Source: Strobilurus pachycystidiatus
Lineage: Eukaryota > Basidiomycota > Agaricomycetes > Agaricales > Physalacriaceae
Direction: 5' to 3'
DNA: 64,000 bases
Assembly: GCA_019915135.1 (NCBI GenBank)
Contig: JAHLMK010000001.1
Location: 2,046,001 to 2,110,000, forward strand
The notes under the pieces were generated by a model. That model made no database searches and was not told the origin of the DNA. It worked only from the letters and a program-made list of their open reading frames with translations. Below are positions 1-64,000 of this stretch, piece by piece. The translations under genes and the position numbers were made by a program. Position 1 is the stretch's first letter; each line of letters starts with the position of its first letter.

Positions 1-852
1 CATCCAGAGCGCCAATGGCTTGTGGATCGAGATCCTCTTCAAAGGTCCAACTGGTATGCATCGTCAGTATGCTGCAATCATGAACATTCTATGTACTGCT
101 CACGTATTGTCGGACCAAGGATAGCCATCCCATTTGATCAAGTATTTCAATCGTCCACCTTTGATCTTTTTCACCGCGACAATGCATTCTGAGATCATCA
201 GTCATGAAGAAGGGTCTAGGTTCTGCACGACACACCAAAAGCAAACACATCGGCACTGTTCTCCCAGCGCTGCCTATCAGCTCGAACCTTTAATGCACCA
301 CCCATACGCATTGTCGCACGTCAGATCTTCAGACAGTGGCGCGTCGTAAACAAGGGGAATGTGGGAGTCAGAGACAAACACTACGAACAGAATATTAATA
401 GGAATGCTCGGCGGAAGAAGCTCGCTTTACGTACGACATGACAAAACAAGCTTTGCACCCGAGGATGGCCGTACGCCACAGCTATGGATGTTGAGCATTG
501 GGGGTTTCACGAGCAGTCAAACTCGACTCGCGAGTAACTTGGGGTAGGTAGCTGGCATGATAGTTGGCTCTCTGCAACCGCGGGCAGACCTCGTCCACAA
601 CGGGCATGAGAATCCGTTTCAGATTCGTTCCTGAGAAGCAAAGTTTGTTTGAATCAGAAGAATCCAATACTATATGACGGTGTGAACGACGGTTACCTTA
701 CTTGGACAAGTGAGGATTCTACAGCAGGTTTAGTGGGTGTTCTTTGTGTGCGGTTCAGACTCACCATTCGTCGATGTGTGGGAAAGGGCTTGCAGGCCAC
801 GGTGGTTCAAAACGAATTGGGATAGCAGTGAGCACTCCTACTACACAACACA
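1..852. other. No gene supported at left edge
   Basis: This stretch has only short reading frames and no recognisable domain on either strand. The first 55 bases stay open in more than one frame before a GTATGC donor-like site, so the end of an exon of a gene lying to the left is possible but cannot be confirmed. It lies just 3' of the stop codon of the interrupted MYND gene and probably includes its 3' untranslated region. Confidence 0.3.
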
Positions 853-1039
853 TTATATAACTACAATGTTGAAGGGGCAATCCAGAACCGAGGACGGTAA
901 GATACAAAGTACAGTCGCGCTAGAGTCTTCCATTGCGACATTCAGGCACATCTGAATCTCCTTGAGATTGGCTCTGGCCCTGGGAAAGGCGTGTAACACG
1001 GACGGAGCTGCCTTGACAGATACGGCGCCGCCGTGAGGG

Positions 1040-2198
1040 TAGAGACCTTCACGAGTCTCGAGGATCCAGTGAGTACTCGAGACTCGACTCGCCTCGGGCA
1101 CTCGCAGGACTCGATCCCCGAGACTCGCGGATCTTGCCGGGGCGAGTCCGAACACGAGTCGCGAGCAGGGCTTCGGTCGTGTGAGTACTCATGGCGAGTA
1201 CTCACACGGACTCGCGCAGTTCTCTGACGGTTAAAGACCTCAGACAAACTGTGAGCCGAGCGTGCAGCAAGCGTGTTGTACGCTCGTTCTTAATGAAATT
1301 TGATCTGATCACTCGGGATCAATATCCCGGATCCCAAGCGAGCGAGCGAGATTGATCGCGATCAATCTCTTGCTCTTCTCCTGCCTCCACCACCATGGGG
1401 TTGACGATTCGTCAACCCTGCCAGTCTGACAATTGTCATCTGGCTTTGGACGACACCCTCATGCCCCACAATAGGGCGCGGACGACTTCTGAGGTCCGTT
1501 GCTAGGGCGCCGCGGCCTTGGCAACGGGCCAACCAGGACGCGTAAGCCCCCATACATGGGCAGCAGACGCTGAACGGCGACAATAGCGGCCATCCAGAGG
1601 CCTCGGCACTTTGGAAGGACCTCTGAAGTGCTGCTCGGCAGGCCTGGGGACTGGATTGGGCGGGATGACCGGTGCGCGGTGCGTTTGCGAATGACGCGCA
1701 CACCCAGGTGCGTGTCTCAAATTTCATTCATTTGATGTCTCTGGCCATTGATCTATTTATTCATGCAGCATGCCGCATGCCGCACACACTCGCATCTCCG
1801 CCACCCAACCACACTCAACGTCACTACCGCACGGCACACACCTCCTCGTCACCTCGTTGTGGTTCTTCCTATAATGTCAACTCCCTCGCCGCCCCGCCGC
1901 CGCGCTAATCATGTACTCATGCCCGGCTGAGGCCCCCCGCGCAATTGCTCGGGGGGATTCGTCGTGCATGACAGATGAACACTGCGAGTACTGCACGAGT
2001 ACTCGCCTGAGTACCCGTGAGTACTCATAACAACTCGAATCAACATGAGTACTCGCCGGACCCGTGAGTACTCGACTCGCGGGACTCGAGTCTTTACCAG
2101 TGCGAGTCTTGACACGAGTCGCGGGCACTGATTTGGCCCATGAGTACTCGTGACTGCGAGTCCGAGTCGACTCGAGTCAAGACTCGTGAAGGTCTCTA
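1040..2198. mobile_element. hAT-like non-autonomous element, 1159 bp, copy 1
   Basis: The termini are perfect inverted repeats, TAGAGACCTTCACGAGTC at the left and its complement at the right. The element is flanked by an exact 8-bp target duplication CGTGAGGG (1032-1039 and 2199-2206). TIRs starting TAG and 8-bp duplications are typical of hAT elements. The subterminal 200 bp on each side is full of GAGTACTCG/GAGTC words, which resemble multiple transposase-binding sites. The interior has a perfect 16-bp palindrome (1351-1366) and a hairpin (1396-1416) but no recognisable transposase, so it depends on an enzyme made elsewhere. It sits inside the last exon of the MYND paralog. A same-length, nearly identical copy lies at 35339-36497. 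Confidence 0.92.
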
Positions 2199-3508
2199 CG
2201 TGAGGGCCATACTCGAATACGAGCACTGGTGTCAAAGAGTCTTCCAGGTGAAACCGATGGCTGTCCAGAATATGATCGATGGTTCCACAAGGAAACTCTG
2301 CACTATAAACCGGCACTCCCTCCATAAGACGATGCTCCAGAGGAGCTATGTCATGTACAAGTTTCTCGGAGTGCTGGAGAATGTCCTTGACTACACTGAC
2401 CCGGAATTTGTGCAGCCAGGCGCAGGCATATTCATATTGGTAACGAAAATGTCCCGCCACGCGATAAGCTGAAACTCATGAGCAGCTTGCTGAGCGGGAG
2501 GTAGATAGCAACCTTACCGACTGTTTTCCCCAGAAACAAGCATTCCTGCCGATGATTGTCGCTCGGGACTCCATGACGTGACCAGTCTTGACGTTGACAC
2601 GATACGCTGCAATACCGGCGCTGACTACACTGACCGCACTGTTTGATTTGGCCAAAGGGAATCTCCTTGCGACACTAAGCAAAAGTCAGCCACGATGGCA
2701 CCACCGGTCAGCCGTTACCGCGCACCGAATTACAGCACATCCTCACAATGCCATGCGCCCGATCATGCAGCTTGTATACGTCCCGATAATGAAGTTCCCA
2801 GGTCTTGTACGGCTCCAAGTTCGTATTGACCCTCTCTTCGTGACCACACCCAAACCGGCGAAAGGCTTTTGTCTTCGCCAGGACCTTGAAAAACCTCGGA
2901 AGGAATGCAAAGCTACACAACCCGTCGAGGATCATCCCCATTTGCGCGGTGACCTGACTTTCCTCCACGGTGGGGATGGACTTCCATGGAACCTTGCGAT
3001 AATAGAGGATGGCCTCCAGCAGTCCCCCTTCCAAAGCGAACCTCGCCTGACTCGATGTGTGTACCAGGTTGGCAAGGACAACGACGCCCAAAGTGAAGAC
3101 GGCGTGAGTGATTCGACACTGGCGAACGTCGAACAGATACTGTCCTCTACCGCGTCGACTGACCATGGCTGACAAAAGCGTTGAGACCCAATACAGCAGC
3201 GCGCTGTCGTTGACAATCTTGTCAAAGGCACCTCTTGGTGAGACAGATGATTGTCCCTTCAGATATGTCAGAAGACCATGGAGACCCTCGAGATTTGTGT
3301 CGTGGATTTGTATAAGACGCCTGACGAGTCTGCACGCTGCAGATACAGCAGCATTGGTGTATTGGGGAAAGAACCTCCTCCAATCGTGTAATCCCCGCCT
3401 GAGCGTGTTCAACAAAGCACCAGGCGGTGCCAGCAACTCGGTAAGCTCCTCTTGTAGAGCGTAGAGCCAGATGACGGTCCAGAGCCGAATGTGCTCCCGG
3501 CGATGGGA

Positions 3509-3981
3509 TAGACATGATCACGAGTGTCTATTCGGATATATCCGACATCCGAACGACGAATATGTGCACCCCAAACCCAGATATTCGTATTCGGATGGAC
3601 ATCCGACATTCTATCCGAGTTAAATGACCAATATCCGAATATCTGCGGATATTCATTCGAATATATCCGAATATATTTGAATATCCATGAATATTGGATT
3701 ATAATTGCATCAATCACAGTCTAAAACTATACATACTGTGAAGTTATGATAGTAAACTGGGTGTGAATGTCAATTAGAGTCACATAGCTAATACAGAACA
3801 CTCTCATATTATAGTCACAACTATCATGGTTCGGATGTTTGCTCAGGAAGTGAACATCCGACATCCGAGAGGTATCCGACATCCGAAGGATATCCGACAT
3901 CCGACATCCGAATAACTTCGGATGTCGGATACGAATATAATTGAAATATCCGAAAATATCCGACATTCGTGCTCATGTCTA
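3509..3981. mobile_element. hAT-like MITE, 473 bp, copy 1
   Basis: The element begins TAGACATGATCACGAGTGTC and ends in the near-complement (GCTCATGTCTA). It is flanked by a perfect 8-bp duplication CGATGGGA (3501-3508 and 3982-3989). The sequence is AT-rich and built from ATCCGACATCCGAATA-type words near both ends. It contains no coding capacity. It interrupts the N-terminal coding exon of the MYND paralog, and the gene frame joins exactly when the element and one target copy are discounted. The second copy (4527-4999) has the same length in the opposite orientation. Confidence 0.92.
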
Positions 3982-4526
3982 CGATGGGAACCATCACCTG
4001 CGAGCCCCTCTTCTGGCCGAAGCCATGCGAACAGCTCGGTGAGTTTAAGCAGGATAGCCCTAAACGAGTCCGTCGAAAGAAGGGGAAGCGTGGCTTCTAC
4101 CTTTTGGGGGGACAAGTCGTCGTTCAACTGGTCTTGGATGAGAGGAACGATGACCATGGATGCGAGGGAGATGAGGGCGTCCAAGACGTCCATAAGCTGT
4201 GCCGTGCAGGCCTTGCGCGTAATTGCAAGCTCGGCCAAACTGTAAGCCGTGCCGCAGGGATAAAGATCTTTTAGAAATGCCAACACCGCGGCAAACTCTC
4301 CAAGAATGTGTTCCGGTTTATCCGCGTCGAAACGAGTTCTGAGTCGGTTGATGTGCACCAAGGCGAGATTGTTGAGCGATTCGGCTTCGCTAGTTCCCGA
4401 CCGCAAGGGGCTAGATGGAACCATCGTCGCAAGATCGAAGGCGGAAAGGCTGCCCATCTGGAAATGGTGAGTACACAGAACAGACCATTTGCGTCTCTTC
4501 TCTTACCGTTTCGTCGGGGAATAGAT

Positions 4527-4999
4527 TAGACATGAGCACGAATGTCGGATGTTTTCGGATATTTCAATTATATTCGTATCCGACATCCGAAGATATTCGG
4601 ATGTCGGATGTCGGATACCACTCGGATGTCGGATACCTCTCGGATGTCGGATGTCCACTTTCTGAGCAGACATCCGAGACATGATAGTGTGGGCTGTAGT
4701 ATATGAGTGTTCTGTGTTAGCTATGTGACTCTAATTGACATTTACAGACAGTGTAATATCATAAGTTCATAGTAGGTATGGTTTCAGGCTGCTCTTGATG
4801 CAATAATACACCAATACTTATGGATATTCAGATATATTCGAATATATTCGGATGAATATTCACAAATATTTGGACATTGGACGATTATGTCGGATGCAAT
4901 GTCGGATATCCATCCGAATACGAATATCTGGGTTTGGGGTGCACATATTTGTGGTTCGGATGTCGGATACATCCGAATAGACACTCGTGATCATGTCTA
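4527..4999. mobile_element. hAT-like MITE, 473 bp, copy 2 (inverted)
   Basis: This is the reverse-orientation relative of the element at 3509-3981 and has the same 473-bp length. It begins TAGACATGAGCACGAATGTC and ends CTCGTGATCATGTCTA. An exact 8-bp duplication GAATAGAT flanks it (4519-4526 and 5000-5007). The two copies differ at many sites, so this pair is older than the 1159-bp pair. It lies about 70 bp upstream of the MYND paralog ATG, in its 5' untranslated or promoter region, next to an intron-like stretch (GTAAGAG...TTTCCAG) just before the ATG. Confidence 0.9.
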
Positions 5000-5120
5000 G
5001 AATAGATTCGTGCTGGTCAGATTTCAAGTACAAATCTGCGCCCCATATTAGGACGACTGTATTCCAGAGGAGCTCACACTTACCCAGATGAGGGTGAAAA
5101 AGCAAACAGCAAGAGCACAG

Positions 5121-5208
5121 CCACCACCTCTTTTAGGACCGGTCCCGCCTTCGAGTCCGATCTACCACCACCTCTTTTAGGACCGGTCCCGCCTTCGAGT
5201 CCGATCTA
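5121..5208. repeat. Tandem 44-bp repeat, two identical copies
   Basis: Two exact head-to-tail copies of a 44-bp unit (5121-5164 and 5165-5208) containing CTCTTTTAGGACCGGTCC. They lie between the two MYND genes, just past the 3' end of the intact one. No coding or regulatory role is evident. Exact identity suggests a recent slippage duplication. Confidence 0.9.
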
Positions 5209-5248
5209 GCATACTACATTTCTTCGGCTGGTCTACGATAGTTTATCA

Positions 5249-7377
5249 TTATATGTTCATCGGATAGGGACATCTAAGTACGTCTTCGCCTAGTACCATG
5301 AGAATATGCGAAGATGGTCTTTCGTCCTTTTCACGCTTGATGGACAAGCAGACGTACACTTCCTGCCCCACTCGATCTTTCGGAAAAGCATGGAGCACGG
5401 AGTCCGCCTTACAAACCCGCAGGCTGAACTTCCCTGCGCAGTAAAGTACGAACACTACCGGCGTCCTGGGACTCATGTAACGCTGACCTCCACTCCTTAG
5501 AATCGCGCCCAGATCGTCGTCCAGGACAGCGTGGCTGAACACCCTATCGGTTGGAAGAAAACGACGCTCAGGGACTACGCAGCCGGCAGCCACCTGCCGC
5601 AGGTAGCTTTCTATGCTTGTCAAGACATGTTGTTGGCGGTCCTTCAACCATGCCACGGCGAGGGCACACTCGAACCTATAAGAACCCCATAGTTCACGAC
5701 CTGGACAGATGCAGCGTCAAGATGGAGTTTCTAAAGAAGAAAGAAAAACTGGCCTTTGTCTACACTCCAGGCTTTACACTCTGTGCGATGACTGAGGTTG
5801 TCGACACTCTCTGCTCCCCGCCAATCTGCTCTTTGACACTCACGTCCACAATAGATACGCTCCCCACAACCGCTGCAACATTTTCGGGTATTCTTCTTGA
5901 GGCGTTGCTTGCACTGTGCATGGAAATCAGCGTCGACGAAACAAAGTAGACAGCCTGATTCAGTCGCTCGCACCGATACACACGAAAACTTGAACTCCCG
6001 TCGAACCATATCGAAGAGATGCCAACCGGAAAGGTAAAGACTGTGCCAGGACTGCCATGGTTCTTGGCCAATCTGGATGTTCTCAAGCAGGAGTCCGCGA
6101 GTTATGCGAGCACCCCATTGACGACAAGCGATAGAGTTGCCGCCACTGGTAAGAACTCCCTCGTTCCAGAAGTGCTCCACCTTGTGAATGATGTCGACGA
6201 AGCGCCTTGTGACATAGTCGCCTTCAATGTCCGTCTCCTTCCAATCCATCGAGTTGGAGTACACGATGGCGTCCAGCAGTCCACCTTTGATGGCTTCGAC
6301 CACATCGGACGGTGTTTGGAGATTCGCGACCATAAAGGAGAGGGAGGTATCAAACGTAGCATGGACGGCGGAGCGCAGGGGATCCTTCTTCAGGTAATGG
6401 CGGCGACCTTTCCCACTGACGATGAATTGCATCACTACCGACACCCAGTATGTCAACCGACACTCCCTTATCACATCCTTTCCTCTCTCTCCTTGAGTCT
6501 GACCGCATTCCCGGATGTAAACGATCGTGGCGTAGATAGGGAGAATGTCATCGTCGCGTGCAGCGACGAGCGTGGCAAGAGCGGTGCATGCATGTCGGAA
6601 ACATACATCACCCAAGGTCACATAGAGCCGGCCGTCGTGATGGGAGCGCAAATCGGCCCATGTCATCCCCGCTACTCGAAGGAGGGAGTGGCGGCCGGTC
6701 GTATAAGCCAATACCAGGCAGCAATGGAGTAGACGAGACATAGAGGGCCGTGAGGATTCAACCTCTCGTAGATCGTAGTATACCGCCATGCGAAGGATGA
6801 AGAGTGCGCTGCACTCAAAGACGGGTGCCATCTGTTGCAGTAACTTGATCCTGCCTGGATCCGATGACTGGCGTTCATCGAGCTTCGCGTCACCCCCTAC
6901 GATGCCCAAAACCACTCCAGAGCCCACCACCTCCTGGCGTTCATCGACGGCAGTACCCCCACCAATAGTCGACTCGACGAAGGCGAAAACGGATCCAGCA
7001 CCTAGGAGTGCCGCAAGATCCTCGAGCAGGGAAGCCATCTGCTTCGCAACGGGCCTGTAACGTGTCTCTGGACCTGGCGCTTTGACGCCATCTGAAGTAT
7101 GCCAATCACCACCAAGGAGCGAGACGATATTGTCCAGTTCCGCCCATCCGCCACTTTCGTCGGCCGTTGCGCTGACCAGTGAAGGTGTCAGGCTGTTCAG
7201 CCTCGCATGCGCATTTCGAAGGAACTGTCGTGGAGTGCTGTTGTTCTGCCATGTCGTCTGGTCCTTTATGAGTGCCGAAGTCTCCTCGTCCAAAATCAGA
7301 CACAATCTCATCGCATGTCACGAATTACTCACCTTGAGGAGGTTGGCTTGTACGCTAGTAAGGTTGAAGGCTGACAT
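5249..7377 (-). CDS. MYND-type zinc-finger protein
   Basis: Modelled as three exons: 7333-7377, 5766-7284 and 5249-5700, with 48- and 65-nt introns; phases close to give about 671 aa. The protein begins MSAFNL, followed by a large helical region with no named domain. A MYND-like cluster falls at about residues 465-520: CLLC, then KCCSGC, YCGREC, and HRTEC. A C-terminal block with LWGSYRFECALAVAW and VLHAFPKDR follows. MYND fingers are protein-interaction modules, and such proteins are greatly expanded in agaricomycetes, mostly with unknown roles. A 5' intron (GTAAGAGGG...CTTCAG) just upstream of the ATG matches the position of a similar one in the neighbouring paralog. The start was chosen because the paralog also begins near a SAF(N/D)L motif. 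The 5766 donor (GTGTAG) is non-ideal but is the only one that keeps the conserved frame. It is the intact partner of the broken gene to its left. Confidence 0.83.
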
Positions 7378-7582
7378 GACGGCCACACCTGAAGACATTA
7401 GCGTTGCATTCGACGCGGGCACAAAACCCTCTTACCGATGAGAGACGGAAAAGACCCTTTCGATACACGTGGTCTCCAAATTCGGCGATCCCATCATCGG
7501 CCAATGTCTTCTCCTTACGCCCGTAGAACGGAAACTAACCGTATACATCGATCTGTTCTATCTAGAATCAAGAAATATGGTT

Positions 7583-9505
7583 CTAATTCACTAGTTCCAC
7601 TTCGTCACTATCGTCATCAGACGGCTGAATCCCCCCTTGCTTTCCTTCCAACCATTTCGCAGAGTCAGTTTCCAAACGTCTCAGCAAGTCTCTCCGCATG
7701 TCTTTTATCTCTTTGATACCCCAAACTTCCTCTCGCTCTTGAACAGACATAGCTGCCTGTATTAACCCGTGCGTTAGCTCCTACGAAGCAACAGTTCGAG
7801 GTGTAATTGCCTACATTGATGCAGTATGGTGCGTACCCCTGTGGGTTTGACATAAACGTCTTGGCATAGTGGACGAGGTACAGCCCACAATCTTTGCCGT
7901 TAGCTTGCTGAGGCACCTGTCAGGAATGTTCAACTGGTGAAGTTGCTCAAGTTTATGAGACGCACGATACCGATCACCATCTTTGGTGGAACGAAATCTG
8001 GCTGTTTCTTCTTGTCCAGCGCCTCCATTCGCAAGTATGTAGTAAGATCCCGGATGATCTCGTCATAGTCTTCCTCTCGTCGCAGAGAATCAAGGATCAA
8101 GATGGTGGCTGTATTGTTGTTCCTGCCAAAGTTAATGCGCTGAGACGCGTGGATAACACTGTCGAAGGACCGTCGGACGTACCCAGTACCTGACTCCTTT
8201 GGCAAACAGTACTTTGTGTGATACACAATGACAAGAAACCAATGTGCCCTGTGTGACTCGAGGTTGGAGGAACAGTGTAGGAAATATGCGGAGCAGCAAC
8301 ATACGATAGATGCATGGGAAATATGACATAATCCTTCTCGAAAAGGTCGACCCTCTTTGTCCAGCGTCTGACCTGTTCGTAGCAAGTTTCGTCGACCTGA
8401 GGTCTGTTCCGTCAAGTCAGCACATACGGGGTCAACCAGTAGGTCGGGCTTACTTTTCACCCTTGAACTTGGCATAGAAGAATGAGCTAAACAGATACGT
8501 CTTTTGGGATCTTTTTGGAGTAGCCTTCGAAAACTCCTCGAACCACAGGCTGTACCCGGGGATGAGTATAAGATAGCTGAGCTAAAGTTGTCTTACATGA
8601 GAGCCCACTCTACGAGGTTGTCATTCATGAGCCCACCCGGCTTCAAGCGGACAGCGTCGCTAGCGACGAGGGAAACCTTATGTTTGGCCGTACGAGGATA
8701 GACGAGAATGACCTGGAGCGGATTGGCGTAATTTCCTAGGCCACCTTCACCATCCATCGGGTGCCTGGCGATAGTCCTGGGCCGGGAGAGGCTATCAGTG
8801 AGAAGACGTGCGGATTGAGGGACAACTACCTGGTTGCCGGGACAGGACTCTTGTTATCTTTATTTCTAGTGAGCGAGGGGTGAGTTACATGTCGACCAGT
8901 CTGATACCAACTCACGACGTTGGACCTGGCGGCGAATCGCTGCGTTCAAACCAGGTGAGTCAGACCCAGAAATAAACGGATGTAAGACACTTTCCTGGTT
9001 GCTTCCGGGGCTGACTGTCTCCGAAACCTCTTCTTTGGCTTTGGCCTGAATTGGTTGAAGCAACGTCAGGCACCACCACGAAGGAAACGGACCTGCGATT
9101 CTCCCTAGTGCACAGATGAACAACACGGGTTGGGATACTATGGGACACTTACACCTGCAAGACGTCGCTGACTTCAATGTCGTTCTCAGACTGGCCTAAA
9201 TCAGCCTGGCGTTTGCGAGGTGTTGGTGGTTGCTGGGGTGCTGCAGGGAGACTGCAGAGCGATGAGTGGAATCACAGAGAATTGGGGCGAGCGCCATACA
9301 CTGGCTTTCCCTCGACATCTAGATCAGGTTCCCTTACTACCGGCGACACGCACTCTGGCTCGCGAGCGGCGGTTGGCGGTGCTCGCTCGCCTTTGGGACC
9401 GTGCCAAACCTGTCCCAACGCCATGAGTTGAAGCAGCCCAAAAGGTTCGTCATCTTTTCCATATGTATGAAAACGAAGAATGGCGAGTGGAGCGTCCGGA
9501 TCTAC
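7583..9505 (-). CDS. Ulp1/SENP-family (C48) cysteine protease
   Basis: Ulp1-type enzymes cleave SUMO from proteins or process its precursor; many divergent fungal copies are linked to transposons. The catalytic set is readable across several short exons: LKPGGLMNDNLVEWAL and FSSFFYAKF (8600-8791 and about 8460-8560), YEQVRRWTKRVDLFEKDY (about 8330-8400), the catalytic His in SAHWFLVIV, Asp in LILDSL, Gln in VPQQANGKDCG and Cys in the same motif (7815-7916). The last exon (7583-7756) is charged and ends DDDSDEVELVN. Introns are about 45-65 nt. Proline-rich N-terminal exons can be followed to about 9505 (FHTYGKDDEPFGLLQLM), but one junction near 8830-8880 is unresolved, so the N-terminus is provisional. 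It is divergent to the gene starting near 11.4 kb. Confidence 0.82.
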
Positions 9506-11399
9506 AACTCATTTGGTCAGTGTATCCAAAACGGACGGCGAAGGGCTCACCTGCTGCCTTCGCACTCGTCGCTTTACGGACAGGAGGACCCATGGAGTGA
9601 CGGACGGAAGACGAAAGACGAGGCAAAAAAAAGCGACTTTCGATCGGTCGGACTACGTTTTCATGTCTTCGGTCATGAAGGGCCGAAGGACTGAGACTAC
9701 ACATGGGAACATACTACGGCAGGGAACTATTCGGTTTCCTACTATACTCTTCGTTCCTCCCCGAGTCATTGCTTGCATCTGGAATGCGGTCAGCAACAAC
9801 CTTTTAGGAGATGATTTTACACACTCTTTTCCAGAACGGCGCCGAGGGGGCAAGAACGATCGAAGAAGACGGGAATGTGAACGCCATCCTGCCCTAAAGT
9901 CGAGGATTAGAAATTTCGATGGTTGGGCTCCAGCACGGACCGTAGTGATTCAAGAAGTCCTTGATGGACATGTTTCCAGCAGAATGAAATAGTGTCGTGC
10001 AGCAACGGGTTTGACGGGGCGTTGGATTCACGACACTTTTACCATCATCGGGTTCCACTTCCGAATCACTTGGGGGCGAGAATTCCATTGGCGGCGGTTC
10101 TGATTTGTCGGTTGTGATCGCACGGGATCCGTCTGCAACCGCTTATCATGAGGAGGAGTCGTGCTGGGTATGAAATCGACTGACCTTGATGGGCGTCGGA
10201 CATTGATGAGAAAAGGCCAACCGGGGTGGGTCCGAACCGGGATGAAAAAAAATACATACAAACAATGGGTGGCGTAGTCCGAGAGACTTCCCGACTTGAC
10301 TAGTGCCATGAACCTCGAGGATTTGTTTGAAGAGTGGTTGACACGGCATTCGTTTGCTGGACCTTCACCGGATGCACAGCTACCCGTGATCTGCGCTTGC
10401 GGTAAACGCTTTCTTCCTGTGTGCTTGGCCACAGGGAAGAAGAACAAAGCACACGCAGGATTCTTATTCCAGGCGGTACGAACTTAGAACCCTCGAGCAA
10501 AGACCAAACTAAAGACTCAGCAGTGCGAGAACAATCTCTTCGACCCCGACAACCCACTCTCATGCAGTGTTGGTTACCGCTGGGTTACCCAACAACAAAT
10601 GCGCGATATGGGTCAAGCTCGGGTCGCTAACTGGGCGGACTATGCTCCCAGAGTGTCTCGACGATCAATGGCTACGCCGCCGACGCCTCCTCAGACGCCT
10701 CAACGCCCGTCGCGGAGGCACCAGTCCACCACGTTGTCCGAATTTCACCCGACACCTGCAGTACAAGCACCCACCATGCAGCACCATTGCTGGGTCACGG
10801 TATGCAATGAGGTGCGTTGGAGGGACTCGCATGAAATCCACGTTTGCTCACCCTGTCAATCGCTCAGGCCGGGGACCCCATCGACACCGAAACATTTATA
10901 CCCATCCATCCTTCGGACTGGCCGTATCTGTTGCCTTGCAACATTCTATACTTGAGCCAGGAGCTAGCTGTCGGTCATGCCAGGGATGAATGGGAGTACA
11001 GATATGAAGGTCAGTGGAAACTGTCCACCGGTCCCCAACCTGTCACAGAAGGCGAGATGCTGTGGGTTCGGCGCCATCAAGTGCCGGAAGCTAGGTACGA
11101 AGTCAAACAACGTCGAGAGTCAGTTTTGAACCCGCACTCAGGGATGATGATTCGGATGAGGACATTTTCGCGATGGTTGGAGAACGTGGTTTCTCTGGAA
11201 GATGAATGAGTTCGCCGTAGAAATATTGATGTAAAGACAGCGTGTAAATCTACCCTGTCATCCACGTGATACACCCAGCTTGGACCCGTACGTCGATGAT
11301 CACATCAAAGACCAGGAGGACTAGAGTATCTGGAGGCGAGTTAAACAAGTGATAGGATTGAAAACTAAACTGACAAGCGAGCAGGGCCATGCACGATTG
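9506..11399. other. Weakly coding spacer, possible 5' exons of flanking genes
   Basis: No complete gene can be supported here. On the minus strand at about 9890-10110 an acidic stretch (SPPSDSEVEPDDGKS, then MSIKDFLNHYGPCW) looks protein-coding and could be further N-terminal exons of the protease gene to the left. On the plus strand at about 10840-11200 a frame containing YEGQWKLSTGPQPV could be early exons of the gene that becomes clear at 11.4 kb. Neither can be joined with confidence. Confidence 0.3.
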
Positions 11400-12845
11400 G
11401 CAAGTGCGGTGTGGGTCGGAATGGAAAATTGACACCCCAAGCGAAGAAGTGCGAGCTCAACGCTTGCAGCAGATGCTGTGAGTTGACAGCAGACGCTCTC
11501 AGGCGTTGTCCCTTCCACGAACAACAGAAACAGCACAAGAGCCGACGAGATCAGGTCAAAAAGGCGCTTGACGTCGGGCGAGCTGCCTCGCACGACCACG
11601 TCAACACCGCCCCGGACGCCAACCCGACGCCGGCCGATCCCAACCCGACGACGGCTCCCGGCTGCAGCAGCGTTAAAAACATCGTGCTACCTTCAGATTT
11701 CGCCGGGAAAAATTGTGGTCCATATACCGTTGCCAGATTCATTGCGCAGGGAATACTCTCTCCGGAGGACTTGGGACCACGCCCAGCCAAACAGATCGTA
11801 CGGACACCGTCCTCTAACCCTAGGGAGGAGGCACGAAGACGAGAGAAAAAGGTCATATCCGTTCGAGTCTGGGACATGGTAAGCTCGTGGAATGAATGAC
11901 AAGCGAGTCTTCCTGACGAAGAACTCACTGTAGGACAAGCAGCTAGGCGGCATACGTGAGGTATTCGCAGGGGCTATGCATCCGTATCTGAATCTCTGGA
12001 AGGCGGCAGATGCGTTGACGGAAGCGATGCTTCGCAGCATTCGGGAAGATCTGCAGCTCGAACACGAGGGAGCCTTATTCCTGGTTTATCGAACGGCTCC
12101 CTCCCCGTCTTGGGTCCAAACCAACGCGCCGTACCCGGTAGCGTCAACGAATCGTCTCGACTTAGCCATTTCGAGACGTGGCTGCGTCGATGTACCACCG
12201 GTGCCGAAGCCGTGGCCTACGAGAGCTGGACGCACATGGTCCGGGCCACCGATGACTCCCACCACTCGAAGCGCTCAGCCGAACCACTTCTCGCCGACAA
12301 TGGTCGTCCCGACGAGTCTTCCGCTGTTTGTGACGCCCAAGGTGGTGGACGACACCACTTCAGACGACGATGACGAAGACCCATTTGCAATGCCCGTTCG
12401 CCAACCTTCCCAAGGGTGAGTACAGTGCAACCAGCCACGGCGAATGACAAACTCACGACCACCGTAGATTGCAGCGCGACGCCGACATGAGAACGAGCGA
12501 AATCGTCACGTAAGTACATCAGAACGCACTTAGATTGACGAGGCTCAACCGACACACAGAGACGTGACAACTATGGCGTCGGAGTCTTCTCGAGGACTGG
12601 ACGACATGCTGGGTTCCATGAGGCGGACAGACGAGATACGCAACATGCAACGAGGTCCAGGGAGCCGTAGCGACTTTCCTTTCGAATATGCGGTTGACAC
12701 CGTGAGCGTTCTCCGGATATGCACAGATATCTACGATGACGATGTAAGCAGGCCAGCTCTTCTGACGATGATAATTAGCTCACTCCGTAATAGAAAGACT
12801 GGCCGGCAATGAAATCGAGCACTTGGCACGACGCAGAACGTGCGC
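11400..12845 (+). pseudogene. Unrecognised gene, 5' half, split by retrotransposon
   Basis: Exons that join in frame: about 11400-11878, 11934-12415, 12468-12509, 12560-12743 and 12794-12845. The first has a Cys-rich start (CELNACSRCC...RRCPFHEQQ) and a basic stretch. The second contains FAGAMHPYLNLWKAAD and an acidic DDTTSDDDDEDPF tail. The exon from 12794 reads KDWPAMKSSTWHDAERA and stops abruptly at the LTR. Discounting the element and one copy of GCGC, it continues directly into KWNREYTKSVMLEG at 29030. I do not recognise the family. It is divergently placed to the Ulp1-like gene. The 5' end is not defined. The inserted element ends the transcript or greatly lengthens it, so the locus is marked as broken. 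Confidence 0.65.
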
Positions 12846-12963
12846 TGTCACTACGCGACAGAATTGCACTCAAAAAGCATTATTGGCAAACCATAAAATG
12901 ATATTCAACGAAAAACTACACAGAGACAATTACGTAATATTTCTTATTAGGGCATGAACGCCA

Positions 12964-13114
12964 TGACTCAACCACAGAACGCGCCGGAACATTCCGGAAC
13001 ATGTCGGAACATTCCGGAAAAGGCAAGAAAGGACCATTGAGTCAGTATGAGTCAGTATCAGTCAATTGTAGTCATAGATCTATTTATAGAATGTAGTCAG
13101 TAGTACTATATAAG
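12964..13114 (+). promoter_or_regulatory. LTR promoter: heat-shock-like and AP-1/Gcn4-like sites plus TATA box
   Basis: Seen directly: GAACATTCCGGAACA followed by GAACATTCCGGAA (about 12987-13019), that is alternating GAA and TTC units spaced by two bases, the form of a heat-shock element. TGACTCA at about 12964 and two TGAGTCA words at about 13038 and 13048 fit the Gcn4/AP-1 consensus. A TATATAAG box lies at 13107-13114. The order of upstream activator sites, then TATA, then a leader fits a stress-inducible promoter. That it responds to heat or starvation is inferred from the motifs only. The 3' LTR carries the same array (heat-shock-like part at about 28475-28507). Confidence 0.7.
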
Positions 13115-13270
13115 GGAGCTGAATCGGACCAAAAGGAGGTCAGCTACCCCAATACACAGCTTAGCTCTCAAACTCAGAACGCATTCTCATAAGCCTAAAG
13201 ACAAGATAATATCATTATCAAGTTAATTACAGCTTCCTCGCACACGCTTCTAATTGAAGAACAAGAATTC

Positions 13271-13369
13271 AAGCAAGTCAAGCAAGTTACGCAAGTCAAG
13301 CAAGTTCAGCAAGTCAAGCAAGTTCCGCAAGTCAAGCAAGTCAAGTTATACAAGTCAAGCAAGTTATCG
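13271..13369 (+). repeat. AAGTCAAGC minisatellite inside the LTR
   Basis: About 100 bp of imperfect tandem words AAGTCAAGC/AAGTTACGC/AAGTTCAGC. It lies downstream of the TATA box, so it is probably in the transcribed leader. It is repeated at about 28759-28857 in the 3' LTR. No function is visible. Confidence 0.85.
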
Positions 13370-13575
13370 TATTAAGGTGTTTAGAAGACTACAACGGTAG
13401 TCAGGCTAGCCCTTCAAGCAAGTCAAGTCAAGAATCACAAGCACGCCACAAGTCACCTAAAGCTATCTCGATAGCTCTCTAACCACCGAACTCAACTGTC
13501 ATCCAGGATCTGTTCTAAACACTTCCGTACCGTGACATTAATTTGGAGCCCACCGCGAGGGGGTAAATCACCCTT

Positions 13576-16500
13576 TTGCACCACAAACTTTGTATGCAAC
13601 AAAGTACCTCAGACTTTCCATCTGTAGTAGAGTCACCAGAATCATCAGTAGCAACTTCACCGGAAGAACGCTATCGACCACCCATTGATCCAGCTGAGTT
13701 ACAAGAACAAATATCAGCCTTGAATAATTTGCACAGTGCATTTTATTCCACACAACCCCAATCAAACTCCAGACATACTAGTTCCTCATCAGAAACTTCA
13801 TTGTCCATCACCAATTCACATTCACCAGCCGAAAACATGGCACTACCACTTCGAACCCCAGCCGACATCCCAATGGGAAATACACGCGACGCAATCAAGA
13901 CCTTTAAAGGCCAACCCCGTGATCTTAAACCTTTTTTCAAAAGACTTGAGCGTCTATTTCAACGATATGCAGTCAACACCAACCGAGAAAAAGTTGAAAC
14001 CATGATTGAATACATGGCACCCAAGGTGGTAAAATTCTTGGAAGGATGCAGTCACTATCGAACCCCCAATTATAATTTGTTAAAAGATGATATTATGGAA
14101 TTTTATGATGTTGATAAAATTAACAACTATTATCAGCCCAAGCATCTTAAAAAATTAACAAGTAGTTGGAGACACAGAGCAGTTCATCGACTAGATCAAT
14201 GGAAGAAATACCGTCGTGAATTTGTCACTATAGCAGGTTGGCTGCAAGGCCAGGGCAAACTAACAGACGAAGACTATAATGCATACTTCTGGCATGGCAT
14301 TCATAAGAAGCTAAGAAGAGATATCGAAAAAATTCATATCTCTCGGGACCCCGCGGCAGATCTGTCTCAGGCTTTTGCACATGAAACAGTAAATCAGATT
14401 GCTAGAACCATCCTAGAACGCAATAGGTTCGAATACAATCTAGCAGACACTGACTCTGATACTGAATCAGACAGTCCAGAAACAGCCACCGCATCAGAAG
14501 AAGACAACAGCGACTCAGACTCTGACGTCTCAAGTCGAGAAAAACGACATAAAAGTAAACGACGACTGCAATTGGCTTTGAAAGAAAAGAAAAGTATAAA
14601 CTTACAAGCCAATTCAAGCGAAAGTAAGAAAACTGAAGTCATCAAGGAGCCAGAAGAACTGGACGACATTATACATCGTTTAGGAAAACTATCCATTGAC
14701 GATCCACAATATGCCATCCATTATTCTTCCCTGTACTACCAGGCATTGCAGCTTAACCCTGAAGCAGTACGAATTTTGGCAGCACCACCAACTACTCAAT
14801 CCTCAAATAGAACACCAGGAACATCCAGTCTTACCACACCCAAAACACAATTAGGATATAGAACAGCACCATTAAGCAATACGACACAATATGCGCCACA
14901 ATATACGCCGCAAAATATAAACCAAACTATTCCGCGAAGCACAACCTGTTTTGGATGTCATGATCCCAATCACACCATACGGAACTGTCCAACCATCAGA
15001 GAAATGCTTGCAAAAAACCAAGTGTCACAAAAACCTGACGGACGCGTAGTAATGGCGGATGGAGGCCCTATAATGCGCTATAATAACGAAAACATAGCTC
15101 AAGCAGCACTACGTCAAATGGGTAACAAAGGAAATCAGAATCAAAACCAGACCACGTCCTACATTGAGGAACTCACATCCGGACATTACGGATCCAATTT
15201 CATAGAACTAGCTGGATCCGAAAGAGAGGAAAGTCAAATACTTCTAGGGACTGAACAAGAAACCTTGGATGAAAATAACAAAGGAAATACATCATCACCA
15301 GATTCAGAATCCGGAGAGGAATACCCTTCATTCTGGGTGAGCAATAAAGGAAATACGTACAATGCGGAAAGGCCAAAGCGAGCAGTTACTCGAAGTGCTA
15401 GAGCTCGCGCAATGGAAGAGCAGTTTAAGCCCCCTAGTACGTCCACCAGCCAGAAAGCCAAGCAAAACGTCAAAGCAAAGGCATCACCTAAAGTTATGCC
15501 GGAACCTGCAAAGAAATCAGTATTAATTCCTCACCCAACACAATTCCCGGAGCCTCTACCCATTGATGTACGTCTACCGGTAAGGCTGGAAAGGAAGGAT
15601 TGCATACCCATGGAAATTGAATCCACAGTAAAGAAATTCGAGGACCACACAACGGAAACTCGGGCAGAAGAACAAACTCATCAGCCTACAGAAGAACTCG
15701 CACGGAAACCTAAAGGAATGAAAAGGACCTCCGAAATCAGCAGAATGGCCGACAAAACTGATCTAATGAAAGTGATTTTGAATACAGACATAACGTTGAA
15801 AATGTTCGAACTATTAGGGGCCTCACAGGACATCAGCGAGGCACTAGCAGAACTATTGAAACGCAAAAATCAGAAATTAGATTTGTTAACATCGGAGAAA
15901 CAGAATAAAGAAATCCCTGTGCTATTACAAGTCGAGGAGGTATACGACCGAGGCGTCTTAATAACGATACCGTTAACAGCTAACGGAGTAACCGTGAATG
16001 CTATAGTCGACACAGGCTCCCAGCTAAACATAATAAAGAGGTCCGCGGCCGAAAATCTAGGGCTTGTCATAGATGACTCCGTTGTAACCACTATGCGAGA
16101 CGCAAGCGGAAACAACACCCAAATGAGAGGATTTATACGAGAGGCTGAGCTGGCACAAGGAGCCGGCCAAGTACGAACAAAAGCCAATTTATTTGTCGGA
16201 CTAGAGACATTTCCGTTTGAACTCCTACTCGGGCGACCTTGGCAACGAGGAAACATGATATGTATAGATGAGAGAAACGAAGGAACTTACCTGCTTTACA
16301 AGGACCCACAAGACCCGACGGGCAGCCGAAGACATGTATTCCGAGCCCTTGGAATCCCCAAACCATCCGAATACAGACTAATGCGAGTCAAAACTGAAGA
16401 AGAGGTCAGCAGTGGGCTGCATGACTTGGCCGAGGGAACATACGCCATCTATGTGCCGACGGGTATTGACGCGGGAAGCGCAGACGATAAAGATTTAAAT

Positions 16501-19500
16501 GGAACGGCAGCCCATGAGTCAGATGAGCGAGTCAATTCGAAGGGTAAAGAACATACCATAGGCGGCCACGCTCCTGCCGATGACTATGTCAGCGAAACCG
16601 ATACTAGAAACGCATTAGCTAACGCCGTGAATATTGTAAACAGTCAACATCATGAGTCAAGTACACAGCAAAGAATCACTCACCAAAGCCTAAAAGTATT
16701 CAGTCTACTAGTGACTGTACTCGCCGTACTGAAAAGAATCATCGAGATGATAGCCATACTGACGCATAACCACAAAAACGGACGGAAGAAAGACGATAAA
16801 ATAAAGACGAACGATGAAGAGAAAATTGCTGCCCTCGCCATCAGAGAGTCAGTCACACGATCACCACCAAACAAGAAAATGGCCGGGCCGGTATCCAACC
16901 TGTTCCGGTCCAACGCCCACAACCTTCAGCTAGTTGAACATCCCGACAATACCGTTGTAACCGTTTCACGACCGTCTGCCGCAGTAATTCTCCCTGCCCT
17001 TCCTGCCGACTATGACCGACGAAAATTCTTCTTTCCACAATTCCCGCTTGAAGGTCCGGTCTATGGGCCTGAACGCACCCCCGATGGCCACCGATACCGT
17101 TTGGGCGTGCTTCACCAGACCGCGGAACGCCAAACACAGGGCCGCTTCTGCGAACTGACGCGTGGAGTATATCAAGAATCTCCATTCCAGCCCCGCGAAC
17201 TCCCTTCCAGCTACCAGCCCACCCAGATCTTTGGCGAAAACTCCATTCACTTTCCACCAGAACGCGTCCACGACCGAACATACGAATCAGGTGTCATCCT
17301 CGGTGGCGCCCTGGTTCGAGGAGAATGCCCGCCCGTGCAGGGCTACATCTACTATCAGCTCAGTTACGGACCCGTTTTTCAAGACGAGCGTGCTGAAATG
17401 GAGAGGCGTTATGACGAAGGTATGAGAAATGCGGGCGACTGGATACGCCGAGTAAAGTCATACGTACCAAAGAGTATGGAACCGGGAGGCAGTCTCAAAG
17501 GCATTCGCGAGTCCTGTGCACGACGAACCGAAGACCCACCAGCCGTGGCTCCCGACATTATCGAGCTACCCAACGGCGTACAGAAGTCAATTAACGGATC
17601 GGTGTTCCCATATACTTCCCTCAACGAACTATCCATTCTGTCAAACGACGACCTCCACCAAATTCGCGCCGCCGTAATGCGGGTACAATCCGCCTATGCT
17701 CGCGGAGATTCGGAGGACAGTTGTAATGAGGAAGTAAGCCGTTCGGAGCACCCATGCTTCCACTCATTCGAGGCGCGCGGAATGGGCGCTATTTTTCCCG
17801 CTCATTCTGGCGACCATCGTGACTTGGTCTCAGGAGTAATTCTGGGAGCACAGTTGCGCTGCGCCGGAGGACAGATCAAGACCAGTCTATTGTCTTACAC
17901 TATGTTACCCCTCCTCCCTAATCTGCGACCCGCCATGTGGGACGTAGACTACGAACAAGACTCGGTCGATGCAAACAACGAACCACACATCGACCCTGCA
18001 CGAGGGCCCAATCTCAACGAAGACGTAGAAGAAGACGAAGAGGAAGACCCATGGGCAGACACAGACGAATCCTCGGAAGAAGAAGGTGCGTTCTACTCAT
18101 GCTCGTCATCAGTATTAATTAACCTAGTAATGAAAGATGATAAGCGAAGGAAGTACCGACGAAGCAAACCCCGAAGCAAGCTTCCGACCAAACCCTACGA
18201 GTCGGCATATAACAGCCCGGACTGCGACCCCTTCAAAGTCGTAGCACGAGGGGCAGTGGCTGAGACCATCTGGCTGGTACGCAGCGAAGTATTGCGATGG
18301 GGAGAGCCTAGCCTGCGCAACCACGCCCGAAGCCTATCGGCCGTCGGAATTTTCCAAATCTTCTCGAAACTAGGAATACGTATGCCGCCTCAAGAACGCA
18401 TGGAGGAAACCATTCGCAGCATGGTCCTCCTCGACGCCCAGATCCGCGCCCCCGATAGGGACGCCCACAAAGCCCACGCGTTTGTCTACCAAGTGGACGT
18501 GTTTACCTATAGCACCCTGGCGGCCGACCTCATGAACTTAGGATTCCATGTGGCTTCTAAACCACATTCCACTACCGCTAAGGAAGCACCTAATTGTTCT
18601 ACTCGTTTCAACCCCGCCCCAACCCGACGTCCAGACTCAGTAGTAGCACCACCTACCGTGAAGCTTGCCGTCATTGCGGACATCCTAACCCATCTATGCG
18701 GACATCTACGGGCATGGGAGAAAAAGGATACTGGGAAAGACGAAACCATCGACTACCCGTTCGAATTCATCAAACTGCACGGGAGAGTCTGGATCGCGCT
18801 TGAAGCGGTACGACTTAGTGACCATGCCATCCTCAGGACTGGCGTACTCCTGGACGCTGTTTACGAAGCCGGCAAAGGACCAGCGCTTATGGGCCCCGCT
18901 CTTATAGCCCTGGTTTACGGATACGAACCCAATCTCGACGACGTCCGAGCAGCGGGACTGTTGACAGGTCTCACCAAGGCGACCGCGAACGAGCATTTTA
19001 CCAAGCAGACAATCGGGGACACGGGAGACTTTGTACGAGAAGTAGCTGAAAGCCGAGAATGGGTTTCGGAGGACGTCTATCCCTCCCTGGTACACGGAAC
19101 ACTCGATGAAGACGGCGTACCTCGGTTGTCTTCTTCGAACCCTACGGATGCTACCTTTAGAGGAGTAACCTTCGATAAAGGCCACATCTATCACCATCCC
19201 GTCCTGTACCCGCGCACTCCACAATATTTCAGACGACCGCCACACTTCTTCAACTTTTATTACTTGGCCAAGCCCCCAACCAACCGAGAATCGTTACAGC
19301 TGCACAAAAGCGCTACCTTCGACACTCGGGCGAACATTTATTATCCACCCGCGATGCGCAAAGCTGGCATACTCGCACCTGATCTTTCCGTAGTGGATCC
19401 CTTGCGTAAGAAGCTCCTACTTGAAGCAACAGTATCACTAAACAATTTTTTAGAAAAAGTGTTGCATCCACCTACCAGCTCAGAATGGGAAGTCGTTTGC

Positions 19501-22464
19501 GCTAAACTGTTGAACAATCACCCGGTACCCGTCAACCACCTACAACCAGACTACGAGGAGGACGACTTGCTCTGTCTGTGGGCAATGATCTGCGAGTCAC
19601 TAAAACGGTATCGCCACATTAACGACAATGTACTGCTAAATGCTGTCATGCCGCCCACCCGATTTGACCCCCTCTACATGCATGTACTACGGGCCACGGC
19701 AACCACTGCCATATCCCTGCCGGCCATTCAGCTGGCGCATCTGGTCATGCAGCAGCTGGTCATGCCCGACGTTGTCCTATACCAATACAACGACAGGGGA
19801 ACCGAACGCGCCGCACAAGGGACACTTCATCTATGGATGATAAACGGCAACACGCTACCAGACGGCTCGGACGCACGACATCGTAACCCTACCTTTGAGA
19901 GCCAGTACCCAGAGGACAAACACAACCGATATTGGGAAACGATACAAGGTGTAGACGAAGACGGTTTGACGCGGGGAGATTTCACCCAACTAATGGAACG
20001 AGTCAACGATGACGCAGAGATGTTTCTGGACCTCCAGAACCAACACCTGGCTTCTCATGGACGCATTCCCGAGCCACCACCTGTTCCTAGCGTGCGAGGA
20101 GTAGACACTCCCTCTTCCATTTTCGATGCCCCACGACAACAGCCGCACTCGCCCGGGATACCCGTCATTCCCCGCTTGGTACCCGCCCTGTCCGACCAAT
20201 TCCTGCAATCAGTAGTAGAGGTGGTCAGACAGACACAGCGGTTCGTGGACGCCCTAGGCGAGGAAGAAGAATCCATTGACGTGGACGTAGCCCGACGCTA
20301 CGACCTGGACAGCGACTATACCTTCAAGCTGCCCAGCAGACATGTTGGAAACATGGAACTCGAAATGGGAACTATGATCAACGCGCTGCTGGTACAAGAC
20401 ATGGAGCCACAACTCATGGACATTCATGCATTCTATGTCTTTGTCCCTACAGTCTTCGATCCGAAACCCGACACAACCATTTGCCCCAAACCTGTCCCGG
20501 ATAACGACCACGGTAATCCGCCGGCTGACTTGCACGAGAAAGATGCGCCAGAAGGTAACATCCATAGCTTCAAACACAGTATACAATCACTAATCAAGAA
20601 CGACACAGGACCAGACACAGATACAGTGGAAATCGATCTTTGCGCGACCATACAGACCGCCGTTGCGGAAACCTGCATGACTGTGTTTCTAGGAACCCAG
20701 AACACATTCGAGAAAACCCCGCACGACGCAACCACAAGAATGATGGAACACCTCGAAGAGAACACGAGGGATTCAGGTAATCATTCATGTCATTTTTGCG
20801 CAACCAAACACATGCTTATCCGGTGCGGGACAGGATCCACCGCCGTCGCGATTCATGATCAAGATGTTCCCCGCTGGGACCTTCTGCGGCGAGAAGCACT
20901 GGGACACCATATTCTAGCCAACGTTGCACAAAGCGCTAAGCGCAAGACACAGTCACCCATCCATCAACCAGCACCCAAACGAATACACGCCTTGCCCAAC
21001 GCCGAATCGTGGGGAATGGAATACGAGCTAGAGTACCCACCCGACGATGCCAATATGGAAAGCGACGAAGAGTGGCAAGCGAATGGTCCGGAACTATCAG
21101 TATTCCTAACACGACATACCAACACCAGCAGCCCTGAAATCGACGAAGACACGCTCTCGTCAACGGACGCGCTATCGGTGTACAGCCACGACATGGACAT
21201 CGCCGAAATAGTAAACCTATCGGCTACTCTTTCCACTGACGTCGTCCTCCCTCCCTCGCTCGATGACCGACGTTACGCCATACCTATCCGCGGAATGGAA
21301 GCTGACGGCAACAATTATCGGGACTCTTTTACCATTCGCATCCATACTACCGTACCCCCTTCCTTCAGAGACGATGAAGGAATCGTGGCCAACACCATTG
21401 AAGCCGAGAGGAGGTACCAGCATGGGGATATTCTACCCCGCCAGCGGGAAGTTGTAATTTTCCATGAAGCACAAGATAATCATCCACTCCGGTATCCCGG
21501 TAACGGGTTTCTCAACCCGGAAGTAATCAACTGCTTCACCTGGTCAAAGGAGGAGGAAAAGGCAATAGGACTATCCTTCCGGCTTGCAGATGAGCACCTT
21601 TTCACGGCCTCTCTCCAACTTGATGACTGGCCGATGGCTGACGGGACCATCACCCAGCTAAACCGGCGTCGAGTCATTGAAGGAATCGAATCGCTCGCCA
21701 AACCCATGTACGGCGACAATACCATTGACGAGATTGAGGGCCTTCACAATGACAGTATCACCACCTACGCCGACCTTCTCACATACGGCCGCGGCAGCAT
21801 GACGCTAGCAATTGAGGAACCGTACACGCGGCGATGCAAGGATATACTTTTGGCTAGGCTTTTCCCCGAGCGCGCCGAAACACTTCGGGATCCTGACTCC
21901 GGATACAGCAGACAGTACATCCGAACGGATTGTTCCACGTCACTGGAAGTCAGGCTTTCACCATGGTCGAAACGGATGGGAGCGCTGAGGTATAGCCGAC
22001 AGTACCTGGTCCAAGGTATGAATCGCTTAGCCCAGTATCTCCTCACGACAAAGTGGCGCAACGTAATAGACGGTTTTCCGGAGACCGACGACACGCACCA
22101 TTTTTTTCGTTGGCATTGCGTTTTTTTTCGACTGCTCGATAACATCCTTCACACAGTCCAAGGCTTTCACGCACTCTGCCTTCACGGCGGATACATTAGG
22201 AACGGGAGAATGGAGACTCGAGCGCCGTTGGTTCCGCAGAACCCGCTGCTCACCTGGCAAGAAGATGAATATCTTCATCACTCCGCGCTCACACTTGAAG
22301 CAGGCGGACACCACGAGCTCGCGAATACGCTCCGGTCCATCCGCTACCGAAGACTCTTGCTTCCAAAGGAGGTTTACAGGCTCCTCGAGCATGGATACCT
22401 CGACACCCTGGACACCTTCGACGATTCCGGCTATAGGCGCGGTTTTATGGCTGACAAGCTATAA
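13576..22464 (+). CDS. gag-pro: Gag-protease polyprotein with about 2000-aa unknown extension
   Basis: One open frame of 2962 aa. Residues about 105-260 resemble a Ty3-type capsid region (LKPFFKRLERLFQRY). A canonical CX2CX4HX4C zinc knuckle (CFGCHDPNHTIRNC) starts at residue 458. An aspartic protease follows, with the active-site DTGS at residue 812 and a downstream LLGRPW block. From about residue 900 to the end there is no family I recognise. That part contains a hydrophobic stretch (about 1040-1060), two SGVILG-type segments (nt about 17287 and 17830), acidic runs, and a knuckle-like CX2CX3HX4C at residue 2405. Gag-PR is A-rich at third positions whereas the extension looks richer in G/C, so it may have a different origin. 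The start is the first ATG after the LTR leader that opens the frame. Normal Ty3 Gag-PR is several-fold shorter. Confidence 0.9.
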   Translation: MHHKLCMQQSTSDFPSVVESPESSVATSPEERYRPPIDPAELQEQISALNNLHSAFYSTQPQSNSRHTSSSSETSLSITNSHSPAENMALPLRTPADIPMGNTRDAIKTFKGQPRDLKPFFKRLERLFQRYAVNTNREKVETMIEYMAPKVVKFLEGCSHYRTPNYNLLKDDIMEFYDVDKINNYYQPKHLKKLTSSWRHRAVHRLDQWKKYRREFVTIAGWLQGQGKLTDEDYNAYFWHGIHKKLRRDIEKIHISRDPAADLSQAFAHETVNQIARTILERNRFEYNLADTDSDTESDSPETATASEEDNSDSDSDVSSREKRHKSKRRLQLALKEKKSINLQANSSESKKTEVIKEPEELDDIIHRLGKLSIDDPQYAIHYSSLYYQALQLNPEAVRILAAPPTTQSSNRTPGTSSLTTPKTQLGYRTAPLSNTTQYAPQYTPQNINQTIPRSTTCFGCHDPNHTIRNCPTIREMLAKNQVSQKPDGRVVMADGGPIMRYNNENIAQAALRQMGNKGNQNQNQTTSYIEELTSGHYGSNFIELAGSEREESQILLGTEQETLDENNKGNTSSPDSESGEEYPSFWVSNKGNTYNAERPKRAVTRSARARAMEEQFKPPSTSTSQKAKQNVKAKASPKVMPEPAKKSVLIPHPTQFPEPLPIDVRLPVRLERKDCIPMEIESTVKKFEDHTTETRAEEQTHQPTEELARKPKGMKRTSEISRMADKTDLMKVILNTDITLKMFELLGASQDISEALAELLKRKNQKLDLLTSEKQNKEIPVLLQVEEVYDRGVLITIPLTANGVTVNAIVDTGSQLNIIKRSAAENLGLVIDDSVVTTMRDASGNNTQMRGFIREAELAQGAGQVRTKANLFVGLETFPFELLLGRPWQRGNMICIDERNEGTYLLYKDPQDPTGSRRHVFRALGIPKPSEYRLMRVKTEEEVSSGLHDLAEGTYAIYVPTGIDAGSADDKDLNGTAAHESDERVNSKGKEHTIGGHAPADDYVSETDTRNALANAVNIVNSQHHESSTQQRITHQSLKVFSLLVTVLAVLKRIIEMIAILTHNHKNGRKKDDKIKTNDEEKIAALAIRESVTRSPPNKKMAGPVSNLFRSNAHNLQLVEHPDNTVVTVSRPSAAVILPALPADYDRRKFFFPQFPLEGPVYGPERTPDGHRYRLGVLHQTAERQTQGRFCELTRGVYQESPFQPRELPSSYQPTQIFGENSIHFPPERVHDRTYESGVILGGALVRGECPPVQGYIYYQLSYGPVFQDERAEMERRYDEGMRNAGDWIRRVKSYVPKSMEPGGSLKGIRESCARRTEDPPAVAPDIIELPNGVQKSINGSVFPYTSLNELSILSNDDLHQIRAAVMRVQSAYARGDSEDSCNEEVSRSEHPCFHSFEARGMGAIFPAHSGDHRDLVSGVILGAQLRCAGGQIKTSLLSYTMLPLLPNLRPAMWDVDYEQDSVDANNEPHIDPARGPNLNEDVEEDEEEDPWADTDESSEEEGAFYSCSSSVLINLVMKDDKRRKYRRSKPRSKLPTKPYESAYNSPDCDPFKVVARGAVAETIWLVRSEVLRWGEPSLRNHARSLSAVGIFQIFSKLGIRMPPQERMEETIRSMVLLDAQIRAPDRDAHKAHAFVYQVDVFTYSTLAADLMNLGFHVASKPHSTTAKEAPNCSTRFNPAPTRRPDSVVAPPTVKLAVIADILTHLCGHLRAWEKKDTGKDETIDYPFEFIKLHGRVWIALEAVRLSDHAILRTGVLLDAVYEAGKGPALMGPALIALVYGYEPNLDDVRAAGLLTGLTKATANEHFTKQTIGDTGDFVREVAESREWVSEDVYPSLVHGTLDEDGVPRLSSSNPTDATFRGVTFDKGHIYHHPVLYPRTPQYFRRPPHFFNFYYLAKPPTNRESLQLHKSATFDTRANIYYPPAMRKAGILAPDLSVVDPLRKKLLLEATVSLNNFLEKVLHPPTSSEWEVVCAKLLNNHPVPVNHLQPDYEEDDLLCLWAMICESLKRYRHINDNVLLNAVMPPTRFDPLYMHVLRATATTAISLPAIQLAHLVMQQLVMPDVVLYQYNDRGTERAAQGTLHLWMINGNTLPDGSDARHRNPTFESQYPEDKHNRYWETIQGVDEDGLTRGDFTQLMERVNDDAEMFLDLQNQHLASHGRIPEPPPVPSVRGVDTPSSIFDAPRQQPHSPGIPVIPRLVPALSDQFLQSVVEVVRQTQRFVDALGEEEESIDVDVARRYDLDSDYTFKLPSRHVGNMELEMGTMINALLVQDMEPQLMDIHAFYVFVPTVFDPKPDTTICPKPVPDNDHGNPPADLHEKDAPEGNIHSFKHSIQSLIKNDTGPDTDTVEIDLCATIQTAVAETCMTVFLGTQNTFEKTPHDATTRMMEHLEENTRDSGNHSCHFCATKHMLIRCGTGSTAVAIHDQDVPRWDLLRREALGHHILANVAQSAKRKTQSPIHQPAPKRIHALPNAESWGMEYELEYPPDDANMESDEEWQANGPELSVFLTRHTNTSSPEIDEDTLSSTDALSVYSHDMDIAEIVNLSATLSTDVVLPPSLDDRRYAIPIRGMEADGNNYRDSFTIRIHTTVPPSFRDDEGIVANTIEAERRYQHGDILPRQREVVIFHEAQDNHPLRYPGNGFLNPEVINCFTWSKEEEKAIGLSFRLADEHLFTASLQLDDWPMADGTITQLNRRRVIEGIESLAKPMYGDNTIDEIEGLHNDSITTYADLLTYGRGSMTLAIEEPYTRRCKDILLARLFPERAETLRDPDSGYSRQYIRTDCSTSLEVRLSPWSKRMGALRYSRQYLVQGMNRLAQYLLTTKWRNVIDGFPETDDTHHFFRWHCVFFRLLDNILHTVQGFHALCLHGGYIRNGRMETRAPLVPQNPLLTWQEDEYLHHSALTLEAGGHHELANTLRSIRYRRLLLPKEVYRLLEHGYLDTLDTFDDSGYRRGFMADKL

Positions 22465-24913
22465 AGTAAGCGCCATTATTATTCCTTCTGATACAAACTC
22501 ACACCATAATAGCAAACCGCAGACTGAAACCACAAATCGTTCCACATGCCCTCACCATTTCGCCCCGTCGTCACGAACTAATGACCCTATGCAACCCAAC
22601 TCTATCATCGTCTCATCGCCTGTACCCCTGTACCATCACACCCCACTCAGCCTAGCTTACCGTTCGCGTGCGCCTCTGACGCAGTACTTATTATCTGAAT
22701 CCCCACTCAACCCTACGCAGTCCATATTTAACGCCCATCCGGCATTGTACTTACTATTCGGAACTAACGTTCCAACAAATCACCCACTTCCGCAACTGAT
22801 CCTTGTTATTCTTGTGTACTTCCTGTTTTTACCAGTGATTAGCTACAAATGTATACAATCATTGGGAAACTTGGGATCGAAGACATTCGCTGGTCTCAAA
22901 ACTCAGGGTAAATTGAAGATGCAGAACCACTTCAATTTAAAAAGTACCCCGGAAGGAGGATGGTCAGGCCTAGTCATGCATACATACGAAACTAGTAGAC
23001 CAGAAGTGCGGATCGACACAGGAATGTATTATACAGACGAGTATAAGTTTGAGGAAGACGACGTGTTGATCTGCTGTGCAGAAAACAACCCATATCCAGA
23101 AACGACGGACAACATATTCACTATGTACAAAACAGTGGATCGAAAAGTCAAGCCGGTCTCAGGCACCTTTCCAGAAGAGGCCAGGGTATTACGAACCATA
23201 CCAAAGGACCCCTTACTATCACTCGAAACTCTACCATTCAATCCACCAGAGTTTATCCCTACAAAACGTTTAACTACGGACCGAATGGACAGCCTAGAAG
23301 TCAACCAGGAAGGTTTTCTATTACCAGAAGAAGAAAAGCTTTTCAAATATATCCTGCGGCTGCATGAAAAAACACTTCCGTACGAAGAGAAAGATCGTGG
23401 CACATTGAGTCGGGAATACTTCTCAGACTATATAATGGCCACCGTGCCACATGTTCCTTGGGAATACAGAAACATACCAATACCACCAGGAATCAGAGAC
23501 AAAGTAGTAGAACTACTCAAAGGAAAAATAGCAGCTGGAGTATACGAACCAAGTCAATCATCCTATCGATGCAGATGGTTTTGCGTACTGAAGAAAAACG
23601 GTACACTACGCATGATCCATGATCTACAACCACTCAACAAAGTATCCATACGAGATGCAGGACAACTACCCATCATAGACGATTTTGTAGAACCATTTGG
23701 AGGAAGTCAGTGCTTCACAGTATTTGATCTATTTTGGGGATTTGACGCAAGATTAGTCCATCCTAAATCACGAGACCTAACAGCATTCTATACGCCTCTA
23801 GGATTGCTACGACTCACTGCACTACCAATGGGATATACCAATTCACCAGCAGAATTTCAAAACTGCATGACATTCGTCTTACAACCTGAAATTCCAGAAT
23901 CAGCCAATATATTCATCGACGACTTAGGAATTAAAGGACCTCGAACAGCATACCCTGATAAACATGGTCAACCAGAACGCCTTAAAGAAAATCTTGGAAT
24001 TAGGCGTTTTATATGGGAACATGCCCAAGACGTTCATCGTGTCATGCACCGTGTAGAGTGTGTCGGTGCTACATTTTCACCTAAGAAAGTTCAAATGTGT
24101 CGACCAAAAGCAGTAATAGTAGGACAAACATGCAGTGCGGAGGGTCGTACACCAGATCAAGAGAGAGTATCCAAGATCCTGAAATGGCCAACACCCATCA
24201 CTGTTACCGAAGTCAGAGGCTTTCTGGGACTATGTGGCACAGTACGAATCTGGATAGAAAATTATTCACAATTAGCACGACCACTCACAGAACTGACACG
24301 AGCAACACAAGACTTTATCTGGACAGAAAAACGCAATCAAGCCTTCGAAACGTTAAAAGCCAAAGTAGCAGACACAACAGCGCTTCGTGCAATCGACTAC
24401 AGGTCCAAAGAACCTATAATCCTGTCAGTAGACACCAGCTATATTGCTGTAGGAATGATTCTTTCACAAAAAGATGATCGAGGCATAAGGCGACCAGCTC
24501 GATATGGATCATTACCCTTAAATTCAGTCGAATGCAGATATTCCCAGCCAAAACTAGAACTATATGGGCTATATCGAGCATTGCGACATTGGCGAATATA
24601 CCTAATCGGAGCACCCTCGCTAACGGTAGAAATGGATGCCAAATACATAAAGGGAATGCTTAACGAACCGGATCTACAACCAACCGCAGTAATCAACAGG
24701 TGGATTCAAGGAATTTTAATGTTTGACTTCCAACTAGAACATGTACCAGCTACCAGATTCAAAGGGCCAGATGCACTATCCCGACGAAGAGCAGCACCTG
24801 GAGAAGAACCAAATGAACTGCAACATGAGGATGACGAATGGCTGGACAACATAGCACTCATGACCTTGATTCCAAGCCTGGACCAATTTCAAAGCAACGG
24901 ACAACAACTATAG
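22265..24913 (+). CDS. pol: Reverse transcriptase-RNase H
   Basis: The open frame overlaps the end of the Gag frame by 200 nt, in the +1 register. The first plausible start inside it is the ATG at 22589. A hydrophobic segment (LILVILVYFLFLPV, about residues 177-191) precedes the enzyme. RT motifs include LRMIHDLQPLNK, the ALPMGYTNSP block and the catalytic FIDD (Asp at residues 552-553), where the usual YxDD tyrosine is Phe, as in other Ty3 elements. RNase H follows with SVDTSYIAVGMIL (Asp at about 723), KLELYGLYRAL and VEMDAKYI. A chromodomain is not seen. How RT is expressed relative to Gag (frameshift, reinitiation or spliced message) is not settled by the sequence; a GTAAGC...ATAATAG intron-like stretch sits just after the Gag stop at about 22466-22510. 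Confidence 0.92.
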   Translation: MNIFITPRSHLKQADTTSSRIRSGPSATEDSCFQRRFTGSSSMDTSTPWTPSTIPAIGAVLWLTSYKVSAIIIPSDTNSHHNSKPQTETTNRSTCPHHFAPSSRTNDPMQPNSIIVSSPVPLYHHTPLSLAYRSRAPLTQYLLSESPLNPTQSIFNAHPALYLLFGTNVPTNHPLPQLILVILVYFLFLPVISYKCIQSLGNLGSKTFAGLKTQGKLKMQNHFNLKSTPEGGWSGLVMHTYETSRPEVRIDTGMYYTDEYKFEEDDVLICCAENNPYPETTDNIFTMYKTVDRKVKPVSGTFPEEARVLRTIPKDPLLSLETLPFNPPEFIPTKRLTTDRMDSLEVNQEGFLLPEEEKLFKYILRLHEKTLPYEEKDRGTLSREYFSDYIMATVPHVPWEYRNIPIPPGIRDKVVELLKGKIAAGVYEPSQSSYRCRWFCVLKKNGTLRMIHDLQPLNKVSIRDAGQLPIIDDFVEPFGGSQCFTVFDLFWGFDARLVHPKSRDLTAFYTPLGLLRLTALPMGYTNSPAEFQNCMTFVLQPEIPESANIFIDDLGIKGPRTAYPDKHGQPERLKENLGIRRFIWEHAQDVHRVMHRVECVGATFSPKKVQMCRPKAVIVGQTCSAEGRTPDQERVSKILKWPTPITVTEVRGFLGLCGTVRIWIENYSQLARPLTELTRATQDFIWTEKRNQAFETLKAKVADTTALRAIDYRSKEPIILSVDTSYIAVGMILSQKDDRGIRRPARYGSLPLNSVECRYSQPKLELYGLYRALRHWRIYLIGAPSLTVEMDAKYIKGMLNEPDLQPTAVINRWIQGILMFDFQLEHVPATRFKGPDALSRRRAAPGEEPNELQHEDDEWLDNIALMTLIPSLDQFQSNGQQL

Positions 24914-26376
24914 AAAACGCACAGGAGCCAGGCACAAACCAAACCTCTCCTCGACAAAATACAGCCGATCAAGAATTACATGAAATCTACAACTATTTAA
25001 ACAGTGACGAAAGCTCAAAACTGCAGCTGAGTCAGCAATTCTCAACTAATCAGCAAAGAAAACGCTTTATCAAACGAACACTACAATATTTCGTGCATAA
25101 TAAACGCATGTTCAAAAGAACACGGCAAGGACATCCTCTTAAAGTCATATTTGACCCACAAACTCGACCAACAATCTTAGAATGGGCTCATGACAAACTA
25201 GGACACAGAGGAATCCATACAGTTATGGAACTGCTACGTCAACGTTTCTACTGGCCATACATGCATAAAGATGTTCACGATTTCATTGCATCATGCCACG
25301 AATGTCAAATCCGAAATCTAATTCAAGTACAAATACCACCTACTATATCACGACCCAACCATATCATGCAAAAGGTATTCCTGGACGTAATGTTCATGCC
25401 ACCCAGCGGCGGATTCATAGCCATCGTGGCCATCAAAGACGATTTGACCGGAATCACTGAAGCACGAGCATTGCGACAGGTCAAAGCAGAGGCCATTGCC
25501 AAATTCCTGGAAGAAGACGTATACTACAGATACGGTGTTATAGGAAAAGTCATAACCGACAATGGATCCGAAGTACAAGGAGCCTTCCGACAACTGGCTG
25601 CTCGACTTGGAATTCCCCACGTAACCATAACACCATATAACAAACACGCCAACGGACAAGTAGAACGCGGCCACTATATTCTCCGAGAAGCAATCATTAG
25701 ATCTTGCGAAAAAGACGCAACTACCGGTGCTCCCAAACAGTGGCACACCAAATTGCAATTAGCTTTATTCGCGGACCGAGTCACAGTGAATTTGGCCACT
25801 GGTTATACACCTTACTATTTACTACACGGAATTGAACCAGTCCTACCCGTGGATCTACTCGATTTCACATGCGCAGAGGATGTATTTCCATTCAACCTCA
25901 CTACAGCACAGCTGCTTGAAAAACGAATTAGGCAGCTGGAACGCAGAGAAGAAGACATAGTCAGCGCCGCGGAAACATTACACCGAAGCCGATTACGAAA
26001 TCGGGAGCAATTTAATAAGCGGTATTGGCATTGTCTCCAGAAAAGGCAATACGAGATCGGGGAATTGGTCCTAGTCAGGGACGTGCGATACGCAACAAGT
26101 TACCAAATTAGTAAAAAGACCAACCCGAGGTACCTAGGGCCTTACCTAGTTCGATATCGATCCCAAAAAGGAAATTACCAACTAGCAGAGCTAGACGGAA
26201 CAGTTTTACAAGACCTCATAGCAGGATTTCGAATTATACCATACATTACACGTCGAGACGGACTCATCAGACTATTAGAGAATGCAGACACACGTCCCAG
26301 CGGCTCCGAAGACTATGCCGGCACCGATGACGAGAACGGAGAGATGACCGAGGATGATTCAGCCACGGGCGCCTAA
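24838..26376 (+). CDS. int: Integrase
   Basis: The frame overlaps the RT-RNase H frame by 76 nt but lies in the -1 register, so RT and integrase are not one continuous reading frame as in most Ty3 pol genes. It has an HHCC zinc domain (GHRG...H...CHEC). The DDE core has Asp at residue 183 (FLDVMFMP), Asp at 241 (ITDNGSEV) and Glu at 276 (GQVERGH); the 34-residue gap between the last two is the classic DD35E spacing. A GPYLVRYRS-type C-terminal block follows. The tail is acidic (about residues 490-512) and lacks an evident chromodomain. The enzyme inserts the cDNA copy into host DNA in the nucleus. Confidence 0.92.
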   Translation: MAGQHSTHDLDSKPGPISKQRTTTIENAQEPGTNQTSPRQNTADQELHEIYNYLNSDESSKLQLSQQFSTNQQRKRFIKRTLQYFVHNKRMFKRTRQGHPLKVIFDPQTRPTILEWAHDKLGHRGIHTVMELLRQRFYWPYMHKDVHDFIASCHECQIRNLIQVQIPPTISRPNHIMQKVFLDVMFMPPSGGFIAIVAIKDDLTGITEARALRQVKAEAIAKFLEEDVYYRYGVIGKVITDNGSEVQGAFRQLAARLGIPHVTITPYNKHANGQVERGHYILREAIIRSCEKDATTGAPKQWHTKLQLALFADRVTVNLATGYTPYYLLHGIEPVLPVDLLDFTCAEDVFPFNLTTAQLLEKRIRQLERREEDIVSAAETLHRSRLRNREQFNKRYWHCLQKRQYEIGELVLVRDVRYATSYQISKKTNPRYLGPYLVRYRSQKGNYQLAELDGTVLQDLIAGFRIIPYITRRDGLIRLLENADTRPSGSEDYAGTDDENGEMTEDDSATGA

Positions 26377-26382
26377 ATTTTC

Positions 26383-27084
26383 TTGTCCGCAACAGTCATG
26401 GCCAGCAGCCAGAGCACGTTCCAGTACGCACTCTACTTCCCCTCAGCATTAGGACGACTAATACAAAACACTGCCAGAATCGAATACTACAGCTTGCCAG
26501 AAATGCCAGTCATCACTACGGCCGTGCACGCATTTTGGGTCGGCGGAAATGTCCCCATAATTTACGATCCTCAACAACCAGGCGATATCATCATCAGAAA
26601 TGTATTTGCTGGAAGCGTCGAGCTAGAAGACGGGCAGCTCCAGGAGCACTTCATAGCCGATATTCCCTACCTCACGCCCCCCATCGAAACTACCTCGCGC
26701 GCCAATGCTCGCTACGTTGAGATGGACTACGTCTATGACCGATTGACAGGAGAGGTCCTTTTGGGATGCGTCGCAGCCAAGCCCGGACTCCGTGTGCATC
26801 TCCTGTGCCACGACGCTCGCTTAGGCAACTTCATCATCACAAACATCGACAAGAGTGGAGGAGACGGCACTCGCTATGCGTACATCATGTGTCTTGACGA
26901 CACCCCCCAGTTTGCCTATCATTCCTACCAGCGTGTAGTCGTCGCCAACGAGCACATCGATTATATTTTGGGAATGGAAGCCGATCAAGCAATGCCCGAC
27001 GAGAAGCGATGGATGAGAGTAGCCGAGAAACATAGGGAGACCCTCGATATGATATTCATGGACAAACGCGTACGATACACATAG
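26383..27084 (+). CDS. Accessory ORF 4 of the retrotransposon
   Basis: An open frame of 233 aa right after integrase (7 bp after its stop), in the slot where some retroelements carry an env-like gene. It has no signal peptide, no clear membrane segment and no family I recognise. It contains LRVHLLCHDARLGNFIITN, which resembles FFYGHNGVRMGNFRIDG in the next ORF, so the two may share an origin. A second in-frame Met occurs at residue 6. Its third positions look C-rich compared with RT and integrase. Confidence 0.7.
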   Translation: MSATVMASSQSTFQYALYFPSALGRLIQNTARIEYYSLPEMPVITTAVHAFWVGGNVPIIYDPQQPGDIIIRNVFAGSVELEDGQLQEHFIADIPYLTPPIETTSRANARYVEMDYVYDRLTGEVLLGCVAAKPGLRVHLLCHDARLGNFIITNIDKSGGDGTRYAYIMCLDDTPQFAYHSYQRVVVANEHIDYILGMEADQAMPDEKRWMRVAEKHRETLDMIFMDKRVRYT

Positions 27085-27405
27085 CGTACAGATAGACAAA
27101 AAACCACCACTCAGAAAAATAAATACGGTGGACAACGAAAAACGTGACCAACAACGGACGTGAAAAGTAAACAAAAGGGACAACAACACTTAGCAAAGCA
27201 CCATCATCATGCCAAACGAAAGCAACATGTTCCGCCGCCTACTGCGCATTATCAAAAGGCAAACAGAAGGAACTGATGAACCAACGCTAGACGAGAACGC
27301 TCAGGAGATTGAAGTACGCGCGCTTCACTGACAAATTAACCCGCTTGACAAAGATCATAGCCACCGTCGGATCTCCCCACTTATGAGCAATCTCTAAACC
27401 ACTAT

Positions 27406-28221
27406 ATGCAACGATGGGCTCTTCCTCGCCCACCTAGATTCCCACAGCCCGCACGTTTGTACCAACCTCGTCGCCTTCGCCTACCTGAATTATCTCTCGA
27501 TGCCGCCCAATTTCTTGGCGAGCTCCTTCCAGTTTTACGAACCACTCCCAGCACCGAACACCTCGTCAATGTCTTCCATGACGAATTAGTCAATAGCGCT
27601 CGCCTGTATACGGACCAGTATAGACGCACACAGGACGGAATGCTCGAGGCTGAACCAACCATCACATCGCCCTCCAGCGCCGTTCCATCCCTGATTCCTA
27701 GCCATGAAATCGAGACCATCACCGGACACTCCATCCCATACATATCCGTCACAGAGGGACCTCCATCCTATCGCGGTATTGATCGCCTACACAACGAGCT
27801 CACATACGAAGTAGACCTATCCTATCTGGCATACATTCCCAATCGTCAGCTGTTCCTCACTGTTACATATTCTCAGCATGCCCTTGGACCATTTTTCTAT
27901 GGGCATAATGGCGTTCGCATGGGGAATTTTCGTATCGACGGATTTTACCAATGTCGGGAAGGGATGGCCATCCTGTCATGCAGTAGCTGCAACATAGAAG
28001 GCGAACCTACTACCACCACGCACCCCAGATTCCTCGCAGTCCCTTACGAGTTCCTCTGCTCTCGTTATCAGCGAATGATGACTGAGCGCCACATTGATCC
28101 GAACGTTTGGCAACAAGTACCAGCCTATGCACTCGAATTGGTGGATGCGCAGGCGGAAGCTGGAAAAGGGACATGGTGGAGCGCCGCTACACCAGAGCTG
28201 ATCAGGATGTTTGAGAATTGA
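27406..28221 (+). CDS. Accessory ORF 5 of the retrotransposon
   Basis: An open frame of 271 aa that ends 112 bp before the 3' LTR. The basic, proline-rich N-terminus (PRPPRFPQPARLYQPRRLR) is followed by a helical part, then RMGNFRIDGFYQCREGMAIL, similar in pattern to the previous ORF. There are a few cysteines (LSCSSCN) but no complete zinc motif. There is no membrane segment and no recognised family. The 320 bp between ORFs 4 and 5 also hold a short frame beginning MPNESNMFRRLLRI, possibly a first exon. Confidence 0.68.
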   Translation: MQRWALPRPPRFPQPARLYQPRRLRLPELSLDAAQFLGELLPVLRTTPSTEHLVNVFHDELVNSARLYTDQYRRTQDGMLEAEPTITSPSSAVPSLIPSHEIETITGHSIPYISVTEGPPSYRGIDRLHNELTYEVDLSYLAYIPNRQLFLTVTYSQHALGPFFYGHNGVRMGNFRIDGFYQCREGMAILSCSSCNIEGEPTTTTHPRFLAVPYEFLCSRYQRMMTERHIDPNVWQQVPAYALELVDAQAEAGKGTWWSAATPELIRMFEN

Positions 28222-28333
28222 ATAAGTTTGTCGCATGTTTTTTTGATATCAAATGCACATAGTTCTTGGAAAATCGATTTTGTGTTTGCCAATAGTTGAT
28301 CGGGGACGATCAAATTTATCAGTGCCCCGCGAA

Positions 28334-29025
28334 TGTCACTACGCGACAGAATTGCACTCAAAAAGCATTATTGGCAAACCATAAAATGATATTCAACGAA
28401 AAACTACACAGAGACAATTACGTAATATTTCTTATTAGGGCATGAACGCCATGACTCAACCACAGAACGCGCCGGAACATTCCGGAACATGTCGGAACAT
28501 TCCGGAAAAGGCAAGAAAGGACCATTGAGTCAGTATGAGTCAGTATCAGTCAATTGTAGTCATAGATCTATTTATAGAATGTAGTCAGTAGTACTATATA
28601 AGGGAGCTGAATCGGACCAAAAGGAGGTCAGCTACCCCAATACACAGCTTAGCTCTCAAACTCAGAACGCATTCTCATAAGCCTAAAGACAAGATAATAT
28701 CATTATCAAGTTAATTACAGCTTCCTCGCACACGCTTCTAATCGAAGAACAAGAATTCAAGCAAGTCAAGCAAGTTACGCAAGTCAAGCAAGTTCAGCAA
28801 GTCAAGCAAGTTCCGCAAGTCAAGCAAGTCAAGTTATACAAGTCAAGCAAGTTATCGTATTAAGGTGTTTAGAAGACTACAACGGTAGTCAGGCTAGCCC
28901 TTCAAGCAAGTCAAGTCAAGAATCACAAGCACGCCACAAGTCACCTAAAGCTATCTCGATAGCTCTCTAACCACCGAACTCAACTGTCATCCAGGATCTG
29001 TTCTAAACACTTCCGTACCGTGACA
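28334..29025 (+). repeat. 3' LTR, 692 bp
   Basis: The same length and sequence as the 5' LTR, with a C at 28742 where the 5' LTR has T. It is bounded by TGTCACT and GTGACA and followed by the GCGC target copy. A purine-rich GGGGACGA lies about 37 bp upstream but is a weak polypurine tract. Confidence 0.97.
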
Positions 29026-29029
29026 GCGC

Positions 29030-30540
29030 GGAAGTGGAACCGTGAATATACGAAATCGGTCATGCTCGAAGGTCGCAGTGACGAAGGACTGTGGCAAAAG
29101 GTTTTGGAGGCTTGGCCAGGCCGTATCAAGAAGGGTAGGGAGGGCGCCATCACCAAGGAAGAGAAGAGACGGCCGAAGCCAAACCCCGACGGGACGATGG
29201 CTGATGTGTACGACAGTGATTACGAGGATCCAAGTTACCCGGCTTGGAGAGGATTTAGATAGACTTGTGAACATATCATCCGTACGTACCTATGACATAA
29301 GAGCCCGGCCCGACAGTTTGAGAAAAATCAGTATGGGCCACGTGTCACGTCTTCCCTCTAGACGATGGCGGACAGCTCCATGAGTAGGGCGACGAGTCTT
29401 ACACAGCGTTCGTTGTGAGCGGGGTCGACTCTGTGGCGGAGTTTTCACTGACAAACAAACGTTAGGTGTAAAGCTTCAGTAGACGTGCTGCTCGTACGCT
29501 GTCTCGACAATCCCTCATTTCCGACGTGCTGACAAGTCTGCCAGGAGTTTGCTGCGAACCTCAAGTTGGAATCGGTGCTCGCCAAAAACACCAAAAAACC
29601 GCGTACCTTTCGCAAAAGTGGTGGACGATTGAAACTCATCTCGCAAATCTGTGACGAGTATCTGCTCGTTCGATGGGATGTAGTTGCGTGCCTCGATGAG
29701 ACGGCGACCCCCGTAGAAACAGAGGTGGCGCGTATGTTTGAAAACGGAACTATCACGCCGGCGACTACTATGGAGCTGGACCTTGTGCACGAAGGACTGG
29801 TGCGCCTGATGAATAGAGGTACGCCATAAATGGCCTTCTGACATGGGCGGAGATCCGAGTATACTAACAGATTTAGCATTGCCGCGACCAGGAGATAGCC
29901 AGCCGAAGACTGATAGTGGGAGGTTGGGGGAGTCTGGTCATGGTACGTTATCACGTAGCCCAGCCGCCGTATAGCTTCAGACCTGAGACTAACAACCAGG
30001 GGGGGACGATGTTCCTGCCAGTCAAGAATCGACTCTTTCGAGCCGCCGTAGTGAAGGTAATGTGCCATTTGTTACCGTCCGCAGTTGGGGTAGACTAAGT
30101 CGACAACCAGGACCAGGAGCCTCGGATGGGCCGTCGAGTCAAGGGTCGACTCATTCGCGCCCCCAAAAGGTATTGGAGACGGTTCGTTCGGTCCTAGGTC
30201 CATCCACGCCCGACCGTCCAGGGAGAGTCTTGGAAAAGGATGAAATGATCACCGTTAGAGCAGCGATGAGGGAATTTTCTGGAACTCCAGGCGGAGTGTT
30301 TCCTGAAGACCCTTCGGAGAGCACCGATGAGGACCCGGATGACACAGGTTCATTCCACCAAGGCTCCCATCCAGGTACCGCAAACCGTTTCCCTGACCCG
30401 AACCGCTGCAGATGATGGTCCCCCACCACCCACAAGTCACGATCGCCCAAGAAGAGCGTCGAGAGAGGATGTCGCCGCGCCCAAAACGCCTGGTTCCACA
30501 AGACTCGTGACGCCAACTTCAGCTGCCGCTGAGGGGAAAG
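29030..30540 (+). pseudogene. Unrecognised gene, 3' half, beyond the retrotransposon
   Basis: Continues the frame broken at 12845: KWNREYTKSVMLEG, LWQKVLEAWPGRIKKGREG and an acidic DVYDSDYEDPSYP, up to about 29260. A second strong coding block (about 29545-29820) reads KPRTFRKSGGRLKL, YLLVRWDVVACLDE and MELDLVHEGLVRLMN. Further downstream (30060-30540) is a Ser/Pro/Asp-rich tail split by probable introns. The exact splice sites between these blocks were not resolved. Family and function are unknown. Together with 11400-12845 it would make a protein of well over 600 residues. Confidence 0.55.
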
Positions 30541-31175
30541 AGAAGACATCGAAAGCAGCCAATAAATACCTTTTTTGACAAATAGCTGTGTCACCAGACA
30601 CTTGCAGATTTGGCAAAAAAGGTGTTGAGGGACAGTTGCACCCTAATATAGTCTCCCTGCTTACCCAAAATCCACAGTTTGGCAAATACTTCAATATATT
30701 ATCATGGTTCTGCCTTTTGTACCCTGTTTCGTAAATCACTGATTTACACCAGCCAAATTTGTGCATTTTGTGCTTGGGAGCTGGCATACCCCGGGGTCTT
30801 GGTTAGATGGTACCCCTGGGCCCTGTTTGCCAAATTGGCACATATTGCAGCATGGTATTTGCCAAACTCTGTATTCATATTTGCCAAACTGTATTTATAT
30901 TTGCCAAACTCTGTATTTTGTACTTTGCAGCTTGGGCACCTAGGCACCTACTGTCTTGGTCAGATGGTGTCTCGGCCCAGCAGTCAGATGGCCAGCTATC
31001 CGCACTCTAGAGCCAGAATCCGCCGTGTACTGTCATCTCGTCAATTACCAACACCCAAGTACAAACCTCAGCTAAGTTCTACATTCAAGCAGCTGAACTA
31101 ATTATATACTGTCCATAATCTAAGATATGATGGTCCAAGAAAATACAAAGTTCCAAGAAATGCACAGCAAACTAT
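30541..31175. repeat. AT-rich spacer with TATTTGCCAAACT repeats
   Basis: No gene is visible. Three tandem units of about 20-22 bp, TATTTGCCAAACTCTGTATT with small changes, occupy about 30856-30920. The inverse word (TTTGGCAAATA) occurs at about 30620 and 30678, giving loose inverted symmetry of a kind seen in old MITEs. No target duplication could be identified. It separates two convergent genes. Confidence 0.55.
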
Positions 31176-34100
31176 TTACACGGCCTTCAACAGGCCCTCC
31201 AAGACGTAGGTGACATCTGCGATGGCGGTCTCCCATTCCTGCAGAAGCCCGGCCGGCGCCGTCTTGCCCAACAATGTATGAGCCTTTCCCCACCAAGAAA
31301 GACACGCCAGGATCGTCGTGATACCGTTGCGGCCCCTGACCTCCTGCAATATGCCCCAGAACCGATCGCCTGCCTCGGGACGATGTTCTTCCGTCAATGT
31401 CCCATGAACGTCCGCCACTTCCCTCCATGCCGGCTGCAACGACTTCCACCACTTCCAAAACGAATCCGCAAAGGGGCGAAGAAATGGGCGCGCAAGCGTC
31501 ACACCACCCTTGCGACCATTCTTGAGCCAGAGATGGACTTGAACAGGACGATCCAATAGAGGGAGGATTTTCTTTCCGACAGCGAACTGGAGACGCCCCT
31601 CAAGGCGTAGCCAAAGGTTGACCATCGTCTGAAAGTCGTCCGTGGTGATGGTTACGAAGTCTTCGTGGCAAAGTTGGACCCACTCCGGCCATAAGTTCCG
31701 ATCAAATGGGTTGAACGGTGCTGGTAACGATGGTGGGACTGAGGCTCGCTCTGCCGCTACTCGGGATCGGGTTGAAGGCGGTTTGGTCGACGAAGTTGGT
31801 TCAGTCGACGACCGCCCAGATTTCTGTGTCTTTTGATCGTTGTTTGGGGGTATGCGGACGGGGCGCTGAGTCGGCGCACGACGGGAGGATGGCGGAACTG
31901 CGGTGGATACGCGGACAGGGCGTCGAGTCGGCGCAGCGGTGGGCGCGTGGATGGGGCGCTGAGTCGGCGCAGCGGTGGGCGCGTGGATGGGGCGCTGAGT
32001 CGGCGCAGCGGTGGGCGCGTGGATGGGGCGCTGAGTCGGCGCAGCGGTGGGCGCGTGGACGGGGCGCTGAGTTGGTGCTGTGTGGCTGGAGGATGGCAGT
32101 GCAGCGGTGGCCGCCGTGTTGAAGATTTGCCCGCCCAGCGACTCTTCTGGTATGTCTTCGAGAATGCGTCTAGCACTCATGCTCCGATGAGGAACCCTGT
32201 CGGCAGTTTCTTCATCACTCTCGCTCCCATCGTCACCGAGTCTGGCCCTCTTGCTCCGACGAGGAACCATATCGGTTTCTTCTTCACTCGCGCTCCCATC
32301 ATCCGAATTGGTCAATATCGTGCGCGCACGCTTCGATCGTCCCTCTTGTCCTTCTTCGCTCTCGCCGTTACCCATTGTTGGTTCCTGCGGACGGTCCTCA
32401 GATTCCTCAGCAACATGGGGCGTACGGCCAATGGGCTTGGGCTTGGGACGAGAATTTGATGCCACTGGATGAGTATGGCGTGGAGAATGGGTCGGAGAGG
32501 GTAAACCGGGCGACGGACGTGGAGAATGGGTCGAAGATGGTAAGCCAGGCGACGAATGACGCTCAAACCCCTCGAGGTCGAATGTGGTTTGGGGAAGATC
32601 TATACCCGGAGAAGGAGAACGGAGGGGGCTACCAATATTCGGAGAAGGAGAGCGCAGGGGGCTACCCAGACGCTGCGAGCTATTCATCGCCAACACTGCA
32701 GCGGCGGCGAGAGCTTTCACCTTCCGGCGATTCTCGCGTGCGGCTGAGGTTTTCTTCGTGGAGTTACGACTTGTGCTGACATCGCCCAACGTATTGGCGC
32801 CCGACGTTGTCTCTGCGAAACCTTTGTTTGTGCGCTGCCGTTTCTTCTTCGGCTCTGACATGGTCTTCTTCTTGCGCTTGGACGAGGTTCGGTCCTGTGC
32901 CGCTGTGTCGTCGTCGTCGTCGTCATCATCGCCGTCGTCATCGCCCAACGCCGTCTCTGCGGGAACCTTTTTCGTGCGCTCTCGTTTCTTCTTCGGCTCT
33001 GGCATAGTCTTCTTCTTCTTCTTCTGCTTGGACGCCGTTCCATCCTGTGCCGTCGTCGCGTCATCGTCAGATTCAACATCCTCCAACTCTTTCTGCTTGC
33101 GTGGACGTCCGCGAGGGCGTTTCGAAGGGGGACCGTTCTCCTCAAGAAGTCTCGCCTTCTCCCTGCGAGCTTCTCTCCGCTTCTCGCGAGCCTCGAGCTC
33201 GTCGTCCTCCGCATCCGCCTCAGCATTGGCCTCACGAGAGAGCCACGATGATCCAGGAGGAACGGTCATGTTCTGTACCACGAGATGGATTTTAGCGGGG
33301 TCGTCTTCAGTGGAAAGGGTCAATTTCGATTTTTTGGGGGGTTTCCAACCGGGAAGGGCACTGTTTGCGAGCACGCGCGGATCTGTTTCCATCTTGTCAG
33401 GAACGAAGACAGCAACCATTGAAGTTTCAGAACACGAACCGTACGCCTTGCTGACGAACTGGCTGAATGAGTTGACGTGCACAGCATATTCTTTCGTCTG
33501 CGCAAAGGTGACCGGGATAGAGTCTCGATTGTCGCCTTTGACTAATCTACGTGCGCAACATGTCAGTCTTGAATTCCCTGCGTGAGGACCGAACTTACGC
33601 CTTCATCTTGACTTCTCCACCGAGCGCCGGCTCGGGTGCCGCCATGAGGAACGTGATCTTGGCATTGAGCATCGTGGAGAGCGAGGTAAGCAGGGGGTCC
33701 AACAGAAAGGGTACGTCTGCCAATAATCTCAACAGAGCATTCGAGTTAGCAAAAGACTGAACGACGTTATGAGGAGATGACCAGACTCACTGTTGAGCTT
33801 CCTCCGGTGGCAACCTTTCACTAACTTGTGTTGTCAGCGCCCGGCGTCGTACGAGAGCTGCTTCCTTTGCGGCCAAAGCTTTGTCGTGGTAAACCTGCTG
33901 CACCGACTCGTCGGAGGAGTGGAACTTCCGTGCGTTCCAAGCCATCTCGGCCCCGGCGCGAAACTTTTTCGCCTTCCCGGACTCCTTGAACGCCTTCAGG
34001 AACTTTTTGCGAAACTTCGGTGGCTGGTCTTGGGCGAAGAGTTGGAAGGCGTGTGGTACGCGTAGAGCGGCATGACCGATACCGAGGAGTTCGTGTACCA

Positions 34101-34960
34101 TCATTGTTGCGAGAGCGCCGGGAGTTTGAGTGACGGCGGGAAATGTCTTGCCGCTCTTCTTGGTCCCGTCAGGCGTCTTAGTATTGATTGCCCGTCCTCG
34201 CGCCGTATTGCCGTGATGTTGCTTGTATTGATAACGAAGCCAACGGAGGAGACTCTGTCCTGCGTTAGCCCTGAACATGAGCTGGGTAGAAAAAACTTAC
34301 TGTACGAAAGCGGTCCATGGTGGCGGCTTTGAGAAGCCTGGCGTCTCGTTGTTGCACGGTTTCTGGCTTTTTCTTCTTTGGCGCCTGATTTTCCGACATG
34401 AGTGAAATATTGAGGAAACAGAGGAAAAGAAAACATACGATGTCGTCCTCTTCCTCAGAAGCACCATCCTGATTTTTGGAACGACGTTTCTTGGATTCCA
34501 GGGCCTATGTGGTTGTCATGAGGAAAACAAGTCAACAGAAAACATAACACGCACCTCGTCTCCCTCGTCGTCTGATGGCACGTAATCGCTCCTTTCGTCC
34601 AGTGGCTTCGAATCGCTTCCCCATGGCCCGAACACCCCGAATGTCTTCATCATATCGTTGGCGGCTCTCTCTGCAAAGGCGGTCCCTTCCTGCGGGTCCT
34701 CGGCATTCTTCTCGAAGAATTCGTCGTAGTGGTTCTCGTGGACGTATTTCAGGGCGTCCCCTTTCAGCCAAAATCGCTGAAACGGTTTTAATTTCGGCCA
34801 GTCTTCGCGATCGCTAGCGTCGCTGTCGACGTCGTCGTCGGAATCAGAACCACCTCGATCACGCTCACGGTCCGGCCTATATGTCATCAAGTCATGTCAA
34901 ATCATTTCTGACCATTTTAGGAAAAACATACTTCTCCTTCTCCACCTCTGTGTCGGACAT
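31176..34960 (-). CDS. HMG-box-like nuclear protein, paralog A
   Basis: Seven exons: 34932-34960, 34555-34876, 34439-34504, about 34306-34384, 33791-34259, 33599-33727 and 31176-33546; about 1154 aa. The exon-4 donor (GTACAG) was chosen because it keeps frame. The fifth exon holds an HMG-box-like block (HAFQLFAQDQPPKFRKKF, then a helix ending VYHDKALAAKEAA). The 129-nt exon 6 encodes a conserved LLTSLSTMLNAKITF...GGEVKM block. The long last exon has basic KKKKK and KRPRGRPRK (AT-hook-like) runs, acidic runs, a 4 x 12-aa tandem repeat, and a conserved end: WKWWKSLQPAWR, NGITTILACLSWWGKA and a final W...A..DV..VLEGL. HMG boxes bend DNA; the C-terminal domain is unnamed to me. Paralogs are at 42635-45809 and 56564-58894. 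Confidence 0.82.
31925..32068 (-). repeat. In-frame 36-bp minisatellite, four units
   Basis: Four head-to-tail 36-bp units inside the last exon of the HMG-like gene encode the 12-residue repeat APTQRPIHAPTA on the minus strand. The units are almost identical. The unit length is a multiple of three, so copy-number change would not break the frame. It forms a disordered, proline-rich linker. Confidence 0.9.
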
Positions 34961-35207
34961 ATTCTCGACGTTCGCGCAGGTGGGGAAAACGGTTCGATAC
35001 CGTATCCAGGATATGGGAAATAACCTATACGGATGTGCCTCTGGGCCTCGGGACATTCCCGAATCACTTTGAACCTTATCGCTACTCGCCGCGACTGTAC
35101 AGTTCAACCCCACGCTTCGAATACATAAGAGTCAACGGAGTACAATTTGGGGGTCTCAGCTCTCTTTCATCACTCATTGTCTGCCGTTGCCAACATCGCT
35201 CGAAACC

Positions 35208-37728
35208 ATGGTCGAGAAACGCGTCCCCCCCGCTCCCAAAACAGTCGACGCGGTCGAGCTTCTTCGTGAGTTCCCACCCGACTCCTGCGCCATCGTCAAG
35301 CTGATTTTCATGTAGATATTGCGCAAGCCCTCCTCAACTAGAGACCTTCACGAGTCTCGAGGATCCAGTGAGTACTCGAGACTCGACTCGCCTCGGGCAC
35401 TCGCAGGACTCGATCCCCGAGACTCGCGGATCTTGCCGGGGCGAGTCCGAACACGAGTCGCGAGCAGGGCTTCGGTCGTGTGAGTACTCATGGCGAGTAC
35501 TCACACGGACTCGCGCAGTTCTCTGACGGTTAAAGACCTCAGACAAACTGTGAGCCGAGCGTGCAGCAAGCGTGTTGTACGCTCGTTCTTAATGAAATTT
35601 GATCTGATCACTCGGGATCAATATCCCGGATCCCAAGCGAGCGAGCGAGATTGATCGCGATCAATCTCTTGCTCTTCTCCTGCCTCCACCACCATGGGGT
35701 TGACGATTCGTCAACCCTGCCAGTCTGACAATTGTCATCTGGCTTTGGACGACACCCTCATGCCCCACAATAGGGCGCGGACGACTTCTGAGGTCCGTTG
35801 CTAGGGCGCCGCGGCCTTGGCAACGGGCCAACCAGGACGCGTAAGCCCCCATACATGGGCAGCAGACGCTGAACGGCGACAATAGCGGCCATCCAGAGGC
35901 CTCGGCACTTTGGAAGGACCTCTGAAGTGCTGCTCGGCAGGCCTGGGGACTGGATTGGGCGGGATGACCGGTGCGCGGTGCGTTTGCGAATGACGCGCAC
36001 ACCCAGGTGCGTGTCTCAAATTTCATTCATTTGATGTCTCTGGCCATTGATCTATTTATTCATGCAGCATGCCGCATGCCGCACACACTCGCATCTCCGC
36101 CACCCAACCACACTCAACGTCACTACCGCACGGCACACACCTCCTCGTCACCTCGTTGTGGTTCTTCCTATAATGTCAACTCCCTCGCCGCCCCGCCGCC
36201 GCGCTAATCATGTACTCATGCCCGGCTGAGGCCCCCCGCGCAATTGCTCGGGGGGATTCGTCGTGCATGACAGATGAACACTGCGAGTACTGCACGAGTA
36301 CTCGCCTGAGTACCCGTGAGTACTCATAACAACTCGAATCAACATGAGTACTCGCCGGACCCGTGAGTACTCGACTCGCGGGACTCGAGTCTTTACCAGT
36401 GCGAGTCTTGACACGAGTCGCGGGCACTGATTTGGCCCATGAGTACTCGTGACTGCGAGTCCGAGTCGACTCGAGTCAAGACTCGTGAAGGTCTCTATCC
36501 TCAACATCAGCCTGGACCCCAGCCAAGGCCAACTGTTGACCGAGCTCATCAGGGCGGTTACCCGCCGAGGTATGACTTACTCCTGCGCATAACTGGTCAT
36601 TTACTCACCCATGCAACCATAGGCGACGACAACAACGACGGCAACGCCGCCAGCGCGGACGCGTCTCCCGTCGCTGCGGGATCCACAAGCTCGGCTTCTG
36701 CCGGTGAGTATACTATGGCACTCTTCGATCTCTTAATTAACTTCTCTCTAGCGCCCGCCCCGAGTAAGTCTAAATCTTTTGCGTGTATCTAGTCTAATAA
36801 GCCTATTTTGACAGTGGCTTCCGCCGCCCAGTCCGCCTCCGTTCACGGTAAGGCCCGCCAGTGAAATGGAATTTCCCTTTGCTAATGTAACAAGTTTCTT
36901 TAGCAACGCCTCTAGTGGCTCCCGCCAGCCAATCCGAGGTCGGCAATGGTAAGTCTACCTCTTTCTCGCGCCTCCCTCTGCTGATGAATGCCACTTCAAG
37001 CTCCCCCGCCCTCCTACGCCACGCAGCCTTCGCCCGCAGTGATTGCTGCTCCCGTCATCACGCCAGCCCATGTCGCTCGTGGATCGGTTAGTGTTGCCGT
37101 GGCGCCAGCGCCGGCTCCCGTCGCCTCTGCCCCCGTCCAAGGTTTGTACTCCTCATTATTCTCGATATCATTCCGTTGCTTATTTTCTTAAGCTGTCCCT
37201 GCTACCTGCAGCAACGGTATGTCACTCTCTTTCCCCAGATGAATTTTCAATTAATATCTTTCATCTAGCCAGTAGCAACGCCACTTCGGGCAACGCCGCC
37301 TCGGGCAACGCCGCCTCGAACAGCGCTAGCGCTGCCGCCCCGGCAAGTGCCGCGACAGGACCGGTTCGCGTGTGTATGTGCTTCTGTGCCTGTTAAACAT
37401 TTGCTCTGCTCACGTTATATCGGCAGCCTTCCCTCCGTATGACATCCTCCCGGGTGACTTCGGATTTGACATTCCCTCCCCCGGCACCCCGGGCCCCTAC
37501 TATGCTATTACGCGTGGTCGCATTGTGGGCGTTGTCGCCGGATGGTGAGCATTGGACTTGTCTCTTTTCCTTGACTTAATCTAACAATGTGCGTTCTCTA
37601 GGGACAGAGCTTCTCACCACGTCATCGGTGTGGGAGGGGCCGTTTTCAGGTCTGTTCCCAGCATCGAGCATGGACGGCAAGTCGTCCAGCAGGCGCTTTC
37701 CGCCGGGGCCTGCATGCTTCTTCCCTAA
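35208..37728 (+). pseudogene. Cauli_VI-domain gene interrupted by a hAT-like element
   Basis: Eleven short exons, all in phase: 35208-35265, 35316-35338 joined to 36506-36569 across the inserted element, 36623-36703, 36752-36763, 36815-36847, 36904-36948, 37001-37141, 37193-37216, 37269-37373, 37427-37544 and 37602-37728; 276 aa if the element is ignored. The N-terminus (ELLHIAQALLNISLDP) is helical. The middle is a disordered Ala/Pro/Ser linker spread over tiny exons. The C-terminus (YYAITRGRIVGVVAGW, HHVIGVGGAVFRS, ..ALSAG) matches the pattern of the caulimovirus P6/RNase H1 N-terminal (Cauli_VI, RNA-DNA hybrid-binding) domain. The element lies in exon 2, after LLN. Intact relatives are at 45944-47746. 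Confidence 0.75.
35339..36497. mobile_element. hAT-like non-autonomous element, 1159 bp, copy 2
   Basis: The same length, TIRs (TAGAGACCTTCACGAGTC) and near-identical sequence as the element at 1040-2198. It has its own 8-bp target duplication TCCTCAAC (35331-35338 and 36498-36505). It lies in exon 2 of a Cauli_VI-type gene. The near identity of the two copies indicates recent mobilisation by an enzyme not present in this window. Confidence 0.95.
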
Positions 37729-39765
37729 ATCAATGTACTCTTTTTGGTGTGACTATGTGCACTCATAACCTGTCCGGTCTTTACCCGCGTATCTCTGTAG
37801 TTGTGTGTCGATCACCCGTCCTGTCATTACTTGCATATCTCTGTGTCTGTGGGTCGAATACTCGAAAATGACGATATTGAATTGTGTTGTGATATCTCGC
37901 TACAAAATCGAAAGTTTTATTGACACGGTTACCCACATGAACGGTTAAGATATGACTCGATGTCCCAAACACTATCGAAAATTTGCTCGGTGTTCATATC
38001 TGGCGCGCTGGGTTGTCAACATGTGAAATAGAGCAGGAGAAAGCGAACGCACTCACTGTATGACCTGGGCAGTGTCAGGCGGCGGCTGACAGTGTAGAAA
38101 AGGCTGCGGAAAAGTCTGGTAGAACCCTATGAATATAGATATTGAGATGAGGGCACAGACTGTGCGTATCATCGATTTTGGGTAGACGGGGTCAAATGCC
38201 ACGCTGGGGTCCGTCTCAGACTTTGAGCGCGGAGCTTGTCGCCATTTGAGACCTGGGGGGAGGCAGAGAGACCGACTATAGTGGGTGACTGGGCCATGTC
38301 ATCAAGAAATTCGGTAAAAACAGATTGATATATTACGCTAGGGTCAGTCTCGAACTTTGAAGGAGAGGAATAGTACTGTTCAGTACTGTACGCAGGCATG
38401 TATGTTGCCATTGAAGATGGGTAAGAGCTGGACATACTTGTATGCCACGTCGAGTGAATGGAGGAGGAATCTCGCGATGATGATCACCATGCCGCCGAGG
38501 CTATACCTTTGCGCTCTCGATGGCACGTCCCTTGCTGAGCTTGAGCGCGTACCTATGAATGCTTTAGATATATAGCATTGTGTGTACGCTGCCATTAGAG
38601 AGGTAGATGGAGAGAAGATACTTGCAGAGAACCGACGGTGGTGAAGCATCGAATGGGAAAGGTGATCGGGCCATGTTAGTACCGAACAAAACAGCGTTAT
38701 ATCGCTGGGGTCTATATCGCTGGGGTCAGTCTCACATCTTGGGCGCAGGAATTCTGGCTGGTCAGACTTTACGCTAGCGTGTGCGCTGCCATCTGGAATT
38801 TAGGCATCCGGACAGTCTTGGAATGAATCGTGAAAAGGGTTCAGCGTAAAGATTGGATGCGCTGCCTCCCTACGAGTACGTGCGGAAAACGTCACATTGG
38901 ATCTCAAGTCGACCTGAGAGAGCAAGAAGACAAGCCTTCAGAGTCCACTTGCATAAGCCTTACGCCAGTGAGGCGAAATTCGTGTTATGGGTCTGAGGCT
39001 CCATCCGCTCGACCTTGTCCCGAGATCACTAACCGTGATGAATCGATGTTGACGTTCCCAGATGCGTGACCACTCTCAAAAACGAAAAAAATCAGCAGTA
39101 TATCGTTAGCGGGGCAGGAGCCAGACCCAAGACCAGAAGTCAGAGCAGGAGATCAGACAGTGAGGGGCGGCCGACTAGGACATCTTCCTTTAACCAAGTA
39201 GTGAAATCGATGCTTATTGCTGTCCGTCGAGGATGTATCGGCAAGAGATCAGACAGGCAGTGATTGTGTGTTTCTTGCAAAACAGATACGCTTCAATTGA
39301 GCGATATACATTGCAGCCATGATGATCGCACGCGAAGACCTGACATATATTGCAGCCATGATGATCGCATCAGTAGGTTTTTGCAACTTTGATTGCCGGG
39401 GTACCGAATCTGGCGACCTCGTATGTCATCGTCTATATGTCGTAAGTGCTTAGTGTTTTTTTGTTCCCACTATGATCATGCCTCCTCGCGTACCCTCCCA
39501 TTGTCTTGAGCTATAACGCAATCCTCCAGGCCGACTCGCATCCCAAGAAATCGAGTCATTTTCAAGTTTCAATCAAGATGCCCGGTGCCCGAGCCGACTT
39601 ATGCCTAATTATCCGCTTAATTCTGAGTGGCGCAGGAAGCTAAATACAATTAGTCAATGCACGGAGTCTCGTGCTACCTGACTTCGCAGGAGTTTTTTTA
39701 ATCGATCCTTTCTTCCCTTCTCCCACCATCTTCACCTACCATCTCGCTCCGACTCGCTGCCCAAC
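37729..39765. other. 2-kb spacer with diverged short duplications
   Basis: No gene can be supported. The phrase GGGTCAGTCTC/GGGTCCGTCTC followed by a TTTGA-like stretch recurs at about 38210, 38342 and 38723, each near a GGGCCATGT word. This suggests an old tandem duplication of a unit of more than 100 bp. TATATCGCTGGGGTC is doubled at about 38699-38726, and TTGCAGCCATGATGATCGCA recurs at about 39312 and 39351. On the minus strand the first unit reads FETDPSVIYQSV, possibly a decayed exon. Confidence 0.4.
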
Positions 39766-41305
39766 ATGATGTACTCGTGTGTCATCGGCCCTTACAACGA
39801 CAAGGACAACCACGATGCTATCTTGTCGATGCGCCTTCGAGAGTGGACCACGACGGTTGAGTTGAAGGCGAACCCTCGCGTCTTCAACGCTATCACCAAC
39901 CTCCCCCTTATACCCGTTGTAAGTCGCGATGTCAGGCCGTTGGTACGGGGGTACTGACATTCACCATAGCCATCCCAGTATCGGGAAACAGGATTGAATG
40001 TATGTCTGATTCGATTTCCTCCATGATTCGGTGCAATCTCACGTCGTCTTTAGATCTTCACCGCCGAGCAATTGCAAGTCTTGTGCAACCAGTCGGCGGC
40101 CTGGGGTGATCACTTCGATGATGCGATCGTTGCTCGAAACTTCAACTTCCTGGCCAGAGGGGAAGCCCTTTTTTTCCAGGCATTTAATAAGCACTTCCCA
40201 ATCTTCCGCGACAACACCAAGGAGCTTTACAGCGTTCGAAACCGTGTACGTCCTTGTGTCTTGTTTCAATAACAAACTGATTCAAGTCGAACAGGTCGCG
40301 ATCGAGGTCATGTACTACTATCATTCCCGTCGTCGTCTTCGCTGGGGTTTGGCGCCAGCTGGCCCACTTCCACCCACTTCCCTTACCATCCCCCGTCTTG
40401 CCGTCCCCGCCGCCCAGCTTAACATGCGGCCGCCACCCGTCAGTGAACTGCTGTCGATGTACGACCGCATGAAGCTCCGTATTGCGCAGGCTGCATCCTT
40501 CAGAGACGGTCGTCCTAATGCCCCACCTCCGTCCCCTATCAACACCCGTCCTCCTGCCAACGGCCAAGTGAACACACACAGTTTCCATCTCGACGTTCTG
40601 ACGGCGGCCCTGAAGCGCGTCTTCCCAGAGGCCGATATCTCGACCTCATGTCAAATCCTCGCGCAGATTGTCACCCCAGAGTTTGTCGATGAGCATGCCG
40701 CTCTCGATCGTCTAGAGCTGGTAAGCGCGAAGTTTCGCGACTCACTGTGCGAGGAGCTACGCGCTCGTCGCGATCAGCTTCGTAGAGAGCAGTCGACGCA
40801 GATCACGGAGTGGGAGGACGAGCGACTTCGTCTCGATGCGGAGGATGAGAAAGATGCGCGCGATGCTGACATCGCTTCGAGAGGTTCGTCTCGTACGCCG
40901 TCGCCTGCCCCACGCGTTCCGCGCACCGCGACCGCGTACTTCATCCCCCCCAGGACCACACTCCCCGCCGGCCCACCACCATCTAGCGCTGCTGTTCGCC
41001 AACCTTCTATCGAGATCTCGGACGACGAAGAGCCGTCGGTCATCCAAGTGGGCAACGAGAGGTTCACAATCAACGAGAACGATGGCATGGATATCATTGT
41101 GGACCAGGAGGAGACCAACCCCGTTGCTGCTGAAGAGAAGGTGATTGGCACTGCTTTTTATCGTGACCTGGCCAAAAGTATCAGTGTTAACGGCGCGTAT
41201 GACAGAGTTCTTTTCCGCGTCATTGAGAATTTGACAGATGAGCAAGTCACAGACATCTTGGAACGCTCCCTCGACTATTCCCTCGCTTTTGATATGTATA
41301 TCTAG
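39766..41305 (+). CDS. Unrecognised acidic protein
   Basis: Four exons in phase 0 throughout: 39766-39918, 39971-40000, 40054-40245 and 40295-41305, giving 461 aa. The N-terminal third is folded-looking (MMYSCVIGPYNDKDNHDAIL, then FTAEQLQVLCNQSAAWGDHF). A proline-rich linker follows, then a helical stretch with LAQIVTPEFVDEHAALDRL, a charged coiled-coil-like segment (ELRARRDQLRREQ), and an acidic region with IEISDDEEPSVIQVG, which resembles a SUMO-interaction motif. The end is helical (LDYSLAFDMYI). I do not recognise the family. It is convergent with the HMG-like gene at 42635-45809. The splice sites are all standard, so the model is firm although the function is unknown. Confidence 0.8.
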
Positions 41306-41374
41306 TTTGCTTGCTATGTATTGTTTCTTGTCGTTATCTAGTTTGCCTGCTACGTATTGTTTTCTTGTCGTTCG
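41303..41374 (+). repeat. Duplicated 36-bp unit in the 3' UTR
   Basis: CTAGTTTGCTTGCTATGTAT and the following 16 bases are repeated once with a few substitutions, starting at the end of the preceding coding sequence. It is probably in the 3' untranslated region. The first unit contains the TAG stop of the upstream gene. Confidence 0.75.
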
Positions 41375-42634
41375 TATATAATAAACGCTGTTATTTATCA
41401 AGATCAAACATATTCCTTTGGCGACGTCAGAGGGTCCAGAATCATCCTAAGGCGGTTAATGGCCACTCGGGCGACCACTTGTGAACTCCGAAGGAAGACT
41501 TGCCTCAGCGCCACTCCTGGTTACGATAATCCTTTATGTCCCAGGTATTCTTTCGTTACACTATTCGACTATTTGTCACTTAGCTTATTTCCAGGACTCT
41601 TGACTTGATCCACATTGTCTGCGGAGCGCTGTGTACGCATTATTACCTGTGCACACGTTATTCTTGCTGGGAGACGCCGTCATTGCTCCTGCTGGCCCTT
41701 ATAAATTCAAGTTACTCGGTAAGGGATGCCTCATTCGCTTCACCAATGAGCCTTTCACCTGACAAGAGCTTTGATACTCGATCAATCTCGCGCGATATGA
41801 ACTTGCATGACCGAGAGAGCCCTAGCTGTAGAAATTAGACAAATGACCCACCGTTGTAACGGTTTGAAATTATGTAAAGTGTTCCGTTACAACGGTTCCC
41901 CAAAGCGCTTACTAAGCGTGCTAGGCGGGGCCTTGCGAGCTTCCGTTACTCAGCAGCGCCCGGGCACCCGGCGCCCTCGCGCCCGCCCCATGCAGACCCA
42001 AATGGGACAGCCTGTACCAATGCTCGCGGTGCGCTGCCGCCAATCCAGGCACCTTGGCCAGATTCAGCAGGCTCGATCATCAGGTATGCGGTTGCCGGCT
42101 CGGCTTCGACGGCTTCCCCAGCAGCCGAATTGGTGTGGCGCACTCACAATCCAAATGTATCCTGCATGGGTAAATATATATACTCTGTCAGCATTCATAC
42201 TTGAGCACTTGCATTTACCCCTTGGACACCCGCGTCGTACCCGCCCGATTGTGGCATTTCATTCAATCGGCCCTAAACTAAATTTATACCTACCATAGCT
42301 ACGCTAAGCTTCTACCTAATGTACTCATCAACTAGTCGTTTCAACTACGAATTATTGACGTTTATCCACTCGAACTTCCCATTCAGTCCCGCGGTAGCAT
42401 TCTGACTGAGGTTCATGGCGTCATCCGTGCCTGGAGGACTTGGAGAAAAAGAAAAATGCTCTTCGGTGGCTCGGACCGTGTTCGTGCGCACTTCTTTGTT
42501 CTGCACACCTTGTGGCGCTTTCGTACAGCGCCGGAAATAGCATTTTGTTCACCCGTTCACTGCTTCTGGTGTGGAACTTTCTGGGATCATACGTACGTAC
42601 TACGATGCCGTTATCTGTCTAGGGATCTAGCGAT
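41375..42634. other. Spacer with paired CCGTTGTAACGG palindromes
   Basis: No gene is seen. Two near-palindromes, CCGTTGTAACGG (41851-41862) and CCGTTACAACGG (41884-41895), lie 21 bp apart. The same word family occurs at about 45842, 50548, 51434, 55812, 55828 and 55861. The rest is unremarkable and includes a GC-rich stretch at about 41930-42010. Confidence 0.5.
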
Positions 42635-45600
42635 CTAGCGAGAACCTGCCACGATTCCCAACATCACCCACTCTAACTCAACCATCGCCATCTGCCAGCC
42701 CTTCGTCTGCTCCTCCTTCTCTCCCTCTTCCTCTTCGTCCTCCACTGCCTCCAGCCACCACGACATGGTCGCCACAACGGACAACAACCCATTCTGCCCT
42801 GGCAAGCTCAAGCACTCCCAGTCTCCCCCATAGTCTCCTCGTATCCAAGCCCCCGTCTCGTTACGCCGGCGCCAGGATGGCTGCATCGAGTCCCACCACT
42901 CCCACCACGACTTTATGAACGCTTTCAAGCCACCTTTTCTCACCTTCACACGTGCGCCACGAGTCCGGCCCTGCCTCAGCCATTGCGAGAGTTCAGCCGG
43001 TCGATATTTCGCAGGCAGGCCTCTTTTCCCTTTACCTCCCGACTCCACGGCGCACTGACTCTCCATCTCTACGAGCAGCTTCATGACCTCGTACAAATCT
43101 CCACCCCGCGCCGCCCCTGCGAACTCCATAAGCGGCTCTTTGAGCCATGCCTCCTCGATGGCTGACACTAGGGCGGCGTTGCGCTGATCCTTTGTCGGCT
43201 CGCGCGATATGATCTCGGCTCGTGCTTCGATGTGCGCGCTGGTCGCCAAGTCGTTCGCTGGCGGCGGTGGCTGTGCAGTCCCGAGACTCAACTCGACCTG
43301 CGCGCCATCCACCACTGTAGGAATGACGGTCTTTATTGCGTCTCCGTCGTCAGGTGTAGCTCTTGCCGACGTCGGTATCTCACTCTCTACATCATCCATC
43401 CCTCCCGTCCATCCACCAGCCAACGACCCGCCATAGCCTGCTTCCTCCAATAATCGGTCCATATCCGCAAAGAATTCCGGCGAACAGATCGGAGGACCGG
43501 GAATGTGATTGCTAGGAACCTGCGCAGACGAAGACAAGTCCGGCGAGGATGGCGGCGGATTTTCCAACATGTGTTGGGCCGTCACCGTCGACAAGTCCCA
43601 CGACGCATCGAGTTGCAACACGTCCATCGGCAAGACGTCCATCTGCATAAAGTCAAGATCGCCTCCGCCCCATTGCTTAGTGAGTCCCTCCAAGCCACCA
43701 CTGACGTCGATATCTGACCCAATCATAGGATCGTCCGTCAACAGAGGTACTCCTTCAAAAATTCCTCGACTCCTGGTCCTTGGCGTTACATCGTCCTTCT
43801 GCGCCCCGGCATGAACATGGACCGGGCGTGGTCGTTGTCCGGCATGACCGACTTCGCCCTCCACGTCACTGATCTCGCCCGCATCCACCAAATGCACCGC
43901 CTCGATCGTCGCCTCTGACCCGGATAGTCCGCTCGCTTTGGCCCGCCTCAAGCCTTTGGCCAACAGATCACTGCGCGAAAGCTTCTTTTTAGCGCCCACT
44001 CTCTCATCCACCTTCGCCATTTTCCTGCTACGGCCTTCGTCCTCATCCCCTTCACCACGTATAGCACGTTTCCGTCCTTTGACCGTCCCAGCCTCTGCTC
44101 TATCCTTTCCCTTCTTTGCAACCTTCTTCCTCGGCGGCGGTCCTTCCGTCGGTGCATCATCGTCCACATCCTCCGAGTCCGAGTCCGAGTCGTCATCGGA
44201 AGAGCTATCCAAAGAGTCATCGTCTATTGCGGAGCGCAAGGGGTTCATCATCTCCGCCCTCAGCACGTCTTGGCCATCCGCCAGCTCCTCGGCCTTGTAG
44301 TCGCTGGATTCCGGCAGTTGCACCGCGTCCTTCTCGGCTTGAGTCGAGCATGTGGCCGCGAAGGCTTTGAACGCCTCCAACAGCTCACCCATCTTCTCGT
44401 CCCCGTACCACTCCGGGAACGTCAACGGTACCGGCGCTATATTCTTCCTTGTCGAAACCCTTCAGATAATGGTAAATGCCGACATTCTTTGGAGAATTAG
44501 AGCGATTTACTCACACAATGCTTCCTACAGCTCCCTTATACCTGGCCATTGGCCCCGCGATCAGCGTGAACAACGCACACTGGGTGCGATCTTCGATACC
44601 ACGATTCACGCGACTCGTGAACGACAATGCATTATCGACAGCTCTGTTTCCAGATGAGATCCGCGTTCATCCTCCCAAGACCAGGAGCACTCACAATCGA
44701 ATGTCATCAGGAGCTCGCGATGGGCCCTCTCGCATACGCTCTTCGTAAGCGCGCTTGTCCTCATCGCGCTTAGCCTTAGCACGCTCCGCGTACCCCTCCT
44801 GCTCACTCTTTGGCAATAATTTGAACATCTCCCGCGCCACCGCCTCCCGATTATTGATTGATGCCCCCGGTTTTCTCTTGACAGCGCGTCCTACCGAGTT
44901 CTCGACGGGTTCCAATTTGGCTGACTCTACCGTTTGCGACTGCGGCAGCGAAGATGGGAGCGGATGGGAACAAGGGAGCATAGACTCTGGTTGAGACGAA
45001 GTGGGCATAGCGTTTGGCGTCTCCTCCCGGATGTCTGTGCGTGGCGGGGATGACGTTGTCGGGGCGGACATAGCTTCGGGCGTCGGAATGGCCGGTGTGG
45101 AGTGAGGGTTGCTGTCCTCGGTCGGCAAAGCCATCAGTCCAGCCAAGTCTGCGTCTGAGACGGGGACCGACGGTTTACCAGCCTCAAATCCCACCCTCGG
45201 TCCCTCGGCGTCTTCTCGCATGCGCATCGAGATGACCGGTGCATTCTCCGCCATGTATTGTTGAACCGCCGACCGAGCGCGAATGGGCTTCTTCGCTCCA
45301 ATTAACGTACACATGAGCTCTTCGTAAGTGTCAGACGTCGCGACGCTGTTCATCTGCTTCCGAGTACGCTTAGCCTTTCTGAAACGGTACGCGCACCAGG
45401 CGGCAATGCGCTGACAGCAAAGTTAGTCAGCTCCTTCATCTTCAGTCAAAAGGTAACTCACCTTGTTTTGCTTCAGGACCCACTGTCCTTTCTCGACCAC
45501 TTGTTCCGGCGTCAAATGGGAATCGTCGGGGGCAGCCGCCTTTGGATCGTATGGTTTCATTTCCGTCGGTTCGTCCCAGTCGTTCATGGGCCAGGGGAAG

Positions 45601-45809
45601 TGGAAGTGGAAGAGATTCTGGATAGCTTTCATCTCCCTCGCGGCATCCTGCCAACTCCTCTCGACAGCATCGAAGTATGCAGGCAAACACGGTTCGATGG
45701 CCTTTTCCCGGCTGCCCTCCATCCATCCCTTTTCATTGCGCCGCTCCTGCTTACTGATTTTGGTGTGCGCCTTCTTCTTGCGTTTCGAACCGGCGGCTTT
45801 GGCAGGCAT
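42635..45809 (-). CDS. HMG-box-like nuclear protein, paralog B
   Basis: Four exons: 45462-45809, 44695-45410, 44515-44643 and 42635-44459; phases close at 1005 aa. The N-terminus is basic (GSKRKKKAHTKISKQ). The second exon begins RIAAWCAYRFRKAK and later has an HMG-like helix pair (REMFKLLPKSEQEGYAER, then an AKAKRDEDKRAYEE run). The 129-nt third exon, with the same phase as in the paralogs, holds FTLIAGPMARYKGAVGS. The last exon is acidic and serine-rich (DDDSDSDSEDVDDD) with basic patches, and ends in the shared domain: IKSWWEWWDSMQPSWRRR, NGLLSVVATMSWWLEAV and MVELEWVMLGIV. It is probably nuclear. It is divergent from the Cauli_VI gene at 45944, and the 134-bp gap holds a CGTTACAACGG palindrome copy. 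Confidence 0.82.
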
Positions 45810-45841
45810 ATTGAGAGTTGACGAGGAGGAAGAAAAGTTTA

Positions 45842-45853
45842 GCGTTACAACGG
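45842..45853. promoter_or_regulatory. GCGTTACAACGG palindromic word in a divergent promoter
   Basis: One-base variant of the CCGTTRYAACGG palindrome. It lies between the starts of the divergent HMG-like (45809) and Cauli_VI-like (45944) genes, where a shared control site would be expected. AACGG half-sites are typical of Myb-type DNA-binding domains; that link is only an inference. Confidence 0.35.
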
Positions 45854-45943
45854 GCAGATTTCGCGCACCGGCACAATCCGAATCTCATTTCACATTGCGC
45901 CTCCCTCACAATGTGCCTACACGCTCTTCTCTTCTCTTCCTTC

Positions 45944-46866
45944 ATGAGCGACGCGAATCTGGACGGACCCGACGCTGCAATGGCACCGTCGCCTCCCTCC
46001 AGCCGTCTCTCCCCCTCAGCCCCACCTTTTGTTCCACCCATCCAGTCAAGCATGATCATTGATCTTGACGCCGATGCCTCAGACGGAAGCGACTCTGAGC
46101 ACGACGATGTGGCCAAGAGTACGTTTCATCCTTCTCATTTTGCACCGCACCTGGCTAAAACATCCTCTGTTAGATAACCCGACCGTGGACAATGTGTCGC
46201 AACATCCCGTGGTTTTCCCACCTGGCTATGTATACAATTACGGACTAGACCCGGCGTCGTTGGTGTCCGATTCGTATCCGTACCGCGTCGGTGTCGCCTT
46301 CTCCACAGTTCCTGCTCAACCCATCAAACCGACGCTTTTGCGTCCCAGGCCGGATGGAAAGAAGCTCACCTTCTACTCCACCACTGTTGGGCGCCGGGTT
46401 GGGATTCTATTGGATAGGTGTGTATTCTGCTACTTTCATTTGTTACTGTCTTTTGCTAAGATTGCACCCCACTTAGCAACGAAGCTCGCGACGCAGTGAC
46501 CGGTGTTACGGATGGAATCAGTGTCAAGCGGGGTACTCAAGCACTCGCTCTGGAACACTTCAACAAGGCCCTCGCCGAAGGCCGTGTTCGTATTGGTGCG
46601 GAACGCCTTCATCGTCCGTAAGAGTTTTGTCTCGAGTCCCCTCTAGCGATACTCATCCCGTTGTCAAGCGACTTTGTCCTGTCGGCCCGAAGCGGGACCG
46701 TTCTTTGGGTTGGGTTTACTGTACTTGTCGCGGTGCCTGTCCTTATGGCCGCGGTGTCAATGTTCATGCGTACTTGAATACATCCCTGCATTTATCTCTT
46801 CTCTTCTCGTTCCACCATGATCGCTGGCGAACAATCCAACTCGCACATTGTGTGGGTCGCTTCTGA
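45944..46866 (+). CDS. Cauli_VI-like domain protein 1
   Basis: Four exons: 45944-46118, 46174-46417, 46477-46617 and 46647-46866; 259 aa. The N-terminus has an acidic, hydrophobic stretch (SSMIIDLDADASDGSDSEHD) that resembles a SUMO-interaction motif. A proline-rich stretch follows, then KKLTFYSTTVGRRVGILLD, ITDG-type middle and ALEHFNKALAEGRVRIG, the pattern of a caulimovirus-VI/RNase H1 N-terminal domain (aromatic start, VG-x-x-x-GI, later ALxxF..A). The last exon is Cys-rich (YCTCRGACPYG). The final 50 bp overlap the start of the next gene in another frame, so either the last exon ends earlier by splicing or the two models are one gene. The domain in other proteins binds RNA-DNA hybrids. 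Confidence 0.68.
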
Positions 46867-47746
46867 CGACGAAGAGCCAATAATTTATCAACCCCAACCG
46901 GAGGACGACCAGGAGGCCCTCATTGCTGCACTAACAGGTTTGACCGTACGCGACGAAGCGGATCAGACCCTTTATCGTGTCATTGAGGGGGGTCGCATCA
47001 CCTTCACGAGGGACTGGTAAGCAAGTCGGTGATCTTCTGATGTAGCTATCGCTGATTGTCAGCAGGTCAAGTGCTGGGCAAGCTCAAACCGAACTGGGTT
47101 CTGTCGTACAAACAGTTACACCTCGCCGCCGCCGTCCTCGCGTCCAGGCCTGTGCATATGTATCTTTTGTTGGAACAACGATAGGTGTTGTGGATACTTG
47201 GTGCGTCTCCCTATCCATCTTGTGACTCGCCCCTGCAAGATTCTAGGCTAACTTGATTCCAGGGCGGATTGCGCCGCCTATACCCAAGGCGCCACTCACA
47301 ACATCTGCCAAGGATTCCGCAGCCGTCATGGGGCCGTCCTTGCCTACCAGTACGGTCAGCTGCACCACTTGGTTGAAACATCCGACGCTCGTGGAAACCG
47401 GAAATTTGTGCCTACGCCGGACAAGTTTTCGGCTTCATCCCCGCCCTCGTTTCTGGCAGAGAACCCAATCTCCAAGCATGCGACGTCGGAAGGTTATTGG
47501 GTGGTCTATGTCGGTTGTTCACCAGGGATATATGTAACATAGTAAGCAAACCGACCACACCTACCGCCCGTAACCTCAACTGACTCCCGCCTGCTGAATG
47601 TTAGCGTTCAGGCGGCACATCGCGTCTTGGGAATACCGGGCGGACGCTATGAATCCTTTACCAAACTAGAGTCAGCTCGCACTGCGTGGCGAGATGCAGT
47701 TTTAAGGGGACTCGTTAAAGCGTACGTCGAGAGTCACCCTGTCTGA
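46817..47746 (+). CDS. Cauli_VI-like domain protein 2 (two domains)
   Basis: Four exons: 46817-47016, 47066-47200, 47263-47541 and 47605-47746; phases close at 251 aa. The N-terminus is acidic (ASDDEEPIIYQPQPEDDQE). Two domain copies follow: ACAYVSFVGTTIGVVDTW with GATHNICQGFRSRHGAV, and EGYWVVYVGCSPGIYVTY with RVLGIPGGRYESF, ESARTAWRDAVLRG. These match the tandem Cauli_VI arrangement common in agaricomycete proteins. It overlaps the end of the preceding model. A single longer gene with three domains is an alternative, but no good intron joins them. Binding of RNA-DNA hybrid or dsRNA is expected from the family, not shown. Confidence 0.72.
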
Positions 47747-47826
47747 CAGCGGGGGCCCGGTCTCTGTTTATTACGTTGTCTCCTCATCTTCTGTGTAACG
47801 TTCAGAATCAATGTAAATGATATTCC

Positions 47827-48517
47827 TTATACTTGAAATGATTGATATAGTAAACTACCTTCGGCGCGCCTCTCTGATAAGTCACGTAGATGTGCATGCC
47901 AGACGATCTCCCGGATACACGCATACATACTCTCGATGCGCTCGGCGCGTTGTCGCAGGGCCGTAGAGAACGCGCAAACCCCCGCCTCTGTCTCAGCCTC
48001 GTCTGCAATGACTTTGGCGCGGTAGGTCGCGTCCTGGAGCGGGAAGGATGCCTCTACAACTGACTCATCGTCCGTATTTTCTGCGTGGGCAATAGCATAG
48101 CTGCACCACATGCCCATCCATCGGGGAACGTTGTTGTCCGTCGCTGCTCTGGCGTCCGCCTCTGCCTGCGCCATACGGCGAGTAAATTTACGGCGTAGAT
48201 TCGAATCTAGAACGCTAAGAAATTGACTCATGAATAACCTTTGGTGACTTGAGATCTCAAGGCGGCAAGCGTACAGATTATCTTCATCGCGCGCCTTCCG
48301 ATCGAGCGACTTCCGCCTATCCACGCCGTCCGTTGGACGAGTCCGTTTGTACCGTTCCCGAGCAGCTTCTTGAAGACGAGCTTTGTTTCTATGATCTAGA
48401 ATGGAGCTACCTTCCTCCCAAGAAGGGTAGAAAGACTTACTTGTTCCAATATTTGAGTTTGGCCTCTTTCTTGGCATATTCCCTGTCCTCGTCTGTCTTG
48501 TATATCTGACGGACCAT
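47827..48517 (-). CDS. Small basic helical protein, paralog of 60211 gene
   Basis: Two exons, 48441-48517 and 47827-48388, 212 aa. It starts MVRQIYKTDEDREYAKKEA and continues as a strongly charged helix with LQEAARERYKRTRP. The second part is helical with an AIAHAENTDDESVVEASFP turn and ends in AEGSLLYQSFQV. The first exon (77 nt, phase 2, joining at an AAC/CAC-AA-GT site before N-K/N-R) is built like exon 1 of the gene at 60211 (80 nt, phase 2), and both encode M-x-R-x-x-Y-x-T then a KxEAxRAKxxxW pattern. Family and role are unknown. It is convergent with the Cauli_VI gene. Confidence 0.75.
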
Positions 48518-49113
48518 TTCGGTGGGGGATAGTCACCAGAAGGTGTTCAAGACGCTCTGGTAACGACGTGCGAGGAACGGGAGAGAACGAGAATTATGGT
48601 TGGTGGTGGTCGGTCGCCAACCATGCCGCAAGGTATTTGCCTTAACAAACTCACATTCACTAGATACTTTCGGTCGTCGACTGATTTCATGTCATGACAA
48701 AAATCTGAAACTTCTCAGGGTTTATCCTATCATACAAGGCATTGTACTGAAACCAAATTTGGGAGCTGGGAAGTAGGAGAATGTAGGTATCTCGAAATTC
48801 TACACTACAGTTTGGCACGGCAACTTTCGCTAGATATTATATGGCGCTCATGATCGGCACCAGATCGGCACAGATGTCAAGTCCATCAGATCAAAACTGA
48901 TCAGCATTGCTCTCAAACGCAAACCATGCGTCCTTTCTCGACCGCGGTAGTGTAACGGACCGCACGCTGTGGAGATCCCACAGAAGACTGGAGTTCGAGT
49001 CCCAGCCTGTGGTCACTCATTTTAGTACGTTCTCCATTAACTTCAAGTCATAATCATTCTTATACTAGAAAACTTGAATTTGATTTTTTGCAGCAGACAC
49101 AGGGCATGTCACC
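48518..49113. other. Spacer upstream of small gene, with tRNA-like segment
   Basis: No protein-coding gene is seen here. The only structured feature is the tRNA-like stretch at 48940-49014. A GGTTGGTGGTGGTCGGTCGCC run at about 48598-48618 is low complexity. Confidence 0.4.
48940..49014 (+). tRNA. tRNA-like sequence, probably a pseudogene
   Basis: 75 nt with pol III-type boxes: an A-box-like TAGTGTAACGG and a B-box-like AGTTCGAGTCC (one base off GGTTCGANTCC). The ends can pair (GACCGC with GTGGTC), and CTGTG/CACAG makes a perfect 5-bp anticodon-type stem. However, the 7-nt loop GAGATCC lacks U33, the T-stem has mismatches, and there are two extra bases before the acceptor strand. It is best read as a decayed tRNA or the head of a tRNA-derived SINE. 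No confident anticodon can be given. Confidence 0.35.
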
Positions 49114-49759
49114 ATGCGTCGTCGTCTCTTGTCCACTCTCTTTGACATGCCTCGTCACAACGGACGAAGGTCTCGGGCGTCGCACACCCCAACCACCATT
49201 GATGTTGGCCTCAGGATGTTCGCGCGCTACCGCCTTAGATCAACGTGTGTTCTCCTACCAAGCACCGTGACTACACCCCAACATTCTTAAATTCTTCTAG
49301 CAGTTACGATTATCGTCCGCATTCGGAACCGTCCCTTCGACGCGTGAGGCTCATCCCATCCTCATCACTGTGAGTCGTAACCGCACATAAAATCTCCATC
49401 CGACTGACGCGGTCAGGCGTCGCATAGCGCTACACTTCGAGTCGCTGGTGGAACGAGAGGTCCATCATTTCGAGGCGTTCACATTGGGTCTGGAACCGCG
49501 CGAGTTTGTTAGGCTGCACGCCGAGAGGGCAGAGCGCGAGCTTTGTGATAAAAGGGTCTACATGCGCCAAATGCTAAGCATTGTTACTGGTTACACCGAC
49601 GTTCTAGACGCCCTGTCACGGGAGTTCAGTCACTTTGCTAGTCGGCATCCTCACTACCGGGCCGCCGTTGTAGCCTTACGCCGCCGTTGTGAAGGGCCGC
49701 AGCTCACGCGAGACCTCTTCGGAGTTATCCTCCATTGTTATGAACGATATCCTCTATAG
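49114..49759 (+). CDS. Small unrecognised basic protein
   Basis: Three exons: 49114-49244, 49301-49369 and 49417-49759; phases close at 180 aa. The N-terminus is Arg-rich (MRRRLLSTLFDMPRHNGRR) and could act as a nuclear or mitochondrial signal. The body is one helical domain (RRIALHFESLVEREVHHFE, EFVRLHAERAERELCDKRV, then SIVTGYTDVLDALSREF). There are no metal or catalytic motifs. Standard GT-AG introns of about 50 nt support the model. The neighbours are other small genes of the KDZ-side array. Confidence 0.68.
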
Positions 49760-50074
49760 CAAATGGTCTGTACTATATATTAGTTTCCTTGCAACTCTGT
49801 GTGATGCCTATCCGAATTCTATGTGGGCTCAAATTTGTTTTGTACGTGTTGGAACTTCTAATCTAATCTGCGCTCTGGACCACTCTACGCGGGAATTTGC
49901 CCCACTGGGGCAGATTCCCGCGCTCTGACCGCCGCCTTCGCGCCTTCGCGCCCCGATTCCGACTCTCACGAAACAGTTGTTTTGTTGTGTAATATTCTTT
50001 TGATAAGTTCCGCCAAAATAACTGCTTATTCGACGTTGAAGAGACCGTACATCTATTGTAGTACGTTTCCCGGG

Positions 50075-50400
50075 CCCTCCTTCTCCGCCGACTCTTTCAG
50101 CCGCGCCCGATAAGCACAAGCCACGTCATACGAGACATGGACATTGGACGGTTTCACTGGTGGATTTGTTGGAAAGCTCACTTTACGCAAACACTCGAGG
50201 AGGACTTACTATTGGGCCATACACGTTCGATTCCCTCGCCATCGGTGATTAGCTCGCCCTTCCTGGCGTGCGCATGGTATAACCGACGCGTGGAACACTC
50301 TGCCTCATGAGCATGCTCGTTCCAAGTTCCTTCAGGGCATGCCTGGGGGGCCGTGACTGGTGGTCGAGTTGAGGTGGGTGTTGGAGAAGGAGTGGGCGAA
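50075..50400 (-). pseudogene. Relic of a KDZ transposase
   Basis: On the minus strand a frame reads HAHEAECSTRRLYHAHARKG, then TDGEGIERVWPN. It aligns with the HEVACETENSLRYQPGAGKT and DGEGIERYWS block of the complete KDZ transposase at 51528-55548. Nearer the 3' side of the relic (about 50085-50140) another frame reads HVSYDVACAYRARLKE, matching the TYDIACQYKK motif of the same family. In the intact enzyme YDIAC precedes DGEGIER, whereas here the order on the strand is reversed, so the relic is rearranged as well as truncated. Confidence 0.55.
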
Positions 50401-50547
50401 GTCACTGTTTTCTCCGTCGCTGTTTGCTCGACGCTGCGCTCTCCGTCGGTGGAGTGAATTCCGTTGCACATGGTGGTAAAGGCGGAACCCTGGAAGACGT
50501 TATGTCAGTACTATAAGTAAGTTGACACAGCCGAGAGAGAAATTATA

Positions 50548-50559
50548 CCGTTGTAACGG
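50548..50559. promoter_or_regulatory. CCGTTGTAACGG palindromic word
   Basis: Perfect copy of the recurring near-palindrome, about 100 bp upstream of the start of the small gene before the KDZ transposase. A half copy (CCGTTACAACC, 51434-51444) lies about 90 bp upstream of the transposase ATG. The positions suit promoter elements, but no factor is known from the sequence. Confidence 0.4.
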
Positions 50560-50663
50560 TGGTGGACAATTTCAAACCAACGTCAAATGGAGGGCTCAAA
50601 TGGGAGGGCACTCACTTTCCACATAAGCCGGAGGAGCATCGCAGTAGCGTGTTGACTCCCATC

Positions 50664-51380
50664 ATGTCCCTCTCTCAGAGCTCTTCCTCCAAGGCTGGGG
50701 ACAAACGCAAACCGTACGTCGAAGTGCCAACACTTGCCTCTCTAGCCAAGAAGCCCAAACTGGCCGAGGAAAAGCTGGTCAAAAAAGAGCCAGACGACGA
50801 CGGACTCGGTCCAAATGGGGTGCGCTACATAAAGGCCAGAGTTCCCGCAAACCCGCCCGCTAGCCCAATGTCGAGCAAAAGGTGTGTGTATCTGTCGAAG
50901 GGATTAAACCTAATTTTGATTGACTCTACCGATGATAGGGCTGTGGAGCGCAGAATACGAGCCGCGCGACCCATCCGAACCGGATATCTCATCGGAGCGC
51001 ACGTCCACGGTCTGGGTGAGAATTCGTAGTCAAGTGTTACTGCGTAAAAGATGCTAAAGATGAGGACAGCATTCGCGTTTCCGGAGGCCGCCAAAAAGGC
51101 CAAAGAGGGTGAATACATACCTGCGGGAGATCCTCGTGTGCTGTCGCCCGACGTCATGAAGTTCCTGGCGGACTTGAAGTTGAGCGCGAAGGAGGGCGCA
51201 TTTTTGCAGTTGGGAGTGTACACGGCTGAGGATCTCCTCACTCTCGCACTGGATTCACACAATGACAAGAGGAGGGCTCAGATTCGAACGGCGCTGCAAC
51301 TAGAGGGTATACCGTGGCTCTCGATGAAGTCGGCGTTGAAGGCATACGCGTGTCCGGTTGAGCGAATTGATTCCGAGTAA
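50664..51380 (+). CDS. Small lysine-rich protein beside the KDZ transposase
   Basis: Three exons: 50664-50881, 50939-51015 and 51070-51380; 201 aa with phases closed (the third acceptor, GAGGACAG, was chosen for frame). The N-terminus is disordered with KKPKLAEEKLVKKEP, a likely nuclear signal containing a VKKEP SUMOylation-type motif. A conserved-looking middle has RAARPIRTGYLIGAHVHGL. The C-terminus is helical (VLSPDVMKFLADLKLSAKEG, LQLGVYTAEDLLTLAL). It lies 147 bp upstream of the KDZ transposase on the same strand, so it may belong to the same mobile unit. The family is not recognised. Confidence 0.65.
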
Positions 51381-51527
51381 CTACGTCATAGTAGAACCAG
51401 TGCCGCAAAGGCCCTTACCTAAATCCTTACTTACCGTTACAACCATGAACCTTTTTCGCGTCGTAATGTTCCTTTTGACTCAGCGCTCAGCGCTCATGCT
51501 GGAAACCTCCGGAAGGATTCCTTACTC

Positions 51528-54500
51528 ATGTCTGACTCCACCAACGGGGCGTCCTTGTCTCGCCCGACGCATCCTCTGCCCACGACATGGAACCTTCGCC
51601 GACACACGCAGGATGAATACGCTGCGCGGAGAGAGTACGAATTGACAAACTTTGGATCCTCCTCGATTTCGACAACCGCACCCCAGCGCAAAGCAGGTCG
51701 ACCTTCCAAAAAGTCTCTGGAAGCTGCAGCATTCCGGCCGGCGTCGCAACCCACCCAAGCGACGGATCACGCATACTACGTCGCACCCTCCGGGTCCACT
51801 GAGGCGAGAGCTTATCGGCCGACAAAACGACGGAAAAAGGACGACGGCTCCTCTTTGGATATTCCTGCGCCAGAGTTGGGAGTGTTTGCCGACTTTGAGC
51901 CAAGCTTGGTACCTCTCGACCTGGACGAGAACGGCGTGCCAGCTTGGCATGCTGACACTTTCGCACCCGACATGCTAGACGCAGATGGGGAGATGAACGA
52001 GATAGCAGAAGGGGCGGGCCTCAAGCGTAAATTCTACGCAAGTTCGGTGCGTATCTTACAACGGCTCCTTCACCAGCGCGACTGATGATTCCAACCGTAG
52101 GATCACCCGATGAAGGAATGGCTTCCATGGCAGGATTTGATGTTGGAGGAGTGCATGCGCGAGGCCGGTCTAGGCGACGAATACCTCAAGCCGATGTGCT
52201 CCTCGTGTGGGATGGAATCTTCAGACATTTGCTCGCTCTATCGCTGTCAGACGTGCGGCCAGTTTATGGAGTGCAGAGACTGTTGCGTGAGCCGCCATCA
52301 ACGAACTCCATGCCACTCCATTGAGGTAGGATTATCATCGCATTGTTGAAAGACTGACTGAGCTGACGATTACCACTTAGGTTTGGGCGAGTGGTTCTTG
52401 GGAGTCAACGACTCTTCTTTCCCTTGGTCTTGTCTATCAGATTGGACATCAAGGCTCCCCTTGTGGCTTCCCGGACCCGACAGAGCGACTTATGACGGTG
52501 TTTCACGGCCTCACTATCTACACCGTACGATGTCGCTACTGTCGTTGCAGTCGCAACCAAGGAACGCATGACTGGCAGCAGCTCTTTCGCAATGGGTGGT
52601 ATCCAGCGACGACTCGCGTCCCGCAGACGTGCGCATCCATCCAGATCCTGGAGTTCTTTCGTCGCCTCAAGGTCATCGCCACCGTGTCCGTCCGCGATTT
52701 TGTGACCGTTCTGGAGACCACGGCCGACCCTTTGGGAACTGAATGCACCCCGGATCGATACAAGGCCTTCGGTCGCATGAGTCGGCAGTGGGCGTTCATG
52801 CAGAGAGTTCGGCGCTCAGGAGTCGCACACGATGCTGGTGGGTTAGCCGCCGCGGTCTGGGGCTCAGTTGGGGTGCAGTGCTGGGCTTGTCCTCGAGCAG
52901 GCGTCAATTTACCGGACAATATGGAGGCGATCCCTCAAAAGGAATTGTAAGTCAGTTCGCCTGTCTTGGAATCATGACTAACATCGAATTTGTGTAGGTA
53001 CAAGTATCGCGCGACTCTGGCCATGGATGCGAACTTCAAAATGCGCGAGAAAATGCGAGCATCGTCAATTGTAGACGCACCTTTATATTCCGGCCTAGGG
53101 ACACATGTACCCGTCGAGCTATATCACGAGTGGCTGCGCAGTTACATTACTGAGGAGGAGGTAAGCTAATCCTTTCTCCTACCTTGCATATCATTTGACA
53201 CAGCGCCGCAGGTGTCTAGTTGTATCGCTTTTGCCGCGCTCATGCACAAGGAGACAAAGTTTTCCACCGGCTTGCGGTGGACCGGTGTTCTCGGCGTAAT
53301 TTGCGCTCGCCATGAATTGATGCTGTCATTGGGGGATCTGGAGAAGGGAGAAAGGTTCGTATACCAGTGATTTGTGCACTTGGCGAGCGAGACTAACGCC
53401 TTCCGGCAGGTACAAGAATTCAGACTTCGTCTTATATTGGCTACTGGCGCGAATGGGTCTCAAGGAGGTCGCCATCACGTATGATATCGCATGCCAATAC
53501 AAGAAGCATTTTCTCGAGCGTATCGAAGCGTTGCCAGCTCGCCTCAAGAACCTCGAGCTGCCGGTTTTGACCTGGGGTTTGCCAGTGTGGCACGGCAATG
53601 TCCATGAGGTGGCTTGCGAGACCGAGAACAGTCTGCGTTACCAGCCCGGCGCTGGGAAGACGGACGGGGAAGGCATTGAACGCTATTGGTCGCTTCTGAA
53701 CCCGATCAGCTACATGACTCGTGAGGAGCAGCCGGGCGCAAGACACGACGATCACGAAGATATTATCAACTATATCAACTTCCAAAAAAACATTGATCTT
53801 GGTGAGTCTCGGTCACTGCTTCTGGGAATTTGGACCGGGCACTGACGTGAATGTGAACTGGCAGGGAGGTCTCTGCTACGCCGCCTCCGAATCGCTACGG
53901 AGGAGCGCGAGGTACAGGTTGAAGCCTTCAAGGAGATGGACTCGGCGTTGAAGTCGGAGGTGAGGGCGGAGTGGATGGAACTAGTGAATGCTTGGTTAGC
54001 AGATCGAACTCAGGCAAACCCTTACGCACCGTCAGGAAAGGTCGCGGTCTCAGAGCAGAAGGTCCGCGCTGACCTCCGTGCACAAGAGAAGCTCGACGAA
54101 GCGGCGGTTGAGGCGGATGCGGAAGCCAGCGACGGAGTGGAGGAGGAGTCGGGAGATGAGGGTCTGGTGTCCGAAGTGGAGCAGGAAAATGCGCCGCAGG
54201 CAAAGGGCGTTCATAGTCATCGCAAGACGGCGCGGCGAACGCGTAAAGGAGCGGGCAAATCGGGCCAACCACGCCGGCCCGCTCTGAAACCTCAGAGGTC
54301 AATACACAGGATAACACCAGCAGCGTTCATAATTCTTGGCCTCCAATTGGAGGACAGCAGGTGAGTTGATTCATTCTTTCATTCTCTTGGCCTCTTGCTG
54401 ATCATGTCCATTCCTGTTAGAAGTCGACTCGTAAGAGATCGCAATGCCAGCGTCAATCTCACTATGGCACGCGAGAGCAAGATTCACGATAGAAGCAAGT

Positions 54501-55548
54501 CGTTTGCTGCGAAGCTCAAGACATTTCGCCGCCACCAGAACGTGCACATGCCAGGGGTAGCTGCTCTGGTTGAAGCGGACAGAGAGACGGAAGTGGGGCC
54601 GCGACTGCCAGAGCAGATACCACTCTTCTTGCCGTCGGAGTGTCTTGTCGACGGGGACAGGGTGCTCGGTCTATGCTCTGACAGGCTCTACGCCATTGAG
54701 GCGGCTTTACGGAAAGGGAGGTGCAGCGATGCGATCATGCGCTTGCGGGGGAGATTGATGGCACGCCGACATTTTGTCAATTTTCGAAATGCGCATGTCA
54801 CCGGTCAAAACCAGTCAACACGGGCAGCGAAACTCATAAAATCTTTAGGTGATCGTGTCAATGAGGCAGCGGAGCAGTATAGAGGCGGGAGGAAGGCATT
54901 GTTGAGCTTAGTGGGCGAGGAAAGTATGAAAGGATTCAAGGAGCTGCTGCCGCCCGACATCGACCTGATCCAGATGGAGGAAAACGACGCGTCATCAACC
55001 AAAAAGCTCGGTCGATTAGGCGGGAGGAGTGGGCGTGTGACGGGGACGCAGAAGACAAAGCAGGTCAATGGTTCAGGCGAGTCGCGTCGGGTGATTTCGT
55101 GGATCTGGTCGTTTGGGGGCGGGCCAGATGCCGCGTCGGAGGAGTATCTACATGAATGTGAGTGTCAGTTCCTTCTGGTCCAGACCAAGATGGCTAACAT
55201 GTCCGAGGTGTGCGAATTGAATGGGCGAAGGCTTTGGCGCGGAAACTGCGCTGGGCAGAGGAAGTCGAAATCTTGCGCGCGGAGATGAGGCGAGTCTTGC
55301 GAAGCCTAGCGTTCGAGGAGGCAGCATGGACCAGGCGTGCGGAGATGCCAAACGCACATTTGGGTGGGGCGGAGGCTTTGGGTAGAGCGGCATATGCGCA
55401 CAGCCAGGCGAAGGCGCGGAAACGTCTGGCAGACCATTTCAAGGGACTATGGCTTCAGGAGGGTCCTTCGCGCGGACAGAAGGCTGGGCCGGTTGACAGC
55501 GCTGTATTGGAGGACGTACGTATTTTGCTGGGGGAGGAGGAGCAGTGA
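51528..55548 (+). CDS. KDZ (Kyakuja/Dileera/Zisupton) transposase
   Basis: Nine exons: 51528-52046, 52101-52325, 52381-52946, 52998-53160, 53212-53354, 53410-53801, 53865-54360, 54421-55157 and 55208-55548; phases close at 1193 aa with no internal stop. The disordered N-terminus is followed at about residues 200-250 by a CxC2-type cysteine cluster (CSSCGME, CQTCGQFMECRDCC, HQRTPCHSI), typical of KDZ proteins, and VRCRYCRCSRN. The transposase core carries the family motifs LAMDANFKMR (about 445), ITYDIACQYKKHF (about 563) and KTDGEGIERYWSLLNPIS (about 630), whose acidic residues are the presumed catalytic set. The C-terminal third is charged and helical. The intact frame suggests an active or recently active element. 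Terminal repeats of the element could not be identified by eye. Confidence 0.92.
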
Positions 55549-55811
55549 GTATGAATGTATGCAGGCAGGTGTGGCGTAAGGTACCTCAAATGTATGTTGC
55601 CGGGCTAGCCGTCCGAAATTCATCGAGCCGGAAATGATGGAGTGCGCGGCATCAACGCCTGCACCTTTCGGGACGAATTTCCAAGCAGATGTCGGGCTTG
55701 ATGGCGCCGTAGACATCACTTTAAGAATTGGCGCGCCAATGGCGCGCCCATGGGGGATGACTCAGCAGGAGAGCGGCGGGCTTGAGGGGAGCTCTTGTGT
55801 TGGACTTGGGA

Positions 55812-55872
55812 CCGTTGTAACGGCAGACCGTTATAACGGTCCGCTTAATTTAATTTTTGACGGTAACAACGG
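55812..55872. promoter_or_regulatory. Cluster of CCGTTRYAACGG palindromes
   Basis: CCGTTGTAACGG (55812-55823), CCGTTATAACGG (55828-55839, a perfect palindrome) and the imperfect CGGTAACAACGG (55861-55872). They lie 264 bp beyond the KDZ stop codon. Together with the copies at 50548 and 51434 they bracket the transposase gene, so they could be transposase- or Myb-binding sites. Confidence 0.45.
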
Positions 55873-56021
55873 TACACATGAAAAATAGCTACAGCTACAG
55901 GTGACCGAGAGGCCACATTTTTTTCGAATTTGGTGAAAAGTATGGTATTGTGTCTTTCTGTTTCCTATCATACGCTGATTGACATTAGGCGAGCAGGCCA
56001 AGTGGTAAAATTAGGGGTAAT

Positions 56022-56074
56022 CCAGTGGTTATAGCCACGGGCACCGTTGCCAGATTTCTGGTTATAACCACTGG
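56022..56074. repeat. Inverted repeat able to form a 16-bp stem
   Basis: CCAGTGGTTATAGCCA and TGGTTATAACCACTGG are complementary except at one position, with a 21-nt loop. Short flanking words TTAGGGG and CTAGGG lie on either side. It could be a tiny folded element or an RNA hairpin. No coding sequence overlaps it. Confidence 0.7.
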
Positions 56075-56563
56075 TGGGCTAGGGTTTACTGGCAGAGCCA
56101 TTGAACCCTAGCTTATGAGTTGTAGTGGATAATACCCTCTGCCATTGTCGGTCAAAAGATCAGTTTTGCGAATGGCGCCCGGCAACTCGGCAAACACGCA
56201 TAATATTTCGGGAAATTCCGCCCCGCGGGGCGAAAAATTTGGCGGGCGGGCGGCTAGCTTTGCTTGTTGGGCTCGGGTATTCTTATATCACACTTGTGGA
56301 TGACTGTGTCAACGAATCAAGCGCCGCAGTGGATGGTATCACTACGGTATCGGTACCAGGACACAGGACATTCAAAATCTCTCGCCAATTGTCAGCTTGG
56401 CAACGCGGAGTGGACCAAACAACTCCTTTGGGAGGGTGCGCGTTTCCCTCATTCGTGCCCGCCATTGTTTGCTGTTATATTGACTTTGTACTGATTGTTT
56501 ACACTCTCTACCAACCCGCCACCATCGCTGGATTCTCCTCGACGCGTTTAACAGTACTCCATC

Positions 56564-58894
56564 ATGTCGGCCCCCGAGTACGTGATTTTCCGGCTCTTTC
56601 CACGCGTCGCTTAAACTTTTTCCAGGCTCACTCCCACCCCTGCTTTTGATCCCAATACCGTTCAACCCTTTCGTCGCGGATGGGCCAAGGGCGGTCGCAA
56701 ATCAATGCTCGAAGACGGCATGGACGGCTACATCGCGGCGCGTCGCAAGGGCAAGTCTCAAGCGACAGAATACGCGGACACCATCTTCAACGCAATGTGT
56801 GTCAAATTCCCTTGGGATCTCCCCATGGATCAGGAGCCTCCTGCCATCCTGCCGACATCTCCTTCTGACTCAGAACTTTCTTCGTCGGAACGCGATCGGA
56901 AGCGTGCACTGTTGGATAGGCTCTCTACAGTGCGTCATTTCCGTATTTACAGGCTTGTCTGACGCGTCTTTTCTATCAGGGTATACGGAACTATTACGAG
57001 ACGCGTTGGTCCAAGGCTACTCCCGTCGCCAAAATGTCGAAAGCTCAAGTTGGCAAGGATCCCATCGCTGCCATTCTCTGCAAAGTTGCCGGATTCGACA
57101 TTACACGTAAACGCGCTCGTACTGCGATGCAGCTGTGGATGAAGGAAGGTTTCCCATCGATCAAGAAAGAGTTTGATGAAGAGTTCGTCGAAACGGGCAA
57201 GGACGCGCGGAGGGGCCGAATCAACGAGGTCGCTAGCTACGCGAGTGAAGTCTGGGAACAACTTCCGGCCTCCGAACAAACACTCTGGAAGCAACGCGCC
57301 AAACAGGATGCCCTCGACGTCGCTGCTGCCAAAGCGACAGCTCAGGAACAACTTCAATTGTTATCACCCGAGGAAACGCAAGCGTAATGTCTTCGCTTCC
57401 GAAATCTGACATTGACACTGACACGAGCCTTTATTTAGCGCCCTAGACTCGCTCGCTGGTACGCTTCAGCCCCTCCTGGAAGGCTTGTCTACGGTCCTGG
57501 GAGGAAACATCGCCTTTTCGTGGTGCGGTCCCGAACCCCGAAAAGGTGGGCAAGTAAATGTCATCACGTACGTTGTTTCTCGCATGGCACTTTCATTGGT
57601 CTGATTAATTTATTTACATAGGATCAACGTCGGTACAAATTCCGCCCCAGCCCCGAAGAGCTTCCACGAAGCAGATGGTGACGTCGGCAAGCGTCGGTTC
57701 AAGACGTACGAGGCTGCCATAGGTGAATTTGGCATGTCGTGCTTTTGTAAGTCTTATTTCTGTCTTATTTGCTTCATATGTTCTCTAATAAATCACCCAG
57801 CTTACGACCAACAACGCGCGCGCTCCTTGCCTGACTTAGATATGCCCAACACGCTCCCCTGGTTTGTGCGACAGCCAAACCCGTGGCATCAGCAGCCGGC
57901 ATCAGTTCCACCGGCTGAATCTTTGTCCCCGGACTCTGTTTCCAAACCGACCACCACGCCTTCTCCATCCGAAGACGCCACGAAACGCACCAAACGTAAA
58001 CGCTCATCGAAGGCGACGAACCCGCGCAAGAAGTCCTCTCCCACAACCCCTGCTGTTGACTCCGCCGCTGCCGACGACGACGACGACGACGACGACGACG
58101 TTGAAAACCTCCCGGCGCCATCTGGACCTTCCACGCGCACTCGCGGCAGTGTTCCTACTTCCAAGGACGCTGCCCCAGCTGCTCTTCGGGCTGTTCTGAC
58201 AGATGTCACCAACTCGTACATCGACCCTGCTCTGATGGATGCTTCTAATGCAGAAGTGCTGTCATTCGTCCCGACTTGTGGGCCGAACGATTCCCCGCAC
58301 CCATTTGCCAACCTGAACATTCCCTCTCCGTGTCCACCCCCACATGCTCCTCCCGCGCAGTCTATGTCTTCGGACGCGGACTCTTCACCAGCACCAAACT
58401 CCGCACATCCCGAGTATCTTGTAGACGGCTGCGCCTACCTGAAGTCGTTCTCGCTTGGCGGCGTGTGGTTGGGGCTTCTCTCGACGTACGTCAAGACTGA
58501 AGAAGCGCTTCAATTCAGCTCAGGGAAGCCTATCCCCGCCAATCGCATCCGCCCTCCCTCCATCCAGGACTGGATCAAAAATGCTCGACGCGAGGACTAT
58601 CGTCCTCACCTCCCTTCCCGCTCGCTGGCGGACCAGTTCTGGCCGTGGTGGGCCAGTATACAACCGGCATGGCGCCAGGTCTCCGCTCGCGATGTCCCGT
58701 TCCGTGACATCCATCGTCCCGATCCTGCTGGGCAAGACTGGGGCAAGTTACGTACGAGCGGGATCAATGGGTACCTTTCGGTTCTCGCCTTCCTGGCGTG
58801 GTGGGGCGAGGCGTGCGGAGAAGACGTGCTGAGCCGCGGGGAATGGGAATTTGCGGTCGCCGATATCGAGTGGGTCTTGTGCAGTATTATTTAA
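56564..58894 (+). CDS. HMG-box-like nuclear protein, paralog C
   Basis: Six exons: 56564-56577, 56626-56929, 56980-57383, 57439-57567, 57622-57746 and 57801-58894; 689 aa with all phases closed. Exon 2 has GWAKGGRKSMLEDGMDGYIA and a KFPWDLP motif. Exon 3 carries the HMG-like block (TAMQLWMKEGFPSIKKEF, then ASEVWEQLPASEQTLWKQRA). Exon 4 is the 129-nt exon shared in length and phase with paralogs A and B (LLEGLSTVLGGNIAFSWCGP). The last exon has basic and acidic runs (poly-Asp at about 58075-58100) and ends with WPWWASIQPAWRQV, NGYLSVLAFLAWWGEA and FAVADIEWVLCSII. It is likely a chromatin or DNA-bound protein. It is the most compact of the three and lies about 1 kb downstream of the KDZ gene on the same strand. 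Confidence 0.85.
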
Positions 58895-60210
58895 GTCTGT
58901 ATCTTGTCTTGTAGCATTGCTCTAGTGTCTCCTCTCTCTTGCGAACATTTATGTATCATTTACCGTAATATTTTATCTGTATGTTACACTTGGCAAAGAA
59001 ATAATTTATAAGAAAAAACAGAAAGCATGGAACTTAGGATAGGACAAAAGACATAGAGAACAATGGCACCACGGCGGCATTAATTGCGCGGCTCGGAATC
59101 GTTGATGGAAAATTAGTTGCGAGAACGAAAAAGCATGCGGTGAAATTATGGCGGCCCACTACGCAGTGGTCATGACACCACTGAGCCTCAAGACCACTCC
59201 GTGAGTGGGCCGCGAGTACAGACAAACTTTCTGGGCCAAAGCTGTTACCACCAGTAGTCGGATCGAACCCGTTAATTAAGCCAGGGGCGCGATCAGCTAC
59301 GCAATCTCAATATCACGGGCTAGTCACATCAAAGTGACATCGGCTCTTTCGTGCACTCCTCCGACGCGACTCAACCACTCTGTGCTGGGTGCTCGGTCAC
59401 TCTGCCGTCTTGGCAATGGCCTGGCACTACCACACTCGTCTCTTATTCGCACTCCGAGCGAATTCAACACTCTACGCAATGCTCAAGACGCCAGCTAGCA
59501 TAGTCTATCTGTAGGGTTCCGACCACTTCGCTTGCCTATCCTTCAATATTGGTTTCATCGCCTTCGGATAGCGTCGAAATCACTCCCTGGATGTGACTCT
59601 TTCTACTGGGACTTGCCCCAGATTTCTGACTTGGGCCGCTCGGGCGTTCTCATTTCGGTCCAATAGAAGTCCAGTCAACGCTGGCGCCGCATTTTGCTAT
59701 ACAATTCATCGCATCTCCTCGTATTTTCCTCGGACATTGATGAAACTCACTTTTAGTATGTCCTTTACAATTCTGACCGACGGTTTCTCTGATTTCTCAA
59801 TAGTGCGCGAGACCGGTATAAAGGTCCAATATAAGTCCAATATAAGTCCAATCGGGTCCAATGAACGTTTCTTATCCCGCGATCGCCATTTCACGTAGCT
59901 ATAGGCTTCCTCACCACTTGTAGCTTCTCAAAAATAACAACAATTCATGTTTTAATCCCTTCAATAATAGTCCACAGTGAGAATATTTTTTTTAGCGGGA
60001 CAATGTATTTCGGTCCAATAGAAGTCCAATGATCTCAGATGCTAAGGCAATACCCTTAGAAAGTTGCTGCTTTCGTTCGCTCACCCAACACGCCCACCAC
60101 CCGCACTTCTACTAACCACTGCCATTCCCTTTCCAAGTCAGTACACTTCCTCTCTGCTTACGCGGCTCTGTTCTCACGCTCTTTTCTCTTGCCAGGACAC
60201 CGACGACGCC
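58895..60210. other. Spacer with TCCAATA-type repeats
   Basis: No gene is visible. TTTCGGTCCAATAGAAGTCC occurs at about 59655 and again at about 60009, and at 59825-59860 the word GTCCAATATAA is tandemly repeated. This pattern of dispersed and clustered short repeats resembles the subterminal part of a decayed DNA transposon about 380 bp long. No flanking target duplication was found. Confidence 0.45.
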
Positions 60211-60891
60211 ATGGGACGCAAGAAACTGTATGAGACTCCCGAGCTCAAGCGCGAGGCAGAGCGCGCCAAGCGTCTACGTTGGCACCATAAGTATGTGCTC
60301 ATCCCACAATATTGCCGAATCTTATCTCACAACGCTGCAGAAATCGCGACACCCAGCTGGCCGCCATGAGGCGACGGTACGACGACAAAGCCGCTGAGAA
60401 GGGAACTCAACGGCGCAAACAATCCATTCAAGCTGCGGCGGATACAAAGTGCGTATATAGCGAGTCGCCGTCTCTGCTTGTGGGTATTAATGTTCTCTTG
60501 CAGATATTTTGACGAGGGCCTCTGCAAGCGCCTCCTTCGACGCCTCCGGCTCATGGACGGAGAATTACGAAGCGATACCGCCAATTCCCTGGTCGCTTTC
60601 TGTGGAGACGCCGTCAGGGAATACGAACAGCGCGGCCATTTACCAGGCTTGCAGTATCTCATGGAGCTCGAGACGTTGTATTCCACGAAAAGGCAACAGG
60701 CGGCGGATCTCACCGATCAGCTCTACGGCGAGGTCGGGGTCAGCCACCAGTACTGGAAGGATGCCGAGGCAATATGCAAGCGTTTTCAGCTCATGCACGA
60801 CTACCTTCAAGACATCCATAACATCGCGCAGCACGACAAACTCCTGACCTTCAAACGTCGCAGCAAACTCCTTTTCCAAAAGCTGGATTAG
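60211..60891 (+). CDS. Small basic helical protein, paralog of 47827 gene
   Basis: Three exons: 60211-60290, 60341-60448 and 60504-60891; 191 aa. It starts MGRKKLYETPELKREAERAK and is strongly basic through residue 65 (RRRYDDKAAEKGTQRRKQS). A helical domain with LVAFCGDAVREYEQRGHLPG, KRFQLMHDYLQDIHNIAQHD and a C-terminal FKRRSKLLFQKLD follows. Exon 1 has nearly the same length, phase and junction residues as the gene at 47827-48517, so the two share an N-terminal module. The basic N-terminus suggests nucleic-acid contact, which is an inference only. No named family. Confidence 0.75.
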
Positions 60892-61233
60892 ACGGCCGGC
60901 TTCCTTCCCACATGCGTCCATTGTCTACAGACCTGCGTATCTCTACTTGTAGGCCGTGACTGTTCTATATATTCGACAGTGCCGTTCCGTATGCCCGCTT
61001 GTTCTGCCTGCGCCTCATTACTACGTAATCGTGCGCCAGGAATCGCGCGAAGCCTCTGGCCTGCCACGGGTCCGTCGCGTTGTCGACCGGTCTGCCGCTC
61101 CTGCCTGACAGCTGAGTTCTGCTCGGTGGGTCGGAGTCTAGAGGCGGCCAGCACCCGTCTACAAAAGGTGTGAAACCTTAATTTCTTCACTATCCTCCCC
61201 ATCTCATCACCTACCCTCAGCGCGTCCGTAACC

Positions 61234-62082
61234 ATGTCAAGACAAAGTATTTTCGCGCCGCCTCCCTTGCCCACGGTATGCCCGTTGCCAATCCGCGTCT
61301 GTTTCCTTCCATGCTCATTATCATCGCGTAGGGTTTCAGCGGCGAGGAAAGGATATTTTTCCTCGACTGGTCCCGCGAGCTCAGGCGCCGTATCTTGTGT
61401 GGCCGCGAGGTCGCCGACTTCAAGACGCGCTTTGAGCTCGCGTATGAGATTGAATTTTGCCAGCCTCGCCTAATCGACGAGACCCAAGCCGATTATGAGG
61501 CGCGCATGCTGGTCCGCAAAAGGGTATGTCCATTGCCAGTCTCTTTCGTGAAACGCGTCCTTAAACCTTCCAAAGCGACTTCGGTTAGGCATGACCTGGG
61601 CCTCACGCATGCAATCCCTCAAGAAGACGCCGGCTGGCCTCTGGGTTGCGGTTGATCGGCATGCGCGTCCCTTCACGCCTGTCTGTCCACGTCCCCGTCC
61701 CCGTCCACTGAGACAACCCGCTCCTCCTGTTGCTGTTGCGTCTCCCGTCGGCACCCCGCCCGCTGCTTTTGACCTGGACGACAACGACGCGTCGTCCGGC
61801 TGCCCATCACCGGAATCCTCTCCCCTTCGATTCACCTCCACCTCCGATCCTTCTGATGGAGAGCTGTCCGACCTGGATCTGGAGCACGCGTACGAGAGCG
61901 AAGCCACCACTGCTGTTGGCCCGGACGATGAGGAAAAGGAGGTGGAGGACCCGGCCTTCACCGCTACCGTGGCCGCGTACATTGCCGGAGCACGGGCTAC
62001 TGGCTCGCAACGTCCCCGAGGGATTGTCAAGGCTGCCCGAGCCCTTCGTCCCAATAGTCCTGTCTGGGGACCCGAGTTTTGA
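61234..62082 (+). CDS. Unrecognised proline-rich protein
   Basis: Three exons: 61234-61275, 61332-61523 and 61576-62082; phase 0 throughout, 246 aa. It starts MSRQSIFAPPPLPT. The second exon encodes a compact charged domain (EERIFFLDWSRELRRRI, then FKTRFELAYEIEFCQPRL, ADYEARMLVRKR). The third begins RLRLGMTWASRMQSLKKTP and becomes Pro/Arg- then Ser/Asp-rich, ending SPVWGPEF. The third acceptor is AAAG rather than the usual YAG but is the one that keeps frame. It is in the same orientation as, and next to, the 60211 gene. Function unknown. Confidence 0.65.
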
Positions 62083-62251
62083 GTACATATATCCACTCGT
62101 CTTATTTATCCGTCGTATCTATCGCTTCCATTTTATCTATATTTCGTCGCTTGTATCTTGTCGTTGTATGCCTACCTTTTTATCATTTTAACTTTACTAG
62201 CTTTTAATTGATTCAAGACAATTCAATTCATCTTGTACATAATGTGTGAGA

Positions 62252-62711
62252 TCAATTCCAACTATTATGCAAATGCTTCCAGCCGCGTTGCCTGCGCGGC
62301 GTGAATGGCCATCCTCCACGAGACGGGACCCCATTTTTCCAATCCTCCCCCCAGCCAATCCAAGGATCCATCGGATCATGCAGCGTGAGCGTCCCCATCC
62401 GGTATGTTGCCATACCCAGATCATCGTCGTATTGGAGCTCTTTCTCCTCGCGAACCGGGTCATAATGCAGGTGCAAGAACGACAATCCACACTGAAAGAG
62501 ATAAAATTAGTAAGTCTTTGGCATTGAGATGGGACCATACCTCGTTCACGATATTGCAAAGCCCCGCCGTCTCGGGGAATCGGTAGGTGAAGTCGGACAT
62601 GATCCACTCGCTGTAATGCGAGTCGCGCTCGGGATCGTCATGGTTCACATGAAACGTGACGAGGTATTCGAGCATGTACTTGGCTTGATCGCGCGTGAAC
62701 ACAAAGGCCAT
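62252..62711 (-). CDS. Small unrecognised protein
   Basis: Two exons, 62541-62711 and 62252-62491, separated by a 49-nt GTATGG...TTTCAG intron; 136 aa. It starts MAFVFTRDQAKYMLEYLVTF. The sequence is rich in His, Trp and Asp (FHVNHDDPERDSHYSEW, LHDPMDPWIGWGEDWKNG) and ends in a basic RRQRGWKHLHNSWN. No motif assigns a function. It is divergent from the next gene, which starts 199 bp away. Confidence 0.65.
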
Positions 62712-62909
62712 TCTGGAAACATATCGGATCAGTGATCTTAGGAGAGAGAGGCACAGCGTACTGATAGGGTTGGAGGTGATAGCGGGGATAAAGGAGCGTA
62801 ATCAAGCCTAACGGACAGTTCGTCTCTGCCTCGAGTCGAGGGCGAAGCCAAACAAGGCCAGCCGTTCGACGAAGGAAGGCCTAGGAAGGTCTTACCAACA
62901 CCCACCACC

Positions 62910-63261
62910 ATGACCGTCAGCAAGTCTGAAGACATCAAGGCCGATCCGCCGTAAGTCTAACGCTCTCTCTCTTTGATAGCCTTGCCAACTATCACCGCAG
63001 ACAAAACGTCCTTATTGCCGTTGACGGAAACTTTCGCCTCAAGAGCATAAAGTCCATCGACTATGTAAGGGGAGAACGGTAAGCTTAGTCTTTTCTTGTC
63101 CAGGTACTTTACTGATCGTATTCGCCAGTCTGTTTGCGGAGCCCGTCATTCCCGACGACCTCTGGAGCCAGATAGTATGCTCGTACGATGTGATATGCAC
63201 CGGCGGAGGACCTTGCAAATGTGTTTGCCACTTGAAGATGGTGGCTGTGGAGGCAGGGTAG
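62910..63261 (+). CDS. Very small Cys-rich protein
   Basis: Three exons: 62910-62950, 63001-63078 and 63129-63261; 83 aa with phases closed. It contains NVLIAVDGNFRLKSIKS, loosely like the KDZ motif (DANFRLK). It ends CSYDVICTGGGPCKC, VCHLKMVAVEAG, which could bind a metal. It may be a genuine small protein or a trimmed KDZ-like remnant; the clean splice sites favour the first. Confidence 0.5.
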
Positions 63262-63431
63262 TATTACTGCGATTGTGTATTTTGTGCACTGCATCGTTTG
63301 CTGCTCCGCCCTTGTGTTCCGTTCCGAGAGTTCATTTCGGAGGTTTTGATATTGAAAATATATTATGCCATCATCGGTTATCAAACTCAAATCGATCTGA
63401 CTAAGCAGCCTCTACTTTCGCTTGGGCCACC

Positions 63432-63961
63432 ATGTACACTAGCCATCTCAAGATTGACGTCGAGCTACACGGAAGCCGACTCATCAAGCAAAGGTGGATG
63501 AGCATGGATTGCGCTGCCCGCGACACCAAGCGGTACGACTGTCCTCAAGTCAAACCGCCCCCTTCCGCGGAGGATATTCTCAAGGCGCGTGGCTCTCTTC
63601 GAGGGTATATCCAGCGACATGGTTACTTGGTTCTTTCCGAGATAACCTTTGCCGGTCAGTACTATGTTACTCCAGCAAAGGTGATTGCTTACCGTTGTCA
63701 GAGGATGAGCTTCTGTGCGAGCTCGACGCACCGGTTGAAGGAATGGAAAAAGACAAGGGTAAATCACAGGCCAAGAATCAAGGTGCGTACTTGACGCTCA
63801 AAGGAGCAGCTTCCCATTGACGATTTCATTGCTCCCAGAAGAATGTCCCGTTGATGCTGAAATGTATCGCTTCTTGGAGAACTGCGGTCGGTTGGAATGG
63901 ATACCAGCCTTTGTACAGATGGGATGTACCGACGCGCTATCTCTGCGCATCCTCGCAGCCG
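63432..63961 (+). CDS. SAM-like domain protein, runs off the right end
   Basis: Three exons visible: 63432-63654 (the ATG at 63498 is an alternative start), 63702-63782 and 63839-63961, each with standard splice sites, and a further donor (GTAAGTCC) at 63962, so the gene continues past 64000. It encodes RYDCPQVKPPPSAEDILKAR, GSLRGYIQRHGYLVL, then acidic and basic linkers. The third exon, CPVDAEMYRFLENCGRLEW, IPAFVQMGCTDALSLRIL, has the helix pattern of a SAM (sterile alpha motif) interaction domain. The 5' start is uncertain. Confidence 0.55.
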
Positions 63962-64000
63962 GTAAGTCCATTCCCACCAGGCGCCTGATTTTTCAAACTC

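What the first reader, a model, noticed from the sequence alone, without database searches (positions are those of the whole stretch)
12846..29025. Oversized Ty3 retrotransposon with about 2000 unknown residues fused behind the protease and two extra ORFs
Gag, zinc knuckle, protease, RT, RNase H and DD35E integrase are all recognisable, yet the element is 16.2 kb. ORF1 continues open for about 2060 codons past the protease with no recognised domain, and two more ORFs follow integrase. An intact frame that long in a young element implies selection on the product. This is the strongest candidate for an undescribed system: a retrotransposon carrying a large structural or host-interaction module.
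Basis: partly seen in the sequence, partly recalled or inferred. Interest (0 to 1): 0.88.

Follow-up and report, generated by a model that had tools for sequence, protein, structure and literature searches.

The report
Giant retrotransposon with tandem-repeat module
This is a 16-kilobase jumping element, in a genome that looks fungal, whose main protein carries about 1,900 extra residues, partly a repeated small module of no recognised kind, that selection has kept in two old branches of the family while young copies swap the rest of the element around it.

Summary
The window carries a young 16,180-bp Ty3/gypsy element (LTRs 1 mismatch in 692). ORF1 runs Gag, zinc knuckle, DUF4100, protease, then about 1,860 residues (EXT) with no match in the libraries searched. 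EXT occurs at 15 loci of this genome, in two clades 25-29% identical, under purifying selection. All 14 loci with pol at least 79% identical carry EXT or remains; two of 71 more distant loci were read and show none. EXT holds four clear, perhaps seven, copies of a helix-plus-four-strand module (AlphaFold pLDDT 77 for one) without a confident structural match, and a conserved 350-residue C-terminal domain. The split RT/integrase ORFs are a defect of this copy. Most likely EXT is a structural protein made at Gag level; that role is inferred. Searches outside this genome found no homologue but are a weak test.

The parts
12846..13537 (+). 5' LTR (TGTCA...TGACA); 4-bp target duplication GCGC at 12842-12845 and 29026-29029
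13544..13560 (+). primer-binding-site candidate, identical in 8 of 8 copies read; the complement of its last 15 bases occurs at 123 places in the genome
13594..22464 (+). ORF1: Gag, DUF4100, protease, linker, EXT
14947..14988 (+). zinc knuckle CFGCHDPNHTIRNC (motif recognised from recall; no Pfam hit)
15346..15870 (+). DUF4100 (PF13352) match
15967..16158 (+). aspartyl protease (PF13650 match; DTGS at 16009)
16444..16878 (+). fast-evolving linker (pN/pS 0.64-1.0) with a hydrophobic stretch near 16687-16761
16879..22461 (+). EXT, conserved extension starting at MAGP
17149..17406 (+). EXT repeat R1 (modelled as 17074-17442)
17704..17961 (+). EXT repeat R2
18304..18561 (+). EXT repeat R3
18724..18981 (+). 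EXT repeat R4
19654..19911 (+). EXT repeat R5 (weaker)
20074..20088 (+). PPPVP motif, invariant in 10 of 10 EXT sequences aligned
20269..20526 (+). EXT repeat R6 (weaker)
20629..20886 (+). EXT repeat R7 (weak; poorly conserved in this copy)
21418..22461 (+). EXT C-terminal domain, 38-39% identical between the clades
22466..22512 (+). predicted intron: GTAAGC one base after the ORF1 stop, branch-like CTCAC, TAG; 47 nt (a 57-nt alternative also exists)
22070..24913 (+). ORF2 frame: overlaps ORF1 by about 395 nt, hydrophobic linker, RT, RNase H; frame broken near its end in this copy
22787..22843 (+). hydrophobic, TM-like segment before RT (mean hydropathy 2.41)
23588..24109 (+). reverse transcriptase (FIDD at 23912)
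24320..24709 (+). RNase H
24838..26376 (+). integrase (H2C2, rve); one ORF with RT in five other copies
26398..27084 (+). ORF4; in clade-1 copies, not found at its place in the two clade-2 copies read
27406..28221 (+). ORF5; C-terminal half about 41% identical in clade 2
28334..29025 (+). 3' LTR

Best explanation
SHOWN: a family of Ty3/gypsy elements in this genome carries, in the Gag-protease frame, a roughly 1,860-residue extension (EXT) with tandem copies of a small helix-plus-beta module and a conserved C-terminal domain. EXT is present in two deeply split clades and is under purifying selection. In one clade, recently inserted copies combine alike ends (LTRs, start of gag, most of RT to integrase, ORF4, ORF5) with anciently diverged cores (later gag, protease, EXT, start of RT). 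INFERRED: because EXT lies upstream of the ORF1 stop it would be made in the same amount as Gag, unlike Pol, so it is most likely a structural protein. The element's protease would release it at the fast-evolving linkers, and its repeated modules would form a scaffold or shell on or around the particle or its assembly site. Pol would be made by reading from ORF1 into the overlapping ORF2 frame, a +1 shift relative to ORF1, on unspliced RNA; splicing of the short intron after the ORF1 stop (length 2 mod 3) would take pol out of that frame, giving an mRNA for ORF1 only. The mosaic arises by recombination, probably template switching between co-packaged RNAs, confined to the alike ends.
For: EXT at 14 loci plus a 15th with its C-terminal part. 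Two clades at 25-29% identity. pN/pS 0.26-0.35 in four EXT segments and 0.53-0.81 in four less conserved ones, over 21 pairs of seven clade-1 copies; (9 of 45 possible pairs) dS is saturated in many EXT comparisons and dN/dS is 0.05-0.31 where it can be computed. Repeats: R1-R4, six pairs, scores 25.8-41.2 against 105 reversed controls with mean 10.2, maximum 17.7; a 60-row alignment of six repeats from ten copies gives a model with pLDDT 76.8, pTM 0.63. Mosaic: LTR identity to the window 91.6-98.6% in ten LTR matches; gag codons 1-100 pS 0.08 and 0.14 in two copies against 0.5 to saturation in the core; pol pS back to 0.00-0.26 after about codon 600 in four clade-1 copies compared with L019. 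LTR pairs of three copies differ by 1, 1 (plus 18 gap positions) and 0 of 692 sites. Intron: donor one base after the stop in 12 of 12 copies, length 2 mod 3 possible in 11 of 12; shuffle frequency at most 0.0025 for the donor in each of ten copies tested. The ORF2 frame has no stop in the 400 nt after ORF1 in 9 of 10 copies, while the other two frames have 2-12.
Confidence: 0.42

Rival explanations
1. EXT is a recognition or exclusion module. It decides which element RNAs or proteins work together, or defends against related elements or host silencing, so rare cores are favoured and cores stay diverse while the common shell sweeps through them.
For: Seven clade-1 copies have cores with synonymous sites near saturation but share one or both ends; three of these copies were compared by LTR pair or sequence and are very young. 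The core includes the zinc knuckle and protease as well as EXT.
Against: pN/pS in EXT is below 1 in every segment tested, so there is no sign of positive selection over whole segments. The same pattern follows without selection if template switching needs sequence identity and diverged cores can no longer recombine.
Confidence: 0.2
2. EXT (or ORF5) handles the unspliced genomic RNA, for example its nuclear export, as CERV does for the Ty3/gypsy element Cer1 of C. elegans.
For: An intron is predicted at the same place in both clades, so unspliced RNA must be exported and packaged. CERV is a Cer1 protein needed for export of unspliced genomic RNA and has no obvious homologue outside nematodes (PMC10309623, abstract and passages).
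Against: CERV is 517 aa, comes from a spliced mRNA and its C-terminal half lies behind pol; EXT is about 1,860 aa in the Gag frame and acidic (264 D+E, 190 K+R). No RNA-binding domain was recognised.
Confidence: 0.14
3. EXT is an envelope-like surface protein anchored by the hydrophobic segments on both sides of it.
For: Hydrophobic segment before RT in 10 of 11 linkers, with more net positive charge on its RT side in 9 of 10; hydrophobic stretch after the protease in 7 of 10 ORF1 copies, all of them clade 1. An in-frame env between gag and pol is reported for Burro (PMC6431247, passages).
Against: No glycosylation sequon is conserved in at least 7 of 8 clade-1 copies and the window's 7 sequons are no more than the shuffle mean of 8.4; only four cysteine columns are conserved in at least 9 of 10. 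Residues after the first hydrophobic stretch look basic, the wrong side for a lumenal EXT. No envelope match.
Confidence: 0.1
4. EXT is a replication enzyme or cofactor, or a captured host protein.
For: Basidiomycete and rotifer LTR elements carry a dUTPase between protease and RT (PMC5408684, PMC6431247, passages).
Against: The dUTPase model of Pfam is not among the 12 families listed at E up to 10 for the 60 repeat sequences. EXT searches of the own genome hit only element copies. No match above cut-off in Pfam and none at E 1 in NCBIfam; PHROGs gave one weak hit, to ORF5.
Confidence: 0.1
5. The long frame is chance, an assembly chimera, or another element nested in a normal Ty3 copy.
For: None beyond the lack of recognised domains.
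Against: Same place in two clades and at least 14 loci, purifying selection, uninterrupted frames over 2,300 codons in 8 of 14 loci.
Confidence: 0.01

Closest known systems
Ty3/gypsy (Metaviridae) LTR retrotransposons of fungi
   Same: LTRs, Gag with zinc knuckle, PR-RT-RH-IN order, 4-bp target duplication
   Different: About 1,860-residue module between protease and RT in the Gag frame, two ORFs behind integrase, predicted intron after ORF1; about twice the usual length (usual length recalled)
Ogre/Tat elements of plants
   Same: Very large; in Ogre of pea and Medicago the region between Gag-protease and RT-RH-INT is an intron spliced from a subset of transcripts (PMC6317226, passages); [quoted passage not shown]
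   Different: In Ogre splicing lets the whole polyprotein be translated. Here the ORF1 stop lies upstream of the intron and the intron length is 2 mod 3, so splicing does not fuse ORF1 to pol. The passages read do not place an Ogre ORF between protease and RT
Burro, giant gypsy-like elements of planarians
   Same: Giant polyprotein with extra domains, among them an in-frame env-like region between gag and pol (PMC6431247, passages)
   Different: Burro domains are recognisable (env, dUTPase-like, MATH, BCL-2); EXT matches none and is partly tandem repeats
Cer1/CERV of C. elegans
   Same: A gypsy-type element with an additional, lineage-restricted protein and intron-containing genomic RNA (PMC10309623, abstract and passages)
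   Different: Size, place, expression by splicing; no sequence comparison was made

Membership tests
Ty3/gypsy LTR retrotransposon | Two LTRs with TG...CA ends and short target duplication | tested here: met
Ty3/gypsy LTR retrotransposon | Domain order protease, RT, RNase H, integrase | tested here: met
   integrase joined to RT in five other copies
Chromovirus (Ty3/gypsy branch) | Chromodomain behind the integrase core | tested here: not met
   Pfam scan of the integrase ORF to E 1 shows only H2C2 models, rve and a weak SH3_Tf2-1
Ogre-type expression | Intron at the protease/RT junction | tested here: inconclusive
   intron predicted after ORF1 in 12 of 12 copies, but behind EXT, and splicing itself not observed
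Ogre-type expression | Splicing joins Gag-protease and RT-RH-INT in one frame | tested here: not met
   stop upstream of the predicted donor in 12 of 12; length 2 mod 3 in 11 of 12; no conserved donor found further upstream in ORF1
dUTPase-bearing LTR elements | dUTPase domain between protease and RT | tested here: not met
   no PF00692 in ORF1, A1 or 60 repeats
Env-bearing gypsy elements | Recognisable, glycosylated envelope protein | tested here: not met
   no Pfam envelope match; no conserved sequon
CERV-type export factor | Protein needed for export of unspliced genomic RNA | not testable with these tools
   needs experiment
Known fold for the EXT module | Confident structural match of the modelled repeat | tested here: inconclusive

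The most novel reading that the evidence does not exclude
EXT is the identity core of a retrotransposon that evolves like a capsid or receptor serotype: a multi-module protein made at Gag level, kept as many anciently diverged variants within one genome, around which a single successful shell (LTRs, Pol, ORF4, ORF5) is repeatedly recombined. The genomic RNA keeps an intron next to the ORF1 stop that switches Pol expression off when spliced.
Probability: 0.2. Interest if true: 0.85.

Novelty: new variant of a known kind. Interest (0 to 1): 0.66.

Why it matters
LTR retrotransposons are usually treated as minimal Gag-Pol machines. A lineage that has kept an 1,860-residue extension without recognised enzyme domain in the Gag frame through a deep split implies an unknown need, such as particle architecture, RNA handling or competition between elements. 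The mosaic pattern (young copies, alike ends, old cores) makes the question testable inside one genome: which part of a retrotransposon is selected to stay different, and why. The repeat module may also be a small fold without a close solved relative.

Tried and rejected
Host gene capture: EXT searches of the own genome hit only element copies. Homologues elsewhere: none in about 5.8 billion proteins with the single ORF1, the R1-R2 profile or the C-terminal profile, and none in IMG/VR. These collections may hold few fungal proteins and no positive control was run, so absence outside this genome is not shown. dUTPase, envelope and other known domains: not found above cut-off. Solved-structure sequence searches gave nothing below E 0.7. 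First AlphaFold job on 1,191 residues with ten rows: pLDDT 38, not used for a fold claim. ORF4 and ORF5 as further copies of the repeat: ORF4 score 16.4, ORF5 10.6 against reversed scores up to 14.4 in that call and 17.7; not claimed. ORF4 and ORF5 as paralogues: segment score 23.9, probability 27%; whole-ORF probability 33%; open. One top row (O4a-O4b) is an artefact of overlapping segments and is dropped. Conserved stop read-through in ORF1: L011, L016 and L025 each end their long frame at about residues 2580-2625, but at different codons. Conserved upstream splice donor inside ORF1: none found. Primer tRNA: not identified; the 15-base pattern used included one base of the added CCA, and 3 of the 123 places scanned hold no tRNA. 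An Env-like topology was considered because of the two hydrophobic segments and set low for lack of sequons. Papers: six answered searches on extra domains, ORFs or dUTPase in fungal or other LTR elements, of which only the listed top rows were seen, did not list a paper describing such a module in a fungal Ty3 element; passages of PMC3248453 (LTR retrotransposons in fungi) mention additional domains only in general and in complex, multiply inserted elements. One search was on Ogre splicing, too broad to count, on template switching. Most subscription papers are not held.
Full report
WHAT IS THERE. Bases 12846-29025 are an LTR retrotransposon with 692-bp LTRs that differ at one site and a 4-bp duplication GCGC. 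Pfam finds DUF4100 and an aspartyl protease in ORF1 and RT, RNase H and integrase in the following ORFs. ORF1 runs on for about 2,060-2,100 codons after the protease without any match above cut-off.

THE EXTENSION IS REAL AND SELECTED. A 667-residue piece of the extension finds 14 loci (18 matches; a lower bound) in the genome; the frame is uninterrupted for 2,312-3,109 codons in eight of them. Identity of the best match at each locus falls into two groups, 49-75% besides the window itself (clade 1) and 25-28% (clade 2). A search with a clade-2 piece gives the same 14 loci. RT-RH finds 14 loci at 79-100% identity and 71 more scored loci at 45-50%; 85 of 328 first-look candidates were scored. 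Thirteen of the 14 lie beside EXT loci; the fourteenth (C3:2833395, L035) keeps the EXT C-terminal part at 75%; one EXT locus (C3:2429386) has no pol match beside it. Two of the 71 more distant loci (L036, L037; 6-9 kb upstream of RT) were read and show no tblastn match to window EXT at E 0.1; a strongly diverged EXT could be missed. In seven clade-1 copies (21 pairs; 15 at residues 900-1000) pN/pS is 0.26-0.35 in four EXT segments and 0.53-0.81 in four others, 0.09 at residues 900-960 just after the protease, and 0.64-1.0 in the linker at residues 960-1104. Synonymous change is saturated for many EXT comparisons, so the ratios are only rough. The conserved part begins at a Met (1105) whose ATGGCC is kept in all eight clade-1 copies aligned.

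YOUNG SHELL, OLD CORE. Clade-1 copies share LTRs at 91.6-98.6% identity with the window and most of the 3' half at 90-98% in the long matches of six copies (L026: 67-73%), while the middle (element positions about 3,600-10,060) is 64-78% identical in most matches. At synonymous sites against the window, gag codons 1-100 differ by 0.08 (L011) and 0.14 (L020) but 0.55 in L025; codons 100-400 by 0.17-0.19 in L009 and L011 but 0.57 in L020 and 0.93 in L025; later gag onwards by 0.5 to saturation. Pol falls back to 0.00-0.26 after about codon 600 in four clade-1 copies compared with L019, ORF4 is at 0.03-0.09 in five copies and ORF5 at 0.01-0.26 in five copies against the window, while the outlier L026 is at 0.64-0.91 from pol codon 401 on and 0.76-0.84 in ORF4 and ORF5. 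Three copies with both LTRs compared (window, C1:3350, C2) have 1, 1 (plus 18 gap positions) and 0 differences in 692, so copies with very different cores inserted recently. Recombination between lineages at the two ends explains this; whether selection keeps the cores apart or diverged cores merely cannot recombine is not decided.

THE ORF1-POL JUNCTION. In all 12 copies whose ORF1 end was located, a GTRNGY donor starts one base after the ORF1 stop. With a relaxed branch motif a YAG follows at 47-56 nt, 2 mod 3, in 11; the window also allows 57 nt (0 mod 3), and L034 fits only at 45 or 49. With a strict branch motif 8 of 10 copies pass; shuffles give this downstream part in 3-15% and the donor in at most 0.25% per copy. 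The ORF2 frame overlaps ORF1 by about 395 nt in the window and has no stop in the next 400 nt in 9 of 10 copies, against 2-12 in the other two frames, although substitution there is nearly unconstrained (pS 0.53-0.69, pN 0.45-0.53 at codons 101-300). The peak hydropathy of this linker is 1.81-3.02 in the ten copies scored and above all 300 shuffles in six; in an eleventh, broken copy (L024) no such segment was found. The simplest reading is that it is translated into a hydrophobic linker before RT. Because the stop lies before the donor and the length is 2 mod 3, splicing cannot join ORF1 to pol; it would instead take pol out of the ORF2 frame. This differs from Ogre, where splicing makes the full polyprotein possible (PMC6317226, passages).

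ORF4 AND ORF5. Of nine clade-1 copies whose 3' half was read, seven show a full-length ORF4 and seven a full-length ORF5 (ORF4 of C5:2005 spans two pieces and was not judged). ORF5 has a clade-2 relative (about 41% identity over its C-terminal half); ORF4 has none at its place in the two clade-2 copies read.

HOW IT MOST LIKELY WORKS. EXT is upstream of the ORF1 stop and would be produced with Gag. Repeats, size and lack of enzyme signatures point to a structural protein; the linkers would be cut by the protease. This is inference. CERV of Cer1 (PMC10309623, abstract and passages) is a precedent for a lineage-restricted extra protein that handles intron-containing genomic RNA and is a serious rival, given the conserved intron-like site.

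VERDICT. A real, selected, oversized Ty3/gypsy lineage with a module undescribed as far as these libraries and searches show; a new variant of a known kind. The mosaic and the intron are, to me, as interesting as the module.

Noticed in passing
window 12842-12845 / 29026-29029; also L009, L010, L011, L015, L017, L018, L019, L020: Target preference: all ten full flanks read at seven clade-1 loci are RCGC (GCGC or ACGC; an eleventh, L024, is cut after GCG), and the three copies with both ends have GCGC duplications; GCGC occurs 283 times in 47,820 flanking bases of the window. Candidate LTR starts of two clade-2 copies (L029, L030) have ACGT and GCGG instead.
   Followed up: partly
window 22466-22512: Intron-like stretch starting one base after the ORF1 stop in 12 of 12 copies.
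   Followed up: partly
window 24838-24913: Pol frame broken in this copy between RNase H and integrase; one ORF in five other copies.
   Followed up: yes
L011 end 9851, L016 end 9854, L025 end 9785 (L025 on the reverse strand): The stop that ends the long ORF1 frame falls in the same linker (about residues 2580-2625) in three copies, at different codons.
   Followed up: no
window 31893-32078: 36-bp direct repeats, four overlapping copies, inside a long minus-strand ORF (31176-33482) with a PT-repeat match below its cut-off.
   Followed up: no
window 5731-7311, minus strand: 526-aa ORF with a MYND zinc finger.
   Followed up: no
genome-wide: The complement of the last 15 bases of the primer-binding site occurs 123 times in the genome, so other element families probably share the primer.
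   Followed up: no
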